A stretch of DNA of 64,000 bases from Methylomonas sp. UP202 (GTDB lineage: Bacteria; Pseudomonadota; Gammaproteobacteria; Methylococcales; Methylomonadaceae): NCBI RefSeq assembly GCF_029910655.1, contig NZ_CP123897.1, positions 2,345,547-2,409,546 of the forward strand, given 5' to 3'. The translations under genes and the position numbers were made by a program. The notes under the pieces were generated by a model, which saw nothing but the letters and a program-made list of their open reading frames with translations, did not search any database and was not told the DNA's origin. Position 1 is the first letter of the stretch; the number at the start of each line of letters is the position of its first letter. Below, one piece after another: positions 1-64,000 of the stretch.

Positions 1-3000
1 AGCGATTGGCGGCTGGCCGTGTGCCGGCCCGGCGGTCAACCGCTGCTGGCGCTGGCGCAAGCGCTATTGGGTCGGCACGCCTGGGGCCGGGAACTGGTCG
101 GCGGCGAGCGTATCCCCAAGGATGCCGACGACGTGACCGCCGACGTGGCGCTGGTGGCGGCGGAATTGCGCCGCGGCCTGGACGGCTTGCGGAGTTTGTC
201 GGCCTCGGCCGGGGCGCGCCGGCCGGCGGCTGCCCAGCCTTGCAATCTGTTGGTGCTGGTCGATCAATTCGAGGAACTGTTCACCTACGCCGATGCAGTG
301 GATGAAGTCGGCGACGAATCGGCGGCGTTTGTCGATCTGCTGTTGGCGGCCCGCGCCGACCCGGATTTGCGCGTCTACGTCGCGATCACGATGCGCACCG
401 ATTTTCTCGGCCATTGCGTGCGCTGTCTAAAACTGCCGGACGCGATCAATCGCGGCCAATACTTGACCCCGCGCCTTAGCGATGCGGAAATGTTGGCGGC
501 GATCGGCGGCCCGGCGCGGGTGTTCGGCGGCGAGGTGCGGGCGGATTTGGCCGAGGCATTGGTCAAAAACATCGGCAACGACGCCGACCAATTGCCGCTG
601 TTGCAGCATGCCCTGGCCCGGATGTGGCGGGTGGCGGAACGCAAAAACCCGGATCGGCCGCTGATCGACGCGGACTGTCTGCTAGCGGTCGGCGGCGTCG
701 CCGAGGCGCTGAATAAACACGCCAACGACTTGTACGAGGCCTTGCCGGCAGAACAGTGGGCGCTCACCGAAGTCTTGTTCCGCGCCATCACCGAGCGCCG
801 CGAGGCCGGCGGCCAGGACGTGCGCCGGCCGCAAAGCCTGGCGGCGATTGCCGGCTGGTCCGGTGTCGCCCCTGCCGACTTGCTGCCGGTCATCGAATGC
901 TTCGCCGCGCCGGAGGTCAGCTTTCTGCAGCACGGCGTGGAACTGAACCAGCGCAGCGTCATCGACCTGGCCCACGAGGCCTTGATTCGCCAATGGGACC
1001 GCTTGCAAGCCTGGGTGGAAAGCGAATACCAGCGCGGGCAACACTATCGGCGCTGGACGCTGCGGGCGGCGGAATGGACCGACGACGGCGGCTTGCTGAC
1101 CAAAGGCGATCTGGCGCGGGCGCTGGAATGGTGGAACTCCACCGACTCGACCTCAGCGCCCACCGAAGCCGAGTCGGCTAGCGCGCGCTGGCAACCGACG
1201 CCAAACTGGGGGGGGCGCTACAGCGACCAACAAGGCGCGGAATTGGCGGCCGAATTCGCCCAGCTGCGCGAGTTCATCATCGCCAGCCGCGAATTCGAAA
1301 CCCGGCAACGCGAAGCCGACAAACGCCGGCTGGAAGCCGAAGCGGAAAAAGAACGCGCACAAGCGGCAAAGCAACGAGAGCTGGCGACGGCCGCCAAACT
1401 TAGCGCAAGGAATGCCAGAAAATTTGCTGCCGTTGCCGTTATGGTGGCAGTGGTTGCATTTGGGCTGGCGGTGGCAGCCTACGTTTTTAAACAACACGCG
1501 CAAAGCGCCGAGCAAAAGGCCGTGCGCGGTTTGTATGACGACACCATAACTCACGCCTCGCTGCTGGCCCGATTCGACGACTTCGCCGCCGCGAAAGCCA
1601 AATTGGCCGGCATCCGGCAGCACGACGCCGAGGTAACGCCGCCGCGCCGCCATGCCCGCGACCTGCTGATGGGTTATTTGAATATCCTGGGCGGCGAGGC
1701 CGATTTCACCTACACCGACACCGACGGCAAGCCGCTGCCTCAATTATCCGGCAATGTCGCGATCAGTCCGGACGGCGTCTGGCTAGCGGCCAGCGGCGAG
1801 CGCGGTACTGTGGCCTTGTTCGAGGGGGCCAGCGGCCTGTTGGTGCAAAAGTTGGAGGGTCACGACAAAGCGGCTGACGATGTCTGGGATATTGTTTTTC
1901 ACCCACAACAACCCTGGCTGATTTCCGGCGGCAACGACGGCCGGATCATGCTGTGGAGCTTGCCGCGACACGGCCAGCCGGCCACCGCGTTGCGGCAGTG
2001 GTCAATCGATAGCTCGGTCAAGGCGTTGGCCTTGCATCCGGATGGCAAGCTGTTGGCCAGCGGCCACGACGACGGCCGCATACGCCTATGGCAAATCGAC
2101 GCGATCATCGCCGGCGCGGTTGCGGCCAAAGCTAGCCAGACCAAGGAAATCGAGCCTTGGAGAGTATTGGCCGGACACAGTGACATAATTGCCACTCGCG
2201 GCTTAGCGTTCAGCCCTGACGGCGAACGCTTGGCCAGCGCGTCTTACGACGCCACCGCCAAAGTGTGGAATTGGCGAAAGAGCAAGGAACTGCAGACTTT
2301 GCGCGGACATAACGGTTTTGTGCAGGGCGTCGCGTTCAGCCCGGACGGCCAAACCCTGGCCACCGGCAGCGCCGACCAAACCCTGATTTTGTGGGACTTG
2401 GCCAGCGGCCAGCCGACGCGCCGCTTGAAGGGCCACCAAAACATGGTGTATGGAGTGCGCTTTTTATCTGCCGATCTGCTGGCCTCGGCCAGCAGCGACA
2501 ACAGCATCCGCCTGTGGGACGTGGCCAGCGGCGTTACCCGCCGCGTCCTCCAAGGTCATAGCGCAGCGGTTCTCGGCCTGGCGGTGCGCGACGAGAATGG
2601 TCAGCCCTTGCTGTATAGCGCAAGCAACGACGGCACGGCCAAGCGCTGGGCTGCCGGTTTGCCGGGGCAGTGGTTGGTGGATTTGGCGGATGAACCTAAT
2701 CCCGTCGCAATAAATCCGGACGGCAAGACGGTTGCCATCGGGTTTGATAACGGCAACATCCGTTTATATTCACTGCCGGAGATGGGATTAATCAGTGAAA
2801 CAGAAAATGCCCACAATGGCTTCGTTAAGCGCTTAGCGTTTAATAGCGAGGGTTCGTTGCTGGCTTCGGGTGGAGCCGATGGTCTGGCCAAAACTTGGTC
2901 AATTGGAAGCAACAACCAATTCAAGCTTGTCCTTAAGAATACGTTTGACGGACACAAAGATGTCATTCATGGCTTGGTTTTCTCCCCAGACAGTAGCCGC

Positions 3001-3612
3001 CTCGCCACCGCCAGCTATGATGGCCGCATTGGTCTGTTTGCGTTGGACGGCAATCCCTCTCCGCCGCCATTTATCGCACATGAGGGTAAAGTTGCTTCAG
3101 TCAGTTTCGATCCGACCGGCAATTTTTTAATCAGCGCTGGAATCAACGATTTTCAACTCAAACGCTGGGATTTGACCGCCAACCCGCCCACCAACAGCAC
3201 TCTGACTACAGCTACCGAAAAGTTACTCTGTGCCAGCCTCAGCCCGGACGGCCGGCAGATCGCCAGCGTTGGTCGCGACTATACCGTCAGCGTCTACCCC
3301 AGTCTCGGCGAAGCCGAGCCGCTGCGTTTGACCGGCCACGAGCAGGCCGTGTTAAAGGCCATTTTCAGCCCGGACAGCCGGCAATTGGCGACGGTTAGTA
3401 GCGACATGACGGTGCGCGTATGGGATCTGGACACGCTAAGCGAACTGTTGCGTTTGCGTTTGCCGGATGACTGGAATCCCGCGCAAGGGCGAGGTTCCGG
3501 CGTGTGGGACTTTGATTTCCGCTGCACGCCGACCGGCTGCTGGATCGCGGTGCCGTTGACCTCCGGCAAACTGGCCTTGTACAACCTTGGCCGGATCGAT
3601 TACCAGCACTAG
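1..3612 (+). CDS. STAND-type NTPase with C-terminal WD40 repeats (5' end outside window)
   Basis: The frame is open from base 1, so the N-terminus, including Walker A and any effector domain, lies outside the window. What is visible starts inside the NTPase: a Walker B-like string LVLVDQFEELF (about codons 87-97) and the helical sensor region ending around DLAHEALIRQWDRL. A coiled, charged stretch (EADKRRLEAEAEKERAQ) precedes one transmembrane helix (nt ~1421-1487), followed by 14 WD40-like units ending near nt 3590, enough for two seven-bladed propellers. This order (nSTAND1 NTPase, membrane helix, WD40) is known from bacterial conflict/immune sensors, where the propeller recognises a ligand and the NTPase oligomerises an N-terminal effector. 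Function here is inferred from architecture. A SEFIR protein at the other end of the window is a similar class of gene but is 60 kb away. Confidence 0.85.
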   Translation, partial: SDWRLAVCRPGGQPLLALAQALLGRHAWGRELVGGERIPKDADDVTADVALVAAELRRGLDGLRSLSASAGARRPAAAQPCNLLVLVDQFEELFTYADAVDEVGDESAAFVDLLLAARADPDLRVYVAITMRTDFLGHCVRCLKLPDAINRGQYLTPRLSDAEMLAAIGGPARVFGGEVRADLAEALVKNIGNDADQLPLLQHALARMWRVAERKNPDRPLIDADCLLAVGGVAEALNKHANDLYEALPAEQWALTEVLFRAITERREAGGQDVRRPQSLAAIAGWSGVAPADLLPVIECFAAPEVSFLQHGVELNQRSVIDLAHEALIRQWDRLQAWVESEYQRGQHYRRWTLRAAEWTDDGGLLTKGDLARALEWWNSTDSTSAPTEAESASARWQPTPNWGGRYSDQQGAELAAEFAQLREFIIASREFETRQREADKRRLEAEAEKERAQAAKQRELATAAKLSARNARKFAAVAVMVAVVAFGLAVAAYVFKQHAQSAEQKAVRGLYDDTITHASLLARFDDFAAAKAKLAGIRQHDAEVTPPRRHARDLLMGYLNILGGEADFTYTDTDGKPLPQLSGNVAISPDGVWLAASGERGTVALFEGASGLLVQKLEGHDKAADDVWDIVFHPQQPWLISGGNDGRIMLWSLPRHGQPATALRQWSIDSSVKALALHPDGKLLASGHDDGRIRLWQIDAIIAGAVAAKASQTKEIEPWRVLAGHSDIIATRGLAFSPDGERLASASYDATAKVWNWRKSKELQTLRGHNGFVQGVAFSPDGQTLATGSADQTLILWDLASGQPTRRLKGHQNMVYGVRFLSADLLASASSDNSIRLWDVASGVTRRVLQGHSAAVLGLAVRDENGQPLLYSASNDGTAKRWAAGLPGQWLVDLADEPNPVAINPDGKTVAIGFDNGNIRLYSLPEMGLISETENAHNGFVKRLAFNSEGSLLASGGADGLAKTWSIGSNNQFKLVLKNTFDGHKDVIHGLVFSPDSSRLATASYDGRIGLFALDGNPSPPPFIAHEGKVASVSFDPTGNFLISAGINDFQLKRWDLTANPPTNSTLTTATEKLLCASLSPDGRQIASVGRDYTVSVYPSLGEAEPLRLTGHEQAVLKAIFSPDSRQLATVSSDMTVRVWDLDTLSELLRLRLPDDWNPAQGRGSGVWDFDFRCTPTGCWIAVPLTSGKLALYNLGRIDYQH

Positions 3613-3704
3613 GCTGCCGGGTCGAGCGGTCGCCGGGGTTGCCGATCACCCTAACGCTGATGAAACGGCTGCGTCGCCCCGGCAAACAAAAGTCAGAGGC
3701 GTGT

Positions 3705-3727
3705 GTGGGAGCGGCTTTAGCCGCGAT
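3705..3727 (+). repeat. REP-like sequence, copy 1
   Basis: GTGGGAGCGGCTTTAGCCGC and following bases; internal dyad GCGGCT..AGCCGC. The reverse complement recurs at 3842-3863 and a related copy sits at 62919-62943. This is the common GTGGGAGCGGCTTTAGCCGC family of intergenic palindromes in gammaproteobacteria. Confidence 0.7.
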
Positions 3728-3841
3728 TGACAGCGCTAAGACACCGAATTGGCTGACCGCGTCCGGCGACTTTAATAGTAAAGGCGCCGTTGCGCGTGCG
3801 GCGGGCGGCAGTGCCGTCGGTCCGGCGGCCGAATGCGGTTC

Positions 3842-3863
3842 ATCGCGGCTAAAGCCGCTCCCA
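3842..3863 (-). repeat. REP-like sequence, copy 2 (inverted)
   Basis: ATCGCGGCTAAAGCCGCTCC and following bases, inverse orientation to the copy at 3705. The two form a BIME-like pair that could fold into a long hairpin in RNA between the STAND gene and the ABC gene. Confidence 0.7.
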
Positions 3864-4124
3864 CGCAATCGGGTTGGTTCGCCGGAGCGTTAGTGTTTCT
3901 TCGGCGCTATCTATCCGGTCCGGCCATGTGTCGGTTGTTTCCACTCGTTGCAATGCAATCTCGACCGGCGAACGGCGGTTTATCGCATCAGGCCGACGCG
4001 ATCGTTTAAAACGCCTCCGGGCCGTATTGATGGCGTGTCCGGCTCAAGCCCCGCCGCGCGCCGCCGATCCGCGGCCGGGTGCCGATTGGGTATAATGGCC
4101 ACGGCTTCCTTCCTTGAATTCACC

Positions 4125-5939
4125 ATGCCCAAAAACCACTCGCCGGCGGATTTGCGCCGCTCCGCCGACGCGCCCGCGCTGCCTACCGGCTTGTTTCGTT
4201 TCGTTTTGTTTTGTCTGCGGCCGTATCGTTGGTTACTGTTGCTGATGTTGATCCTGGAAACCGGCCAAGCCGCTGGCGGCATCCTGGTGCCTTACGCGGT
4301 GAAGGCCTTGATGGATGCGGTGGCCGGCGCGCCGCCGGGCGGCGATTGGTGGGCGGTGTTCCGCGAGCCCTTGATTCTACTGGCGGCACTGAATGTCGGC
4401 GAAATCGTCTCCAGCCGGGCCAGCGGCGCGGTGCTGATTCTGATCGGTCCGCGTTTGCGCCAAAACACCACCCGGATGCTGTTCGCCTATCTGCAGTGCC
4501 ACGCGCCGCGCTATTTCGCCAACCACTTCGCCGGCGGCTTGGCGCACCGGATCAGCGAAACCGCGATCAGCGTCAATCACACCACGTGGTCCGTCATCTG
4601 CGATTTCTGGCCGATTGGCGTGACCTTCGCGGTGTCGATCGGCCTGTTGCTCAACGCCCATCAAGGTTTGGGCGGCTATGTCGCCGGCTGGGTCGGCGTG
4701 TACGTGCTGATTTCCTATTGGCTGGCGACCCGATGCCAGCCTTACGCGCAAAACTACGCGGCGACCCGCAGCCTGGTCAACGGCAAGATCGTCGATGCGG
4801 TCACCAATATTTTGAACGCCAAGTTGTTCGCCCGCCTCGACGCCGAGCGCGAATACCTGGACGGCTATCTGGATACCGAATTGAAAACCGCCCGTCGCAC
4901 CTTTTGGTACATGGAGCGGGTGCGCTGGTTTCAATTCACCGCCGCCGCGATCCTGAAGATCGGCACGATCGCCTATGCCTTGCAGTTGTGGCGCGAGGGT
5001 GCGATCGGCGTCGGCGACTTCGCGATGGCGACCGGTTTGGCCTTGCTGATCATCAACGACGCCCGCAACCTGAGCCGGCGCTTTCTGGAGTTCTTCGAAT
5101 ACGTCGGCAATGTCGCCAACGGCGTCGAGACCATCGTGCAAAGCCACGAAATCGTCGATGCGCCGGACGCGCAAGCCTTGCAAGTCCGCCACGGGCGCAT
5201 CGAGTTCCGCCAGGTTTGTTTCGGCTACGAGCCCGAGCGCCGCGTGTTCGACCGGCTTAACGTCACGATAGAACCGGGTCAGCGGGTTGGGTTGGTCGGC
5301 TTCTCCGGCTCCGGCAAGTCCACGTTCGTCAACTTGATCCTACGCAACTTCGAGCCGCAATCCGGGCAAATCCTGATCGACGGCCAGGACATCGGCGCGG
5401 TGACTCAGGCATCCTTGCACAGCCAGGTCAGTCTGATCCCGCAAGACCCCAGCCTGTTCCACCGCAGCCTGCGCGAGAATATCGGCTACGGCCAGCCGGA
5501 CGCCGACAGCGCAGCCATCGCCGCCGCCGCCCGCCTGGCCCACGCCGATGGCTTCATCGACGCGATGCCGGAAGGCTACGAGTCGCTGGTCGGCGAGCGC
5601 GGCGTCAAACTCTCCGGCGGCCAGCGCCAACGTATCGCCATCGCCCGCGTCATGCTCAAGGACGCGCCGATCCTGATCCTGGACGAAGCCACTTCCAGCC
5701 TGGACTCGGTCACCGAAAAAACCATCCAGGAAAACCTGGAGCGGGTGATGGGCCAGAAAACCGTCATCGCCATCGCCCACCGCCTGTCCACGATCGCCCA
5801 TCTGGACCGCATCCTGGTGTTCGACCAAGGCCGTATCGTCGAGGACGGCAGCCATCAGGAATTGCTGGACCGGCAAGGCTTTTACCACCGCTTGTGGACG
5901 ATGCAAGCCGGCGGGTTTTTGCCGGAGGACGTGGTTTAG
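4125..5939 (+). CDS. ABC exporter, fused membrane and ATPase domains
   Basis: A 604-residue half-transporter of the MsbA/LmrA type (type IV ABC exporter). Residues 1-330 hold an ABC membrane domain with about six hydrophobic helices; the ATPase follows with Walker A GFSGSGKST (~residue 393), Q-loop IPQDPSLF, signature LSGGQRQR (~495), Walker B ILILDEATSSLD (~515) and H-loop AHRLST (~550). It should work as a homodimer in the inner membrane; the substrate cannot be told. The frame is open back to 3948, but the upstream ATG at 4095 lies inside a TATAAT -10-like box, so ATG 4125 (MPKNHSPADLRR) is preferred. It stands alone, with no partner gene close by. Confidence 0.85.
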   Translation: MPKNHSPADLRRSADAPALPTGLFRFVLFCLRPYRWLLLLMLILETGQAAGGILVPYAVKALMDAVAGAPPGGDWWAVFREPLILLAALNVGEIVSSRASGAVLILIGPRLRQNTTRMLFAYLQCHAPRYFANHFAGGLAHRISETAISVNHTTWSVICDFWPIGVTFAVSIGLLLNAHQGLGGYVAGWVGVYVLISYWLATRCQPYAQNYAATRSLVNGKIVDAVTNILNAKLFARLDAEREYLDGYLDTELKTARRTFWYMERVRWFQFTAAAILKIGTIAYALQLWREGAIGVGDFAMATGLALLIINDARNLSRRFLEFFEYVGNVANGVETIVQSHEIVDAPDAQALQVRHGRIEFRQVCFGYEPERRVFDRLNVTIEPGQRVGLVGFSGSGKSTFVNLILRNFEPQSGQILIDGQDIGAVTQASLHSQVSLIPQDPSLFHRSLRENIGYGQPDADSAAIAAAARLAHADGFIDAMPEGYESLVGERGVKLSGGQRQRIAIARVMLKDAPILILDEATSSLDSVTEKTIQENLERVMGQKTVIAIAHRLSTIAHLDRILVFDQGRIVEDGSHQELLDRQGFYHRLWTMQAGGFLPEDVV

Positions 5940-6280
5940 CCGCGCGATCGGGCAGGTTTGCGCGCTTGGTTTTTCGGGTGCGCGAGTGACGGACGGCCAG
6001 CCGACGCCGATACAGGCCGAGGTTTGGTGGATGAGGTTACGCTAAGCCGATCGGCGAACTTCTCGTCCGGGCCTCGGAACTCGACCAATGCCTTGCCGGC
6101 ACAAATGCCTAAACAGCTCGCCGGATCGGCGGTCACCTCCAGCCCTGTAGGGTGGGCACGGTTTTTTGTGCCCACGCGGATTTCTTCGTCTCCCCATCAA
6201 TTGAAAAAATGTCTCGCTTGATGGGCGCGGAAAATCGGCCCGACGGCGCCAACTTTTTGGTCCACCGCGTGTGATTTTCG
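5940..6280. other. Intergenic region with a hairpin repeat
   Basis: No gene seen. At about 6148-6177 there is a GTGGGCAC-ggttttttGTGCCCAC hairpin that looks like one of the dispersed intergenic palindromes of this genome. Open frames here are short and without start signals. Confidence 0.5.
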
Positions 6281-6593
6281 ACGGTTGGCGCCAACGGCCG
6301 GATGGTTGGCGCGTTCCGGTGAGCCGTTGGCGCCAACGGCCGGATGGTTGGCGCGTTCCGGTGAGCCGTTGGCGCCAACGGCCGGATGGTTGGCGCGTTC
6401 CGGCGAGCCGTTGTCGCCAACGGTCGGATGGTTGGCGCGTTCCGGCGAGCCGTTGTCGCCAACGGTCGGATGGTTGGCGCGTTCCGGTGAGCCGTTGGCG
6501 CCAACGGCCGGATGGTTGGCGCGTTCCGGCGAGCCGTTGTCGCCAACGGTCGGATGGTTGGTGCGTTCCGGTCAGCCGTTGGCGCCAACGGCT
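6281..6593. repeat. 42-bp tandem repeat array, 7 units plus a partial
   Basis: Seven head-to-tail 42-bp units (starts at 6300, 6342, 6384, 6426, 6468, 6510, 6552) after a partial copy at 6281-6299. Each unit carries the palindrome GCCGTTGGCGCCAACGGC or a variant GCCGTTGTCGCCAACGGT, in two linked forms that alternate along the array. Because 42 is a multiple of 3, several frames stay open on both strands; none looks like a protein (14-residue repeats in every frame, no ribosome binding site). There are no unique spacers, so it is not CRISPR. Confidence 0.9.
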
Positions 6594-6601
6594 GAATTAT
6601 C

Positions 6602-6652
6602 ATCGTTCCCACGCTCCGCGTGGGAATGCAGCCCCGGACGCTCGGGCGTCTT
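6602..6652 (+). repeat. REP/BIME palindromes upstream of RAYT
   Basis: Two adjacent hairpins: GTTCCCACGCTCCGCGTGGG and CCGGACGCTCGGGCGTC. The inverse arrangement lies directly after the transposase gene (7203-7251) and after the truncated copy (8313-8361), as expected for REP sequences mobilised by a RAYT. Confidence 0.8.
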
Positions 6653-6670
6653 TATGAATCAAGGTAAAGC

Positions 6671-7201
6671 GTGGGAAGAAGCCATCATCTCATCACCGAA
6701 GCCGACAAATCCCATTTCATGACTTGCACCGTCGTGGAATGGCTGGCTGTGTTTACCCGCCCGGAAACCGTGCAAATCATCCTCGACAGTTGGCAATACC
6801 GACGCCAACAAACAGGTTTAAAACTCTACGGCTACGTGATTTTGGAAAACCATCTGCACTTTATCGCCCAGGCCCCGGAACTCGACAAATGCGTTGCCAG
6901 CTTCAAAGCTTATACCGCCCGCCGGATCATCGACCACCTCCAGCAACAACAAGCCGAGCGCCTGCTGCAACGCCTGCATTTTGCCAAAGCCGCACATAAA
7001 CGGGATCGCGAATACCAGTTCTGGCAAGAGGGCGTACATGCCGAAATGATTTTGAACGAAGCGATGATGCGGCAGAAGCTGGACTACATCCACGCTAACC
7101 CGGTCAAGCGCGGTTATGTCAACGTACCGCAGCATTGGCGTTATTCCAGTGCCGCCAACTATGAAGGCTTGGCGGGGGTGATGGAGATAGACGTTTGGTG
7201 A
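6671..7201 (+). CDS. REP-associated tyrosine transposase (RAYT, Y1/HUH family)
   Basis: 176 residues. HUH motif H-L-H in GYVILENHLHFIAQ (residues ~55-68) and a candidate catalytic tyrosine in FKAYTARRI, the arrangement of TnpA_REP proteins that nick single-stranded REP hairpins. The C-terminal Y-IHANPVKRGYV segment is typical for the family. Start is GTG 6671 with AAGG six bases upstream. The gene is bracketed by BIME palindromes (6602-6652 and 7203-7251), its presumed substrates. A 5'-truncated near-copy follows the VapBC module at 7931-8312. Confidence 0.85.
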   Translation: MGRSHHLITEADKSHFMTCTVVEWLAVFTRPETVQIILDSWQYRRQQTGLKLYGYVILENHLHFIAQAPELDKCVASFKAYTARRIIDHLQQQQAERLLQRLHFAKAAHKRDREYQFWQEGVHAEMILNEAMMRQKLDYIHANPVKRGYVNVPQHWRYSSAANYEGLAGVMEIDVW

Positions 7202-7202
7202 T

Positions 7203-7251
7203 GGACGCTGGAGCGTCCGAAGCTGCGTTCCCACGCGGAGCGTGGGAACGA
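7203..7251 (+). repeat. REP/BIME palindromes downstream of RAYT
   Basis: GGACGCTGGAGCGTCC hairpin followed by GTTCCCACGCGGAGCGTGGG; inverse layout of 6602-6652 and nearly identical to 8313-8361. Confidence 0.8.
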
Positions 7252-7302
7252 TTAAAAATATTTGATACAGTACATCATCAGAATTGATGTCGAGAAAACA
7301 CC

Positions 7303-7512
7303 ATGAGAACCACCGTAACCATTGACGACACCTTGTATCAAAAAGCCCTGGAAATGGCCGATCCGGACATGGACAAGGCCGAAATCTTCCGGGAAGCGAT
7401 GAAAACCTTCGTGCGGATTCAGGCGGCCAAGCGCTTGGCGGCTTTGGGAGGAACTATGCCGGAGATGGCGGATATTCCCCGAGATCGCCGACAAACCGAA
7501 CCGTCCGCATGA
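7303..7512 (+). CDS. vapB: VapB-type antitoxin
   Basis: 69 residues. The N-terminus MRTTVTIDDTLYQKALEMA is the ribbon-helix-helix/DUF2191-like DNA-binding region of VapB antitoxins; the C-terminal part, rich in charged residues, would wrap the toxin. Its stop overlaps the start of the PIN-domain gene (ATGA), which gives translational coupling typical of type II toxin-antitoxin operons. The pair lies between a complete RAYT gene and a truncated RAYT copy. Autorepression by the VapBC complex is expected from the family, but no clear operator is seen. Confidence 0.8.
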   Translation: MRTTVTIDDTLYQKALEMADPDMDKAEIFREAMKTFVRIQAAKRLAALGGTMPEMADIPRDRRQTEPSA

Positions 7513-7892
7513 TATTGGTCGATACCTCGGTTTGGATTGACCATTTCAAAAATCGCAACGAAGACCTGGTGCGTTTGCTCGTTACCGATTCGGCGTTGAT
7601 TCACCCGCTGATTGTTGCCGAATTGGCTTGCGGTACGCCGCCCGCGCCGAGAACTCAAACCCTGAACAACCTCCGCCAGTTAAGGTGCTGCAATCAAGCC
7701 GGTTTGCAGGAAGTGGAAGACTTTATCGAGCGTGAAGCGCTATATGGCTTGGGTTGCGGGCTAATCGATTTGCAGTTGCTGGCCTCGGTTTTGATCACGC
7801 CCGGTGCAAAGCTGTGGACGTTGGACAAGCGGTTGGCGAAACTTGCCGAGCGGTTTGGTGTGGCTTATCAAGCTTCGCCGACTACGAATTGA
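7509..7892 (+). CDS. vapC: VapC-type PIN-domain ribonuclease toxin
   Basis: 127 residues. PIN-domain acidic residues are visible: MILVDTSVWIDHF (Asp5), VAELACGT (Glu), GLIDLQLLAS (Asp) and LWTLDKRLAKLAE (Asp). VapC toxins are Mg-dependent endoribonucleases that cut tRNA or rRNA; the target is not predictable here. ATG 7509 overlaps the antitoxin stop. The gene ends 40-odd bases before the truncated RAYT copy begins. Confidence 0.85.
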   Translation: MILVDTSVWIDHFKNRNEDLVRLLVTDSALIHPLIVAELACGTPPAPRTQTLNNLRQLRCCNQAGLQEVEDFIEREALYGLGCGLIDLQLLASVLITPGAKLWTLDKRLAKLAERFGVAYQASPTTN

Positions 7893-7930
7893 TTTACATG
7901 TTCCGTGCGGTTCGTTACCTCACAGCACGC

Positions 7931-8312
7931 CACGAGCTACGGCTACGTGGTTTTGGAAAACCATCTGCACTTTATCGCCCAAGCCCCGGAACTCGATAAA
8001 TGCGTTGCCAGCTTCAAAGCTTATACCGCCCGCCGGATCATTGACCACCTCCAGCGGCAAAAAGCCGAGCGCCTGCTGCAACGCCTGCATTTTGCCAAAG
8101 CCGCGCATAAACGGGATCGCGAATACCAGTTCTGGCAAGAGGGCGTACATGCCGAAATGATTTTGAACGAAGCAATGATGCGGCAGAAGCTGGACTACAT
8201 CCACGCCAACCCGGTCAAGCGCGGTTATGTCAACTTACCGCAGCATTGGCGTTATTCCAGTGCCGCCAACTATCAAGGCTCGGCGGGGTTGATGGAGATC
8301 GATGTTTGGTGA
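7931..8312 (+). pseudogene. 5'-truncated copy of the RAYT transposase
   Basis: From about 7931 the sequence repeats the 3' two thirds of the RAYT gene at 6671 (from the codons for YGYVILENHL, here YGYVVLENHL) with only a handful of changes, including the same stop and the same downstream BIME. The first ~54 codons are missing, and the sequence before the junction is unrelated. The HUH motif and Tyr remain, but no proper start is seen; an ATG-like in-frame start at 7905 would give an N-terminally shortened protein. Best read as a duplicated, truncated gene. Confidence 0.8.
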
Positions 8313-8361
8313 TGGACGCTGGAGCGTCCGAGGCTGCGTTCCCACGCGGAGCGTGGGAACG
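8313..8361 (+). repeat. REP/BIME palindromes after truncated RAYT
   Basis: Almost identical to 7203-7251, so the duplication that produced the second RAYT copy included its 3' BIME. A further small palindromic repeat (CCGGCAATCCCTACCAGTAT) follows at about 8397-8416. Confidence 0.75.
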
Positions 8362-8460
8362 ATGAAAGCTCCTAGTACATCCCTGTAAACTGGATACCGG
8401 CAATCCCTACCAGTATGACGTTTTAACGGCATTGGTTACAAACCCCATCCCTTCCGAAAT

Positions 8461-9549
8461 TTAGCGTTTAAATACATTCAAGAGGCGTTGAACAGTTGAT
8501 TTGACAAGGTGTTGTGATTGGATTGACTTTTGCTCTTGAAGCACTTGCATAAAGGGTGAACGATGCTCAGCACCTTCAATAAAGTATCCATAAATTAAAA
8601 TAGGTAAGTTTTTTTCCTTAATTTCATCTAAAAAAGATTCAAGAAACTCTCCCATATTCCGAGATGCTATATTCGTAACGCAAACGATCCAATTCAAATG
8701 CATACCTGTTGTTTCTGCGGCCAGAGAAAATCTACCGTTCTCGGATTTTTTGATTACTTGTTCTGCGGCTATGGCTAGTATAATAAAGTCTCTTGCTGGC
8801 ATATCACTAAAGTAATTAGCTATTAGTTGTCTATCTGATGAACTAGACAACGCATTGCCAACAGGATCTGGCAGCCTATATTCGTTAATAAACTTATAAA
8901 TTAATGAAAAACTATCATCACCATACTTTGTATTGGACTCATAATTTAATAATGCCTCTGTTGTTTTAATTCTTTTTCCTACAATTGTCGCTAGGCGTTC
9001 ATCACTAACCGGGCCATGTCTTAGTATATGTCTTGGTAGATTAAAAGAATATTCGTGGATAATTTCCAACAAATCAATCACTGTTCCATGAAATCCAGAA
9101 ATACTATGAATGAGCGACTCGGGTATGGTGCATGTGTAGCCAATTGGTTTGTTTACATTGATTTTATGGAAAACAATTCCTGTAACGTGCGAAATGACAG
9201 ATATGCAAATACAGTATTTTAATTCCTTGAATGTTATTGATAACTCATTATTATATCGATTTGTTGCAATCAAATGTTCTTTTGACTGGCGTCTCCAATA
9301 ATTAATCCATTTAGCCGCCTGCTTTAAATTATGCTCATCTTGTTTATGAATTGGTTGACTACCTGAGGTCAAGTAGAACAGTACAAGCACCCCATTCCCA
9401 TACCAAACCAAATCACACGGCTCTTTTTCCCTATTTTTTTTCAACCCTCTTTTATAATTTTTTGGGATAAACATATTTTGTGCGCCAAAAGACCTTTGCA
9501 TCAAGTCTTCAAGTACGCCTTCTTGAGAACTTTCTAACTTTTGATTCAT
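8461..9549 (-). CDS. Orphan AT-rich protein of unknown function
   Basis: 362 residues, family not recognised. Base composition is clearly richer in A+T than every neighbour, a sign of recent transfer. The N-terminal ~90 residues (EPCDLVWYGNGVLVLFYLTSG, then a Trp-rich helix QAAKWINYWRR) resemble the N-terminal domain of some restriction-endonuclease-like proteins found near defence genes, where an acidic residue in a CDL/CDV motif is followed by a strand; the usual ExK is not visible (FYLTSG instead), so nuclease activity is doubtful. It lies directly downstream, in the same direction, of an hsdM relic. A role in defence is only inference from the neighbourhood. Confidence 0.6.
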   Translation of the reverse strand: MNQKLESSQEGVLEDLMQRSFGAQNMFIPKNYKRGLKKNREKEPCDLVWYGNGVLVLFYLTSGSQPIHKQDEHNLKQAAKWINYWRRQSKEHLIATNRYNNELSITFKELKYCICISVISHVTGIVFHKINVNKPIGYTCTIPESLIHSISGFHGTVIDLLEIIHEYSFNLPRHILRHGPVSDERLATIVGKRIKTTEALLNYESNTKYGDDSFSLIYKFINEYRLPDPVGNALSSSSDRQLIANYFSDMPARDFIILAIAAEQVIKKSENGRFSLAAETTGMHLNWIVCVTNIASRNMGEFLESFLDEIKEKNLPILIYGYFIEGAEHRSPFMQVLQEQKSIQSQHLVKSTVQRLLNVFKR

Positions 9550-9564
9550 AGTTTTTCGAATAAA

Positions 9565-9696
9565 TCAAGGCCGTAAGGCGCAATAACCAACGGGCATTGC
9601 GCCGTATGTAAATACGCGGGCTGATATGCCGCGCAGTGTGTCCGCGGTTTTCCACAAGCGTTTTTCGATGGCTTCGATGTTTTCTAATTGGGCCAT
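9565..9696 (-). pseudogene. hsdM: Relic of hsdM (type I restriction methyltransferase), N-terminal end only
   Basis: ATG 9696 starts MAQLENIEAIEKRLWKTADTLR, which matches the conserved N-terminus of HsdM proteins (AIEKRLW-ADTLR). The similarity stops after 22 codons; the remaining frame runs through a palindromic repeat (GGCGCAAT...ATTGCGCC, 9581-9607) and ends. No hsdR or hsdS is nearby. A type I RM locus was probably lost here by rearrangement, with the repeat at the breakpoint. Confidence 0.6.
9581..9607. repeat. Palindromic intergenic repeat
   Basis: GGCGCAAT / ATTGCGCC arms around an 11-base loop; a common dispersed hairpin in GC-rich gammaproteobacteria. It forms the 3' part of the hsdM relic frame. 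Confidence 0.6.
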
Positions 9697-9784
9697 GTTG
9701 TTTTGGTGATGTTCTTATTGGACTGACGAGTCGTATCTGCCCGGTTTATTGAAAGGGTATTGCCGTCGGACGTATGTCAGCGCT

Positions 9785-10180
9785 TCAAATCGGTAAAACC
9801 CGCACTTCCGGCGTGATACCGGCGTCGCGCGCGGACTTGCAAAAATCGCGGTCGAAGGTATGCATCACGGCTTTACCGCAAGCCGCCAGATGCAGGGCAT
9901 CGGCAAAATCGGCGCCTTGCGCGTACCATTCCAGCGCATGACTGACGGCTTCGGCATCCTCGACCACCGTGTTGTCTACTTCCAGCAATGCCGAGAAAAA
10001 TGCGCTGAGTTGGTCGCGGGTTTTCTTGTAGCGAGCGCGCAGCACCCATTCGGTTTCCAGCAGAACGGTGCGCGAGATAAAAATACTATCGCTGGCAATC
10101 AGTTGCCGAACCACGGCGACCTGTTCCGGATGATCGTCCACCAGCGCCCGAACCAGCAGGTTGGTGTCAAAGGCGATCAT
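9785..10180 (-). CDS. vapC: PIN-domain ribonuclease toxin (VapC family)
   Basis: 131 residues. PIN motifs: MIAFDTNLLVRAL (Asp5), LLETEWVLR (Glu), GADFADALHLA (two Asp) and MHTFDRDF (Asp). The DTN-VR start places it with the VapC/FitB-like group. ATG 10180 overlaps the antitoxin stop by four bases (ATGA), so both are translated from one message. Together with the AbrB-type partner it forms a second, distinct toxin-antitoxin pair close to the VapBC at 7.3-7.9 kb. Confidence 0.85.
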   Translation of the reverse strand: MIAFDTNLLVRALVDDHPEQVAVVRQLIASDSIFISRTVLLETEWVLRARYKKTRDQLSAFFSALLEVDNTVVEDAEAVSHALEWYAQGADFADALHLAACGKAVMHTFDRDFCKSARDAGITPEVRVLPI

Positions 10181-10443
10181 GAGGCATCCGAACTATCTTC
10201 TTCGTTGAGGTCTACAGGCTGGCATAAGGCTTCGGTAGATAGCGGCGGCCCGTCATGTTTGAGCATACCAATCAAGTCGGCCAAATTACGGCCGGTTTTC
10301 TTCGGCGCCGCTTTCAGCGTAACGCCGGACGCATTGGACACCAGGGTGAGTTCCGTGCCGGCTTCCCAATGCAGTTCGTCGCGAATTTCCTTGGGGATGA
10401 CAACTTGCCCCTTGCTGGATAGGGTAATCGTGGCGGTAGACAC
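10177..10443 (-). CDS. vapB: AbrB/MazE-type antitoxin
   Basis: About 88 residues. The SpoVT/AbrB swapped-hairpin domain is clear: ATITLSSKGQVVIPKEIRDEL, followed by GTELTLVSNASGVTLKA and an acidic tail. The start needs choice: AAGGAG lies one base from ATG 10449 but seven bases from GTG 10443, so GTG 10443 (VSTATITL) fits better; a long upstream open frame to 10632 lacks support. The domain both binds the operon promoter and neutralises the PIN toxin encoded next. Confidence 0.8.
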   Translation of the reverse strand: MSTATITLSSKGQVVIPKEIRDELHWEAGTELTLVSNASGVTLKAAPKKTGRNLADLIGMLKHDGPPLSTEALCQPVDLNEEDSSDAS

Positions 10444-10989
10444 TGGCATACTCCTTCGAGTAAGTCTAAAAGTAAGCCGGATTATCCGCTGGCGACGCCT
10501 CGTTGACAAGTTTGGGGTGGTGTCTATACCTGGATAGATTTTGCGGCTCCATGTTGCTTGATGGAAACGGATTTCTACATCGACACCCCGATAATGATCT
10601 AGGAAAGACACCTCAATGAATAATCTGCACAATTTTCAGATCCGTTCCAAGGCTTCCTGGCCACAGTGTGTACTTGGCTAATTTTCGTTGGATGGCGCCG
10701 AACAATAAAAAACCCGCGAAGCCAGTAAACTTGCGGGTTTTTGAATTGGGTTGCATCCGTTTGGATGCATAAATGGTGCTCAGACCGGACTAGAAATATA
10801 GCTAATCATATGAAATAAAACGTAAATTATTTGATAAAAATCGGAAGTACACGATCGAGTACACGATTTTAGGTTTTGCTCTTTGCCTCGGTTTTACCGT
10901 CTCCATCAAAGTAGTAAACTTTTTATCAACTTTCGAAAATGCTACGGGTTCAATTCTCAAATGACCAATCGAATTCGAATGCTTGTTGA
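10444..10989. other. Intergenic region carrying the left island repeat
   Basis: No gene. It holds the left direct repeat (10682-10789) and, to its right, an AT-rich stretch of about 80 bases with a short direct repeat GTACACGAT (twice around 10846-10866) that is the inner left end of the island. Confidence 0.6.
10682..10789 (-). repeat. Left direct repeat (attachment-site-like) of the tRNA-Leu island
   Basis: 108 bases that match 15680-15788 with six substitutions and one single-base gap. It contains a copy of the tRNA-Leu terminator hairpin (ACCCGC...GCGGGT, 10711-10738) and, at 10774-10789, the last 16 bases of the tRNA gene including CCA. Sequence identity ends abruptly inside the tRNA T-arm region. 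This is what remains at the distal end after integration into a tRNA 3' end. Confidence 0.85.
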
Positions 10990-13347
10990 TCAGCTTGGGG
11001 CAGCCATTCGGTAGCCCATTGCCCGATATCCGCGTTGGCGTTTGTCCCACATACGCAGTAAAGCCGGGTGACCGGTGTCGACAAAGTCGATGATTCGAAC
11101 ATCGGTTTTGGTAGCGTGTTGTCGGTGTAAGCGGCCAGCATATTGCTGCAGAGTACCTTTCCATGAAATCGGCATAGCCAGAACCAAGGTATCCAGTGGA
11201 GGGTGATCAAAACCTTCGCCCACCAATTTTCCCGTGGCTAATAAAACTCGAGGTGCATCCGGCGGAAGCCCTTCAAGCTCTGTTATCAAAGTTGCTCGTT
11301 GCTTTTTCGACATGCGTCCGTGCAGAACAAAAGGCGGCGGCAACTTGCTGTCCAGCGCTGATAAAATAGCATCCAGATGCTCGGTCCGCTCAGTCAATAC
11401 CAGCACTTTTCGCCCCTGATCAAAAGCCGCTATGATCTCCTTGGCAATCGCCGCAGTGCGTTCCACATCACTGGCAATGTGACGAAATACATCTTGAATG
11501 GCGGACTCCTGAGGCAAATCGATTGCCTTGTAAATCATCTGCGGAACAACTTCTAGGTCGCTCGGTGCATTATCTGGTTTTGCAGCGGTGTAGCGGATTG
11601 GTCCGCACTGCATAAAAATAATAGGTTGTTGTCCATCGCGCCGCACAGGCGTTGCCGTCAGCCCCAACACATATTTGGCTTTAGCACGTTTCAATATGGC
11701 ATCAAATGAAACGGCACCGATGTGGTGACATTCGTCGACGATCACGTGTCCATAATTCTCTACCAATGGATTGACTTCGCCTTGCCGCGACAAGGATTGC
11801 ATCACCGCAATATCGATTTTTCCTGTCGGTTTGGCTTTGCCACCGCCAATGGTTCCAACTTCGCCTTTGCCAACGCCGAGGAAAGATTGTAAACGCTCCT
11901 GCCATTGTTTGAGCAGTTCGGTGCGATGAACCAGAATCAGGGTATTGATACCCCGCCGAGCAATCATCGCGGCTGCGGTGACTGTTTTACCAAATGCAGT
12001 TGGAGCGCAGAGCACTCCGACATGGTGTTGCAACATTTCAGTGACAGCCAATTCTTGATCTGGACGCAAAGTACCTGCGAAGGAAATATCGATTGCTTGC
12101 CCATCAAAGCGTTCATCCTTTAAGTCACAGTGAATACCGTTTTCCTTCAATAAGTTTAAGGCGGCATCCAGGCAACCGCGCGGTAATGCGATATGGTTTG
12201 GATGGTTTTCGGCACAGCCAATGACACGTGGCTTATCCCATACCGGGAAGCGCATAGCCTGTGCTTTATAAAATTCAGGATTTTGAAAGGCTGCGAGGCG
12301 GATCAGTCGATTTGCCAGAGGTTGTGGCAGTTCGGATTTCTCGAAATAGATCAGGTTTGCCAGAGTAATAGACAACGATTCTGGCAATGGCCCGGCAAGT
12401 TTGGCATTTTTGCTATCAGTCCGCTTCCAAGGTTCTTTGTGATCTTCCTCGTCAATAAAAGTGACATCCAATGGATGTGCATTGCCGGTGGCCCGCAAAA
12501 TAGTTGGCTCAATGTCCACGACTGCCATAGGCTGTATATTGGCTAAAAAGGCCCACTGATCGGGATAGGGTTGTAAGTGTTTGTCGACAAACACGCTAAA
12601 TCCATTTTCTCGTGGTTTTTTCTGCAACGGCAATGCGATCAAATTGCCAAAACCACCTTTGGGCATCGTGTCCTGATTGGGAAACAGGCGATCGTAGGAA
12701 GTCAGTTTCAGTTGTCGAGTCCGGGAACAGGTATGGCTGATGATGGCCGTGCCGAGACGCCTGGCATCACGCGCAGAAACATTGGTTGCGAAGAAAATCC
12801 AGGCATGAGCGCCATTGCCGGAACGCGAAATTTCCAGTGCCGACGGTATCCCAAGTTCAGAGCAAGATTGGATAAATGCCTGGGCATCTTCCTTCCAATC
12901 GGCCTCGTCGAAATCAACCGCCAGAAAATAACAACTGTCGTCAGCCAGCAACGGATAAACACCAATCGTATGCTCGCCGGAAAGATGGCTATACATGACC
13001 GCATCGGACAAGGTACTCAGTTGCCGAACGCCACAATCGGAGCATTTGATACGAGGCTTGTGGCAAACACCGGGTCGCCATTCATTTGCGCAAGCTGGCG
13101 CATAGCCAGATTTGCCGGTGGTTTTGCTTTCCCAGCGAACGGGATATACGTCTGTTCTGCCGCGAAACAAGCGACGAAATAATGCCACCTTCGCGGCAGT
13201 AGACAGTGCAGATAATTCTGGCTCTATCGGATCTATTTTTGGTGGAAGCCTTGGCGGTAACCTCCACTCGATGTTATGTGCTTCGAGTAAAGCAATCAGC
13301 CTTGCGTTTTCAGCTTGAAGATCGGATAAAAGCGCATTACTAGTCAT
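10990..13347 (-). CDS. TOTE-type archaeo-eukaryotic primase fused to superfamily II helicase
   Basis: 785 residues. N-terminal AEP primase domain: a Cys cluster (C-ANEWRPGVC-...-CSDC), the metal-binding acidic motif AVDFDEADW (~residue 145) and GNGAHAWIFF with the catalytic His (~185). It is followed by a helicase with Walker A APTAFGKT (~450), DECH box (~540), TATP and a motif VI QYAGRLHRQ. This primase-helicase pairing is described for TOTE conflict systems, thought to act on invading nucleic acid. Family members often add a nuclease module; here the protein stops just after the helicase, and none is seen next to it. Start: ATG 13347 overlaps the stop of the upstream gene (ATGACTAG), so coupling is likely; longer starts would run far into that gene. 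Confidence 0.85.
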   Translation of the reverse strand: MTSNALLSDLQAENARLIALLEAHNIEWRLPPRLPPKIDPIEPELSALSTAAKVALFRRLFRGRTDVYPVRWESKTTGKSGYAPACANEWRPGVCHKPRIKCSDCGVRQLSTLSDAVMYSHLSGEHTIGVYPLLADDSCYFLAVDFDEADWKEDAQAFIQSCSELGIPSALEISRSGNGAHAWIFFATNVSARDARRLGTAIISHTCSRTRQLKLTSYDRLFPNQDTMPKGGFGNLIALPLQKKPRENGFSVFVDKHLQPYPDQWAFLANIQPMAVVDIEPTILRATGNAHPLDVTFIDEEDHKEPWKRTDSKNAKLAGPLPESLSITLANLIYFEKSELPQPLANRLIRLAAFQNPEFYKAQAMRFPVWDKPRVIGCAENHPNHIALPRGCLDAALNLLKENGIHCDLKDERFDGQAIDISFAGTLRPDQELAVTEMLQHHVGVLCAPTAFGKTVTAAAMIARRGINTLILVHRTELLKQWQERLQSFLGVGKGEVGTIGGGKAKPTGKIDIAVMQSLSRQGEVNPLVENYGHVIVDECHHIGAVSFDAILKRAKAKYVLGLTATPVRRDGQQPIIFMQCGPIRYTAAKPDNAPSDLEVVPQMIYKAIDLPQESAIQDVFRHIASDVERTAAIAKEIIAAFDQGRKVLVLTERTEHLDAILSALDSKLPPPFVLHGRMSKKQRATLITELEGLPPDAPRVLLATGKLVGEGFDHPPLDTLVLAMPISWKGTLQQYAGRLHRQHATKTDVRIIDFVDTGHPALLRMWDKRQRGYRAMGYRMAAPS

Positions 13348-13891
13348 CAATGTCATATTCGGATAACAATATTGCCATATCTTCGCCAACACCCCAGCCG
13401 ACATTCGAGCCTTGCAGCGCAACTTGCTCGAGTCTGTCTATAAACGGCGAGCGTTTGGCTTCCGGCAATGCCATGACATATTTCAACGCTTGTTCGAACA
13501 TTCGCACCAAGGCATCAAAATACCCTTCATCATCCATGCCGCAGTAACCCAGGAATACAAATACTTTTTCGCAATAGAAAATTGACAGTTCAGCCAGTCC
13601 TTCAGGTTGACCGACCGCTTTTTTGTAATCGGTAATCGCTTTCTTCGCTTTGGCCACTGAAATAGGTTGATTGCGCATCACATCCGGGCAAATCCAGCGG
13701 GAAATCGTGTCCTTATAGGGTTTGAAAATATCCTCGCCCAACCCGAATCGTGCATGCAGAAACGTTTGATTATCTTTATTGGCTGAGTATAGGTCTTGTA
13801 TCAGCCCGATCAGACCAACTCGATCGACGTCAGCCAATTTGGATTTAACGTCGCTCCAGGTTGCTTTGGTTTTTTTCTGTTTGCTAGTCAT
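13340..13891 (-). CDS. DUF6155-like small protein
   Basis: 183 residues, no signal peptide or membrane helix. The pattern (basic N-terminus KQKKTKATWSDVKSKL, then LIGLIQDLYSANKDNQTFLHARF and KAKKAITDYKKAVG) resembles DUF6155 proteins, mostly helical and of unknown function. It is the first gene of a two-gene operon with the TOTE primase-helicase, overlapping it by eight bases. The association suggests a partner or regulator of that enzyme; this is inference. Confidence 0.65.
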   Translation of the reverse strand: MTSKQKKTKATWSDVKSKLADVDRVGLIGLIQDLYSANKDNQTFLHARFGLGEDIFKPYKDTISRWICPDVMRNQPISVAKAKKAITDYKKAVGQPEGLAELSIFYCEKVFVFLGYCGMDDEGYFDALVRMFEQALKYVMALPEAKRSPFIDRLEQVALQGSNVGWGVGEDMAILLSEYDIDD

Positions 13892-14011
13892 TTGCTGTCG
13901 GTTATTGTTTGGTTCGTACTTGCAGTTAGCCTAAGTTATATCATCAGCATTCAGCGCTAACCATCACAGTCAGACTGAGCTGAATAGAGCTGACACTGAA
14001 AGGGGTTATTT

Positions 14012-14025
14012 TTCCCGAACGGGAA
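14012..14025. promoter_or_regulatory. HipB operator O1 (candidate)
   Basis: TTCCCGAACGGGAA, perfect dyad around an AA centre. First of three copies spaced by exactly 50 bases. Confidence 0.7.
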
Positions 14026-14061
14026 CTTCAATGCTTGTCTATCGTAAATTCTAAATTAAAT

Positions 14062-14075
14062 TTCCCGTTCGGTAA
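14062..14075. promoter_or_regulatory. HipB operator O2 (candidate)
   Basis: TTCCCGTTCGGTAA, one mismatch in the right arm; lies just upstream of the -35-like TTGCAT. Confidence 0.65.
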
Positions 14076-14111
14076 ATTAAACTTGCATATTGGTTGTTTT
14101 CGCCTAATAAT

Positions 14112-14125
14112 TTCCCGAACGGGAA
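14112..14125. promoter_or_regulatory. HipB operator O3 (candidate)
   Basis: TTCCCGAACGGGAA, perfect dyad directly after the TAATAA -10-like box and seven bases before the hipB start; occupancy would block transcription start. Confidence 0.7.
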
Positions 14126-14132
14126 AAACCTC

Positions 14133-14366
14133 ATGATCAACATCCAATCTACCCAACAACTTGGCCAAGCGCTACGCTCTGCCCGCAAACAGCTCGAATT
14201 AACTCAATCCGAATTGGCGTTGGCGGCAGGTGTTGGCGTTCGCTTTATCGTCGACCTCGAAGCAGGCAAGCCGACCGTGCGTCTGGAAACGGTGATGCGC
14301 GTTATTGAAGCACTGGGTGGGCAGGTCATGCTCGATGGCCTGCCGGACATAACCGAAGCACCATGA
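14133..14366 (+). CDS. hipB: HipB-like antitoxin, HTH (Xre) regulator
   Basis: 77 residues. Helix-turn-helix: LGQALRSARKQLELTQ, then SELALAAGVGVRFIVDLEAG, the Xre/HipB layout. Start: the frame is open to ATG 14094, but that ATG lies upstream of operator O3; ATG 14133 (MINIQSTQQLGQ) is the sensible start, though no strong ribosome binding site is visible because the operator occupies its place. The stop overlaps hipA (ATGA). It should repress its own promoter through the TTCCCG dyads and neutralise HipA. Confidence 0.85.
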   Translation: MINIQSTQQLGQALRSARKQLELTQSELALAAGVGVRFIVDLEAGKPTVRLETVMRVIEALGGQVMLDGLPDITEAP

Positions 14367-15625
14367 GTTACTTGCTCGCCGTCTATTTATTTGATCGTCG
14401 AGTGGGGGATTTGGCCCTGGTTGAAGGCAGACTGCAATTTTGCTACTGCGCCGACTGGCTGCAACATGCCGACGCCGTCCCGCTGTCCTGCTCGTTACCG
14501 TTGCAAGTAGAGGTTTTCAACGACCAACAGACGCGGCCTTTCTTTGCTGGATTGTTACCGGAAGGCAAATTACGCCAACTGATTGCTCGCCAGTTTCAGG
14601 TCTCGAAGCAGAACGACTTTGCCTTGCTCAATCATATCGGCGGCGAATGCGCCGGTGCCGTTTCGCTATTGTCGCCAGACCGATTACCCGCTGTATCTGA
14701 ACCAGCGAACGAGATAGACTGGCTATCCGACTCTGACATACTGGCCTTACTGGATGAATTGCCACAGCGGCCGATGCTGGCTGGTCAGGATGGTTTTCGC
14801 TTATCGTTGGCGGGCGCTCAGGACAAATTACCGGTGGTGTTTGATGGTCAACGAATCGGTCTGCCACGCAATGGCACACCCAGTAGCCATATTCTCAAAC
14901 CGGCCATCGCTGCCGTTGAAGACAGTGTAATCAACGAAGGTTTCTGTCTGGCATTGGCAGGTGCAATGCAATTCCAGACCGCACAGTCGAGGATTTGTGC
15001 CATTCGCGACCGCTCATTTTTGCTGGTTGAGCGTTATGACAGAACTCAAGCTGCAATTGGCCAACGCTTGCGTCTGCATCAGGAAGATTTCTGCCAGGCA
15101 CTTGGCATAGTGCCCGAATTGAAATACCAGAACGAGGGTGGGCCGGGGTTGGATCAGTGCTTTGACTTAGTCCGCCGCGTGACCCGACCGAGTGCGCCGC
15201 AGGTGTTGCGTCTGCTGGATGCGGTCATTTTCAATGCTTTGATCGGCAACCACGACGCCCATGCCAAGAACTTTTCTATCTTGTATGCCGACAAGTGCGC
15301 CGTTCTGGCGCCGCTCTACGACGTATTGTCAACCGCCGTTTATCCCAGCCTGACGCCCAAGATGGCGATGCAGTTGGGTGGCAAATACAAATTCAGCGAA
15401 GTGCAAGCCCGACATTGGGATCGCTTTGCCCAAGCGGCGGGCTTATCGGTAGCGCAAACCCGAAAACGTATCCTCGGCTTGTGCCAACGGCTACCGCTTG
15501 TCGCGCGCACTTTGCAAGCATCGGCGGATCATGACTTTGTCGGAAATCCGGCGGTTGAACAAATCGTACAGCTGATCGAGCAACGCGCGGCGCTGACGGT
15601 CAGGCGGTTGAATGATAAGACCTAA
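14363..15625 (+). CDS. hipA: HipA-family serine/threonine kinase toxin
   Basis: 420 residues, close to the usual ~440. N-terminal Couple_hipA part (FAGLLPEGKLRQLIARQF) is followed by the kinase fold: SLAGAQDKLPV, FLLVERYDR, catalytic loop NALIGNHDAHAKNFS (~residue 290) and metal-binding LAPLYDVLS (~315). HipA kinases phosphorylate glutamyl- or other aminoacyl-tRNA synthetases and cause growth arrest. Translation is coupled to hipB. It is the last gene before the right island repeat (15680), so the TA pair may stabilise the island. Confidence 0.9.
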   Translation: MSYLLAVYLFDRRVGDLALVEGRLQFCYCADWLQHADAVPLSCSLPLQVEVFNDQQTRPFFAGLLPEGKLRQLIARQFQVSKQNDFALLNHIGGECAGAVSLLSPDRLPAVSEPANEIDWLSDSDILALLDELPQRPMLAGQDGFRLSLAGAQDKLPVVFDGQRIGLPRNGTPSSHILKPAIAAVEDSVINEGFCLALAGAMQFQTAQSRICAIRDRSFLLVERYDRTQAAIGQRLRLHQEDFCQALGIVPELKYQNEGGPGLDQCFDLVRRVTRPSAPQVLRLLDAVIFNALIGNHDAHAKNFSILYADKCAVLAPLYDVLSTAVYPSLTPKMAMQLGGKYKFSEVQARHWDRFAQAAGLSVAQTRKRILGLCQRLPLVARTLQASADHDFVGNPAVEQIVQLIEQRAALTVRRLNDKT

Positions 15626-15679
15626 AGCCAATCGGCTGGCGTTGATTTTGGCATCGCTTCTAAGTGTGTGCTGGACTCG

Positions 15680-15788
15680 TTTTCGTTGGATGGCGCCGGA
15701 CAATAAAAAACCCGCTAAGCCAGTAAACTTGCGGGTTTTTGGATTGGGTTGCACCCTGTTGGATGCATAAATGGTGCCTCAGACCGGA
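15680..15788 (-). repeat. Right direct repeat of the island, overlapping tRNA-Leu
   Basis: 109 bases matching 10682-10789. It covers the terminator and the 3' 17 bases of the intact tRNA-Leu gene. The two copies are separated by ~4.9 kb that holds the TOTE operon and hipBA. Confidence 0.85.
15706..15740 (-). terminator. Rho-independent terminator of tRNA-Leu
   Basis: On the minus strand an ACCCGC...GCGGGT stem with a ~16-base loop followed by TTTTTT. Duplicated in the left repeat at 10706-10742. Confidence 0.75.
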
Positions 15789-15858
15789 ATCGAACCGGTA
15801 CGACCTTTCGGTCGCGAGATTTTAAGTCTCGTGCGTCTACCTATTTCGCCACCGAGGC
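15772..15858 (-). tRNA. tRNA-Leu (anticodon UAA)
   Basis: 87 bases read on the minus strand from GCCTCGGTGGCGAAATAGG. Acceptor stem GCCTCGG pairs with CTGAGGC (one G-U), anticodon stem CGAGA/TCTCG around loop CTTAAAA (anticodon TAA), a variable arm CGCGACCGAAAGGTCGT, T-arm with GGTTCGATTCC, and encoded CCA. Long variable arm and anticodon fit tRNA-Leu. The gene is the integration site of the island on its 3' side. Confidence 0.95.
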
Positions 15859-15946
15859 CCGGTGCTGTCGCGGAGACAGTAGCCGGCGAATTCTAAAGCA
15901 AAGCGCCGAATTGTCAACGTAAAGTTGGCCGTCCGGCGCGGCTTGC

Positions 15947-17128
15947 TCAGACCGCTTGCTTGATGCGGGTCAGCGCGTTTTCCAGATTGACCATGCTGGT
16001 GGCGATCGAGATGCGGATGTGGCCTGGGCAGCCGAAGGCCGAGCCGGGCACCAGCGCGACGCCGGCTTTTTCGATCAGGTATTCGGCGAATTCCAGGTCG
16101 TCGTTGATGCCGTCCAGGCGGGCGATCAGCTTGTCCACATTGGGGAAGACGTAAAAAGTACCGTCGGTCGCCAGGCATTCGATGCCGTCTATCGTGTTCA
16201 ACTCGGCGACGACGAAGTCGTGGCGCTTCTTGAACTCGACCATCATCGCGTCGATGCAGCCCTGATCGCCGTTCAGCGCGGCTTCGGCGGCGACTTGCGA
16301 GATCGAGGTCGGGTTGGATGTGCTTTGCGATTGAATGATGCACATCGCATCGATCAAGTCGGCCGGGCCGGCGCAATAGCCGATCCGCCAGCCGGTCATC
16401 GAATAGGCTTTGGAGACGCCGTTCAACACGATGGTACGGTCGTAGAAGCCGGGGTGGGCGTTCAGAATGTTGACGAATTCGCCCTTGTTCCACAGGATGT
16501 GTTCGTACATGTCGTCGGTGGCGATTAACACGTCCGGGAAATCGACCAACACGTCGCCCAGGGCTTTCAGTTCATCCAAGCTATAGGCGGCTCCGGTCGG
16601 GTTGGACGGGCTGTTGATCACCAGCAAGCGGGTTTTCGGCGTGATCGCGGCGCGCAACTGGGCAGGCGTGATCTTGAAACCTTGCGATTGGCCGGCTTCG
16701 ACGATGACCGGCACGCCGTCCGCCAACAGCACCATGTCCGGATAGGATACCCAGTAAGGCGCGGGGATGATGACTTCGTCGCCGGGGTCCAGCAACGCTT
16801 GAGCCAGATTGTAAAAACTTTGCTTACCGCCGCAGGACACCAGGATTTGCTTGGGCTCGTAATCCAGGCCGTTGTCGCGCTTGAATTTGGCGATCACGGC
16901 TTTCTTCAGGCCGGCGGTGCCGTCCACGGCGGTGTATTTGGTGAAGCCCGAGTTGATCGCATTGATGCCGGCGCTTTTAATGTGTTCCGGCGTGTCGAAG
17001 TCCGGTTCGCCGGCGCCCAGGCCGATGATGTCTTTACCGGCGGCGCGCATGGCGGCGGCTCTGGCGGTGATGGCCAGGGTAGGGGACGGTTTGACTGCTT
17101 TAACGCGGTCGGACAATGTGATGCTCAT
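15947..17128 (-). CDS. Class I PLP aminotransferase (aspartate aminotransferase type)
   Basis: 393 residues, full length for the subgroup Igamma aspartate aminotransferases. Seen: GLGAGEPDFDTP near the N-terminus, substrate-binding NSPSNPTGAAY (~residue 173), PLP lysine in NGVSKAYSMTGWRIGY (~237) and a C-terminal GHIRIS (Arg binding the substrate carboxylate). It should interconvert aspartate/oxaloacetate with glutamate/2-oxoglutarate; other acceptors are possible in this family. Stands alone between tRNA-Leu and sbcB. Confidence 0.9.
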   Translation of the reverse strand: MSITLSDRVKAVKPSPTLAITARAAAMRAAGKDIIGLGAGEPDFDTPEHIKSAGINAINSGFTKYTAVDGTAGLKKAVIAKFKRDNGLDYEPKQILVSCGGKQSFYNLAQALLDPGDEVIIPAPYWVSYPDMVLLADGVPVIVEAGQSQGFKITPAQLRAAITPKTRLLVINSPSNPTGAAYSLDELKALGDVLVDFPDVLIATDDMYEHILWNKGEFVNILNAHPGFYDRTIVLNGVSKAYSMTGWRIGYCAGPADLIDAMCIIQSQSTSNPTSISQVAAEAALNGDQGCIDAMMVEFKKRHDFVVAELNTIDGIECLATDGTFYVFPNVDKLIARLDGINDDLEFAEYLIEKAGVALVPGSAFGCPGHIRISIATSMVNLENALTRIKQAV

Positions 17129-17211
17129 GCTTCCTCGGTCGAAATTTACTCAAATGGCCGGCATTATACGGTAATTTGCCGGTTACGCTTGGTTTGGCGC
17201 GCTAAAACCGA

Positions 17212-18663
17212 TTATTTTTTAGGGTTTGTCAATTTTGCGGCCAGTTCGTCGGCATACGCCAGCAGTTGCGCCAGTATCGCCGGATCTTGCTTGCCGGTAT
17301 CGGGCGACAGCGCGGCGATGCTGGCTTTAAAACTTTCCAGCGCGCTGGGCCGGTCGGGCGCCGGTTCCAGCAGGCGCCGCCGGCAATGCGCCGACCAAAG
17401 CTCGCGCTCTTCGGCGGTCAGGGTTTCCGGATAATTGCGAGCCCGGTAGCGAAACAGCATTTCCGGCAAGCGGGCATCGTCGAAGCCCGGATCGAAGTCC
17501 GCCAGTTCGTCCGGCGACAATTGGCGGATCTGGTTCATCGCGGCTTTGTCGCCGGCACTGAAGAAGCCGCCGCTGTAGATCATCAAGTCCGGATCGTCGG
17601 GAGCGTCGGCGTAGTCGCGGCGAAACACCGCGCCCAGTTTGTCGGCCAACGGCGGCGCGGCTTGCAGTTGTTGCAGATGTATCTGGCAACGGCCCAAATC
17701 CAGTTGCAGTCGCTCGGCGTCGGCCGGCCGGATCACCGACAGCGGCGCCAGCACCGGCGCTTTGTTGACGTGCACGGTTTTCAACGGGATGCGGGTGACG
17801 CCCTCCGGCAAGTCGTCGTTGGCAACAAATAGGCGCTCGCGGATTTGTTCGGCCGAAAGATCGAGCAAGGGTCCGGGATCGGCGGACAGATCGTAAACGA
17901 TGATTTCGTTGGCGTTGACCGGGTGCTGGGCCAGCGCGACGACCACCGCCAGACAGTGGTTGCGAGCCGGGTAGCGGGCGGAAATATGCACCAGCGGCGT
18001 GAAACTGCCGAGTTTCAACAAGCCGAGCGCTTGGCTTTTTAGGCGGTGCTCGAACAAGTAGTTGAAAAGCTTGGGTTGGTGTTGCTTAATCAGCCTGGCG
18101 ACGGCGATCGTGGCGTGGACGTCGGCCAGCGCGTCGTGGGCGTCGGCGTGGCCGATGCCGTTGGCGCGGGTCAGTTCTTCCAAACGAAAGCTGGGAAGGC
18201 CGTCGGCGTTGTCGGGCCATTGAATGCCGTCCGGGCGCAATGCGCGGGCGGCGCGGGCGATGTCGATCAAGTCCCAGCGCGAGTTGCCATTTTGCCATTC
18301 GCGGGCGTAGGGGTCGTAAAAATTGCGGTACAGCAGATTGCGGGTGACTTCGTCGTCGAAACGCAAGGTGTTGTAACCCAGCGCGCAGGTGCCGGGTTGG
18401 GCGAGCTGGGCATGGATGCGCGCGGCAAACTCGGCTTCGCATACGCCGCGCTGGCGGGCCACTTGCGGGGTAATGCCGGTGATCAAGCAAGCTTCCGGGT
18501 GGGGCAGGTAGTCGTCCGGCGGTCGGCAATAGACCATCAGCGGTTCGCCGACGATATTAAATTCGTAGTCGGTGCGCAGTCCGGCGAACTGGCACGGCCA
18601 GTCGCGGCGCGGATCGGCGCCGAAGGTTTCGTAGTCGTGCCAGAAAAAGCTGGGTGTGGTCAT
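17212..18663 (-). CDS. sbcB: Exodeoxyribonuclease I
   Basis: 483 residues, the normal length. DEDDh exonuclease motifs: FFWHDYETFGADPRRDWPCQ (Exo I, residues 6-25), ALGYNTLRFDDEVTRNLLYR (Exo II) and GHADAHDALADVHATI (Exo III with His), followed by SH3-like and C-terminal helical domains. The enzyme degrades single-stranded DNA 3'-5' and works in mismatch repair and recombination. It is transcribed away from the MxaD-like gene. Its usual partner for hairpin processing, SbcCD, is present here only as a truncated sbcD 40 kb away. Confidence 0.95.
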   Translation of the reverse strand: MTTPSFFWHDYETFGADPRRDWPCQFAGLRTDYEFNIVGEPLMVYCRPPDDYLPHPEACLITGITPQVARQRGVCEAEFAARIHAQLAQPGTCALGYNTLRFDDEVTRNLLYRNFYDPYAREWQNGNSRWDLIDIARAARALRPDGIQWPDNADGLPSFRLEELTRANGIGHADAHDALADVHATIAVARLIKQHQPKLFNYLFEHRLKSQALGLLKLGSFTPLVHISARYPARNHCLAVVVALAQHPVNANEIIVYDLSADPGPLLDLSAEQIRERLFVANDDLPEGVTRIPLKTVHVNKAPVLAPLSVIRPADAERLQLDLGRCQIHLQQLQAAPPLADKLGAVFRRDYADAPDDPDLMIYSGGFFSAGDKAAMNQIRQLSPDELADFDPGFDDARLPEMLFRYRARNYPETLTAEERELWSAHCRRRLLEPAPDRPSALESFKASIAALSPDTGKQDPAILAQLLAYADELAAKLTNPKK

Positions 18664-18777
18664 GGTGGCTCGGGTGACGGGAAAAATTCCGCAAACTTGC
18701 GTTTGCGGCGACTAGCCGGCGGATTTTATCTTATAATCGCCGCCTTATTTTTACGCGACCACCATAGGAAACCGTTT

Positions 18778-19371
18778 ATGAAAAAAACCTCGCTACTCGT
18801 TTCAGCGGCTCTGATGTTGTTTACCGGCTTAGCCAACGCGCACGGCCCGGTCAGAGCTAAACTGACCGCGACCCTGACCATCGATGCGCCGGCTGCGAAA
18901 GTTTGGGACTTAATTAAGAATTACAACGATATGTCCTGGCATCCATCGATTAAGAGCGTCGAAGGCGGCGACAACACCAAAGGTTCGGTGCGTACCTTGC
19001 ATCTGCAAAGCGGCGGCACTATCAAGGAAGAGTTGAAATCCTACGAAGACGCCAAAATGGCCTACAAATATAAAATCATCGACATGAGCTCGACCGGTAC
19101 CATTAAACACGCCGGCCAAGACGAGCCGCTGCCAGTACTGCCGGTCGGTAACTATGCCGCCGAATTGTCGGTGGCCGATAAAGGCGGCAAGGCCGAAATC
19201 GAGTGGGTGGCTACTTACTACCGCGCTTATGTCAACAACAATCCGCCGGCCGAGTTGAACGAAGAAGCGGCCGACAAAGCCGTCACCGAAGTACTGACCA
19301 CCGGTCTGGAAAACGTTTCGCGCAAATTGACCGGCCACGCTGGCAAGGTCGAAATCGAGATGAAACGCTAA
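18778..19371 (+). CDS. MxaD-like periplasmic SRPBCC protein
   Basis: 197 residues with an Sec signal peptide (MKKTSLLVSAALMLFTGLANA). The mature part has the START/SRPBCC fold signature: ATLTIDAPAAKVWDLIKNYNDMSWHPSIKSVEGG. Similar to MxaD, a periplasmic protein said to aid electron transfer between methanol dehydrogenase and cytochrome cL in methylotrophs; the mxa operon itself is not here. ATG 18778 is preceded by AGGAA at nine bases and by a TTATAAT box at 18731; a longer open frame upstream is antisense to sbcB. The YVTN protein follows in the same direction after an RNA hairpin. Confidence 0.85.
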   Translation: MKKTSLLVSAALMLFTGLANAHGPVRAKLTATLTIDAPAAKVWDLIKNYNDMSWHPSIKSVEGGDNTKGSVRTLHLQSGGTIKEELKSYEDAKMAYKYKIIDMSSTGTIKHAGQDEPLPVLPVGNYAAELSVADKGGKAEIEWVATYYRAYVNNNPPAELNEEAADKAVTEVLTTGLENVSRKLTGHAGKVEIEMKR

Positions 19372-19385
19372 ACCATGCTCTCAGG

Positions 19386-19411
19386 ATAGAGACGCGCGCT
19401 AGCGTCTCTAT
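19386..19411 (+). repeat. Hairpin between the MxaD-like and YVTN genes
   Basis: ATAGAGACGC / GCGTCTCTAT arms with a six-base loop and no T-run: could be an mRNA stability or processing structure rather than a terminator. Confidence 0.6.
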
Positions 19412-19458
19412 CGCCTCGACCGGGTTTCGCTCGGTCCACTTGTTGCTTTCTCGTCATC

Positions 19459-20412
19459 ATGACTCATTTCCGCAAGCCCGTATTGATCGCGACGTTAATG
19501 CTGAGTGCCTGGAATGTCCGGGCCGCGCCGGCCGCGTTCATCACCAATCAACTCGACAATTCGGTGTCGGTGATCGATACCGACAAGCAGAGCGTCGTCG
19601 AAACCGTCAAGGTGGAAGGCAAGCCGGCCGGCGTCGCGGTGAATTCGGTATTGAAGCAGATTTACATCAGCACGCCGGAAGGCGGCGGTTTCGCGGTGTT
19701 GGATAGCGAGCGGCTCAAGGTGCTCAAAGTCGTCAAGGTCGGCGGCGCCTCGCTGGGCATCGCGGCCGACCGCAAGGGCGAGCTGGTGTTCGTGGCCGAT
19801 TGGTACGAGAACTCGGTCGCGGTTTTCGACGCCAAGACCTTCGCGAAAATTAAGACTATCACGGTCGGCAAATCGCCGTCGGGCATGACGGTCAGTCCCG
19901 ATAACCGTTGGCTGTACGTGGCTAACCGGATCGACGATTCGATTTCTCAAATCGATCTGGCCAAATTGACGATCCGTAACACCACCAAGGTTGGCGAACA
20001 TCCGTTCGGCATCGCGGTGGACGGCAAGGGCAAACGCTTGTATTCGGCCAATGTCGAGAGCGACGACGTTAGCGTGTTGGACGCCCACAGTTTAAAACGC
20101 TTGGCGACGATCAAGGTTGGCTCCCGGCCTTACGCGGTGGCGCTGGCCTTGAACGATAGCCTGCTGTTCGTGACCAATCAGGACGACGGCACAGTCACCG
20201 CGATCGACACCGCGACCTTGAAGCCGGTCGCGGTGATCCCGGTCGGCGACAAGCCCGAGGGCATCTGCACCCATCCCAACGACAGTCAGGTCTACGTCGC
20301 CAATTGGTTCGATAACAACGTATCGGTCATCGACGCCAAGACGCTCAAAGTGGTCAACACCATCGGCACCGGCGAGGGTAGCCGGGCCTTCGGCGAGTTC
20401 TTCAGCCGCTAA
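19459..20412 (+). CDS. YVTN-family beta-propeller protein, exported
   Basis: 317 residues: signal peptide (LIATLMLSAWNVRAAPA) and seven ~42-residue YVTN repeats with the pattern V-V-D---V--I-VG--P-G (for instance SVSVIDTDKQSVVETVKVEG, RLATIKVGSRPYAVAL). Such propellers are periplasmic or surface proteins of unknown ligand; in methylotrophs they often accompany quinoprotein alcohol oxidation genes. The neighbourhood with the MxaD-like gene supports a link to periplasmic oxidation, by inference. Ends GEFFSR. Confidence 0.85.
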   Translation: MTHFRKPVLIATLMLSAWNVRAAPAAFITNQLDNSVSVIDTDKQSVVETVKVEGKPAGVAVNSVLKQIYISTPEGGGFAVLDSERLKVLKVVKVGGASLGIAADRKGELVFVADWYENSVAVFDAKTFAKIKTITVGKSPSGMTVSPDNRWLYVANRIDDSISQIDLAKLTIRNTTKVGEHPFGIAVDGKGKRLYSANVESDDVSVLDAHSLKRLATIKVGSRPYAVALALNDSLLFVTNQDDGTVTAIDTATLKPVAVIPVGDKPEGICTHPNDSQVYVANWFDNNVSVIDAKTLKVVNTIGTGEGSRAFGEFFSR

Positions 20413-20474
20413 GCGTCGTATTTCGCGGCCGCTGTGCTAGACTGCGCGCCGCTTACACCATTTTTGAGAAGGCT

Positions 20475-20759
20475 ATGGCTGAAAACGTTGAAGATTTGAC
20501 CATCCGTTACGAAGACGGCGGCGTCGAAACCGTGAAGGAACTGGATAAAAAAATATTGAGCAAAGGCGCTTGGGCGACGGTGCTCTACCGCTATCAGGAT
20601 TGGGAGCCGGCTAAGAATCAATACAGCGCCGACCGCTTCAGCATCCGCCGCTATCAAAAGCGCAACGGCGAGTATCAGCAAAAATCCAAATTCAATATTT
20701 CCAGCGAAAAGCAGGCCTTGGAATTGATCGAAGCCTTGCAAGGCTGGCTGAAACCGTAA
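20475..20759 (+). CDS. Conserved-looking small soluble protein, unknown
   Basis: 94 residues, no signal peptide, no membrane helix, family not recognised. Charged and rich in Tyr/Arg/Lys (FSIRRYQKRNGEYQQKSKFN). ATG 20475 is preceded by GAGAAGG at a fitting distance, so it is very probably translated. Codon use is like the neighbouring core genes. It lies between the YVTN gene and the convergent SOS operon. Confidence 0.7.
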   Translation: MAENVEDLTIRYEDGGVETVKELDKKILSKGAWATVLYRYQDWEPAKNQYSADRFSIRRYQKRNGEYQQKSKFNISSEKQALELIEALQGWLKP

Positions 20760-20767
20760 GCGGTTTT

Positions 20768-20822
20768 GCCGCCGGACTGAATCGGTCTGGCGGAAATGAC
20801 GCCGGCGATTTCTCGCCGGCGG
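20768..20822. terminator. Hairpins between convergent genes
   Basis: Two stems: an imperfect CCGCCGGAC...GTCTGGCGG and GCCGGCGA-tttc-TCGCCGGC (20801-20820). No long T-run, but the position between the 94-residue gene and the dnaE2 end fits a two-way terminator. Confidence 0.4.
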
Positions 20823-20887
20823 TGCTCCGTGTTTTTAACACGCCTCTTCGTGGCCCGGCGCCGCGCCGTCCGCCTTTCGGCGAAGGT

Positions 20888-23800
20888 TTAGTGAAAATCC
20901 CTCGATTTGGCCGCCAGTTCGCTGATCCAGTCGCTCCAATCTTCCAATTTGCCGGCGATCAAATGCAGCACGCCGTCCTGCTGCTGGACGATGCCGGCCA
21001 CGCCCAGCAAGCGCGCCTTTAATAAGGGTTTGCGCTGAGCCAGCGCGGTTTTCGGCCAGACGATCAAGTTGACTTGGCCGGTTTCGTCTTCCAGGGTTAC
21101 GAAGGTCACGCCGGCGGCGGTCATCGGCCGCTGCCGGCAAATCACCAGACCGGCGACCTGGGCGATGCTGCCGTTGCGGCGCTGCCATAGGCTTTGCGCG
21201 GTGATGACGCCTTTCGCGCCTAGCTGTTGTCTCAGCAATGCCAGTGGATGCTCGCGCAAGGTCAGGCCAACGCTGGCATAATCGGCGACCGTGTCCTGTA
21301 CCGGCTGCGGGGTTTTTAGCAAGGGCGTGGCTTCGATGATGCGCGGCACGCCGAACACCGGCAAGGGCGCCTCGATGCCGCCGGCCGCCCAGAAGGCTTG
21401 ATGACGATTGCCGGCCAGCGCTTTCAACGCGTCGGCGGCGGCCAGGGCTTCCAGATCGCGCTTGTCTAGCTTGGCGCGTTCGGCCAGGTCGGCGACCGAC
21501 TCGAAAGCGCGTTCCGCGCGGGCTGAGCCTATCCGTGCAACGGCGGCGGCGGACAAACCCTTGACTTGATTGAAGCCCAGTCTTAACGCCGGCGGATTTA
21601 TTAGTCCGGCTTTATCGTTTATTGGTATGCCGTTCGAGATGCGCTCTTTGGTTGTGTTCATAACAGGCTTGTCGCAACCTGATGTGCTTCGTCCTTCGAC
21701 AAGCTCAGGGCGAACGGTATTTAACGGCCGGCGGTCGTGTTCCAGCGCGCAGTCCCAAGCGCTATGCCGCACATCGACAGCCCGCACCTCGACGCCGTGG
21801 CGGCGGGCGTCCTGTACCAGTTGCGCCGGCGCGTAAAAGCCCATCGGCTGGCTGTTCAGCAAGGCGCAGCAAAATGCCGCCGGATGATGGCACTTCAACC
21901 AGGCCGACACGTAGGCCAGCAACGCGAAGCTGGCCGAATGCGATTCCGGAAAGCCGTAATCGCCGAAGCCCTTGATTTGTTGAAAGATGCGCTGGGCGAA
22001 GTCGTCGCGGTAGCCGCGTTCGCGCATGCCGGCCAGCAATTTTTGTTCGAAGGGTTCTAGGCCGCCCTTGCGCTTCCAGGCTGCCATCGCCCGGCGCAAT
22101 TCGTCGGCCTCGCCGGGGGTAAAGCCGGCGGCGACCATCGCGATTTGCATCACCTGTTCCTGAAAAATCGGAATCCCCAGCGTGCGCTCCAGCACCTGCT
22201 GAACTTCCGGGCTGGGATAATCGATAGCTTCCAGGCCGTTGCGCCGCGCCAGATAGGGATGGACCATTTCGCCCTGAATCGGGCCGGGGCGGACGATGGC
22301 GATTTCGATGACCAAGTCATAGTAATTGGCGGGTTTCAGGCGCGGCAGCATGCTCATCTGCGCCCGCGATTCGACCTGGAACACGCCGATGCTGTCGGCG
22401 CATTGCAGCATCGCATACACCGCTGGGTCCTCGGCCGGAATGTCTGCCAGGGTCCAGGCGCGGCCGGTGTATTCGCCGAGATAGTTCAGCGTCTTGCGGA
22501 TCGCGCTGAGCATGCCCAAGGCCAGCACGTCCACTTTCAGCAAGCCCATCGCTTCCAGATCGTCCTTTTCCCACTGAATCACGGTCCGCTCGGCCATCGC
22601 CGCGTTTTCGACCGGCACTAGCCGGGTCAGCTCGTCGCGGGCGATCACGAAGCCGCCGACGTGCTGCGACAAATGCCTTGGAAAACCACGGATTTGCTCG
22701 ACCAAGGCGCTCAATTGGCGGATCACCGGGCTGGCGGGATCGAAGCCGCAATCGCGCAAGGCTTCCGGCATCAGCTTATAGCCGTCCCAGCGATCGACGT
22801 TGCCGGCCAGCCGGTCCAGTTGGCCGGCGTTCAAACCCAACGCCTTGCCGACGTCGCGCACCGCGCTGCGGCTGCGATAGGTAATCACCGTCGCCGCCAG
22901 CGCGGCACGGTGGCGGCCGTATTTGCGGTAGATGTATTGAATGACTTCCTCGCGGCGTTCGTGCTCGAAATCGACGTCGATGTCCGGCGGCTCGTTGCGT
23001 TCCCGCGATAGAAAACGTTCGAACAGCAGATTCATCCGGCCCGGATCGACTTCGGTAATCCCCAGGCAATAGCAAACTGCCGAATTCGCCGCCGAGCCGC
23101 GACCTTGGCAAAGAATGTTTTGGCTTTTGGCAAAGGCGACAATGTCGTGGACGGTCAAAAAGTAGGGCTCGTAGGTCAGATCGGCAATCAAGGCCAACTC
23201 GTGCTCGACTTGTTGCCTGACTTTGGCCGGCTCGCCGCCCGGCCAACGTTGCTTCAATCCGGTTTCGGTCAGATGCCTGAGCCACGAGGCTGGCGTGTGG
23301 CCGTCCGGCACCAGTTCGCGCGGATATTCGTAGCGCAGTTCGTCCAGCGAGAAGCGGCAGCGGGCGGCGAGTTTGACGGTTTCGTCCAGCCAGGCGTGCG
23401 GATAAATCTCGGCCAGTCGTTGCCAGGGCCTGAGATGGCGCTCGCCGTTAGCAAACAAGGCATAGCCCAGCTCGGTCAATGGCCGGTTAAGGCGGATCGC
23501 GGTCAAGGTATCCTGCAAGCGTTGCCGGGAACGGCGGTGCATGTGGACGTCGTTGCAGGCGACGATGGGAATATCCAAACCGCCGGCCAAATTTTCGGCG
23601 GCGGCGATCCATTCCCGGTCGCGACCGGACAAAAATAGACCGGCGCCTAGCCATAGATCGGTGCCGAACAGACTTTGCAGCCAGCGGCCGTCGGCGGCTG
23701 GCGGGTTTGCCAACTCCGGCAGCCAGATCGCCAGACAGCGGGCTGGAAAGTGTTGCTGAAAATCGCTGCGGCTCAGCCGGTAGCTGCCTTTGTCGGCTTG

Positions 23801-24112
23801 ACGGCGGGCGATGCTGATCAGATGCGACAGGTTGCCGTAAGCGATGCGGTCGGCCGCCAATAGCAGCAGTTTCAAACCGTCGTCCAAGCGCATTTCGCTG
23901 CCGACGATCAAATCGATGCCGTGCTTTTTGGTCGCCAGATGGGCGCGGACGATGCCGGCCAGCGAACATTCGTCAGTCAAGGCCAGCGCCCGGTAACCCA
24001 GGCGGGCAGCTTCGGTGACCAATTCTTCCGGATGCGAGGCGCCGCGCAAAAAACTGAAATTGGACAAACAATGCAGCTCGGCAAAGGCCGGCGCCTCAGC
24101 CGAACAGGCCAT
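20888..24112 (-). CDS. dnaE2: Error-prone DNA polymerase DnaE2
   Basis: 1074 residues. N-terminal PHP domain (ELHCLSNFSFLRGASHPEEL), catalytic palm with PDIDVDFEHERREEV (~residue 375), helix-hairpin and C-terminal OB fold (VAGLVICRQRPMTAAGVTFVTLEDETG). It is the last gene of the lexA2-imuA-imuB-dnaE2 SOS cassette, which carries out mutagenic translesion synthesis. Odd: between HSAWDCALE and PALRLGFNQVKGL lies an in-frame insert of about 43 codons (nt ~21595-21725) containing TVRPELVEG, the translation of a dispersed palindrome (CTTCGACAAGCTCAGGGCGA). The frame is kept, so the protein is probably still made. The start at 24112 overlaps the end of imuB by 17 bases. Confidence 0.93.
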   Translation of the reverse strand: MACSAEAPAFAELHCLSNFSFLRGASHPEELVTEAARLGYRALALTDECSLAGIVRAHLATKKHGIDLIVGSEMRLDDGLKLLLLAADRIAYGNLSHLISIARRQADKGSYRLSRSDFQQHFPARCLAIWLPELANPPAADGRWLQSLFGTDLWLGAGLFLSGRDREWIAAAENLAGGLDIPIVACNDVHMHRRSRQRLQDTLTAIRLNRPLTELGYALFANGERHLRPWQRLAEIYPHAWLDETVKLAARCRFSLDELRYEYPRELVPDGHTPASWLRHLTETGLKQRWPGGEPAKVRQQVEHELALIADLTYEPYFLTVHDIVAFAKSQNILCQGRGSAANSAVCYCLGITEVDPGRMNLLFERFLSRERNEPPDIDVDFEHERREEVIQYIYRKYGRHRAALAATVITYRSRSAVRDVGKALGLNAGQLDRLAGNVDRWDGYKLMPEALRDCGFDPASPVIRQLSALVEQIRGFPRHLSQHVGGFVIARDELTRLVPVENAAMAERTVIQWEKDDLEAMGLLKVDVLALGMLSAIRKTLNYLGEYTGRAWTLADIPAEDPAVYAMLQCADSIGVFQVESRAQMSMLPRLKPANYYDLVIEIAIVRPGPIQGEMVHPYLARRNGLEAIDYPSPEVQQVLERTLGIPIFQEQVMQIAMVAAGFTPGEADELRRAMAAWKRKGGLEPFEQKLLAGMRERGYRDDFAQRIFQQIKGFGDYGFPESHSASFALLAYVSAWLKCHHPAAFCCALLNSQPMGFYAPAQLVQDARRHGVEVRAVDVRHSAWDCALEHDRRPLNTVRPELVEGRSTSGCDKPVMNTTKERISNGIPINDKAGLINPPALRLGFNQVKGLSAAAVARIGSARAERAFESVADLAERAKLDKRDLEALAAADALKALAGNRHQAFWAAGGIEAPLPVFGVPRIIEATPLLKTPQPVQDTVADYASVGLTLREHPLALLRQQLGAKGVITAQSLWQRRNGSIAQVAGLVICRQRPMTAAGVTFVTLEDETGQVNLIVWPKTALAQRKPLLKARLLGVAGIVQQQDGVLHLIAGKLEDWSDWISELAAKSRDFH
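21685..21725. repeat. Dispersed palindromic repeat inside dnaE2
   Basis: Contains CTTCGACAAGCTCAGGGCGA, the widespread repeat that encodes TVRPELVEG when read on the minus strand. It sits within the coding frame of dnaE2 without breaking it. Confidence 0.75.
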
Positions 24113-25577
24113 GACAATACCAGCCGCCGTTCGGCTTCAAGTCTTGAAACACCCACAGTTTGCGGCCGGCGCGGTCGTGGGCGATGCGGTAATCGCGGCG
24201 GACCGGCGCGCCGTCCCACCAGCCCGATGCGATGCGTTCGCGGTCCTGCGCGAAATGCAGCTCGGCCGGATTTAGCGGCTTGGGATTGGTCAATAGCCAT
24301 AGCGGACGCGGCGGCAGTTCGGCTTGCTCGGCTGCCGATTCTAGACCAAGCAAGCCGGCCCGTTCCGGCCTATGCTCGGCGGCGGCGGTCGGATATTGCA
24401 AGGCTTGATGGCCCAGCCGGCTTTGCAATTGCTCCAGCGCGCTTTGCCAGTCCTGTTCGCGGATTTCGTCGTCGAACAAACTAAAGCTGCGCGGCTGGAA
24501 CGGCACGACGGCTTCGCTGAACAATTTGACCGCCAATACCGGCGCCGGCAGCGGCGTGCGTTCCAGTTTTTCCCGCAGCAAGCGGGCGCAATGCAGCGGG
24601 TCGCGGCTGGCGTGGCGCAAGCTTAATTCGACCGGCGTGGCCGGACGCCGGTAATGCTGCAAGCGCAGTTCGACGGCCTGGACGGCGGCGTCGCGCCGGC
24701 GCAGAAACTCGGCCAGTTGCTCGAGCAATTGTTCGACCGCCGGGAAGAAGTGATCGAGTTTGTCCAGTTCGGCCGGCAGTTCGCGGCCGGCGGTGAAACG
24801 CGGCGGGCGGTGGAACTGCTTGGGTAGGCGCGAGTCATGGCCGGCCAGTGCGTCGAGTCGGCCGAGCAGTTCGGGGCCGTAACGCCGAGCCAAGCCATCG
24901 CGCGGCAGCCGCCAGACATCGGCCAGGGTTTGCACGCCGGTCCGCGCCAGACGTTGCGACAGCTTGGCGTCGAATCCCGCCGCCGCCAGCGGCAACGGGC
25001 CGAGCAGGGAGCGCAGTTTGGCCGGTTGCGCGACGACGACTTCCAGATTCAAACGTGCCAGCATTTCGGCGGCCGCCGGCGACGGCGCCAAGGCCAGATG
25101 GGCGCGATGGCCGATGCCGGCCAGGGTTTGGCGCAGTTGTTCGCGTAGTGATTCGGCGCCGCCGAACAAACGCAAGCAGCTCGATACTTCCAGCAGCAGG
25201 GCTTGCGGCAGGTCGCGGCTGACCCACGGGCTAAAGTCCAACCCGGCGTCGGCCAGAAGGTCTAGCGCGATGTGCTCCAATTGCGGGTCGCGGTTTTGTA
25301 TCTGCAAACCGGGGCAGAGCGCCAGCGCGGCGGCGGGCGTCATGCTGGGTTCGACGCCGGCTAGCCGGGCCGCTTGCGAAACCGCGTACAGCGAGGGCCG
25401 GCCCTTGACGGTTTCCTGCAGCGCGCAAGCTAGTCTTGAATCCAGGCCGGCGGCAGTCAAGGCCAGATCGGGGAAATAGGCGCACAGCCAGAGTTTGGGT
25501 CGATGGGCGGCGGGCGCGACTTCGCTGTGCCGGGGCGGTAAATATCTGGGCGCTAGGGCGCGGGCGGTGGCGGCCAT
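24096..25577 (-). CDS. imuB: ImuB, Y-family polymerase-like mutasome protein
   Basis: 493 residues. Y-family fold (LWLCAYFPDLALTAAGLD in place of the catalytic DxDxFF of active polymerases; the acidic residues are absent, as known for ImuB), thumb and little-finger regions, and a C-terminal extension WVFQDLKPNGGWYCHGLFG. ImuB binds the beta clamp and bridges ImuA and DnaE2. A clamp-binding peptide QLPLAAAGF-like motif cannot be assigned with certainty. ATG overlaps the imuA stop by one base (TGATG). Confidence 0.92.
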   Translation of the reverse strand: MAATARALAPRYLPPRHSEVAPAAHRPKLWLCAYFPDLALTAAGLDSRLACALQETVKGRPSLYAVSQAARLAGVEPSMTPAAALALCPGLQIQNRDPQLEHIALDLLADAGLDFSPWVSRDLPQALLLEVSSCLRLFGGAESLREQLRQTLAGIGHRAHLALAPSPAAAEMLARLNLEVVVAQPAKLRSLLGPLPLAAAGFDAKLSQRLARTGVQTLADVWRLPRDGLARRYGPELLGRLDALAGHDSRLPKQFHRPPRFTAGRELPAELDKLDHFFPAVEQLLEQLAEFLRRRDAAVQAVELRLQHYRRPATPVELSLRHASRDPLHCARLLREKLERTPLPAPVLAVKLFSEAVVPFQPRSFSLFDDEIREQDWQSALEQLQSRLGHQALQYPTAAAEHRPERAGLLGLESAAEQAELPPRPLWLLTNPKPLNPAELHFAQDRERIASGWWDGAPVRRDYRIAHDRAGRKLWVFQDLKPNGGWYCHGLFG

Positions 25578-26188
25578 CAGATTGCCAACAGCAAATCCAG
25601 TTGGCGCAGACTGCCGCGCGCCTTGGCTATCCGCAGTCGCAAGCCGCCGCTTTCGCGCCGCAAGGCCAGTTGCAATGCGGCGTGGCGGGCTTGCGCGGCG
25701 TGACCGACCGCGAACAGCACCGCCAGCGCGTTACCGGCCTCGGCGGCTAATTGTAAGCGGCGGGTTTGGTGCGCGGCCAGCGGCCGTTTGGGCCAGGCCA
25801 AGGCCATGCCGCAGCCGCCGCTACGGAGTAGGACTTCCAAGGCCCACGGCAGATCGGCGGCTTCGGGGCAGGTGACGACCAGCAATTGCCCGAGCTCGAC
25901 GCCGGCTTGCTGCAAGCCCGGTGCGTAAGCTTGGTAGGGCGGCGCCAACCAGACGATACGCTGGCCTTGCCGGCTCAAGGCCGCCATCGCCGGCAGCAGC
26001 AACGGCAATTCGCCGATGCCGATATGGGGCAGTTGCCAATGCATCAATGCGCCGTTCGGCCAGCCGCCGCCGGGCAGCAGCGCGTCCAGTTCGGCAAAAC
26101 CGGTGGCGATGCCGCTGGCCGAGTCGGTTTGCAGGCCGCGCCAGACTTGGTCTTGGCCGCGCAGTAGTTGTTCCAGTGCCGGCTTCAT
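25577..26188 (-). CDS. imuA: ImuA, RecA-like mutasome protein
   Basis: 203 residues. RecA-fold fragment with [22 protein letters not shown] in place of a functional Walker [30 protein letters not shown], and a terminal helix. ImuA interacts with RecA and ImuB and is needed for DnaE2-dependent mutagenesis. Its ATG overlaps the lexA stop (ATGA), so the four genes read as one operon under the SOS box at 26809. Confidence 0.9.
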
Positions 26189-26793
26189 GGCAAGTCGCGG
26201 CGGATCACGCCGACGACCACGCCTTCGATGCTCAGCGTGTCGCGTTCCAGATCGACGGTCAGTACCGCGAAGTCGGGGTTGGCCGGCTCCAAAAAGGCTT
26301 TATTGCCGTCCAGGCGCAGGCGTTTGACGGTGGCTTCGTCGCCGATGCGGGCGACGACGATTTGGCCGTTGTCGGCAGTCGGCGTCCGCCGCACCGCCAG
26401 CAGGTCGCCGTCGAGGATGCCGGCGTCGCGCATGCTCATGCCATGCACCCGCAACAGGTAGTCGGCGCGGTCGCGAAACAGCTCCGGGCCGAGCCGGCAA
26501 TAGTCTTCGATATGCTCCTCGGCCAGTATCGGTTTACCGGCGGCGACTCTGCCCACCAGCGGCAGGCCGGCTTCGGCGGCAGGTTTTAACAAACGAATGC
26601 CGCGCGACGCCGACGGCACCAGTTCGATCGCACCCTTGCGAGCCAAGGCCTGCAAATGGCCGCGTATGCTGTTGGTCGAGCGCACGCCGAACGCGGCGGC
26701 GATTTCGGCGATGGTCGGCGGAAAGCCGTCCTCGCCGATCCGGCGCTCGATGAAGTCGAGGATGGTTTGCTGGCGGTCGGTTAATGGTTTCAT
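26185..26793 (-). CDS. lexA: LexA repressor of the mutasome cassette
   Basis: 202 residues. N-terminal winged helix ([41 protein letters not shown]), Ala-Gly cleavage site [10 protein letters not shown] (~residue 88), catalytic Ser in [13 protein letters not shown] and Lys in [10 protein letters not shown]. RecA filaments trigger self-cleavage and derepression. ATG 26793 (MKPLTDRQQ) is the conserved LexA start; the open frame upstream to 26877 runs through the SOS box and is rejected. As first gene of the lexA-imuA-imuB-dnaE2 operon it controls its own cassette. Confidence 0.94.
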
Positions 26794-26808
26794 GCTGTTT
26801 TTATATTC

Positions 26809-26826
26809 ACTGCTTTTATAAGCAGT
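26809..26826. promoter_or_regulatory. SOS box upstream of lexA
   Basis: ACTGCTTTTATAAGCAGT: CTG-N10-CAG with symmetrical arms, the gammaproteobacterial LexA operator, 15 bases before the lexA start. Confidence 0.85.
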
Positions 26827-26988
26827 ATAGTGGTTTTTTATCAGCGGATTCAAGTCGGCAAATCGGGTTAGGGGCAATCGGGATTGGCCGGTATGCTCGA
26901 GCCGAGAGCCGAGTCGCGGCGGGAAAACGTTTCGGTAGATGCGGATTTCCGGGCGTTTACGCCGGCGTTGTCCAGTTGAGCGGCGACT

Positions 26989-27018
26989 GCCGGCCCGAGG
27001 TACCCATGTCGGGCCGGC
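26989..27018. repeat. Hairpin in the lexA / GGDEF-EAL divergent region
   Basis: GCCGGCCCGA / TCGGGCCGGC arms with a ten-base loop. It lies within the ~325-base divergent region 26794-27118, which otherwise shows no gene. Confidence 0.6.
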
Positions 27019-27118
27019 GACTTTAAAAGCATAGAGTGGTTGGGGAAATCGGCGCTAAAGGCTAAGCTTATGTAAACCGGCAAATCGCGCCCATTTATTT
27101 CTCCAACCGTTTTATTGC

Positions 27119-29668
27119 ATGTTTTGTCCGAATAGAAGCCCAAAAAGCCGTACCTTGTTGATGCTGCGCTATTTGGCGATTTTATTGGCTTTGCAAATCG
27201 TCGTCGCGTTGGCGCCGTTGCCGGATGGCTGGAAGGGAATCGCCAATTACGCGCCGCTGCATACGCTGTTGGAAACCTTAGCCATCGTCGTGTCGGCGCT
27301 GGTGTTCGCGGTCGGCTGGAGCGTTTACCAGCGCGAGCGCTCCGGCAATTTGATGTTGCTGGCGTGTTGTTTTGCCGGTGTCGCGCTGTTGGACGTGCTG
27401 CATACCTTGTCGTATCAGGGCATGCCCGATTTTGTGACGCCGAGCGATCCGCAAAAGGCGATCGATTTTTGGCTGGCGGCGCGCGGCTTGGCCGCGCTGG
27501 CCTTATGCTCGGTCACCGTTTTACCGAATTGGGACTTACAACGAACCAACGGGCGTTGGTGGATGTTGGCCGGCGTGCTCGCCGCAGTGGCCGGGGCGGC
27601 TTGGGTGGTGCTGTTCCACGCCGATTGGGTACCGGAAACCTTCGTGCCCGGCATCGGCCTGACAGGGTTCAAGCGGATCAGCGAATACGGTTTGATAACG
27701 GTTTATCTGGCGCTGGCCTTGGGTTTGTACCGGCGCGGTCTGTATCCGCAGAGTTACGACGTGCAGGGCTTGGCCGGCGCGGCCGTGGTGATGGCGCTCA
27801 GCGAAATTTTCTTCACGCTGTATGCCGACGTGACCGACATCTTCAACTTATTCGGCCACCTCTATAAAACCGTTGCCTACGGCATGATTTATCGCGCGGT
27901 TTTCATGAATTGCGTCGAAATTCCCTACCACCGTCTTTATCAATCCAAGCAGGCCCTGGCGGCCAGCGAAGCCAAGTTCCACGCCATCATCGACGCATCG
28001 CCGATTGCATATTTGTTATACGACGGTCGGAACCATATTGCTTACTTGAATCCGGCTTTCGTCGAAACCTTCGGTTACAGCCGAACTGAGTTGCTGGAAT
28101 GGGAAGATTGGTGGCGGAAGGCGTTTCCGGATGCCGAATACCGGCGGATGGTCCGGAGCGATTGGGAAGAACGCGCCCAGTTGGTTCTGAGTGGCGGTCA
28201 CGGGTTTCCGTCGATGGAACTGGACGTCGTCTGCAAAAACGGCGCTAAAAAAATCGTGTTAGTCAATTTGGTGGCATTGAGCGCGGATCTGGCCGGGCAT
28301 CAGGTCGTCATATTGTCCGACATCACCGAACGCGTCCGGGCGCTCGACGTGATCTGGAAACAAGCCCATTTGGACCCGTTGACCGAATTGCCTAACCGCA
28401 GTCTGTTTTTGAGCAAATTGGCGCAAGAGTCGGCGGCGGCCGCCAAATCGGGTTTGCGGATGGCCTTGTTGTTTATCGATTTGGACCGGTTTAAGGACGT
28501 CAACGACACGCTGGGCCATTTCATGGGCGACATTTTGTTGCGGGAAGCCGCGCGGCGCCTGCGGCAAGCCTTGCCCGAGGCGTTGACGCTGTCCCGCATC
28601 GGCGGCGACGAATTTACCGTGATCATTGGCGGTATGAAGGAAAAACCGGAGGTCGAGGCGATTGCCCGGATCGTGTTGCGCGGTCTGGCCGAACCGTTTC
28701 GTTTGGGCGACGACACCGTCTATTTGTCGGCCAGTATCGGGATTGCGTTTTATCCGGACGATGCCAGGAAAAGCGACGAGTTGTTGAAAAATGCCGATCA
28801 GGCGCTTTACGAAGCCAAAAAGCGCGGCCGGGACCGTTTCAGTTATTTCACCAGCGAATTGCAGCAACGCGCCCAAGTACGCTTGCGCTTATTGAGCGAA
28901 TTGCACGCGGCCTTGCGCAAAGACCAATTCGAGGTTTACTACCAACCTATCGTCGATATGGCGACGCTAAAAATCGTCAAGGCGGAAGCCTTGTTGCGCT
29001 GGCGTCATCCGGCGTTGGGGATGGTGAGCCCGGCCGAATTCATCCCGCTGGCCGAGGAAACCGGCTTGATTGTCGATATCGGCGAATGGGTGTTCGACGC
29101 CGTGCTGCAACAAGCGGCGATCTGGCGAAGGCTTTACGACCCCGAGTTTCAAGTCAGCATCAACAAATCGCCGGTTCAGTTTCTCAGTGCCCGCTACGAT
29201 TACAAGCGCTGGCCGGAAGATTTAGCGCGGATGGGCATTAGCGGCGCGGCGATGGTCGTCGAAATCACCGAAAGCCTTTTGCTCGACGCCAACGATATCG
29301 TGCGCGAACAGCTGCAAGCGTTTCATGCCGCCGGCATTCAGGTGGCCTTGGACGATTTCGGTACCGGCTACTCGTCCTTGACCTATTTGAAGAAATTCGA
29401 CATCGACTATATCAAGATCGATCAAGCCTTCGTCCGAACCTTGCCCGTGAATGCCAGCGACATGGCGGTTTGCGAGGCCATCGTCGCGATGGCGCATAAA
29501 TTGGGGATACTGGTGGTCGCGGAAGGCATAGAAACCGGCGAGCAGCTGGCGCTGTTGCAAAAAATCGGCTGCGATTTCGGTCAAGGTTACCACTTCGCCA
29601 AGCCGATGCCGGCCGACGGTCTGACGGCGATATTCGAACAAGCGCTGGGTGTAGCGGTTTGCAATTGA
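27119..29668 (+). CDS. Membrane sensor MASE3-PAS-GGDEF-EAL (cyclic-di-GMP turnover)
   Basis: 849 residues. Residues ~15-260 form a MASE3-like sensor with seven to eight membrane helices ([16 protein letters not shown] is typical). A PAS domain follows (~280-400), then GGDEF with intact active site RIGGDEF (~492), then EAL with EALLRW (~621), TESLLL and DDFGTGYSS (~744). Both the cyclase and phosphodiesterase catalytic motifs look intact, so the net activity cannot be predicted. Start ATG 27119; an internal ATG 27161 ([11 protein letters not shown]) is an alternative. It precedes the RADAR genes by only 46 bases but is a different function. Confidence 0.9.
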
Positions 29669-29714
29669 AAACCCACTTTATGCTAGGGTAGACAAAGCCA
29701 TTGATTTAACATCC

Positions 29715-32432
29715 ATGAACTCAACTTTTTCCGGTACGACTCCCGCAAATCAAATTTCGACGCAAAAAATGACCAATAACCCTACTACTATCACAATCAA
29801 TCTGAACTCCAGCGACTACAACAGCGATGTTCCGGTTGACGAGCTCGTGCATCGAAGCAGCTACGAGGATTTGAAAAAAAAGATCGATAACGATTTACAA
29901 AAAGCTCATAGGTCCAGTAAAGACTGTAAAGACGACATCGCCTTCTTCGACAAATACCCGTCAGGCAGTGGACTGGTCTATTTCATTGACGGTACGCGCG
30001 GCGCGGGCAAATCCACTTTCCTGTGTTCGGCTTTCAAGGGTTTATCGGACATAGGCAGGGATGGAGCTTGTCCAAATCTCGCACGGCTGGCCTACATTGA
30101 CCCGAGCCGCCTGGAGAATAACGAAATCATCCTGCTGAGCGTACTTAAAGCACTGAAAGAGGCTGTCGATAAACACAAGCCCCGCCAGCGCAATGAAGAG
30201 TCTTATAAGGATTTTCGCGAAAATTTCAAGAAACTCGCTGGCGGTCTGAGTCTGTTCGCGAAGGACCATCACCCGCTACAACACCTCGACCCCGAGTTGT
30301 TTCTGGATCACGGCTTGACTCGCGCCGGGCATAGCAAGGACTTGCGCCGCCACTTGCACGAAGTGTTTGACTACGCCTGCAAATTGCTCGGTGCGGAAGC
30401 AATGCTGCTCGCCTTCGACGATGCCGACACCAATGCCGCGCATGCCCACGAAGTACTCGAATGTATTCGCAACTACCTCGATACCCCGCGGATTGTCACA
30501 CTGGTCACCGGCGATCTTGAGCTTTACTCGTTGCTGGTACGTGATCACTTCTTCAACAATCTGGGTCATAGTAGGTACGACAAGGATGACGAGCGCCACC
30601 AACAACGTGTGCGCATGGAGGATCACCTCGAAGACCAATACCTGCTCAAGCTTTTTCCGATTCAACGCCGCTATCAATTACGGCCGATGGGGACCCTGCT
30701 AAAAGATAGTACTATCGTTTATACCTTGGCACACGATGATGGGTTTGATAAGCGCACACCACAAGTAGCTCTGGATGAACTGATTCGTCGGGGACTGCGG
30801 ATCAAGAACACAGCAGTACTTGCACTCTACCGCGAATTCCTGCTGCTGCAACCGCTACGCTCTGTGTTGCAATTGTTATCGAGATGCGTACCACATTTGA
30901 GCAAAAAGGTCAGCGAAGACAAGATGGAGAAGGTGTGGGACGAGAAGCTCTCGGAAGCGTTGCGCGAGAGCTTGCGAGCCATGGCGCTAGGCAGCCTATA
31001 CAAATTCGGCGTGGATGTCGATGCGTTGGCGAACAAGGATCTGCCGGCACTGATTGATGCTGTCTTCGAACTGGCCTTGCTGGATGGAGATTCGGATACC
31101 GCAGCCTACCTGCGCCCGCAAACAAAAGACGAGAACTTGAAGTGTTGTTTCACGGCGCTGGCTGCCGAAGTCGCCGGGCAGTGCGCTACCAATCCCTCGA
31201 TGGCCATTCAGTATCTGCTGGGCGGGCCGGGTAGCGTTTCTCTGTTTGGCAAGGAGTTGCGTCGCAACGAAAAAAATATTGATCGCGACACGCTACGGCA
31301 TCAATTCCGTCAATACATGGGCATTGGCCGTAGGGAAGACGCTCTCAACTGGGCTCGGCACGCGACGGCAATTATTGCTGCAACACATCGGCAAAATGGA
31401 ACCCTGATTGAATTCGGGGTCATTGGCTTGAATAAGACCAAACCTAACAATTCAGCAACAGAAGAAAACAGTAAAAAATTTCCGAATTTCGATTCATTCT
31501 CGAATTTCTTCAAGAACAAAAACGAATTGCCCATTTTTGGTTTGAGCTTGGTGGATTTATCGGGCTCCAGTAGCGGCACAACTTACGCTTCGATCTACAA
31601 CATCCTGGGTTTGATTGATCGCATGCTTGTTGCTGACGATGTCTCGGAAGTTTTGAAAAAGCCCTATCCAGCGCTCAGCATCTCTCGCCCGGAATGGGGT
31701 TCTGGGTGGAGCGGTTCTGTCGATGACGATGTCATGCTAGAAAATGACGGTACAGATGGTGCCGGCATTGGTCAGTCTGGCGTTGTAGACGGGAATGCAG
31801 AATCTGAAGAGAAGAAAAAAATGCCCATGTTGTCTGATGATGTGATCGCTGAAATTGTAGAATGGAAAGAAAAATTCAGAATAGCGTTTGGCAAACTGAC
31901 ACCTTCGGCTGTAATGCTTGGAAAAATCTGGACACGTCTCTATTTCAGTTTGGAAAAAGCATCTGATACTTTGCGACCAGGAATCAAATACCGTGCCGCA
32001 AGCATGATGGAAATATTCGCGTTATGTGTCATCAACGCGTTTCTTGTGGAAGAGGTTGAACATCATCTGGCAACAGATGGAAGTAATGCGCCTCCGCTGA
32101 ACGATAGAACCAATCCTCAGACATCGGCGAAAGACTTTATAAATTACAAAATTGCTTTTCTTGCCGAGCATAAAGATGCTCTTCCTTTTACTTATGCTAT
32201 TGCGACGTGCCCTTTGATTGTTGGGTTGATTAAACCGGAGAGCTATGCCGTCGACAATTTCTCGACGTTATTATTTAGCAATAAAGGCCAGACAAACAAA
32301 AATAAAGTCAAAAAATTGCTTTGCTCTGAAGAACATTGGGAATTAATCAATAAATCCTTTATTGCTGGTCGCTGTACGAAGCCAAAAAGTAAAAAAGACG
32401 GCGTACCACTTGCCGTTGACGAGTGGAATTGA
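29715..32432 (+). CDS. rdrA: RADAR system ATPase RdrA
   Basis: 905 residues. P-loop ATPase: Walker A DGTRGAGKST (~residue 92) and Walker B AMLLAFDDADTN (~230-240), then a long helical region without other recognised domains. Size, ATPase position and the directly following ~840-residue adenosine deaminase match RADAR (phage restriction by an adenosine deaminase), in which RdrA ATPase rings join large RdrB assemblies and adenosine or ATP is deaminated during infection. The 3' third is poorer in G+C than the flanking core genes, a sign of transfer. No accessory membrane gene (SLATT-type) is next to it. The start ATG 29715 has no clear ribosome binding site; ATG 29769 is an alternative. Confidence 0.85.
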   Translation: MNSTFSGTTPANQISTQKMTNNPTTITINLNSSDYNSDVPVDELVHRSSYEDLKKKIDNDLQKAHRSSKDCKDDIAFFDKYPSGSGLVYFIDGTRGAGKSTFLCSAFKGLSDIGRDGACPNLARLAYIDPSRLENNEIILLSVLKALKEAVDKHKPRQRNEESYKDFRENFKKLAGGLSLFAKDHHPLQHLDPELFLDHGLTRAGHSKDLRRHLHEVFDYACKLLGAEAMLLAFDDADTNAAHAHEVLECIRNYLDTPRIVTLVTGDLELYSLLVRDHFFNNLGHSRYDKDDERHQQRVRMEDHLEDQYLLKLFPIQRRYQLRPMGTLLKDSTIVYTLAHDDGFDKRTPQVALDELIRRGLRIKNTAVLALYREFLLLQPLRSVLQLLSRCVPHLSKKVSEDKMEKVWDEKLSEALRESLRAMALGSLYKFGVDVDALANKDLPALIDAVFELALLDGDSDTAAYLRPQTKDENLKCCFTALAAEVAGQCATNPSMAIQYLLGGPGSVSLFGKELRRNEKNIDRDTLRHQFRQYMGIGRREDALNWARHATAIIAATHRQNGTLIEFGVIGLNKTKPNNSATEENSKKFPNFDSFSNFFKNKNELPIFGLSLVDLSGSSSGTTYASIYNILGLIDRMLVADDVSEVLKKPYPALSISRPEWGSGWSGSVDDDVMLENDGTDGAGIGQSGVVDGNAESEEKKKMPMLSDDVIAEIVEWKEKFRIAFGKLTPSAVMLGKIWTRLYFSLEKASDTLRPGIKYRAASMMEIFALCVINAFLVEEVEHHLATDGSNAPPLNDRTNPQTSAKDFINYKIAFLAEHKDALPFTYAIATCPLIVGLIKPESYAVDNFSTLLFSNKGQTNKNKVKKLLCSEEHWELINKSFIAGRCTKPKSKKDGVPLAVDEWN

Positions 32433-34951
32433 TGGCGCAGCCTAACCCCTCATCCACCCTCGCTCTGGTTTGCACTTCACTACTTTCCAGTCACAAGATA
32501 CTTGCATTGTTGCGAACGCGGCCTTTCCATGTACCGATACGTAGCGAGGAAATGCGCGAAGCGGTGTATCTAGCCTATCAGCCCTGGGCGGCACGTACTC
32601 CGGATCATGTATTCGAACGCGCCTGGCAGCAGTTGGAGACACAACGGGCCAATGACGGTCGGGATGGCTGGTCGCCGGGGGCTTTGCAGGCGTTGGCCAA
32701 CGAGTTTCTCTCCCCCCGCCACGGCCAATTGCATGTCAAGCTGAAAAAATTCGGCTCCTGGCAGCAAAGCGTGTTAAGCCGGATCAGCGGCGTACCGGTG
32801 CAGGCGGCAGCCCACGCCTGGCCGCAGAACGGCACGTACTTGCCGAACCAGACGCCTCCCGATTGGCTCCGCGCTCCGAATGCCGATGTTTGGGCGAGGA
32901 AACATTCGCCGATTCTCTACCCCTACGATCCCGTGGTCGAAGACTATCTGGAACGCGAGGGGCTGCACGAAACCCACTTGCACCTGAACGGCAGCACGCC
33001 TGCCGAGCAATGCTGGTTGCACGCACTCCACCAACCGGAACGGGAAACGGAGGATTTTAAGGTCAAGTGGCATGAGAACTCACAAGCCGGCAGCAAAATG
33101 CGCGAGCTGGGCCGGGCGGTCAATCCGGCACTCTCGCCAGCCGAATTGCGCCGCCAGTTATATGCAGCACGAGCATTGCGTGCATGGCTGATCGCTGCGG
33201 CGACTGGGACATTGCCGGAGGATGCCGAACTACCGACCGATTTTGCCGAATTGGAAAACTCCGCCCCCTCTGCACCCGATACGGAGGAGCCGGACTTGGC
33301 ATTTGGCGAAGGATGCTCCATCGAAGGGGAACGGCGCTGGCTCTATCAGTTGTTGCGCCGCTTCGACAGCCGCCCTAGTTTGGTTTTGGAGCGCATGCTG
33401 CATCTCTACCTGTTGCTGCAAAACCTGTATTACCGTTTGTTGGTACAGAGCGAGGAGCAATACGGTTTCGATCAGTTTCAGAAATTCACCTGGACCGAAC
33501 TACGTTTGCCGTTGGAGCAGGATTACCTGAACCGGTTTCGGTTGATGCACGGCGAAGCGCGCCGCAGCCGTACCGACTGTTTGGAAGGGCGGTTTGCGCC
33601 CAAAGATTTGCCGGACAAAAACGCCGCGTTATTGCACAGCATTCTTGGCGGGTATTGGCAATACCTTGATGGTTCGGCGCTGGAAGAAAACGAGACGGTG
33701 CGCGTACCCGGATCGCTAAGCGAATTACTGCATAAATTGGATAAAAAGCTGCGTCAAGGAGCGTTAAGGGACCGGCGACGCATACGCCTGACGCTGGTAG
33801 CGCATTTCATCAAGCAGCAGGAAATGAAAGGCGATACGCCCTACCACTTCTATAGCCTGCGCCAAAGCCTGGATAAACAGGCCCACGCACTAATCGCCAC
33901 TTTGGATGATTACACAGGCTTGCGGCGCTGGATGCGCGGCATCGATGCCGCAGCCAATGAACTGCATGCGCCGCCGGAAGTTTTTGCAAGCTGTTTTCGT
34001 CTGTGTCGGCAGGCAGGGCTGACGCGGCGCAGTTTTCACGCGGGCGAGGATTTTCCTCATCTCTTGAGTGGAGTGCGAGCCATGCTCGATGTGCTGGAAC
34101 TACTGGATCTACGCGACGGCGACCGCATTGGCCATGGTACGGCGATGGGCATCAATCCGGCGTTATGGATGCAACGCATGCCGGGGAATATTTCGCTGCC
34201 GTCGGGGGACTGGCTCCTCGATTTGCTGGCCGCTTGGCGGCTTTTGCGGCGAGCGGGTGCCACGGCCGAAGCCTATCGCGTGGAGTGCGATCTGGCCGAA
34301 CTGGCAAGCGTGCTGTTCGGTCGCGACATCACTTGCACGGCACTGGAGCGGGCAATGCGTTTTCGCGACCTTAATCTTGCTTATCTACAACTGGCGCAAT
34401 GCGAGCCGGAGCAGGATTGGGCCCCAGGAATAACACCCCTAAATGATTTACAACGTGCCGAGGCAAATCGGGTGGCGCAAGCAGTTCGCAACCATAGGAC
34501 CGATCTAGCGCTGCTGTGGGAATGGCTGAGTGATGAAAAAGTACGCGAGCGGAGTCGAAAGCTTACGGAAGTTTCCGCCGACTACTTGGACGACCGGACC
34601 TGCTTGCGGATGCAACAGGAACTGATGCACGAGGTAGCCAAGCGACGCGTACTGATCGAAACCTTGCCGTCAAGCAATGTGCGGATCAGCCAGTACCAGG
34701 ATTTTGGTGAGCATCATTCTTTGCGCTGGATGGGCGTTCCTAGCTTCAAACACGAAGGCGATCCGGCCATCATGGTGACGCTGGGATCGGATGACCCAGG
34801 TATTTTTGCCGGAGATCTGCGCGGTGAGTTTTATCAGCTCTACGCGGTACTAAGAGGAAATGGCTTCAATGACCGGGAAGCGTTGGGCTTTTTGACTCCG
34901 CTCAACGAGCGTGGGAGAGAGTATCGGTTTCATGATAATTCAATGGAGTAA
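32432..34951 (+). CDS. rdrB: RADAR system adenosine deaminase RdrB
   Basis: 839 residues from ATG 32432, which overlaps the rdrA stop by one base (TGATG); a GTG nine bases earlier is possible. Adenosine deaminase metal and catalytic motifs are all present: HETHLHLNG (~residue 178), SFHAGEDF (~534), DRIGHGTAMGI (~563) and TLGSDDPGIF (~783). The family's extra length over ordinary deaminases (~340) is typical of RdrB, with large inserts between the motifs. RdrB was first reported to edit RNA adenosine to inosine and later to make ITP/dITP from ATP/dATP; which applies here is not readable. The locus ends 180 bases before an inverted-repeat element. Confidence 0.88.
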   Translation: MAQPNPSSTLALVCTSLLSSHKILALLRTRPFHVPIRSEEMREAVYLAYQPWAARTPDHVFERAWQQLETQRANDGRDGWSPGALQALANEFLSPRHGQLHVKLKKFGSWQQSVLSRISGVPVQAAAHAWPQNGTYLPNQTPPDWLRAPNADVWARKHSPILYPYDPVVEDYLEREGLHETHLHLNGSTPAEQCWLHALHQPERETEDFKVKWHENSQAGSKMRELGRAVNPALSPAELRRQLYAARALRAWLIAAATGTLPEDAELPTDFAELENSAPSAPDTEEPDLAFGEGCSIEGERRWLYQLLRRFDSRPSLVLERMLHLYLLLQNLYYRLLVQSEEQYGFDQFQKFTWTELRLPLEQDYLNRFRLMHGEARRSRTDCLEGRFAPKDLPDKNAALLHSILGGYWQYLDGSALEENETVRVPGSLSELLHKLDKKLRQGALRDRRRIRLTLVAHFIKQQEMKGDTPYHFYSLRQSLDKQAHALIATLDDYTGLRRWMRGIDAAANELHAPPEVFASCFRLCRQAGLTRRSFHAGEDFPHLLSGVRAMLDVLELLDLRDGDRIGHGTAMGINPALWMQRMPGNISLPSGDWLLDLLAAWRLLRRAGATAEAYRVECDLAELASVLFGRDITCTALERAMRFRDLNLAYLQLAQCEPEQDWAPGITPLNDLQRAEANRVAQAVRNHRTDLALLWEWLSDEKVRERSRKLTEVSADYLDDRTCLRMQQELMHEVAKRRVLIETLPSSNVRISQYQDFGEHHSLRWMGVPSFKHEGDPAIMVTLGSDDPGIFAGDLRGEFYQLYAVLRGNGFNDREALGFLTPLNERGREYRFHDNSME

Positions 34952-35914
34952 ATCAAAGCCGACAGATTTGGCTGATAAACAGACATATTGAAAAGCCACG
35001 AATCGGTTTATTGAGTGAGATCAAGAGTTTGATCAGGGGCGCCGGGGTCAGGTTTTGCAATCAAGTATTTAGTCGCGCTGACAGACGGGTATACATTCAA
35101 ATGTTGTCATTCACAATGCTAACTCAGCGGTCCGCAAATGGCCGTTATGCAAAGCTTTGCATAACGGCCATTATGTGAAGTTTCCTTTTATGCATAGTGA
35201 GGTGGTTTCGACTATTCGACATCAGGGATCACGGGGGATGACCAAGGCATACAGATAAAATGCTGGACATAATTTTTGCAAATTTCAGATGCGAATTTTC
35301 TGCTGTTCAATTCAGAAAACAATCCTTAACACAGCAGATGGCTTTTCTTGCTTACTATAGTTCCCAACAGTGAAATAATCGCGCGGGATTTATCCGTAAT
35401 GTCGATAAATTGTGTGAATTCAATAGGCCTGATGACATCGGCTGGAATAAAAGCTGATACTGCTCTCTTTTGGTGTGTTTGAAAGCTTGTTTCAAATCAT
35501 GGAAATTATGCAAAGCTCCTGAGTTCGATAGATGCCTCGAAGCTAGGCCGCACCTCGTTTGCGGCAATAACGCTATACATAAAAGGAAACTTCACATAAT
35601 GGCCGATTGCCGCCAATGGTCAACGACATATGTTAGTTGCAAATAATCTCGGTTTGAGCGCCCGTCAGTTGCATTTATTCTTGGTCGAAAATTGCGCTGA
35701 TTGCAGGTTTGCGCGTTTTCGATTGCAAGCCGCTACAGCTAGGCGCGCCGAGCAACGCGGCGGATGCGGCAGGCGTTGCATGGCTTGAGCAAAACGCTAC
35801 CGGAGAATGTGATCGCGAGCAATGAGGGTGCGTTAACGGCCCCGGCCCGACGAGAACCGTGAAGCAGCTGGCTTGCAGCCGGCGCTACGTGGACCGGCCT
35901 CGAACGGTACGCGC
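34952..35914. other. Non-coding region downstream of RADAR
   Basis: Almost 1 kb without a convincing gene. At 35037-35062 there is GGGGTCAGGTTTTGCAATCA, a sequence often seen beside Y1 transposase remnants; then the inverted-repeat element 35137-35604. The stretch 35605-35914 shows only short frames on the minus strand running out of the diguanylate cyclase gene. Confidence 0.6.
35137..35604. mobile_element. Short non-autonomous element with 30-bp inverted repeats
   Basis: Ends: 35166-35195 and 35575-35604 are inverted repeats of 30 bases with one mismatch (GGCCATTATGTGAAGTTTCC...). A perfect 36-base palindrome (half-site AATGGCCGTTATGCAAAG) abuts the left end at 35137-35172. A related 10-mer set, TTATGCAAAG or TTATGTGAAG, occurs at 35145, 35155 (inverse), 35171, 35506 and 35590 (inverse). 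No open frame of note inside. The repeated 10-mers look like recombinase core-type sites; the family is not recognised. Confidence 0.65.
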
Positions 35915-37066
35915 CTAGATTGAACGGTTCGGTTCCCAAGGTTGACCATAGCGCGTGACTCGATTGCGCCCGTTGGCTTTGGACGCGTACAGCGCGCTGT
36001 CGGCCGCCTCGATCAATTCGCCGCCGGATTGGGCATCCTCGGGATAGCTGGCGACACCGAAGGAGGCGGTCAGCGCTATCGGCGTGCTTTTCCAGGCCAC
36101 GCGTTGCTCGGCCAGGCATTGTCTCAGGTACTCGGCGCGCTCGCGGGCCACTTCGACGGGCGTATCGGGCATCAACAGTAAAAACTCTTCGCCGCCGTAA
36201 CGGCAGATGATGTCGCTAGATCTGGCGTGTTGCCGCATCAGATCGGCCAGATGTTTTAACGCGGCATCGCCGCCGGGATGGCCGTAACGGTCGTTGACCG
36301 ATTTGAAAAAATCCAGATCGGCAATCACCGCGCTGACCGGATAGCCGTGCCGGGCGGCCAGCGCGATGGTCCGGTCCAGGTTTTCGGCTAAAAACAAACG
36401 ATTGTAAAGCCCGGTCAGCGCATCGTGCAGGGCTTGGTCGCGCAGCCGCGTTTGCAACGCCTCGATTTCCCGCTCCGCTCCGAGCCGCTCGGTAATGTCC
36501 GCCCAAACCGCGATCAGCGCCGGACGGCCGCCAATATCCAGCGGCGCTTTCCCCGACATTTCGACGTTGATGATCCGACCATCCTTGCGCACTGCCCGAG
36601 TCGTAAAGGTCAGTTGCTGGAATTCCCCGTTCAATGCGCGGCGAATCACGTCCAAAACCTGGGGCAAGTCTTCGGCCGGGGTAATGTCGGCCGGACCGAG
36701 TTTCAGAATTTCCTCGACGCTATAGCCCAGAATTTCGGCGAATTTCGGGTTGGCGTAGTTAAAGCGTTGGTCGATCGTCATTGAAATGCCGACCAAGGAT
36801 TGATCGAGCACGCAGTGAAATTTTTGTTCCGCTTCGCTCAGCGCGCGGTTGATGGCCCGGTTTTCTGCCAGCGCCGCTTCCAATTCCTGAGTGCGGCGCC
36901 GCACCAAGTCTTCCAGCATCACCGTTGCCTGGACTTGATCGAAATAGGAGTTTCCCAAATCGCCGCTGTGTTCGACACGGTCCATCAAGACTTGGACGAC
37001 TTTGTTCAAGCGGGCGATTTCAGCCTGCAAAGCCGGGAGGCTGGGATTGGCGTTTGGGTCAGTCAT
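35915..37066 (-). CDS. PAS-GGDEF diguanylate cyclase
   Basis: 383 residues. An N-terminal coiled coil (LQAEIARLNKVVQVLMDRVEH and RRRTQELEAALAENRAI), one PAS domain (~95-215: FHCVLDQSLVGISMTIDQ) and a GGDEF domain with active site CRYGGEEFLLL (~315) and conserved DALTGLYNR. It is cytosolic. The gene starts inside the end of the FIST gene (8-base overlap), so both are co-translated: the FIST protein probably senses a ligand and controls this cyclase. Confidence 0.9.
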   Translation of the reverse strand: MTDPNANPSLPALQAEIARLNKVVQVLMDRVEHSGDLGNSYFDQVQATVMLEDLVRRRTQELEAALAENRAINRALSEAEQKFHCVLDQSLVGISMTIDQRFNYANPKFAEILGYSVEEILKLGPADITPAEDLPQVLDVIRRALNGEFQQLTFTTRAVRKDGRIINVEMSGKAPLDIGGRPALIAVWADITERLGAEREIEALQTRLRDQALHDALTGLYNRLFLAENLDRTIALAARHGYPVSAVIADLDFFKSVNDRYGHPGGDAALKHLADLMRQHARSSDIICRYGGEEFLLLMPDTPVEVARERAEYLRQCLAEQRVAWKSTPIALTASFGVASYPEDAQSGGELIEAADSALYASKANGRNRVTRYGQPWEPNRSI

Positions 37067-38207
37067 GTTCGGATGCCGTTGCCGGAGCGCCGATCGCCAC
37101 GGCCGCGAAGGTTTGGTTGATGTGGATGCCGCGAAACTGTTCGCCGTAGGTGTGAAAGCCGACCACGCGGTTGTCGGTCATCAAGCGGTTCAAGTCATCG
37201 AGCTGATCGGCGGCGGCAACTTCCAGTTTTCGCAGGATGCAATCGCAGCCGAGCGTCACCAGCGGCCGGCCGATGACTTGACGGACGCGACCGAAGGCCG
37301 CCGCCAAATTTTCCAGCAAGTTTTCGCCTTGAGCGATGCGCAACACCAAGCCTTCCTCGATCGCGCAGTAAAAGGTCAAGCTGCCGTCCGGATTGGCGCG
37401 TTGCAGGCCGCGCACGTAATAACTGCCGTCGATCTTGACGACGACCGGATATGCGGCGAACAACGCCGGCGTGAGTTGGTCCAGCGGATAGCCGATCAGT
37501 CGCGCGTACTCCTCGGCGGCTGGCAGGCCGTTGATTTCGTGGACGGTGCGCCGGCCGATGTCGGCGGCGGTGACCACCATCCTGTGCTCGGAAGGTAAGA
37601 AGTGTTGAGTCCGGTAAGCGTACACCGGCAGGGTGGTGCTGATTAACAGCATGACCGCGTGGTTCGGGTGGAACGCACCTCCCCAATAAACCCACGTATC
37701 CTGAAACCTCAAACCGTCGCCGGCCGAACCGCCGACCAGCGGAATGTTGCCGAGCATCCGTTGAATGTCCAGGGCGACCGGTTCTTCTTTCAAAGACAGA
37801 CCGTCTATCAATAAAAAACCGAAACTGTTGGACGAACAGGCGTACGGCGCCAAATCTAATAGCGCGTTCAACCGAGATTGGGCGAAGTCCTTGGTTTGCT
37901 CGGCGGACAGACTCCGTAAGTCGCCGAGCAGGCCGCCGACGGCGCTGCACACCGATGCAGAGAAGCCGACGCCGATCAGGCTGCGTTCGCAAAGCCCGGC
38001 TGGTCCGATTTCGCCGGCCGTCGTACAACCGACGACCGGCAGGTCCTTAAACGCCAACGATAATGCGGCTGCCAGCGCCGTTAGGTCGTAATCGGCCGAG
38101 CAAAAAAATATCACGGCGGCCAGCCGTTCCTGAACCAGGCCGGCATGTAGCTCGTTGACCGCCGTTGTCGGGTCGACGGCACTCGAATGGGCGATACGAA
38201 TAGGCAT
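37059..38207 (-). CDS. FIST-domain sensor protein
   Basis: 382 residues. FIST-N (VIFFCSADYDL, GCTTAGEIGP, FGFLLIDGLSLKEE, VGGSAGDGLRF) and FIST-C (GYPLDQLTPALFAAYPVV, NPDGSLTFYCAIEEG, GCDCILRKLE) are both recognisable. FIST proteins of the NosP type bind haem and nitric oxide and regulate kinases or cyclic-di-GMP enzymes encoded beside them; others are thought to bind amino acids. The overlap with a PAS-GGDEF gene fits a NosP-like signalling pair, by inference; no haem ligand can be assigned from sequence alone. Confidence 0.85.
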   Translation of the reverse strand: MPIRIAHSSAVDPTTAVNELHAGLVQERLAAVIFFCSADYDLTALAAALSLAFKDLPVVGCTTAGEIGPAGLCERSLIGVGFSASVCSAVGGLLGDLRSLSAEQTKDFAQSRLNALLDLAPYACSSNSFGFLLIDGLSLKEEPVALDIQRMLGNIPLVGGSAGDGLRFQDTWVYWGGAFHPNHAVMLLISTTLPVYAYRTQHFLPSEHRMVVTAADIGRRTVHEINGLPAAEEYARLIGYPLDQLTPALFAAYPVVVKIDGSYYVRGLQRANPDGSLTFYCAIEEGLVLRIAQGENLLENLAAAFGRVRQVIGRPLVTLGCDCILRKLEVAAADQLDDLNRLMTDNRVVGFHTYGEQFRGIHINQTFAAVAIGAPATASEHD

Positions 38208-38646
38208 GGCTGGGCTGGGCTGGGCATGGAGCGATTTCGTGTGTCTGTGATGGCTTACAAGCGAATTTTATCGTATCGCCGCCGCCGAAGCTCGATACAG
38301 CTATCGAGAGGGCGACGGCTGTCGTAAAAGACCTTGAAATTTTGGGCCGTAAGTCCGTTTATCGGCTAAGGCGAATTCCAGTATAACTCGCTGCGCATTC
38401 CACCCGCCGTAACCGAATGGATAGTCGGAGAAGAGGTTTTTTGGAACTTGCCGTTCACGGGATCCAGTTGCGGCACGGCGGGGGCGTGCGGACTGGCGCG
38501 TTGACGCAGGCGCCAAGTCAAGAGGTCGACCAAGGGCGCTACAACACCGTGGCCGAAGCGGCGCTCCGAATTGGTAGTCGTTAACGGTTTTTGGGTGGGG
38601 TTTTAGCCAAACTAACGCCATCGTTAACGACAAAGAGGTGACGCTG
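38208..38646. other. Intergenic region before the ACP-like gene
   Basis: No gene recognised. Two CGTTAACG palindromes lie 44 bases apart (38578-38585 and 38622-38629), the second just before the ribosome binding site, and may be operators. Confidence 0.5.
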
Positions 38647-38913
38647 ATGTGTGGAAAATTCGGTGGCAACGAAGTGGAAAGCCTGCAAAACATGATGTCG
38701 ATGGCCGTACAGCTGGTCATCGCCGATACCTTCGATTTGGAAGTGGACGACGTTTCTTTGGACAGCGATCTACAAAACGATCTGGGTATGGATGCCGACT
38801 TGCGGGATAAGCTGGATAGCTCGATCACGGAAATGTTTAACGAACTTCATCTGGACTTCAGCCGTATCAAAACGGTGGCTGACCTGGTAGAGCAAGTCGT
38901 CACACTACATTGA
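38647..38913 (+). CDS. Acyl-carrier-protein-like protein lacking the prosthetic-group serine
   Basis: 88 residues from ATG 38647, with AAGAGG eight bases upstream (GTG 38638 in frame is less likely). Helical, acidic, ACP-like: VIADTFDLEVDDVSLDSDLQ, then NDLGMDADLRDKLDSS where ACPs have DLGADSLDTVEL. The serine that takes 4'-phosphopantetheine is replaced (DAD instead of DSL). It therefore cannot act as a normal acyl carrier. No fatty acid or polyketide genes are near. A strong terminator follows directly. Confidence 0.7.
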   Translation: MCGKFGGNEVESLQNMMSMAVQLVIADTFDLEVDDVSLDSDLQNDLGMDADLRDKLDSSITEMFNELHLDFSRIKTVADLVEQVVTLH

Positions 38914-38930
38914 GTTCGCTGCTAGTTCGT

Positions 38931-38960
38931 AAAAAAGCCGGGGAACCCCGGCTTTTTTTT
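38931..38960. terminator. Terminator after the ACP-like gene
   Basis: AAAAAAGCCGGGG-aa-CCCCGGCTTTTTTTT: strong stem with A and T runs on both sides, serving the ACP-like gene and the convergent peroxiredoxin gene. Confidence 0.9.
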
Positions 38961-39000
38961 GGGGCAGAAAATGGCCGGAGCGATGGTTCCAAGATGTATC

Positions 39001-39480
39001 TCAGACGGGCAGGCTTTTGACAATATCCAGTACCGCTTGCGCGTGTCCATCCGGGCTAACGCCGTACATGGCTTCGAGCAACTTGCCGTCCTTGCCGATA
39101 ATGAAGGTCGAGCGGACGATCTTCCACTTTTTGATGCCGTCTTTTTCGACTTCCTGCCAGGTACCGTAACTGTCGCACAGCGCACCGTCGGTATCGGCCA
39201 ATAATTGCACATTCAGACCGTATTTGGCGATGAAGGCGCGGTGGCTCTCGCAGTCGTCCTTGCTGACGCCGACGATGACGGTGTTAGCCGCCGCAAACTC
39301 GGCGGCGAGCGCGGTAAAGTCGTTGGCTTCTATCGTGCAGCCCGGCGTATCGTCCTTGGGGTAAAAATACAGCACCACAGTCTTTTCGCCCTGGTAATCC
39401 GACAGATAGATCATTTTATTGTCTTGATTCACGGCACGGAAAAACGGCGCTTCCTGGTTTTTTTCTAATAATTGCGACAT
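39001..39480 (-). CDS. bcp: Thioredoxin-dependent peroxiredoxin, Bcp/PrxQ family
   Basis: 159 residues. Peroxidatic Cys in YPKDDTPGCTIEANDF (~residue 46), a second Cys nearby in SKDDCESHRAF, and the thioredoxin fold. It reduces hydrogen peroxide and organic peroxides with thioredoxin in the cytosol. ATG 39480 has AGGAG eight bases upstream; the open frame to 39612 is rejected. Convergent with the ACP-like gene. Confidence 0.92.
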   Translation of the reverse strand: MSQLLEKNQEAPFFRAVNQDNKMIYLSDYQGEKTVVLYFYPKDDTPGCTIEANDFTALAAEFAAANTVIVGVSKDDCESHRAFIAKYGLNVQLLADTDGALCDSYGTWQEVEKDGIKKWKIVRSTFIIGKDGKLLEAMYGVSPDGHAQAVLDIVKSLPV

Positions 39481-39703
39481 GGGTTTTCTCCTGTTGTACG
39501 GGGCGAATTCGAACTGGCGGATTGGATTGGTCCGGCTATCGGGACCAACGCCGGCCGCGCCTGCCGGAAAGCCAATCCCGGCGACCCGCGGCTGGCGGCG
39601 ATTATGGACCAAGCGCCGGACGAGCTTCTACCACAAAATTGCTGGGACTAAGTGCCGCGGCCGGACGCGGACCGAGGCTACGCCGCGCCGAGCACGCCGG
39701 CCG

Positions 39704-40381
39704 CTAAGCCCAAAGTTCGTCCACTTGTCCGTCGTGGCCGCAAAATACCGCACCAGTCAAGCCGTTGAATATGCCGTGTTCGACGATACCGGGAATGCCG
39801 TTCAGCCGTTCGTTCAGGGTTTTGGCGTCCAGCGTGGAATCGAACACCACATCCAACACCAGGCTGCCGTATGAGGTGACGACCAAGCCGTCGCCGTTGG
39901 CGGTTTGCCGCAAGCTACCGTGCCCGCCGATCGCCGCCACGCTGCGTTGTACCAGCTTCCAGGCGAACGGCATCACTTCGATTGGAATCGGAAAGTTCTC
40001 GCCGATGCGTTTGACGCGCTTGCTGGCGTCGATCAATACCAGAAACGAATCGCAGGCCTTGGCCAGCAACTTTTCGCGTACCAAATCGTAACCGCGGCCT
40101 TTCAATAGCGTCAGATCGGGGGCGACTTCGTCGGCACCGTCCACGTACAAGTCCAGGTGTTCCAGATGGTCGATCGCGATCAGCGGCAAATCGAGTTGAC
40201 GGGCCTTGATCGTGCTGACCGTCGAACTGGCCACGGCGCTGAATTTCAGGCCTTCCTGGGTGCGGCGCCGCGCCAGTTCTTCGATGAACAGATTGGCGGT
40301 GGAGCCGGTGCCCAGGCCGACGATCATGCCGTTTTGCACGTGTTGAGCAGCATGTTGGGCGACGCGTTGTTTGTCGTTCAT
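39704..40381 (-). CDS. rpiA: Ribose-5-phosphate isomerase A
   Basis: 225 residues, normal for RpiA. Seen: GLGTGSTANLFIEEL (phosphate loop), DLYVDGADEVAPDLTLLKGRG with the catalytic acids, REKLLAKACDSFLVLID with Lys, and GNDG-type loop replaced by TANGDGLVVT. Interconverts ribose-5-phosphate and ribulose-5-phosphate; in RuMP-cycle methylotrophs this also serves regeneration of the formaldehyde acceptor. Start at ATG 40381 (MNDKQRVAQHA), since the upstream extension is unlike the family. Confidence 0.94.
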   Translation of the reverse strand: MNDKQRVAQHAAQHVQNGMIVGLGTGSTANLFIEELARRRTQEGLKFSAVASSTVSTIKARQLDLPLIAIDHLEHLDLYVDGADEVAPDLTLLKGRGYDLVREKLLAKACDSFLVLIDASKRVKRIGENFPIPIEVMPFAWKLVQRSVAAIGGHGSLRQTANGDGLVVTSYGSLVLDVVFDSTLDAKTLNERLNGIPGIVEHGIFNGLTGAVFCGHDGQVDELWA

Positions 40382-40449
40382 GGTTCTGCCTTTGCGATGG
40401 TCGAAAAACGGGGTGACGCGAAAACCGGCCGTCAAGTTCCGGGGCCGAA

Positions 40450-41478
40450 TTATTCTTCCAGCTTATGGACTCGGGCTTCCAGCGCTTTGAATTTTTGCAG
40501 CAATTCCGGCAGTTTGGCCAGGGCCGCCAATTCCTTCCAGGCGACCTTGCGATCCTTGGCCGGACTGCCGAATACTTGGGCGCCCGGCTCGATGTCGCCG
40601 GAGATGCCGCTACGGGCCATCACGACGGCGCGGGCGCCGATTTTGACGTGATCGGCGACGCCGGTGCTGCCGGCCAGGATCGCGCCGTCTTCTATCGTGC
40701 AGGAACCGGAAATGCCGGATTGTCCGCAGATGATGACGTTGCGGCCGACGATGTTGTTATGGCCGAGCTGGACCAAGTTGTCGATTTTGCTGCCGGCGCC
40801 GATTCGGGTCGGACCCAAGGCGCCCCGGTCGATACAGGTGTTGGCGCCGATTTCGACGTGGTCCTCGATTTCGACGTGACCTACATGAGGCACCTTGACG
40901 TGTTGGTTGTCGCGGAATTTATAGCCGAATCCGTCGGCGCCGATCACCGCGCCGGCGTGAATAATCACGTGATTGCCGATGACGCTGTTGTCGTAAATCA
41001 CCGCGTTGGGGTGGATATGGCAGTGTTTGCCGATCGCCACGTGATTGCCGATGCGGGCGCCGGCTTCGACGGTACTGCTGTCGCCGACGCTGCTGTTTTG
41101 GCCTATCGTCGCGAACGGACCGACGTGGACGTTGTAACCCAGGGTCGCGGTGTCGGCCAGTACGGCGTGTTCGGACACCTGGCGTTTGAATACCGGCTCG
41201 GGATGCAGCAGCTTGACGGCGTTCAGAAAGCTGATTTCCGGGTCCTGGCAAACCAGCAGGGTCAGGCCGACCGGCATTTCGGCGTCGATCAGGGCTTCGG
41301 CGATGAAGCAGGCCGAAGCCTGGGTGTCTTTCAGGTGTTTCTTGTATTTGCCGTCGCTAAGAACGGTGACTTGGTGAGCTTGAGCCGACATGATGTCGGC
41401 GGCGGAATGGATGGATTGAGTGGCATCGCCGCCTTGCGCTCGAGCGTCGCAACGACTGGCCAGTTCCGTGATAAGCAT
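40450..41478 (-). CDS. lpxD: UDP-3-O-acylglucosamine N-acyltransferase LpxD
   Basis: 342 residues. N-terminal uridine-binding domain, then a left-handed beta helix of hexapeptide repeats (ATIGQNSSVGDSSTVEAGARI...), IIHAGAVIGADGFGYKF, and the catalytic His in NLVQLGHNNIVG; C-terminal helix KALEARVHKLEE. Third step of lipid A synthesis. ATG 41478 has AGGAAA eight bases upstream; the frame to 41565 overlaps the upstream gene. The lpxA/fabZ/lpxB partners are not adjacent, so this may be a stand-alone second or relocated lpxD. Confidence 0.93.
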   Translation of the reverse strand: MLITELASRCDARAQGGDATQSIHSAADIMSAQAHQVTVLSDGKYKKHLKDTQASACFIAEALIDAEMPVGLTLLVCQDPEISFLNAVKLLHPEPVFKRQVSEHAVLADTATLGYNVHVGPFATIGQNSSVGDSSTVEAGARIGNHVAIGKHCHIHPNAVIYDNSVIGNHVIIHAGAVIGADGFGYKFRDNQHVKVPHVGHVEIEDHVEIGANTCIDRGALGPTRIGAGSKIDNLVQLGHNNIVGRNVIICGQSGISGSCTIEDGAILAGSTGVADHVKIGARAVVMARSGISGDIEPGAQVFGSPAKDRKVAWKELAALAKLPELLQKFKALEARVHKLEE

Positions 41479-41486
41479 GCGTTTTC

Positions 41487-43715
41487 CTATTTCCAAATGC
41501 CAATGATATGAGTGAAGTCGTCGGTCCAGGGTTGCAAGCCGAACGACAGTGGCAATTTCTGCCAATGCCCGAGCCGGCTTTGTTGCAGTTTTGCCAAGCG
41601 CTCGGGATGTTTCGCGATCACCACCCAGTCGGTGGCAATCACCAAAGGGACATCGGTTTCCGGCTGAAATTCCTGGAGCAGGCCGGCCAGATGCAGTTGG
41701 TTGACGTGATCGGCCAGGACTTTCTTCAGGGCCAAATGACGGTTGGTGATGTGAAATGCCAGCAAACCGTCGTCCTTCAGCTTGCTGAAGTATAGCTGCA
41801 AAGCCTCGCGGGTCAGCAAGTGGGTAGGTACCGCGTCGGAACTGAAGGCGTCCATGATCAGCAGGTCAAAGCTGGCGTCGGCTTCCTTGGCCAGCGACAA
41901 ACGGGCGTCGCCGACGACCATCGCCACCTGCTTGGCGCAACGTTCCAAGTAATGAAACCAGGTCGGGTCTTGCGCGACCGAAACCACCAGCGGGTCGATT
42001 TCGTAGAACGACCAACTTTGGCCTTCCTTGGCGTAGCAGGCCAGCGCGCCGGCGCCCAGGCCGACCGCGCCGATCCGCCAGCGCGGATTTTCGGCGTCGA
42101 ATTCGGCGAATACCTGGCCGATCGGGCCGGGCCGGCTGTAGTAGGTCAGCGGCGTGGTAATTTGCGCCGGAATCAAGCGTTCGGCGCCGTGTTTGGTGGT
42201 GCCGTGGTAAAGTTCGCGGACTTTTTCCGGCTTTTGGTTTTCGTCGGGGATCACGGTATCGCGCACCGACAGCACGCCGAAAAACGTCCGTTCCTGATAC
42301 AACACGTTCGATGCCATGCCGTGCAGACCCAGCGTGAACAGCAGCAGTACCGCCGTCAGCGTGCCCAGCGCCAACGGGCTGTGGCGCAACGCATAACTGA
42401 TGCCGGCCAGCAGAATCAGCGCGCCGCCGATCAGGTCCAGATAGTCGAACAATTGTTCGGTCGAAAAATAGACGGCCAGCCCGGCAACCAGAATCAGTAC
42501 CGGGAACAGCAGTTGCAAGGGCCAGCGGCCGTTCAACAAGCCGGGCCGCAATAGTAGCGCCGCGACGATCATGATCGGGTATTCGTAAACCGCATTGAAC
42601 AAAAACGGCGCGACGAAGGTGTTGAACAAGCCGCCCAGCATGCCGGCGAAGGACATCACCAGATAAAATCGGGTCAGGAATTGGGGGTGGGGCCGGCTGC
42701 GCGCCAATTCGCCGTGGCAGACCATGACCGCCAGGAAGAATGCGATCAGGTGCAGAATCAAATCCAGCCAATAAGGCAGCGTGGCCGGATTGATAAACGA
42801 ATAGGCGATGAACACCGTCAACACCGCCGGTTGCGCGGCCAGCATCCACGGCCGGATGCGCTCCGCCCAGCTGCCGAACACCAGGATGAAGGACAGCAAA
42901 TACAGGGTTAGCGGGACGATCCACAGCAACGGCACCGCGGCGATGTCGGTACTGATGAACTGAGTCAGACCCAGCAATAGGCTGGAAGGCACCAAGGCCA
43001 GAGCGGCCCAATGCAGTTGTTGCCAGCGGCTCGGCGGCGTCAGGGTTTCGTCGATGCTGGGCGCTTCCAGTTCGTCTTCGGTTTGGTTGCGCCAATAGCC
43101 GGTCGCGCAGAACAGGATGCAGGCGCACAGCAGCAGATAGCCGCCGCTCCAAACCAGGCGTTGGTTGGCCAGGCCGATGTTGGGTTCGATTAAAAACGGA
43201 TAGCTCAGCAAGGCCAACAAACTACCGGCGTTGCTGGCGGCGTAAAGATAATACGGATCGCCGCTGCTGCGATGGCCGCAGCGGGAAAACCAACTTTGCA
43301 GCAACGGCGCGGTCGCCGAGATCACGAAAAACGGCAGGCCGATCGCCAGAAACAAGGTCCAGACCAACCACCAGGCCGGATTGCCGGCGGTGGGCGGGCT
43401 GGGGTTGTCCGGCAGCGCCACCGGCAGCGCGAACACGCTGAAGATCATCAAGGCGGTATGGATCTGAATCTGGCGCTGCGCGCCTTGCCGGGCCGTCAGC
43501 CAATGCGCGTAGAGGTAGCCGCAGAACAGCAGGGTTTGGTAAAACACCATGCAGGTGTTCCACACCGCAGGCGTGCCGCCGAGCAAGGGCAACAACAGTT
43601 TGCCGAACATCGGCTGCAGCACGAACATCAGCAATGCGCTGATGAATAGCGTCGCGGCGAACGCGATAACCGGCGAAATGAGGGTGGGGCGGGTGGTTTG
43701 AGGCGCTGAGTTCAT
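41487..43715 (-). CDS. Membrane protein with C-terminal spermidine-synthase-like domain
   Basis: 742 residues. About twelve hydrophobic helices cover residues 15-475, followed by a Rossmann methyltransferase/spermidine synthase-like domain: IGAVGLGAGALACYAKEGQSWSFYEIDPLVVSVA (motif I and the acidic residue), VVGDARLSL, FDLLIMDAFSSDAVPTHLLT. Such fused 'fused MFS/spermidine synthase' proteins are widespread and of unclear activity; they may transfer aminopropyl groups or act on membrane substrates. ATG 43715 (MNSAPQTTRP) is chosen over an upstream start. The stop is eight bases before lpxD, so the two may be co-transcribed. Confidence 0.85.
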   Translation of the reverse strand: MNSAPQTTRPTLISPVIAFAATLFISALLMFVLQPMFGKLLLPLLGGTPAVWNTCMVFYQTLLFCGYLYAHWLTARQGAQRQIQIHTALMIFSVFALPVALPDNPSPPTAGNPAWWLVWTLFLAIGLPFFVISATAPLLQSWFSRCGHRSSGDPYYLYAASNAGSLLALLSYPFLIEPNIGLANQRLVWSGGYLLLCACILFCATGYWRNQTEDELEAPSIDETLTPPSRWQQLHWAALALVPSSLLLGLTQFISTDIAAVPLLWIVPLTLYLLSFILVFGSWAERIRPWMLAAQPAVLTVFIAYSFINPATLPYWLDLILHLIAFFLAVMVCHGELARSRPHPQFLTRFYLVMSFAGMLGGLFNTFVAPFLFNAVYEYPIMIVAALLLRPGLLNGRWPLQLLFPVLILVAGLAVYFSTEQLFDYLDLIGGALILLAGISYALRHSPLALGTLTAVLLLFTLGLHGMASNVLYQERTFFGVLSVRDTVIPDENQKPEKVRELYHGTTKHGAERLIPAQITTPLTYYSRPGPIGQVFAEFDAENPRWRIGAVGLGAGALACYAKEGQSWSFYEIDPLVVSVAQDPTWFHYLERCAKQVAMVVGDARLSLAKEADASFDLLIMDAFSSDAVPTHLLTREALQLYFSKLKDDGLLAFHITNRHLALKKVLADHVNQLHLAGLLQEFQPETDVPLVIATDWVVIAKHPERLAKLQQSRLGHWQKLPLSFGLQPWTDDFTHIIGIWK

Positions 43716-43952
43716 CGTTATTATTGTCGGGGTTGGCCGAACCGGGCGGGGCAATGATAAAGCATTTGTGCCGGCTTGTGGCTCGCGCTTGGACTCCGCT
43801 CGACAGGAGGCGCCGAGCCGGCGCGCGGCTTTTTACCCGTATTTACATTATATTGACTGGGATTTACCGATGCCGTCGGCATACTGTTGTTTACCCGTAT
43901 TTAAATTTTGGCTGTTGTATGTTGCTATCAAATGAATAGGAAATTCGCTGCG

Positions 43953-45398
43953 ATGAAACCAAATTCACGCCGGTCGATAGGCTGGTTCGAACCCTCCGCG
44001 ACCGGTTTACGAATCGCGGTTTGCCTGCTGTTGTGTGTGTTACTGGTCGCCTGCGGTTCGCGGCCGTTGCCGCCCAGCCAGGTCGAGCAAGCCGAAAAAC
44101 TGGAAAAAGTTTTGCTGGACGGCGGCTACCGGCCGGCGCGACGTTTCGAGATCGAAACCGGCCGCGAAGTCTGGCATCGCGATGGCCGCGATTTGGACGT
44201 ATCGATCACGGTACCCACCTCACCGGGTCGTTACCCGCTGATCGTGTACCTGCCGGCTTTGGGCGAGGATGCCGGCGGCGGCCGCTTATGGCGCGAATTC
44301 TGGGCCAAAGCCGGTTACGCGGTATTTTGCATGCAGCCGGTGGCGATAGGGCAAGCCTTGCGCGAATTGAACCGGCCGCGCGGCGGACCGCGTCCCGGCA
44401 CCGCCAACGATATGGGCCCGCCGGGTGAAGAGGACGGCGAGGCAGCGGGGATGTTCGGCGGCTGGTTCGGCGGCGGACCCGATCCGGAAGACGACGCCCG
44501 GCCCGACGACGAGGACGACAGCGATCGGCCGGAGGACAAACGCCGTCCGTCCAAGGCGGCTCGCAGCAGCGAATTACGTTATCTCGGCCACGAGTATTTC
44601 TCCGCCGAACATTTGCCCGGTCGAGTCGCCGACTTGGCCTGGGCTTACCAGCAGCTCCGGACCAGGGCCGGTTTGGGGCAGCGTCTGTACGCCGCCGCCG
44701 ACGTCGATAAACTGGTGTTGGCCGGATACGATTTGGGCGCGCAAACCGTCAGCGCGGTACTCGGCGAAAATTTCGGCGTCGAGTTGCCGGGTAGGCAAGA
44801 GTTACGGCCCGTGGCCGGGATACTCTTGAGTCCTTCGGTGGATTTGGCGACCGGCAATGTCCGCGGCCGTTTTCAACAAATTTCCTCGCCGTTGCTGGCA
44901 GTCACCGGCAGCGAGGATGACGACTCCTATGCCATCGGCGCGGCCGGTGCTCGGTTATCGGTGTGGGAGCACGCGCGGCCGGGCGGCAAGTACTTGTTAG
45001 TGCTGACCGAGGCTAGCCATCAATTGCTGGCCGGCGCCGGCATAGGCTTCGGCCGGGGCCAGCGCGGCGGTTCGGGCGGCGGACCCGAAATGGGGATGGG
45101 TGGCGGCGGGCCGGGCGGTCGGTTGTTGCTGAATCCGGTCAATCGCGTCGGCGGCGGTGGGGGCGGTATGGGCGGAGGCGGCGGACCGCCGATGGGCGGC
45201 GGCCCCGGCTACGGCTTGCGCGGCGAAGACCTGGAAAAAATGCGGATAGAACGCGCGTACAAACAAGTTGCGGCGGTGCAAAGCGCGAGCACCGCTTTTT
45301 TGGATTTGCTCGTCAAAAACGACGAATTCGCCAAAGCCTGGTTGTTGGAGAAATTCAATCCCTGGTTGGGCAAGGCCGGTGTGTTCAAAGGACGTTAG
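43953..45398 (+). CDS. Lipoprotein with alpha/beta-hydrolase fold and Asp in the nucleophile elbow
   Basis: 481 residues from ATG 43953, with AGGAAA ten bases upstream. Signal peptide with lipobox LLVAC (C at ~31), so outer-membrane or periplasmic anchoring. The fold resembles dienelactone-hydrolase/PAF-acetylhydrolase-like proteins: YPLIVYLPALGEDAGGG, FWAKAGYAVFCMQP, LVLAGYDLGAQT. The nucleophile position in GYDLGA is Asp instead of Ser, a residue used by dehalogenases, so esterase activity is uncertain. Two low-complexity inserts stand out: an acidic stretch (DPEDDARPDDEDDSDRPED) and a Gly/Met-rich one (residues ~365-425). Unknown function. Confidence 0.75.
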   Translation: MKPNSRRSIGWFEPSATGLRIAVCLLLCVLLVACGSRPLPPSQVEQAEKLEKVLLDGGYRPARRFEIETGREVWHRDGRDLDVSITVPTSPGRYPLIVYLPALGEDAGGGRLWREFWAKAGYAVFCMQPVAIGQALRELNRPRGGPRPGTANDMGPPGEEDGEAAGMFGGWFGGGPDPEDDARPDDEDDSDRPEDKRRPSKAARSSELRYLGHEYFSAEHLPGRVADLAWAYQQLRTRAGLGQRLYAAADVDKLVLAGYDLGAQTVSAVLGENFGVELPGRQELRPVAGILLSPSVDLATGNVRGRFQQISSPLLAVTGSEDDDSYAIGAAGARLSVWEHARPGGKYLLVLTEASHQLLAGAGIGFGRGQRGGSGGGPEMGMGGGGPGGRLLLNPVNRVGGGGGGMGGGGGPPMGGGPGYGLRGEDLEKMRIERAYKQVAAVQSASTAFLDLLVKNDEFAKAWLLEKFNPWLGKAGVFKGR

Positions 45399-45419
45399 CG
45401 CCAGCCAGGGTGGGCGGGC

Positions 45420-46055
45420 CTAGGCTGGTTCTGGCTGCTCCCGCTCGGCCGGACTCGCCGCCCAGCGCGCCCGCAAGCGGTCGCGGTGCATATACAGCCA
45501 CTGCAAGGCCAGAATTGGAATTCCGGATTCTATAGAGCCGTCTTCCAGCATATCGAAAGCTTGTTCGGTCTTGACCGCGAAGACGCGGATGTCTTCGTCC
45601 TCGTGGTCCAGGCCGTGAACGCCGCCGATGCCGCGGCTATCGACTCGGCCGCAGAACAGGGTGATCAATTCCGACGAGCCGCCCGGCGTCGTGTAGAAAC
45701 GTTTGACTTCGATCAGATCCAGAATTTCGCAGCCGGCTTCTTCGAGCGCTTCGCGGTAGGCGACGTCCTCGGCGGTCTCGCCGTCCTCGATCGCGCCGGC
45801 GACGATTTCGATTTGCCAAGCATGGTTCGGCCTCAGGATTGCGCCGACCCGAAATTGCTCGATCAAAACCACTTCATCCCGGTCCGGATCGTAAAGCAAG
45901 ACCGCCACGCAGTTGCCGCGCCGAAACAACTCGCGTTGCAAGGGCCGGCTCCAGCCGCCCTGATACAGCGTGTGCCTTACGCGGTATTGTTCCAGCCGAA
46001 AAAATCCCTCGTAGACGGTTTTGACGTCCAGCACTTCGAATTGATGTTTGCTCAT
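45420..46055 (-). CDS. nudF: ADP-ribose pyrophosphatase (Nudix)
   Basis: 211 residues. Nudix box GAIEDGETAEDVAYREALEEAG is complete, with NudF-type flanks (RRGNCVAVLLYDPDRDEVVLIEQFRVGA, FYTTPGGSSELITLFCGRVD). Hydrolyses ADP-ribose to AMP and ribose-5-phosphate. Its ATG overlaps the stop of the upstream PQQ-type dehydrogenase gene (ATGA). Confidence 0.92.
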   Translation of the reverse strand: MSKHQFEVLDVKTVYEGFFRLEQYRVRHTLYQGGWSRPLQRELFRRGNCVAVLLYDPDRDEVVLIEQFRVGAILRPNHAWQIEIVAGAIEDGETAEDVAYREALEEAGCEILDLIEVKRFYTTPGGSSELITLFCGRVDSRGIGGVHGLDHEDEDIRVFAVKTEQAFDMLEDGSIESGIPILALQWLYMHRDRLRARWAASPAEREQPEPA

Positions 46056-47161
46056 CGGCCGTAGCTCACCCGGTAGATGAGGCCCAGCTTGTCGTCGCTA
46101 ATCAGCAGGCTGCCGTCGCGGCCGACGATAACGTCGTTCGGCCGGCCAAGCACTTCGCCCGACGCGGTCAGCCAACCACTAATAAAGGCTTGTTCGTTAT
46201 AGGGATGACCGCCGCTGAATTTGACGACGTCGATCTGGTAGCCTTGCGGTTGAGTTCGGTTCCATGAACCGTGTTGGGCGACGAACAATTGCCGGAAATA
46301 CTGGTCGGGGAACTGTTTGCCGGTGTAAAAGCGCATGCCCAGCGGCGCGATATGGGCTTTGTATTTCCAGGCCGGCGCGATAAAACTGTTGCATTTTTTG
46401 TCGCCGGCCAGTTGCGGATCCGGGATGGTGCCGGCGTGGCAGTAAGGGTAGCCGAAGTGTTCGCCGGGCCGGCTCCATTCGTTGAGTTCGTCGGGCGGCA
46501 GGTCGTCGCCCAAATAGTCGCGGCCGTTATCGTTAAAGAACAAATGATTGGTGCGGGTTTCCCAGTCGAAGCCGACCGTGTTGCGAATGCCGCGCGCCAG
46601 GATTTCGAAGTCGCTGCCGTCCGGGTTCAAGCGAACCAGCGAGCCGTAGATCGGCTTGCCGGGGTCGCAAATATTGCACGGTGCGCCGACGGCGGTGTAC
46701 AACTTGCCGTCCGGACCGAAACGCAGATACTTCCAACCATGGTGGCGGTCTTCCGGGAAATCGTTGTAGACCACTTCGGGTTTGGGCGGGTTGCTCAAGC
46801 GCTGTTCGATATTGTCGAAGCGGATGATGCGTTGTATCTCCGCGACGTATAACGAGCCGTTTTTAAACGCCACGCCGTTCGGCAGGTTTAATTGTTGGGC
46901 GATCTGGAATTTTTGCTCGGCCACGCCGTCGCCGTCGCGGTCTTGCACCGCGAATACATTGCCGTCGCGGCTGCCGACGAACACCGTGCCGTTGTCGCCG
47001 AGTGCCATTTGCCGGGCATTGGGTACGCCGTCGGCAAAAATGCTAATCTTGAAGCCGGCCGGCAACTTCAGCTGGCTGAGTACCGACTCGTAGCCGCGAT
47101 CGGCGGCGTGGGCGGCGCCGATCGTCGCCAATACCAGCCATAGCGCTTGGATTATTTTCAT
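46052..47161 (-). CDS. Periplasmic PQQ-type sugar (sorbosone) dehydrogenase
   Basis: 369 residues from ATG 47161, signal peptide MKIIQALWLVLATIGAAHA. Six-bladed propeller of the glucose/sorbosone dehydrogenase family: FADGVPNARQMALGDNGTVFVGSRDGNVFAVQD, HHGWKYLRFGPDGKLYTAVGAPCNICDPG, ARGIRNTVGFDW, and the C-terminal GRPNDVIVGRDGSLLISDDKLGLIYRVSY. Members oxidise aldoses or sugar derivatives with PQQ; substrate unknown. Coupled to nudF by ATGA overlap. Confidence 0.88.
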   Translation of the reverse strand: MKIIQALWLVLATIGAAHAADRGYESVLSQLKLPAGFKISIFADGVPNARQMALGDNGTVFVGSRDGNVFAVQDRDGDGVAEQKFQIAQQLNLPNGVAFKNGSLYVAEIQRIIRFDNIEQRLSNPPKPEVVYNDFPEDRHHGWKYLRFGPDGKLYTAVGAPCNICDPGKPIYGSLVRLNPDGSDFEILARGIRNTVGFDWETRTNHLFFNDNGRDYLGDDLPPDELNEWSRPGEHFGYPYCHAGTIPDPQLAGDKKCNSFIAPAWKYKAHIAPLGMRFYTGKQFPDQYFRQLFVAQHGSWNRTQPQGYQIDVVKFSGGHPYNEQAFISGWLTASGEVLGRPNDVIVGRDGSLLISDDKLGLIYRVSYGR

Positions 47162-47274
47162 TTTTATACCCCAAAATAAACTTTTCGCAGATGGTAACAC
47201 TCTATAAGCTTGAATTTAATTTTTAGGCGCCCCACATTAATCACCACTCAACAACGATAAAGGAAAGTCACACC

Positions 47275-48150
47275 ATGACGAGAATACTGCTGTTTTTGGC
47301 CACCAACGTGGCCATCATGATCGCGATCAGTATCATTTTTAGCGTCCTCGGCCTGAAGGGCGCGTTGGATGCCCAAGGCGTCGACCTGAATCTGGAAGGC
47401 TTGCTGGCGATGTCGGCGGTATTTGGCATGACCGGTTCCGTTATTTCGTTGTTCATGTCCAAATGGTCGGCTAAAAACGCGATGGGTGTGCATGTGATCG
47501 ATCGTCCGCAAAATCAGACCGAACAATGGCTGCTGGAGGTCGTTTCCCGCCAAGCGCAAAAGGCCGGTATCGGCATGCCCGAAGTGGGTATTTTCGACGC
47601 GCCCGAACCCAATGCCTTTGCGACCGGCGCCAACCGCAACGACGCATTGGTGGCGGTCAGCACCGGCTTGCTGAGAGCGATGAGCGCGGACGAGGTGGAA
47701 GCCGTGGTCGGCCACGAGATCAGCCACGTCGCCAACGGCGACATGGTGACGATGGCCTTGATGCAAGGCGTGGTCAACACCTTCGTGTACTTTTTCGCGA
47801 CCATCATCGGCTACGTCGTTGATCGGGCCGTGTTCAAGACCGAACGCGGCTACGGTCCAGCCTATTACATCACTCAGATGATCGCTCAGATCGCGTTGTC
47901 GATTTTGGCCTCGATGCTGGTGATGTGGTTCTCGCGTTACCGCGAATTCCGGGCCGATGCTGGCGGCGCCAATTTGGCCGGCCGGCAGAAGATGATAGGC
48001 GCGTTGCGAGCCTTGCAACGTTCGCACGAGCCGGCGCAGTTGCCGGGAGAACTGGCCGCGTTCGGCATTAACGGCGGCGGGGTGCAGCGCTTGTTCATGA
48101 GCCATCCGCCGCTCGAAGAGCGCATCGAAGCCTTGCAAAACATGCGTTAA
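47275..48150 (+). CDS. htpX: Membrane zinc metalloprotease HtpX
   Basis: 291 residues. Two N-terminal membrane helices, zinc motif AVVGHEISHVANGD (~residue 140), two further helices, and the downstream FRADAGGANLAG with the third zinc ligand; C-terminal SHPPLEERIEAL. HtpX degrades damaged membrane proteins together with FtsH; HflKC, an FtsH regulator, is encoded 8 kb away. Confidence 0.95.
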   Translation: MTRILLFLATNVAIMIAISIIFSVLGLKGALDAQGVDLNLEGLLAMSAVFGMTGSVISLFMSKWSAKNAMGVHVIDRPQNQTEQWLLEVVSRQAQKAGIGMPEVGIFDAPEPNAFATGANRNDALVAVSTGLLRAMSADEVEAVVGHEISHVANGDMVTMALMQGVVNTFVYFFATIIGYVVDRAVFKTERGYGPAYYITQMIAQIALSILASMLVMWFSRYREFRADAGGANLAGRQKMIGALRALQRSHEPAQLPGELAAFGINGGGVQRLFMSHPPLEERIEALQNMR

Positions 48151-48190
48151 CCGAAGGGAGGCCGCGCCGGCTAGCCGGCGCGGCTTTTTA

Positions 48191-48421
48191 ATGTCCAATC
48201 GCCGCTATATCCGCTTCCGTTTAAACCTGAGTTACGACCAATATTTGGCGGTTTACCAGGGCCACGCTAAAACCGTCACCACCTTGAGCGACGATGGCCG
48301 CCGGGTGGTGTTTCCGGCCGGCAACGTGCAACGCTATCTCACCAAATCCGGCATTCAGGGCCATTTCGAAATGGAACTGACCGAAGCCAATAAGTTCGTT
48401 TCAATCAAAAAACTCGCTTAG
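48191..48421 (+). CDS. DUF2835 small protein
   Basis: 76 residues matching DUF2835 (YIRFRLNLSYDQYLAVYQGHAKTV, then GRRVVFPAGNVQRYLTKSGIQGHFEME). Function unknown; cytosolic. ATG 48191 follows htpX by 40 bases, and its stop overlaps the convergent EAL-like gene stop by four bases. Confidence 0.85.
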   Translation: MSNRRYIRFRLNLSYDQYLAVYQGHAKTVTTLSDDGRRVVFPAGNVQRYLTKSGIQGHFEMELTEANKFVSIKKLA

Positions 48422-49263
48422 GCCGAGTGAGCGTAAACCGGTGCCGGCACGTCCGTTGCCTCGAAATGTTCGCCCTGCACCAGACCGAAGCCGGTTTGAC
48501 GGGCCAGCGCGGCGTTTTGCTTGTCGGCGATGTCGAGCAAAATGCCACGACCGCCTATCGAGTCGACCACGCCGTTCAATTGCCGCAGTTTCTCCAATAA
48601 GCGGCTGTCTCGAATCCGTTCCAGTTCGCCGGCCGACAAGCACACGAAGTCGGCGGCGGCTCGGGCCAGTAAATCCAGCGCCGCCCGATCCAGGGTCGGA
48701 TAATCGAATTTCAACGCAACTCGATAACCGCGCGCTTGATAGTTTTGCAAGCCTTTCAGCAAGGTTTGGTAATAGCGGGCGTAAATCCGGTTCACGGTCA
48801 AGACGATGGCGACGTTGCCGGTTTGCAGACCGCATTTGACGATGACTTCCTCGAAATACGCGCCGTGGTCGGTTTTGACGCCGAGGATATGGCGGGGATC
48901 GACATCCAGAAACAGAATCTCGTCCAAATGCGCTTCCGGCAAATAATTCAGCATGTGCACCGCGCGCGACAGCCGGTCGAAATTGACGATGCTTTGCGGC
49001 GGCGGCTCCGGATTCAGTAGCGCGTCGACCGCGGCCGGCGGCGGGCTTGAAGCCGGATTGGCGCTGATTTGCAGTTGGGCCATGTGGCCGACGCGTCGCG
49101 CGCTATGCAAGGTCTCTCGAACCGGGTTTAATCGGCTTGTCAGTCGAATCGGTCCGAACGAAGCTTCCACCCGGCCGTCCCGCAGCACAAACGGCCGAAA
49201 CCCGCTGTTGTGTTCCTGTTCCAGGCGGTCGTTAAAATATTCCACCAGTTGCTGCAATGGCAT
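48418..49263 (-). CDS. Degenerate EAL-domain protein
   Basis: 281 residues from ATG 49263 (AGGAGACAACC before it); a longer frame to 49437 is rejected. The EAL fold is recognisable by its order of strands: HLDEILFLDVDPRHIL, FEEVIVKCGLQTGNVAIVLTVN, GYRVALKFDYPT, ADFVCLSA and ALARQTGFGLVQGEHF. Catalytic residues are lost (no EAL/LL; DDFG replaced by KFDYP), so it cannot hydrolyse cyclic-di-GMP; it may bind it or a partner protein. Unusual N-terminal domain of ~100 residues. Confidence 0.75.
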   Translation of the reverse strand: MPLQQLVEYFNDRLEQEHNSGFRPFVLRDGRVEASFGPIRLTSRLNPVRETLHSARRVGHMAQLQISANPASSPPPAAVDALLNPEPPPQSIVNFDRLSRAVHMLNYLPEAHLDEILFLDVDPRHILGVKTDHGAYFEEVIVKCGLQTGNVAIVLTVNRIYARYYQTLLKGLQNYQARGYRVALKFDYPTLDRAALDLLARAAADFVCLSAGELERIRDSRLLEKLRQLNGVVDSIGGRGILLDIADKQNAALARQTGFGLVQGEHFEATDVPAPVYAHSA

Positions 49264-49603
49264 GGTTGTCTCCTGACTATGGGGGCAAAATGGCGTACTC
49301 GACGGGTTCCGTTCGGTGAGAACGGCTAGCGCGACCGGCGATGCCGATCCGCATTTAACGGCGTCCGAATCTCCGACGCATCGGTTGAAATGGCGTTTAG
49401 CGACATGCCTCGGAGCCGAAAGCGGCCAAGCGCCCATCGAATAGGTGGCTTAGCGTAGCGGTGGTGTGGAATTAAATATAACGATATGTTTTGATGAGTT
49501 CATCTGGATATTCGATAAACTTGGCGGGCTATTCGGGCCGGTGCGCGAGGCGACCGTGCAATATCCAATATCGATGCCGAGACCGGCCGTGGCGTCAGCG
49601 GCG
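49264..49603. other. Intergenic region
   Basis: Between the glcF end and the EAL-like gene start. An AT-rich spot (TTAAATATAACGATATG, ~49470) is visible; no gene, RNA or terminator recognised. Confidence 0.5.
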
Positions 49604-50815
49604 CTAGCCCGGCGCGCCGGGGTCCAGCAACTCGATCCAGTGGCGGACCGGAAGTGCGGCCCGCTCGCGCAAGTGCAACCAGCAGCCGATGTTGGCGGTG
49701 ACGATGACGTCCGCCGCGCCGGCCTGCAAGGCCGTTAGCTTGGCATCGCGCAAGCGTTCGGCGATGGCCGGTTGCAGCAGACTGTAGCTGCCGGCCGAGC
49801 CGCAGCACAGATCGGCGTCGGCGACCGTCGCCAATTCGAAGCCCAGGCCCTTCAGCAAGGACTCGACGATACCGGGCAGGCCTTGGCCGTGTTGCAGCGT
49901 GCAGGGTGAATGCACCGCTACCCGGCAAGTCCGGATCGCCAAGCGGCTCAGGTCTTCTCCGCTGAGCAGCTCTGCGATGTCGCGGGTCTTGGCCGCGACC
50001 GCCGCCGCCTTCGCGGCGTAATCTGGGTCGTCGGCCAGCAGTCGGCCGTAGTCCTTGAGCGTGACACCGCAACCGCTGGCCGTGGAGACCACGGCTTCGG
50101 CACCGGCTTGCAGCTCGCGCGAACAGTGCTCTACGGTTGCACGCATCATGGTCAGACCCTCGGCCTGGCAGTCTAAATGATAAGGCAGGGCGCCGCAGCA
50201 ACCGGTCGGCAGCGAAACGGCGCTGATGCCGAGATTATCCAGCACCCGAGCGGTCGCGGCGTCGATGCGCGGCGCCAAGGCCGGTTGCAGGCAGCCTTGC
50301 GGGATCAACACCCGGCGTTGATGGCGCGGCGCCGGCCAAGTCTCGGCGACTTGCCGGTCCGGCAGTTTCGCGCGCAGAAATCCGGGCAACCACCGCTTGA
50401 GCCGCCGCGCCGCGCCGATCAACCAAGCCGCCCGGCGCGGATAGGCCAGCGCCGCGACCAGCCCGCGTCTTAGCCAGCGTTGGCGCCGCGGACGTATGCC
50501 TGGTTTAGCCATCAGCTCGCGGCCAATGTCCAACAATCGGCCGTATTCCACACCGGAGGGACAGGCGGTTTCGCAGGACCGGCAAGTCAGGCAACGGTCA
50601 AGATGGGTCAGACCGGCGGCGTCGGCCGCGCCGGTTTCCAGGGTTTGCTTGATCAGATAAATCCGGCCGCGCGGCCCGTCCAATTCGTCGCCCAGCAGGC
50701 GGTAAGTCGGACAAACCGCATTGCAAAATCCGCAATGCACGCAAGCGCGCAGCAGTTGCTCGGCGACGGCGCCTTGCGGCGTGTGTTTCAGCGGTTCGGC
50801 GATATCGGTTTGCAT
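49604..50815 (-). CDS. glcF: Glycolate oxidase iron-sulfur subunit
   Basis: 403 residues. Two [4Fe-4S] motifs CVHCGFCNAVCPTY (~residue 25) and CLTCRSCETACPSG (~75), then two CCG-type domains (GCCGALPYH and CCGSAGSYS). Passes electrons from GlcDE towards quinones. Last gene of glcDEF; the start is three bases after the glcE stop. In methanotrophs the enzyme handles 2-phosphoglycolate-derived glycolate or glycolate from C1 metabolism. Confidence 0.95.
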   Translation of the reverse strand: MQTDIAEPLKHTPQGAVAEQLLRACVHCGFCNAVCPTYRLLGDELDGPRGRIYLIKQTLETGAADAAGLTHLDRCLTCRSCETACPSGVEYGRLLDIGRELMAKPGIRPRRQRWLRRGLVAALAYPRRAAWLIGAARRLKRWLPGFLRAKLPDRQVAETWPAPRHQRRVLIPQGCLQPALAPRIDAATARVLDNLGISAVSLPTGCCGALPYHLDCQAEGLTMMRATVEHCSRELQAGAEAVVSTASGCGVTLKDYGRLLADDPDYAAKAAAVAAKTRDIAELLSGEDLSRLAIRTCRVAVHSPCTLQHGQGLPGIVESLLKGLGFELATVADADLCCGSAGSYSLLQPAIAERLRDAKLTALQAGAADVIVTANIGCWLHLRERAALPVRHWIELLDPGAPG

Positions 50816-50818
50816 CGG

Positions 50819-51874
50819 CTAAAACGGCATTCGGCCGGGGTTGAACAGGCCGTAAGGATCGAATGCGGCGCACAAGCGGGATTGCAAGCCGGCCAATGCC
50901 GGTTCGGCGCTCAGCCAGGCGGTTTTGTCGGCACCGCGCCAAAGGACGGCGTGCCCGCCGACCGCTCGAGCGGCGGCGTGCACCGCCTCGGCGGGCGCAT
51001 CGGTTTTTAGCCAGCGTAAGGCGCCGCCCCAATCCAGCAATTGCCGGCCGGGCAGCGCGGACAATAGCGCCGCCGGCGAGACGCTTAGCCGCCACAGGTC
51101 GCCGGTTTCGGCGAAGAACGCCAGTGCCTGCTCGCGCAACGCGTGCCAATATTCAGGGCCGTCGCCAAGGATTTCGCCGCCGATTCGGGCAGCGGCCGCC
51201 GCGACGGCTGTTTCGGCGCCGCTCAAGCGCACGCGCAACCGGCCGTCGTGATGGCTCAGCGCCGACAGCGGCAGGGACTGGCCTTGCAGTCGGTTCATCG
51301 CGGCCAAGGCTTGGTCCTCGGCGAGGCTCTGCGCTAGCGTGAGTTCGGCTTCCGGCATCGGCAACACTCTCAACGACGCCTCCAGTAACACCCCCAGCGT
51401 GCCCAAGGCGCCGACCATCAGCCGGGAGACGTCGAAGCCGGCCACGTTTTTGATGACCCGGCCGCCGAAATTCAGGGTTTCGGCGCGGCCGTTGACGATG
51501 CGGCAGCCCAGCATAAAGTCGCGGGCGCTGCCGGCGAAGGGCCGGCGCGGCCCGGAAAAACCGCAGGCCAGCGTACCGCCCAAGGTCGCGCGCGTGCCGA
51601 AGGCCGGCGGCTCGAAGCCAAGCATTTGCCGGTGTTCGGTCAGAGTCTCATTGATGTCGGCCAGCGGCGTACCCGCGCGGGCGGTGATGACCAATTCGCT
51701 GGGTTCGTAGGCGATGATGCCGCGATGTTCGGCAAGCGATAACACGGTGTCGGCCGTATCGGCGCCGCCGTAGAAGGTTTTGCTATTGCCGCCGACGATG
51801 CGTAGCGGCCGCCGTGCGGCGCCGGCTTGGCGGATTTGCTCGACGACGACATCGCTCATATCCGCGTTCGTCAT
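50819..51874 (-). CDS. glcE: Glycolate oxidase FAD-binding subunit
   Basis: 351 residues from ATG 51874, which overlaps the glcD stop by one base. FAD-binding type 4 domain: PLRIVGGNSKTFYG, LVITARAGTPLADINETL, ATLGGTLACGFSGPRRPF, RVIKNVAGFDVSRLMVGALG. Works with GlcD and GlcF. Confidence 0.94.
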   Translation of the reverse strand: MTNADMSDVVVEQIRQAGAARRPLRIVGGNSKTFYGGADTADTVLSLAEHRGIIAYEPSELVITARAGTPLADINETLTEHRQMLGFEPPAFGTRATLGGTLACGFSGPRRPFAGSARDFMLGCRIVNGRAETLNFGGRVIKNVAGFDVSRLMVGALGTLGVLLEASLRVLPMPEAELTLAQSLAEDQALAAMNRLQGQSLPLSALSHHDGRLRVRLSGAETAVAAAAARIGGEILGDGPEYWHALREQALAFFAETGDLWRLSVSPAALLSALPGRQLLDWGGALRWLKTDAPAEAVHAAARAVGGHAVLWRGADKTAWLSAEPALAGLQSRLCAAFDPYGLFNPGRMPF

Positions 51875-53331
51875 CAAAACCGCTCCAGTTCCGGATGCGG
51901 TAAGCGGCCGCCGTGGACGTGCATCTTGCCCAGCTCCGCGCAACGGTGCAGGGTCGGTACCGCCTTGCCCGGATTCAACAAGCCGTCCGGGTCGAAGGCC
52001 TGTTTCAGCGCGTGAAATTGCTCAAGCTCGGCGGCCTGAAACTGCACGCACATCTGCGGCAATTTTTCGTGACCGACGCCGTGTTCGCCGGTGATGGTGC
52101 CGCCGACCCGCACGCACAATTCCAGAATGTCGCCGCCCAGCGCCTCGGCTTTGTCGAAGTCGCCGGGCCGGCCGGCGTCGTACAAAATCAACGGATGCAG
52201 ATTGCCGTCTCCGGCGTGGAATACATTGACCACGCTCAAGCCGTAACGCTCGGCCAGCGTGGCGATTTCGGCGAGTACGGCCGCTAGATGCCGGCGCGGA
52301 ATGGTGCCGTCCATGCAGTAATAATCGCTGGCGATGCGGCCGACCGCCGGAAATGCCGCCTTGCGGCCGGCCCAGAAGCGCTGGCGCTGGGCGGCGTCGG
52401 CGGCCACCCGAATTTCGCTGGCGCCGGCTGCCCTTAGAAGCGCCTCGGCGCGGGCCAAATCGGCATCGACCTGCTCCGGCTGGCCGTCCAGTTCGCATAG
52501 CAAGATCGCCGCCGCCTCCACCGGATAGCCGGCGTGGACGAAGGCCTCGGTGGCGCGGATCGCGGCGTTGTCCATCAATTCCAGGCCAGCGGGAATCAGG
52601 CCGGCGCCGATAATATCGGCCACCGCCGCGCCGGCCTGCTCGATGGTCGCGAACGCGGCCAACAATACTTGCACCCGCGGCGGTGTCGGCAACAGCCGCA
52701 GAGTGGCCTCGACCACCACGCCCAACAAGCCTTCCGAGCCGATCGCCAAGGCCAGCAGATCGTAACCGGCGCCATCCAAACCGCTGCCGCCCAGGGTCAG
52801 CAATTCGCCGGTGATCGTCGCCAATTTGATTTGCAGTACGTTATGCACGGTCAGGCCGTATTTCAAGCAATGCACGCCGCCGGCGTTTTCGGCGATATTA
52901 CCGCCTATGCTGCAAGCGATTTGCGAGGAGGGGTCCGGCGGGTAATACAAACCGTGCGGACGGGCCGCTTCGGAAATAGCCAGATTACGCACGCCGGGTT
53001 GCACGGTCGCGGTGCGGTTGATGGGATCGACGCCTAAGATGCGATTGAGTTTGGCCAGCCCCAGCACGATGCCGCCGGGCACCGGCAGCGCGCCGCCCGA
53101 CAAACCGGTGCCGGCGCCGCGCGCGACGACCGGAATTTGGTGCACGTGGCACAGTCGCAGCACTGCCGGTATCTGTTCGACGCTGTCGGGCAACACCACC
53201 AAGTCGGGCAACTGCGTGTAGGCCGCCAGGGCGTCGCACTCGTAGACCCGCAACAGGGCCGGATCGGCGATGACGTTGGCGTCGCCGACGATTTGTCGGC
53301 AAAGCCGGATAAACGACGATGCGATAGTCAC
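51874..53331 (-). CDS. glcD: Glycolate oxidase catalytic subunit
   Basis: 485 residues. FAD domain PVVARGAGTGLSGGALPVPG, DPSSQIACSIGGNIAENAGG, VHCLKYGLTVHNVL, and C-terminal NVFHAGDGNLHPLI and GGTITGEHGVGHEK. GTG 53331 is the start, with GAGG seven bases before. A short frame ends exactly over this start (TCGTGA), see the small ORF entry. First gene of glcDEF. Confidence 0.95.
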   Translation of the reverse strand: MTIASSFIRLCRQIVGDANVIADPALLRVYECDALAAYTQLPDLVVLPDSVEQIPAVLRLCHVHQIPVVARGAGTGLSGGALPVPGGIVLGLAKLNRILGVDPINRTATVQPGVRNLAISEAARPHGLYYPPDPSSQIACSIGGNIAENAGGVHCLKYGLTVHNVLQIKLATITGELLTLGGSGLDGAGYDLLALAIGSEGLLGVVVEATLRLLPTPPRVQVLLAAFATIEQAGAAVADIIGAGLIPAGLELMDNAAIRATEAFVHAGYPVEAAAILLCELDGQPEQVDADLARAEALLRAAGASEIRVAADAAQRQRFWAGRKAAFPAVGRIASDYYCMDGTIPRRHLAAVLAEIATLAERYGLSVVNVFHAGDGNLHPLILYDAGRPGDFDKAEALGGDILELCVRVGGTITGEHGVGHEKLPQMCVQFQAAELEQFHALKQAFDPDGLLNPGKAVPTLHRCAELGKMHVHGGRLPHPELERF

Positions 53332-53489
53332 GAGGCGGCCTCGGGGATAAAGTGGCTATCGTACAACAATTGCCCGATCGGCCGTTTCGTTTCTCTCGCG
53401 CTTTCGAGTGCCGGCGCAGGCGGCTCGTTGAGATTTCCGCCCTGCTCCGCGCTGTTGCCCGCCAAACTGCCAAGTGTCTGGAGCGACAT
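53328..53489 (-). CDS. Possible small protein overlapping the glcD start
   Basis: About 53 residues from ATG 53489 (MSLQTLGSLAGNSAEQGGN...), ending at a TGA that overlaps the glcD GTG (GTGA). The overlap would give translational coupling as a leader peptide. No recognised domain and a weak ribosome binding site, so it may be chance. Confidence 0.25.
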   Translation of the reverse strand: MSLQTLGSLAGNSAEQGGNLNEPPAPALESARETKRPIGQLLYDSHFIPEAAS

Positions 53490-53771
53490 CACGGCGAATA
53501 AACCGTCCCGTTGGTATGGGCTAGAATAAACCGCCAACGAAGTACTCTCTAAAAACCGCGTAAGAGGCGCGAACGATTTTCTGATTTTTCAGCGAACGGA
53601 TGCGCTTTTACCAATATACTCACGGCGATATGAAAAATACCTAGGGCCAATGCGAGTCACGATTTTACGGGTCGCGGCTCTGTGAGAGTAGCTGAATGCT
53701 TGTGGGCGTTTTAGTTTTTGTACCTGGTTTAGAACAGAGTTTTCGACAACGCTAATAGGAATTAAATTAAT
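53490..53771. other. Divergent region glcDEF / FkbM gene
   Basis: No gene seen. The part from 53590 to 53770 is richer in A+T, as is the FkbM gene, and probably holds its promoter. Confidence 0.4.
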
Positions 53772-55031
53772 ATGAAAGAATCGCCTTATATTATACAAAT
53801 CCATCATGTTGGGGGGCGGGATGGAGAACTCGGCGAGTTTCCTAGAAACCCGAATTTCAACGAAGACATTGTCTATCATATTTACGATCCGGATGAATCT
53901 TGCCTACCGCAGATTTCCGTAATCAGTCAAAAGCGCGGTCTGAACTTTAAGTTACATCCTTATGTGGTGGATAAGGAAGAGGGAAATATTGAATTTCAAT
54001 TAAATCATTGTCCCTGCACGAGTTCGCTATTACCACCCGCCGATTATCGACCGGAGCAATATTCGCCATCGGCATTAATGGGCGATTATGTTTATAGAGA
54101 GGCATTTCGACCGGTGGCGTCGATTTCGGCGCCAAGCGTGACATTGGATCAGTTGGAGAAACGGGAGAAATTTACCGTCGATTTTCTGTCGGTCGATACG
54201 CAGGGCGGAGAGGAACGTGTATTTTTAGGTGCCGAGGAACAATTATCGAATAATACAATAGGTGTGTTATGCGAGGTTGAGTTTCATGAGTTATATAAAG
54301 ACCAACCATTGTTCGGCGATATTCATGCCAGAATGCGTGCAATGGGATTTCACTTTATTCGGTTTTTCGGGCGAGAAGCGCAGGTTAACTTTTTCCGAGC
54401 AGGTATCGGTTTTCGAGGCGAAGGCATGCAGATGGCTGCGGACGCTTTGTTTCTCAAGGACCCGGAAAGCTTGGAAAAAACAGCACGGAATCCCAAGATA
54501 AGCTTGATTAAGTTGGCGTTTATTGCTTTATCGTTTGGCTATTTGGAATATGCGCTCGATTGTTTGCGGCGGGTTGTAGACAGTTCTGGAAGTTTCGGTA
54601 TCGATCCTGAAAAGTCGCCAGTTTATGTTGGATTTTTAGAAAAGCTATGGAAAATATATCAGTCAACGCCGTATATTCCGCAACCTTCGTTTGCCGAGCT
54701 ATACAACGTTGAAGAAGCGCAACGTCGATTCCATCCGTCAAATCCGCATGCCTGGACTACATTCGACCGGGATCGCGTTATTAAAAATTATTTAGCTAAG
54801 TTGGATGTAGCGGCGTTCGAACTTTATATTTCAAATATGTTGAAACCCGATGACACGGAAATCGAAGCGTTATTTCGCGTTTATGGCATGGTGAGTGTGT
54901 TAAATACTGTCAAGGAGAAAAGAATCAAGCATGCGACCATGGTAGTTGAAAGTCTAAAACTCGGAAGCAAAGTGGATGGTGAATTTCAGCTAAGAATTAA
55001 TGAAGAACTGAAAAGACTGAAGATTGTTTAG
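53772..55031 (+). CDS. FkbM-family methyltransferase
   Basis: 419 residues. The FkbM core is visible: SVTLDQLEKREKFTVDFLSVDTQGGEERVFLGAEEQL, GVLCEVEFHELYKDQPLFGDIHARMRAMGF. FkbM enzymes O-methylate sugars or polyketides using SAM; the N-terminal SAM motif here is weak. A C-terminal ~170-residue helical extension is unlike the family and of unknown role. A+T content is higher than the neighbours, suggesting transfer. AGGA lies eleven bases before the ATG. No glycan genes flank it. Confidence 0.8.
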   Translation: MKESPYIIQIHHVGGRDGELGEFPRNPNFNEDIVYHIYDPDESCLPQISVISQKRGLNFKLHPYVVDKEEGNIEFQLNHCPCTSSLLPPADYRPEQYSPSALMGDYVYREAFRPVASISAPSVTLDQLEKREKFTVDFLSVDTQGGEERVFLGAEEQLSNNTIGVLCEVEFHELYKDQPLFGDIHARMRAMGFHFIRFFGREAQVNFFRAGIGFRGEGMQMAADALFLKDPESLEKTARNPKISLIKLAFIALSFGYLEYALDCLRRVVDSSGSFGIDPEKSPVYVGFLEKLWKIYQSTPYIPQPSFAELYNVEEAQRRFHPSNPHAWTTFDRDRVIKNYLAKLDVAAFELYISNMLKPDDTEIEALFRVYGMVSVLNTVKEKRIKHATMVVESLKLGSKVDGEFQLRINEELKRLKIV

Positions 55032-55870
55032 TTTCATAGGTATTTGTTTCTCGGCGCTGAAAGCGCTTTTTCAACCCTCTTTCATCAGCTAAATACAGGT
55101 AATAAAGCCCATCCTTTCAGCGCATTCCAGCTTACCGTCGCTAGTTTTTGGCATTGATATAGTTGCTCTGGCTGATGACTTATGCCTGCTGCTTGCGGAT
55201 TCCGAGGGGTACTGCAAGTTCTCGCGGCATTACCAAATCGTGGTTCGCGGGGCGGCCGAATTTACGCTGGTGGTCTTGTTCAACTAAGGTGTAGCCTGGC
55301 CTTCGAATCGCCGGCATGGGCCTGCGGGGAATGGCGAGCGGCGGCGTTCCTAATCCGACGGGGTTTCGATTGCCCCGTTCGACCGGGATTTGCGTAAACC
55401 AGGCATGGGCAGGTTCTAACACTGATCAGTGTCATGGCACCGGTGGGTGGCGCATCGGTGTAGCGTACGCCGATGCACCACGGCAGGAACGGTGGTATCG
55501 CCGGCCGCCGACTCGCTAGCGATCCGATGCCAGCCAATAAAGGTAGGTTAGCTCCGCTATCAAGGTGGTGTCAGCGGGGTCTGATTGATCGGGTTGGTCG
55601 TGGAAGGCGTCGGCCAATCGGTATTCGGCGCCGGGCCGGCGGTTCGATGCGCTCGGTAAGTAAGGCGGTTTGGAGCGGGTTTCAGTTTCGCGGAACATGG
55701 GCGACCTCTGGAGTGGGTGAGCGTGCCGACATTATGCGGCGCTATCCGGTAAAGGAATGCCAAGCAAGGTAAATCCGGGTAAAGCGTAGTCAGCGTTTTA
55801 GTGATTGCATAAGGGTCGGCTATCGGCCAAACTCCTTTGAGAATCGTAGCCCAGACTATGGAGGTCCGCC
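55032..55870. other. Long intergenic region with palindromes
   Basis: 840 bases without a supported gene. It contains a perfect palindrome ACACTGATCAGTGT (55419-55432) and an imperfect hairpin GGCGCATCGG...CCGATGCACC (~55448-55480), one of the dispersed repeats. Open frames on both strands (55180-55422 and others) show no family resemblance. Confidence 0.5.
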
Positions 55871-56869
55871 GTGAACGATGCCAAGGTGATATTCGAGCGT
55901 TTTCCCAGCGAATGGCCGGTGCCGCCGTTGGTGTTGGTCGTGGCGGCCGTGCTGCTGATCGGGGCAATGATGTCGTTCTATACGATACCGGCCGAATCCG
56001 AAGGCATCGTGCTGCGCTTTGGGCAGTATATCGATAAAGTCCCGTCCGGTTTGCACGCCAAACTGCCGTTCGGCGTCGATCAAGTGATTACGGTACCGAC
56101 CCAGCGCCAACAAAAACTGGAGTTCGGTTTCGCGACGCCGGGCTATTCCAACCCCGATCAGGCTGGCGATCAGCCGGCGCTGGAAAAATCGATGGTGACC
56201 GGCGATCTGAATTCGGCGTTGGTCGAGTGGATTGTCCAATATCGGATTACCGATCCGGTGAAATATTTGTTCGACGTGCGCGATCCCGGTCAAACCTTGC
56301 GCGATTTGTCCGAAGCGGTGATGCGCGAGGTGGTGGGCGACCGTACCGTCGACGAAATCATCACAATCGGTCGCCAGGAAATCGAGGAAACGGTGCTGAA
56401 CCGCACTCGGGAATTGGCCGACCGCTATCAACTCGGCGTGTCGATCAATCAGGTGCAACTGAAAAACGTCAACCCGCCGGTGCCGGTGCAACCGTCGTTC
56501 AACGAGGTCAATCGCGCCCAACAGGACCGGGAAAACGCGATCAATCTGGCCAACGGCGAGTACAACAAGGCCGTGCCGAGGGCGCGCGGCGAGGCCGACC
56601 AAGCGATACGCGCCGCCGAAGGTTACCGCTTCAAGCGAATCAACGAGGCGGAAGGCGACGTTGCCGCGTTTAACCAGGTGTTGGAACAGTATCTGAAGGC
56701 GCCGGAGGTGACGCGCACCCGGATTTACCTGGAAACCTTGGGCGACATACTGCCCCAGGCGCGCCAGCAGATCATCGTCGACGATAGTGTCCAGCAAATC
56801 CTGCCGATGCTGCCGTTTGCCGAGGCCAAGGCGGCGCCGGCCGCCGCCGCGAGCGAGGTGGCGCCATGA
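55871..56869 (+). CDS. hflK: HflK-type membrane protein (FtsH modulator)
   Basis: 332 residues from GTG 55871 with GGAGG five bases before. One N-terminal membrane helix (LVLVVAAVLLIGAMM), then the SPFH/band-7 domain (AESEGIVLRFGQYIDKVPSGLHAKLPFGVDQV...) and a coiled-coil C-terminus. Shorter than E. coli HflK (419) because the proline-rich N-terminal segment is missing. Forms a membrane cage with HflC around FtsH. Stop overlaps hflC (ATGA). Confidence 0.92.
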   Translation: MNDAKVIFERFPSEWPVPPLVLVVAAVLLIGAMMSFYTIPAESEGIVLRFGQYIDKVPSGLHAKLPFGVDQVITVPTQRQQKLEFGFATPGYSNPDQAGDQPALEKSMVTGDLNSALVEWIVQYRITDPVKYLFDVRDPGQTLRDLSEAVMREVVGDRTVDEIITIGRQEIEETVLNRTRELADRYQLGVSINQVQLKNVNPPVPVQPSFNEVNRAQQDRENAINLANGEYNKAVPRARGEADQAIRAAEGYRFKRINEAEGDVAAFNQVLEQYLKAPEVTRTRIYLETLGDILPQARQQIIVDDSVQQILPMLPFAEAKAAPAAAASEVAP

Positions 56870-57819
56870 TGCCGCGCGTGCTGGCGATATTGTTGGCGGT
56901 GCTGGGTTTTGTGTCGACCTTTCGGGTCGATCAGACCGAGCAAGTCATTCTGACCCAATTCGGCAGTCCGGTCGGCGAGCCCATCGTCAAGCCCGGCCTG
57001 CATTTCAAATTGCCGTTCGTGCAACAAGTCAACAGTTTCGACAAACGCTATCTGGGTTGGGACGGGCCGATGGTGGAAATGTCCACCAAGGACAAGACCT
57101 ATGTGCAGGTGCATACCTTCGCGCGCTGGCGTATCGCCGATCCGTTGCGCTACTACCTGCGCTTGCGCGACGAGCGTAGCGCCCAGTCGCGGTTGGAGGA
57201 CATTCTGGGCGGCGAGACCCGCACCGCGATCGCTCGTCATGAGTTGATCGAAGTGGTGCGTTCGGACAAGGACCGTAAGCCCTTGCAGGACGAATCCTTC
57301 ACCGGGCCGTTGACCGGCGAGGGCACTCTGGGCGTGCTGCGGCCGATTCGGGTGGGCCGGGCGGCGATAGAGAAGGATGTGTTCGAGGCCGCCGCGCCGA
57401 AACTGGCCGAATTCGGCATCGAGTTGCTGGACGTGCGCTTCAAGCGCATTAACTACAACCAGCAAGTGCTGGAACGGATTCATCAACGCATGATCAGCGA
57501 GCGTTTACAAATTGCTCAGCGTTTCCGTTCGGAAGGCGAGGGCGAAGCGGCGCGGATCAAGGGTAACAAGGAACGCGACATCAACGAAATTCAGTCCGCC
57601 GCCTATAAGCTGGTGCAACAAATTCAAGGCGAGGCGGACGCCAAGGCCACCGAAATCTATGCGAAAGCTTACGGCCAACGCCCGGAAGCGGCCGAGTTTT
57701 ACAAGTTCTCGAAAACGATGGAAACCTACCGCAAGGTCATCGACGGCGATGCGAGCCTAGTGCTATCGACCGGCGGCGATTTGTACGGGCTACTGAAACG
57801 GCCGGATAAGGGGCGTTAG
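56866..57819 (+). CDS. hflC: HflC-type membrane protein (FtsH modulator)
   Basis: 317 residues. N-terminal membrane helix (VLAILLAVLGFVSTF), band-7 domain (VDQTEQVILTQFGSPVGEPIVKPGLHFKLPF), then QRMISERLQIAQRFRSEGEGEAARIKGNKERD and the conserved C-terminus ETYRKVI. Partner of HflK. A common hflX upstream is absent. Confidence 0.93.
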   Translation: MMPRVLAILLAVLGFVSTFRVDQTEQVILTQFGSPVGEPIVKPGLHFKLPFVQQVNSFDKRYLGWDGPMVEMSTKDKTYVQVHTFARWRIADPLRYYLRLRDERSAQSRLEDILGGETRTAIARHELIEVVRSDKDRKPLQDESFTGPLTGEGTLGVLRPIRVGRAAIEKDVFEAAAPKLAEFGIELLDVRFKRINYNQQVLERIHQRMISERLQIAQRFRSEGEGEAARIKGNKERDINEIQSAAYKLVQQIQGEADAKATEIYAKAYGQRPEAAEFYKFSKTMETYRKVIDGDASLVLSTGGDLYGLLKRPDKGR

Positions 57820-58014
57820 ATTACTCGGGCAGTCCATTGTCGATATGCCCTAAATACCATCCGCCGGGTTTGCCGCTCAACCCGGCCTTTAAAATACCGT
57901 TCGCCTGTCGAAGAGCGCGCCAGCCTGAGCTTGGCCGAACGAAATACCCGTGGTCGATTGGGCTGCGCTGATAGACAAAATCCCTCGGCTGAACCCTGCG
58001 TGCGGGCGGCGGAT

Positions 58015-58509
58015 TTAGCGGCCGCAGCAACGCTTGAATTTTTTGCCGCTGCCGCAAGCGCAGGGCGCGTTGCGGCCGGTGTCGGTCGTGATGCCGACTC
58101 GGCCGGCGGCCTTGATTTTGCCGTCCAGGTAATACCAGCGGCCGCCGGTTTTAACGAAGCGGCTGATTTCGTGCATGAAATGGTCGTTATCGTCCTGGCG
58201 GTAAAACGCCTTGAATTCGACGATGCCCTTGGCGTCGAGTTCGCCGCCTTTCTTGGTGTCCACTATCGTCAGACTTTGCCAATTAGCGCTTTCCTTGGAG
58301 AAGTCGATGTCGGGCGGCCGGGTTTCGATCGCCCAGGTGTCTAGCAAATAGGCGGCGTTTTGGCCGGCGTAGGCGGTAAAGCGGGAGCGCATCAGCGCGG
58401 CGGCGGTTTTGGGTATTTGCCGGCCGTCGTGGAAGGGCTGGCAACAGTCGGCATAGCTCAAGCCGGAGCCGCACAGGCAAGTGGAATTCTCATTGTTCAA
58501 TGTGATCAT
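58015..58509 (-). CDS. ychJ: YchJ-family protein with two SEC-C zinc motifs
   Basis: 164 residues. N-terminal SEC-C CLCGSGLSYADCC and C-terminal SEC-C APCACGSGKKFKRCCG surround the YchJ core (RSRFTAYAGQNAAYLLDTW). Zinc-binding, cytosolic, function unknown. Stands alone. Confidence 0.9.
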   Translation of the reverse strand: MITLNNENSTCLCGSGLSYADCCQPFHDGRQIPKTAAALMRSRFTAYAGQNAAYLLDTWAIETRPPDIDFSKESANWQSLTIVDTKKGGELDAKGIVEFKAFYRQDDNDHFMHEISRFVKTGGRWYYLDGKIKAAGRVGITTDTGRNAPCACGSGKKFKRCCGR

Positions 58510-58636
58510 GGCCTGATTTTACCCGAGTTTACCGGTGCCGGCCGATGCTCGATGCGCGGTGGATCAACCGTTGGCGCGCAGCGCGTTGCGCAATGCGTAA
58601 TAGGCCTCCTGCCCCCTGCGTCAGAATAGTTGTCGC

Positions 58637-58666
58637 CTCAAATTTTTAGACCCCTTTAAATTTGAG
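58637..58666. repeat. Palindrome at the sbcD breakpoint
   Basis: CTCAAATTT / AAATTTGAG arms around a 12-base spacer, at the point where sbcD similarity ends. Likely the end of a former insertion element. Confidence 0.45.
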
Positions 58667-59057
58667 ATAAAACATGCAAGGGCACGATTAACGCATCCAG
58701 ATCAATTTCGCCTGCGCCATTACGTCCCGTTTGGCCCACCACCGTGGTGTCGAATAAATCCAATAACGGAGAAGACGCTTCCAAGCGACCGGGCGAATCA
58801 TGATTGCCGGCAATCATCACCACCCGCAAGTGAGGCGCCGCTTCGCGTGCCGCCTGCAGAAACCGGTATAACTGCTTCTGTGCCGCCGCCGACGGGTTGG
58901 CGTTATCGAAAATGTCGCCAGTCACCAGCAACGCATCGACGTCTTGCTCGCGCAGTTGCACGAGTAGCCAATCGAGAAAGCATTGGTGTTCAAAATGTCG
59001 GTCAAAGCCTTTGAGCGAATGGCCTAAATGCCAATCGGAGGTGTGGAGAATTTTCAT
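58656..59057 (-). pseudogene. sbcD: Truncated sbcD (nuclease SbcCD subunit D)
   Basis: From ATG 59057: MKILHTSDWHLGHSLKG, TGDIFDNANPS, MIAGNHDSPGRLEASS: metallophosphoesterase motifs I-III of SbcD. Similarity stops after about 128 codons (LDALIVPLH), where the family normally runs to ~400; the remaining codons come from an AT-rich palindrome. The C-terminal half and sbcC are absent from the window. No active nuclease expected. Confidence 0.85.
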
Positions 59058-59104
59058 AGAGGGCCTAGCAATCAAGCAAAACCAGGCTTGATATATTTAA
59101 CCAA

Positions 59105-59753
59105 AAATGAGAAATCCCCCGGCTTAGCCGGGGAGACAGCAGGAGTTTGACATTTAGAGGAGTCCATCAGGAAACTCGAGAGCGTGAGCCGCCAAGCAAA
59201 CGCGAGAGGAGAACCTGATGGACGAGAACGAAAGCTTAAGCCACTCGAAATGGGAGTGCAAATATCACGTTGTGTTTATTCCCAAGTGCCGTCGCCGAAC
59301 GCTGTATAGGGCGTTGCGCAAGCATTTGGGCGAGGTGTTTCGAAGGTTAGCGAGCCAGAAAGAAAGCCGAATATTGGAAGGGCATTTGATGCCGGATCAT
59401 GTGCATATGTTGATATCGATTCCATCGAAATATGCGGTGTCGCAGGTGATTGGCTACATCAAAGGGAAGAGTGCGATTCACTTGGCCCGTGTTTATGGTG
59501 AAAAGAAGCGTAACTTTGTCGGTCAACATTTCTGGGCGCGAGGGTATTTTGTTTCGACGGTGGGCCGGGACGAAAGGATGATACGGGAGTATATCCGTCA
59601 TCAAGAACAGGAAGACCAACGAATCGAACAAATGAACCTTTGGCAATGAGTCGCCGCCTATTGGCGGCTAAAGTTAAAGGGCCGCGTCAGCGACCCTATT
59701 TACCGCTTTGAGCGGTTCACAACATAAAGCCCCCGGCTTTGCCGGGGGATATT
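59105..59753 (+). mobile_element. IS200-type insertion sequence
   Basis: One tnpA gene between subterminal hairpins: left CCCCGGCTTAGCCGGGG (59118-59134), right CCCCCGGCTTTGCCGGGGG (59730-59748). No terminal inverted repeats, as usual in IS200/IS605. Ends are approximate. It separates the truncated sbcD from the truncated glycosyltransferase. Confidence 0.8.
59218..59649 (+). CDS. tnpA: IS200-family transposase TnpA
   Basis: 143 residues, full length. HUH motif HVHML in MPDHVHMLISIP (~residue 60-70) and the catalytic tyrosine in MIREYIRHQEQED (~125). A Y1 single-strand transposase that acts as a dimer on hairpin ends. Start ATG 59218 is preceded by GAGAGGAG. No tnpB accompanies it. Confidence 0.92.
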   Translation: MDENESLSHSKWECKYHVVFIPKCRRRTLYRALRKHLGEVFRRLASQKESRILEGHLMPDHVHMLISIPSKYAVSQVIGYIKGKSAIHLARVYGEKKRNFVGQHFWARGYFVSTVGRDERMIREYIRHQEQEDQRIEQMNLWQ

Positions 59754-60008
59754 TACTGTTTTGCCGAAGATTGCCTGGTGCAGCACCGTTTCGTTCAGCC
59801 AATAATTTCGGATCTTTACGCCGACCGGCGCCGCCAATTCCACCAAGTCACGTTTCGCGGCTTGCTCCGGGTTGGGATTGCCGTAAACTACTTCGAGCTT
59901 GACGCCTTCCCGCGCCAGGTTTTCCGCCAACAGTTCGAATAACCTGAGCCGGTAGTGCGGCATGGTCGGGACGGCGATAACCACGTGGTAGTGGTGCGAG
60001 TCGGGCAT
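59700..60008 (-). pseudogene. Glycosyltransferase, 5' fragment cut by the IS200 element
   Basis: ATG 60008: MPDSHHYHVVIAVPTMPHYRLRLFELLAENL, KLEVVYGNPN: N-terminal domain of a GT4-like glycosyltransferase. After codon ~85 the frame enters the IS200 end (NIPRQSRGLYVV). The 3' part is not found on the other side of the IS, so the insertion came with a deletion or rearrangement. Confidence 0.75.
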
Positions 60009-60106
60009 GATCGGTAATCCGTGGCGGAGAAGCATGGGGTTCGTCGAACTGATCGGTCGAACCAATTCGACCGCAATAATAGTGCTGTTCAACAGAGTCG
60101 TAAAAT

Positions 60107-61330
60107 ATGAGCGAAAATCTTCCGCCGTTAGCCAGCACCGTTCCGGAAGGGGCGATTCCCGAGATCGTCGCTGCGTTGGACCGGATTCAGAGTTGGCGCC
60201 GCGACATTCACGCCCACCCGGAATTGTGTTTCGAGGAGAGGCGTACCGCCGAGCTGGTGGCGGCCAAGTTGAGTGAATGGGGCATTCCGGTGTATCGGGG
60301 CTTGGGCAAGACCGGTGTGGTCGGCGTTCTCCAATCGGGCAGCGGCGATAGTGCGATCGGCCTGCGGGCCGACATGGATGCTCTGCCGATGCAAGAGCTC
60401 AATGGCTTTGCCCACGCCTCGCAATATCCAGGCAAGATGCACGCCTGCGGCCACGACGGCCATACTGCGATGTTGCTGGCCGCCGCGGAATATCTGGCGC
60501 GGCACCGCGATTTCGACGGCACCGTCTATCTGATTTTTCAGCCCGCCGAAGAAGGCGGCGGCGGTGCCGATGCGATGATCAAGGACGGTTTGTTCGAACG
60601 CTTTCCAATGCGGGCGGTGTTCGGCATGCACAATTGGCCGGGTTTGGCGGTCGGCGAGTTCGCGGTCGGCGCGGGTCCGGTAATGGCGTCGATGAGCCGC
60701 TTTAAAGTCGTGGTGCACGGTAAGGGCTGCCACGCGGCGATGCCGCATTTGGGGCTGGACCCGGTGCCGGTCGCGGCCCAGTTGATTACCGCCTTCCAGA
60801 CCATACTGACCCGCAACGCCAACCCGCTCGACAGCGGAGTGATTTCGGTGACGATGTTGAACGCCGGCGAGGCCACTAACATCATTGCCGATCGTTGCGA
60901 ACTGGCTGGTACGGTCAGGACTTTTTCCGCCGACTTGCTGGACTTGATCGAGGCGCGGATGGCGCAATTGGTTGAGCATACTTGTTTGGCCCACGGCATG
61001 ACCAGCGACTTCGAATTTCAGCGGCTGTATCCCGCCACGGTCAATGAGCCGGGCGCGGTCGAGCAAGCCAGACAAGTCATGATTGATATGGTCGGCCAGC
61101 AGCGGGTGTTGCCGCAGGTGCCGACGATGGGCGCTGAAGACTTTGCCTTCATGTTGCAAGTCTTGCCCGGTTGCTATTGCTTTCTGGGTAACGGCGACGG
61201 CGATCATCGCAGCGCCGGTCACGGCGCGGGACCTTGCACGCTGCACAACGCCAGTTACGATTTCAACGACGACATACTCGCGCTGGGCGCCAGTTATTGG
61301 GTTAGGCTGGCGCAGGCGCAATTGGGCTGA
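60107..61330 (+). CDS. M20 family amidohydrolase (hippurate hydrolase type)
   Basis: 407 residues. Metal and catalytic motifs: RRDIHAHPELCFEE, GLRADMDALPMQE, HACGHDGHTAMLL, FQPAEEGGGGADAMI, GMHNWPGL, and C-terminal TMGAEDFAFMLQ. It hydrolyses N-acyl amino acids or similar amides in the cytosol; substrate unknown. Frequently found in this family as a stand-alone gene. Promoter overlaps the start region of the broken glycosyltransferase on the opposite strand. Confidence 0.92.
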   Translation: MSENLPPLASTVPEGAIPEIVAALDRIQSWRRDIHAHPELCFEERRTAELVAAKLSEWGIPVYRGLGKTGVVGVLQSGSGDSAIGLRADMDALPMQELNGFAHASQYPGKMHACGHDGHTAMLLAAAEYLARHRDFDGTVYLIFQPAEEGGGGADAMIKDGLFERFPMRAVFGMHNWPGLAVGEFAVGAGPVMASMSRFKVVVHGKGCHAAMPHLGLDPVPVAAQLITAFQTILTRNANPLDSGVISVTMLNAGEATNIIADRCELAGTVRTFSADLLDLIEARMAQLVEHTCLAHGMTSDFEFQRLYPATVNEPGAVEQARQVMIDMVGQQRVLPQVPTMGAEDFAFMLQVLPGCYCFLGNGDGDHRSAGHGAGPCTLHNASYDFNDDILALGASYWVRLAQAQLG

Positions 61331-61360
61331 CTCTATCGCTTTTTAATTTCTGGAGATTTT

Positions 61361-62059
61361 ATGCAAACCGTGTTGATTACCGGTGCCAATCGCGGCTTGG
61401 GATTGGAGTTTTGTAGACAGTATTCGGCGGCCGGTTGGTGGGTGCTGGCGGTTTGCCGATGCCCTGACGATGCTGAGGCACTATTGACGCTGGCAGCCGA
61501 TTCGGATCGAGTGAAAGTGCTGGCGGCCGACATCGCGGACTTTGGGCAAATCGACGCGTTGGCCGCCGAACTACGTGGCACGCCGATTGATGTATTGTTG
61601 AACAATGCCGGCGTCTACGGCGACCGAAGCGGCCATGGATTCGGCAATCTGGATTATTCCACCTGGCTCGATACATTGACGATCAACACGCTGGCGCCGG
61701 TCAAATTGGCCGAGGCGCTGTTGCCCAATCTGCAAGCGGGACAGCGCAAACTGATCGTCACGGTCAGCAGTCTGATGGGCAGCATGACTGACAACACCAG
61801 CGGCGGCAGTATTTTGTACCGCTCCAGCAAGGCCGGCGTCAACGCGGCGATGAAAAGCTTGTCGATCGACTTGGCGCCGCAAGGTATCGGTGTGTTGATT
61901 CTACATCCGGGATGGGTCAGAACCGATATGGGCGGACCAAACGCATTGATCGATGCGCACGAAAGCGTTTCCGGCATGATCAACGTTATCGACGGATACA
62001 CGCCAGCCCAATCCGGTAGCTTTCTGCGTTTTGGCGATGGCAAGGTCATGCCTTGGTAA
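61361..62059 (+). CDS. Short-chain dehydrogenase/reductase, C-factor-like
   Basis: 232 residues. Rossmann motif TGANRGLGLEF, NNAG, catalytic Ser in VTVSSLMGS, Y-x-x-x-K in LYRSSKAGVNAAMKS (Tyr at -3 to the usual spacing: YRSSK), and WVRTDMGG typical of CsgA/C-factor-like SDRs. NAD(P)-dependent; substrate unknown. It follows the M20 gene by 30 bases and likely shares its message. A strong terminator follows. Confidence 0.88.
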   Translation: MQTVLITGANRGLGLEFCRQYSAAGWWVLAVCRCPDDAEALLTLAADSDRVKVLAADIADFGQIDALAAELRGTPIDVLLNNAGVYGDRSGHGFGNLDYSTWLDTLTINTLAPVKLAEALLPNLQAGQRKLIVTVSSLMGSMTDNTSGGSILYRSSKAGVNAAMKSLSIDLAPQGIGVLILHPGWVRTDMGGPNALIDAHESVSGMINVIDGYTPAQSGSFLRFGDGKVMPW

Positions 62060-62073
62060 GGCCGGATCAACGC

Positions 62074-62111
62074 CCCACAAAAAAGCCGGCTTTCGCCGGC
62101 TTTTTTGTGGG
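62074..62111. terminator. Two-way terminator
   Basis: CAAAAAAGCCGGC-tttc-GCCGGCTTTTTTG stem with A and T runs between the SDR gene and the convergent lipoprotein gene. Confidence 0.92.
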
Positions 62112-62131
62112 TGCGGGTTTGCCGATTGGCG

Positions 62132-62704
62132 TTACATGTCGCACTTGTGAGCGTCGCCGCAGCAATCCGCCATGTTACCGCCGTGGGCCGCGCAATGCTC
62201 GGTGCCGCATTGATGAGCGGCGGCGCCCTTGTGATGCGCGCAGTGCCCGGTATCGCAGGTTTTCGCGGCGGCCGAAGCGTGGTGGTCGCAATGTCCGGTA
62301 TGACATTGGTGGGCCGGGGCGTTTGCGTCTTGGGCGCAGTGTTCGGCGCAGGCTTTGTCTTTTTCAGCGGGATGATCGGCGCAATGTTTGGCGCAATCGT
62401 GATGAGGCGCTACATGGCTTTTGCAATGTTTGATGCAGGCTTTGTTTTTCTTGCCCTTGCTTTTGGCGCAATGAGCGATGCAGTCGTGTTCGTCGGTTGC
62501 GGCGTGGTGTTTGTCGCAATGTTTGGGTTCGACGGCGGGCGTCGGTGTTGCGACCGGCGCGGGCGCCGCCGCCTCGGTGGCCGCGGCGGGCGCTGCGACA
62601 ACGGGTTGAGCGTTGGCTTCGGTGGCCGGTTTGCTGGCTTCGCAACCGGTCAATAACGTGGCCGCGGCCAAATTAACCAGCAATACGACATGGCTTATTT
62701 TCAT
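62132..62704 (-). CDS. His/Cys-rich lipoprotein, likely metal-binding
   Basis: 190 residues from ATG 62704. Signal peptide with lipobox LLTGC, an Ala/Pro linker (~residues 25-60), then a repeat region to the end with motifs CIAHC, CIKHC, CAKHC, CAEHC, CHTGHC, CDTGHC, CGTEHC: Cys-x2-3-His-Cys units spaced by 14-20 residues, with extra HH pairs. About 20 Cys and 30 His in 130 residues. Such composition suggests binding of Cu, Zn or another soft metal outside the inner membrane. Not a recognised family. Copper handling would fit a methanotroph, but that is inference. Confidence 0.75.
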   Translation of the reverse strand: MKISHVVLLVNLAAATLLTGCEASKPATEANAQPVVAAPAAATEAAAPAPVATPTPAVEPKHCDKHHAATDEHDCIAHCAKSKGKKNKACIKHCKSHVAPHHDCAKHCADHPAEKDKACAEHCAQDANAPAHQCHTGHCDHHASAAAKTCDTGHCAHHKGAAAHQCGTEHCAAHGGNMADCCGDAHKCDM

Positions 62705-63157
62705 TATTTTTTCCCTTTGGTGTGGTGTTAAAAGTGGCGACATTGTAGGCAGGGGAGGCAGAGTTGGCAAATTAAAGTATGTTATTTAACACAGTTTTAT
62801 TTATGGCGGCGAAATTCCCGGTTGCGGCTACACGGTGCGGCGCGGGAGAGTAGGGGCAGTTTCGTATTGAGGTTATAGGTCTATGCGACTTTCATCCTTC
62901 CGCATGTTGTCCAACGCGGCTAAAGCCGCTCGCACACGCCGATCGGCGATATTCGCCGGGGCAAAAGTGGTCTCTGGCATTAGCTTGCCAATTGGCGCTA
63001 TTGTCTGAGGATATGGTCGTTTGACGGGCTTTGGGTGGCCGCGAATCTGGCGGACCAGGACCGATTTTGCTAGCATTCGATCCGAGTCCGCATTAACCGT
63101 CAACTCATCCGGCATCGCCGTCGGACCAAGCAAACACAACCGACAAAGGATTGGTAC
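62705..63157. other. Intergenic region before the SEFIR gene
   Basis: Contains a REP-like copy CGGCTAAAGCCGCTCGCACA (62919-62938), related to those at 3705 and 3842. The ribosome binding site of the SEFIR gene (AAAGGA, 63145-63150) is at its end. No other gene seen; an open minus-strand frame 62873-63217 lacks support. Confidence 0.5.
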
Positions 63158-64000
63158 TTGGATCAACAAACCGCGCCCAAGGTATTCATCAGTTACAGCC
63201 ATGATTCGCCCGGTCATGCGGCGGATGTGCTGGCTCTGGCTAACCAGCTATGCGAAGAGGGTATCGATTGCGAAATCGACCAATACCTTAACGGTGCGCC
63301 AGCCGACGGCTGGATACGTTGGATGGAACGGCAAATCGCATGGGCGGATTTTGTGTTGGTGATTTGTACCGAGACTTATCTGACACGTTTCAAAGGCGAC
63401 GACAGATTAGGCGGCAGAGGCGTGAATATCGAAGGTTTGCTGATCAGCCAAACGCTGTACGATCAATTTCAAAACAATATCAAGTTTCTGCCGCTGATAC
63501 CGGACAACGGCAGCATCGATCACGTACCGCTGATGCTCAAAGGCGGCACGACTTATAGAATCCAGGCGGATTATCTAAATCTGTATCGGGTATTGACCGA
63601 TCAACCGGAAGTGGAGATGCCGCCTCTCGGCCCGCGCGTTGTATTAGCGCCTCAAAATGATCTTCCAAACGATTCTGTAAGGATGATCGCTCCGGAAAAC
63701 GAAACCACTCGGCGGATGAGCGGCTTCGGCCGCGATCCGGACCGCTCCGATACCGGTAGTGCCGACGACTCTCAACGTCAAAACGGTCAGCCGCCGAAAG
63801 CCGATCGAATTCGCGAAGCCGCGCAAGCAAATAATCACAGCGCTCCGCATCAGCGGCAAGCGCTCATCGACTTGCTGACCGAGCAATTGCAGCGCCACGA
63901 TTTACAATCGTTGGTTGCCGATTACGTGGCTCGTATCAATAAGGGATTCAAAACATCCTTTTCCGATGCCGACACATCACAATGCTGGAAAGACTTCGCG
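63158..64000 (+). CDS. SEFIR-domain protein (3' end outside window)
   Basis: 281 codons visible, continuing past the window. Start is TTG 63158, seven bases after AAAGGA; no ATG is in frame near it. Residues 6-150 form a SEFIR domain (TIR relative): KVFISYSHDSPGHAADVLALANQL, GIDCEIDQYLNGAPADGWIRWM, ADFVLVICTETYL, GVNIEGLLISQTLY. Then an acidic, flexible linker and a helical segment (RQALIDLLTEQLQRHDLQSLVADYV) that may be an effector-associated domain. SEFIR/TIR proteins of bacteria are immune or signalling effectors, often joined to NTPase or WD40 modules further on. Its downstream half must be read in the next window. Confidence 0.85.
   Translation, partial: MDQQTAPKVFISYSHDSPGHAADVLALANQLCEEGIDCEIDQYLNGAPADGWIRWMERQIAWADFVLVICTETYLTRFKGDDRLGGRGVNIEGLLISQTLYDQFQNNIKFLPLIPDNGSIDHVPLMLKGGTTYRIQADYLNLYRVLTDQPEVEMPPLGPRVVLAPQNDLPNDSVRMIAPENETTRRMSGFGRDPDRSDTGSADDSQRQNGQPPKADRIREAAQANNHSAPHQRQALIDLLTEQLQRHDLQSLVADYVARINKGFKTSFSDADTSQCWKDFA

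Follow-up and report, generated by a model that had tools for sequence, protein, structure and literature searches.

A repeat-bounded 5-kb segment at tRNA-Leu(UAA) in Methylomonas sp. UP202 is very probably the immobile relic of a larger island

Introduction

How does a segment of DNA come to lie between two copies of a tRNA-Leu end when it encodes no recombinase of its own? This question is raised by a 5-kb locus in the genome of Methylomonas sp. UP202 (5.68 Mb, two contigs). A first-pass annotation of the window, meaning the whole stretch of 64,000 nucleotides analysed here (contig NZ_CP123897.1, positions 2,345,547 to 2,409,546), took the locus for a footprint of site-specific integration, left either by a satellite moved in trans or by a stripped remnant. 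Comparison with related genomes, designated below by G numbers, makes it very probable that the segment is an immobile relic of a larger tRNA-Leu island, whose integrase was lost by internal deletion.

The features of the locus, in window coordinates, are the following.

10665..10771, plus strand: left half of the distal attR, an arm-like sequence at about 10666-10680 followed by a terminator hairpin (repeat alignments, arm-like motifs)
10774..10789, minus strand: displaced tRNA-Leu 3' fragment, 16 bases, with a one-base deletion (alignment, pattern search)
10846..10866, plus strand: two arm-like motifs adjoining attR, putative arm sites (motif scan)
10990..13356, minus strand: AEP-TOTE primase and helicase, 788 aa from the relatives' start; the open reading frame opens at 13422 (Pfam, relatives' open reading frames)
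13340..13891, minus strand: 183-aa distant DUF6155 relative, overlapping the start of the helicase gene (homologues' Pfam matches)
14011..14125, plus strand: hipBA control region with repeated TTTCCCGAACGGGAA-like palindromes, putative HipB-binding sites (inverted repeat I1, sequence)
14094..14366, plus strand: HipB-type antitoxin open reading frame, ATG at 14133 (TIGR03070, E 4e-23, above cut-off)
14363..15625, plus strand: HipA-type kinase toxin (PF07804, PF13657; alignment to 3tpd)
15653..15664, no strand: putative internal deletion junction, from the hipA 3' flank to the tRNA-side attachment end (homology breakpoints)
15664..15771, plus strand: element-borne left part of attL, a degenerate last arm and the tRNA terminator (alignment, motif scan)
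15772..15858, minus strand: intact tRNA-Leu(UAA), the integration target (ARAGORN)

Results

The repeats and the displaced tRNA fragment

The tRNA-Leu(UAA) gene is the sole tRNA found by ARAGORN in the window. A gapless direct repeat of 115 bases (10665-10779 and 15663-15777, 90% identity) is carried by gapped alignment to 10665-10795 and 15663-15794, into the 3' end of the tRNA, the outer parts being weaker. Between 10682-10789 and 15680-15788 we counted six substitutions and one gap in the gapped alignment, the very count given by the first-pass annotation, which had also placed the terminator and the tRNA 3' end with CCA within the repeat. The distal copy indeed includes the final 16 bases of tRNA-Leu with CCA, minus one C. 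The repeat is not a chance similarity, since a genome-wide search with positions 10640-10800 as query recovered the tRNA-side copy at E 1.5e-43. An intact tRNA and a displaced 3' fragment in direct orientation are thus both present, as in tRNA-targeted islands.

The missing C recurs across the genus. A pattern search for the deleted or intact form was run on 37 genus genomes, a single intact match per tRNA type per genome being assumed to be the tRNA gene. The deleted form was listed in six UAA-type and nine CAA-type fragments, all 15 of which were read in context. Locus reading added four UAA-type fragments (G013 distal, the second G002 copy, G012 and G030), one CAA-type (G004) and one GAG-type (G013). 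The one-base deletion is therefore carried by 21 of the 23 displaced tRNA-Leu fragments read in the genus, where more fragments may exist. In the two fragments that lack it (G014 and G022), tRNA identity extends toward the anticodon, and they probably represent another crossover class. An ambiguous fragment-like end in G034, with more bases missing, was excluded from the 23. Pattern matches in G010, G028 and G030:C1:3674043 proved to be chance when their context was read, and those in G004, G006 and G007, unlike either tRNA, were taken as chance.

When the same pattern was applied to 151 family genomes, the matches listed included deleted forms in further genera (G037, G100, G114, G175) and also, as pattern matches only, intact second copies (for example G073, G098, G163, G170), so that on these patterns the deletion need not mark every tRNA-Leu island of the family. 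We considered and rejected the idea that it is an undescribed attachment-site feature. For certain islands, PMC4383910 describes a small deletion that lies 3 bp upstream of the discriminator in the displaced fragment, and PMC11537424 gives a one-base gap (CCGG-CACCA) in the attR of GI-pheV in some strains. The window fragment falls within that subset, its small deletion lying near the discriminator.

Genes between the repeats

The segment contains a primase-helicase gene of the AEP-TOTE family, a gene for a 183-aa protein, hipB and hipA. This is the content first annotated, with the precision that kinship to DUF6155 is distant only. The primase-helicase matches PF22548 at E 7.8e-102 as well as ResIII and Helicase_C in Pfam; open reading frames of 788 aa encode it in G002 and G013, and its best named match is a Methylobacter MAG at 92% (L205), records near the window's own genome possibly being excluded from that comparison. 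For the 183-aa protein, Pfam gave no match of its own at E<=1; its four scanned homologues all hit DUF6155, with scores under the curated cut-off (E 1e-5 to 0.05). One homologue, in Methylomonas sp. MO1, is 94% identical over 73% (P0018). HipA residues 6-396 of 420 align to E. coli HipA (3tpd), and the helix-turn-helix antitoxin followed by a full-length HipA kinase is predicted to form a HipBA toxin-antitoxin pair.

Phage satellites of the PICI or P4-like kind are marked by an integrase of their own, an excision and replication module, and packaging interference. Apart from the primase-helicase domains, Pfam, PADLOC and NCBIfam revealed no family with any of these functions in the four genes. 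Pfam likewise found no TPR, OB/cold-shock or TBP partner among them, and by that measure they do not constitute a TOTE conflict system.

Longer elements at the same tRNA

We searched the tRNA with its terminator in 37 genus genomes, all of which matched, and fetched 20 regions from 18 genomes. In G013, where the matches listed include at least three repeat copies, an element of about 36 kb extends from an attR at C1:2332508 to the tRNA at 2295901. Its near end consists of an integrase (Arm-DNA-bind_3, Phage_int_M and Phage_integrase domains), arm-like repeats, the terminator and the tRNA. The distal copy, 36 kb off, is followed by the primase-helicase and DUF6155-like genes, and window positions 10702-13965 are matched there at 89%. 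A DUF927 gene and matches to DISARM DrmD, DrmMI, DrmA, DrmB and DrmC lie between the repeat copies, and hipBA is absent from the corresponding place. The existence of relatives having an integrase and the same att structure at the same tRNA bears out the proposed footprint of site-specific integration.

G002 matches window positions 10683-15653 in one continuous alignment at 90%, after which the DUF927 module follows. This module, also present in G013, is matched at 93% over 627 residues in G002 and at 92% in G036; in G016, just a fragment of its first gene comes after hipBA. The tRNA and integrase of G002 sit on a contig separate from its primase-helicase-hipBA block. Since hipBA is missing there in G013, the ancestral gene order was taken from G002 and G036; their integrase ends either lie on separate contigs or were not seen. 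The tRNA-side copies of G002, G013, G016 and G026 share with the window tRNA-side repeat the base pattern GCACCCT.

In G025, G019 and G020, a block made of a primase-helicase fragment, the DUF6155-like gene and hipBA adjoins the tRNA without this repeat; judging from that arrangement, the block can also settle beside the tRNA another way. Its DUF6155-like/hipBA part is 92-95% identical, against about 80% for the adjacent aspartate aminotransferase region. Because the block exceeds its flank in identity, its transfer between species probably postdates the divergence of the flanks.

The missing integrase and the arm-like motifs

With three integrases as queries, tblastn gave nothing better than E 0.25 in 10601-15800, and two integrases of the same genome had no match at E 1e-6 in window positions 1-20000. 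Together with Pfam, the tblastn searches found no recombinase between the repeats, in agreement with the first-pass annotation. The segment thus lacks the integrase gene carried inside tRNA-targeted P4-type islands, and for this reason we name it a relic and not an active island.

A scan for arm-like motifs gave four at the tRNA-side end in both G002 and G013, and none at that end in the window, where one degenerate trace is left. At attR, two motifs each were found in the window, G013, G036 and G017 (one of the G017 pair being a variant), and one motif plus one variant in G002. The window therefore has arm-like motifs at attR and lacks them at attL. The stretch at about 10666-10680 is the same as the last arm-like motif of the G013 and G002 tRNA-side ends, which is why the DNA left of the distal copy probably derives from an older element, as its integrase-side end. 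Both repeat copies would then be integrase-side ends, and the repeat probably exceeds the tRNA fragment since each element brings its own arm, terminator and CCA end.

These motifs, with the integrase-bearing relatives, effectively refute the reading that the tRNA terminator region was duplicated in tandem and that ordinary recombination placed genes between the copies, which we hold to be extremely improbable. In its favour, similar-shaped terminators are common at the tRNA genes found in the genus. However, the distal copy ends within the tRNA with a one-base deletion found in 20 other displaced fragments, matching arm-like motifs come after it, and integrase-bearing elements have both of the same ends.

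It is also very unlikely that the segment is a minimal satellite, mobile as it stands through an integrase acting in trans. Both tRNA-fragment cores are present, attR retains its arm-like motifs, and the genome also encodes two related integrases, both at tRNA-Leu(CAA). But attL lacks the cluster seen in G002 and G013, and the resident integrases, the best match to the G013 integrase being 63% identical, lie at that different tRNA, next to flanking repeats that differ by eye. Moreover, the two genomes of the species have one common junction, and searches with the primase-helicase and hipBA listed no second short form with both repeats in 37 genus genomes. Of the two origins first proposed, the remnant is thus supported by the junction at about 15653-15664, and the satellite disfavoured by the missing attL arms and the distant integrase.

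The deletion junction and the same-species genome

Homology downstream of hipA ends at 15652-15653 in G002, G036 and G016, while the tRNA-side ends of G002, G013 and G016 match from 15664 onward. The first three of the four G002/G013 arm-like motifs precede the equivalent of 15664 and are absent from the window, the fourth being degenerate. This switch, from the hipA flank into the arm-like cluster, points to an internal deletion, with the longer forms presumably ancestral to the short one rather than derived from it by gain. A point against this account is that about ten junction bases have no traced origin.

G005, of the same species, has the same hipA/attL junction. Its near left flank corresponds to window positions 9687-10622 (97% over 939 columns). 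It lacks about 10623-14000, including attR, the primase-helicase and the DUF6155-like gene, and keeps hipBA and a single repeat; the missing stretch is replaced by some 200 bases of different sequence, in which lie a REP-like piece and a hip control region. Inside proximal-type flanks (with one site undecided), its repeat holds five consecutive distal-type variable sites, and one base of this tract is found, among nine aligned copies, solely there and in the window distal copy. This tract suggests that G005 formerly had the distal copy; the simplest account would be that two repeat copies underwent gene conversion and that the distal one was then lost. The two-repeat form thus probably predates the split of the window strain and G005, and on this sequence evidence G005 is not an empty site.

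The same genome bears on a further alternative, in which hipBA was resident at the tRNA, the primase-helicase/DUF6155-like unit and the left repeat were inserted later, and G005 keeps the earlier state. Its hipBA with one repeat, devoid of the other two genes and of the distal copy, fits this order, as does a second attR-hipBA arrangement without the primase-helicase in G002. The distal-type tract of G005, with its base shared solely with the window distal copy, argues against it, as do the continuity of attR, primase-helicase, DUF6155-like gene and hipBA in G002 and that of the DUF6155-like gene with hipBA in G025, G019 and G020. We thus regard prior residence of hipBA as very improbable, and loss from a larger island as the better account.

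The first-pass annotation had predicted empty sites in which a single repeat connects the left flank with the tRNA. None of the related genomes compared has a clean empty site, which counts against the relic reading; G005 with its hipBA and one repeat is no such case. A left-flank ABC gene (3948-5939) was discarded as an anchor for empty sites, as it is not syntenic where checked: in G004, about 1.4 Mb separates it from the tRNA.

Spread and retention of the cargo

Matches to hipBA number 11, in 10 of the 37 genus genomes. Ten of them cover at least 416 of 420 HipA residues and at least 84 of 90 HipB residues with no stop, the G024 match being a fragment. The primase-helicase of this lineage is full-length in G000, G002 and G013, in pieces in G019, G020, G025 and G036, and cut at a contig end in G017. 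From these sequences hipBA appears to outlast other island parts, and addiction to it may favour the retention of relics.

A scan of genome contigs gave helicase relatives on 460 stretches, the best 80 of which were kept. Among these 80, 24 have a DUF6155-like gene no more than 0.9 kb from the helicase (three of them short partial matches), and an integrase match (27-70% identity) occurs on four, many stretches being short. By these counts the helicase also travels outside this island type, whether or not accompanied by its DUF6155-like partner. We tentatively propose that the two genes form an uncharacterised unit, possibly anti-phage, which lies opposite the integrase and also spreads alone, with hipBA retaining the relic by addiction; this is a conjecture to which we give rather less than even weight.

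Discussion

The history that we favour would begin with an element entering the 3' end of tRNA-Leu(UAA) by means of a tyrosine integrase, presumably of the kind labelled P4-type, with the crossover at the CCA end or just outside. The arm sites, terminator and CCA end of the incoming element would have rebuilt the tRNA, while the older terminator and 16 bases of the tRNA were carried to the opposite end. An internal deletion would then have run from just past hipA into the tRNA-side arm cluster, with loss of the integrase, of the majority of the arm sites and probably of tens of kilobases of cargo. The presumably immobile remainder consists of attR, the genes for the primase-helicase and the DUF6155-like protein, hipBA and the attL core. 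The deletion mechanism is a textbook one, with nothing mechanistically new. The interest lies in the longer, shortened and further shortened forms found in related genomes, which make the order of losses readable and the fixation of an island well resolved. The survival of hipBA versus the decay of the primase-helicase also makes retention of relics by a toxin-antitoxin pair testable.

The locus can be set beside several known systems. Its primase domain is of the Pfam AEP-TOTE family, as in the TOTE conflict systems (for TPR, OB, TBP, Effector) treated in the preprint PMC12458937, but its island genes are without the TPR, OB/cold-shock and TBP partners by Pfam. Islander, as presented in PMC4383910, maps tRNA-borne islands by the tRNA and its displaced 3' fragment, and tandem arrays occur. 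The window shares with those islands such ends, an array-like arrangement and the small deletion in the fragment. However, candidates without an integrase are rejected there, and the window relic would be filtered out. The GI-pheV islands of E. coli in PMC11537424, which applies the P4-type label to such integrase genes, resemble the intact relatives and the relic in their integrase beside a tRNA, the one-base-gap attR of some strains and their loss of modules by deletion. In contrast, they were found through intP4, and 14 of 41 had no recognisable attR, whereas the window has lost the integrase and kept both repeats. The tRNA-Leu defence islands with vestigial integrases in PMC12458937 differ in cargo (ARMADA, Druantia) and in hosts, and no integrase fragment was found in the window island. 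They nevertheless come close to it in having a module of small genes beside the repeat opposite the integrase, and in the sequential integration at tRNA-Leu by which older elements are immobilised.

Repeats to the left of the island

On this side of the window island lie:

6133-6722, tandemly repetitive stretch in which several frames contain repetitive ORFs
6671-7201 and 7938-8309, two copies of a Y1 transposase-like gene (weak family match, below the cut-off)
near 9559-9609, REP-like palindromes in the region of the Y1 transposase-like gene copies

The two transposase-like copies are 94% identical over the part common to both. The REP-like palindromes (~9559-9609) were found again in the ~200 bases of other sequence that G005, a genome of the same species, carries where the left part of the island is missing.

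tRNA genes and their islands

Across the genus, a terminator hairpin of one shape follows tRNA-Leu genes of three isoacceptors and tRNA-Ser genes (loci L141-L170), mostly 36-37 bases off the 3' end; it also occurs 39 bases from a tRNA-Pro and 25 from a tRNA-Cys. Two tandem islands occupy tRNA-Leu(CAA) in the own genome (C1:3300000-3335000; stretches L010 and L011). In each, an integrase, of one type in both, adjoins the tRNA-side repeat, and the displaced tRNA fragment has a one-base deletion as in the window island.

Related cargo and arrangements

Among the best 80 of 460 stretches related to the primase-helicase (L205-L284), identity is 75-95%, the sources are mostly proteobacteria by record title, and a DUF6155-like gene lies nearby in 24 of the 80. 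In G013, the longer island related to that of the window (stretches L047 and L105) encodes proteins matching DISARM DrmD, DrmMI, DrmA, DrmB and DrmC, and a DUF927 gene is also aboard. In the related genome G002, contig C21 (L110) holds a second, shorter attR-hipBA arrangement, ~12.6 kb from the other. This second arrangement, which lacks the TOTE gene, is similar to the G005 state.
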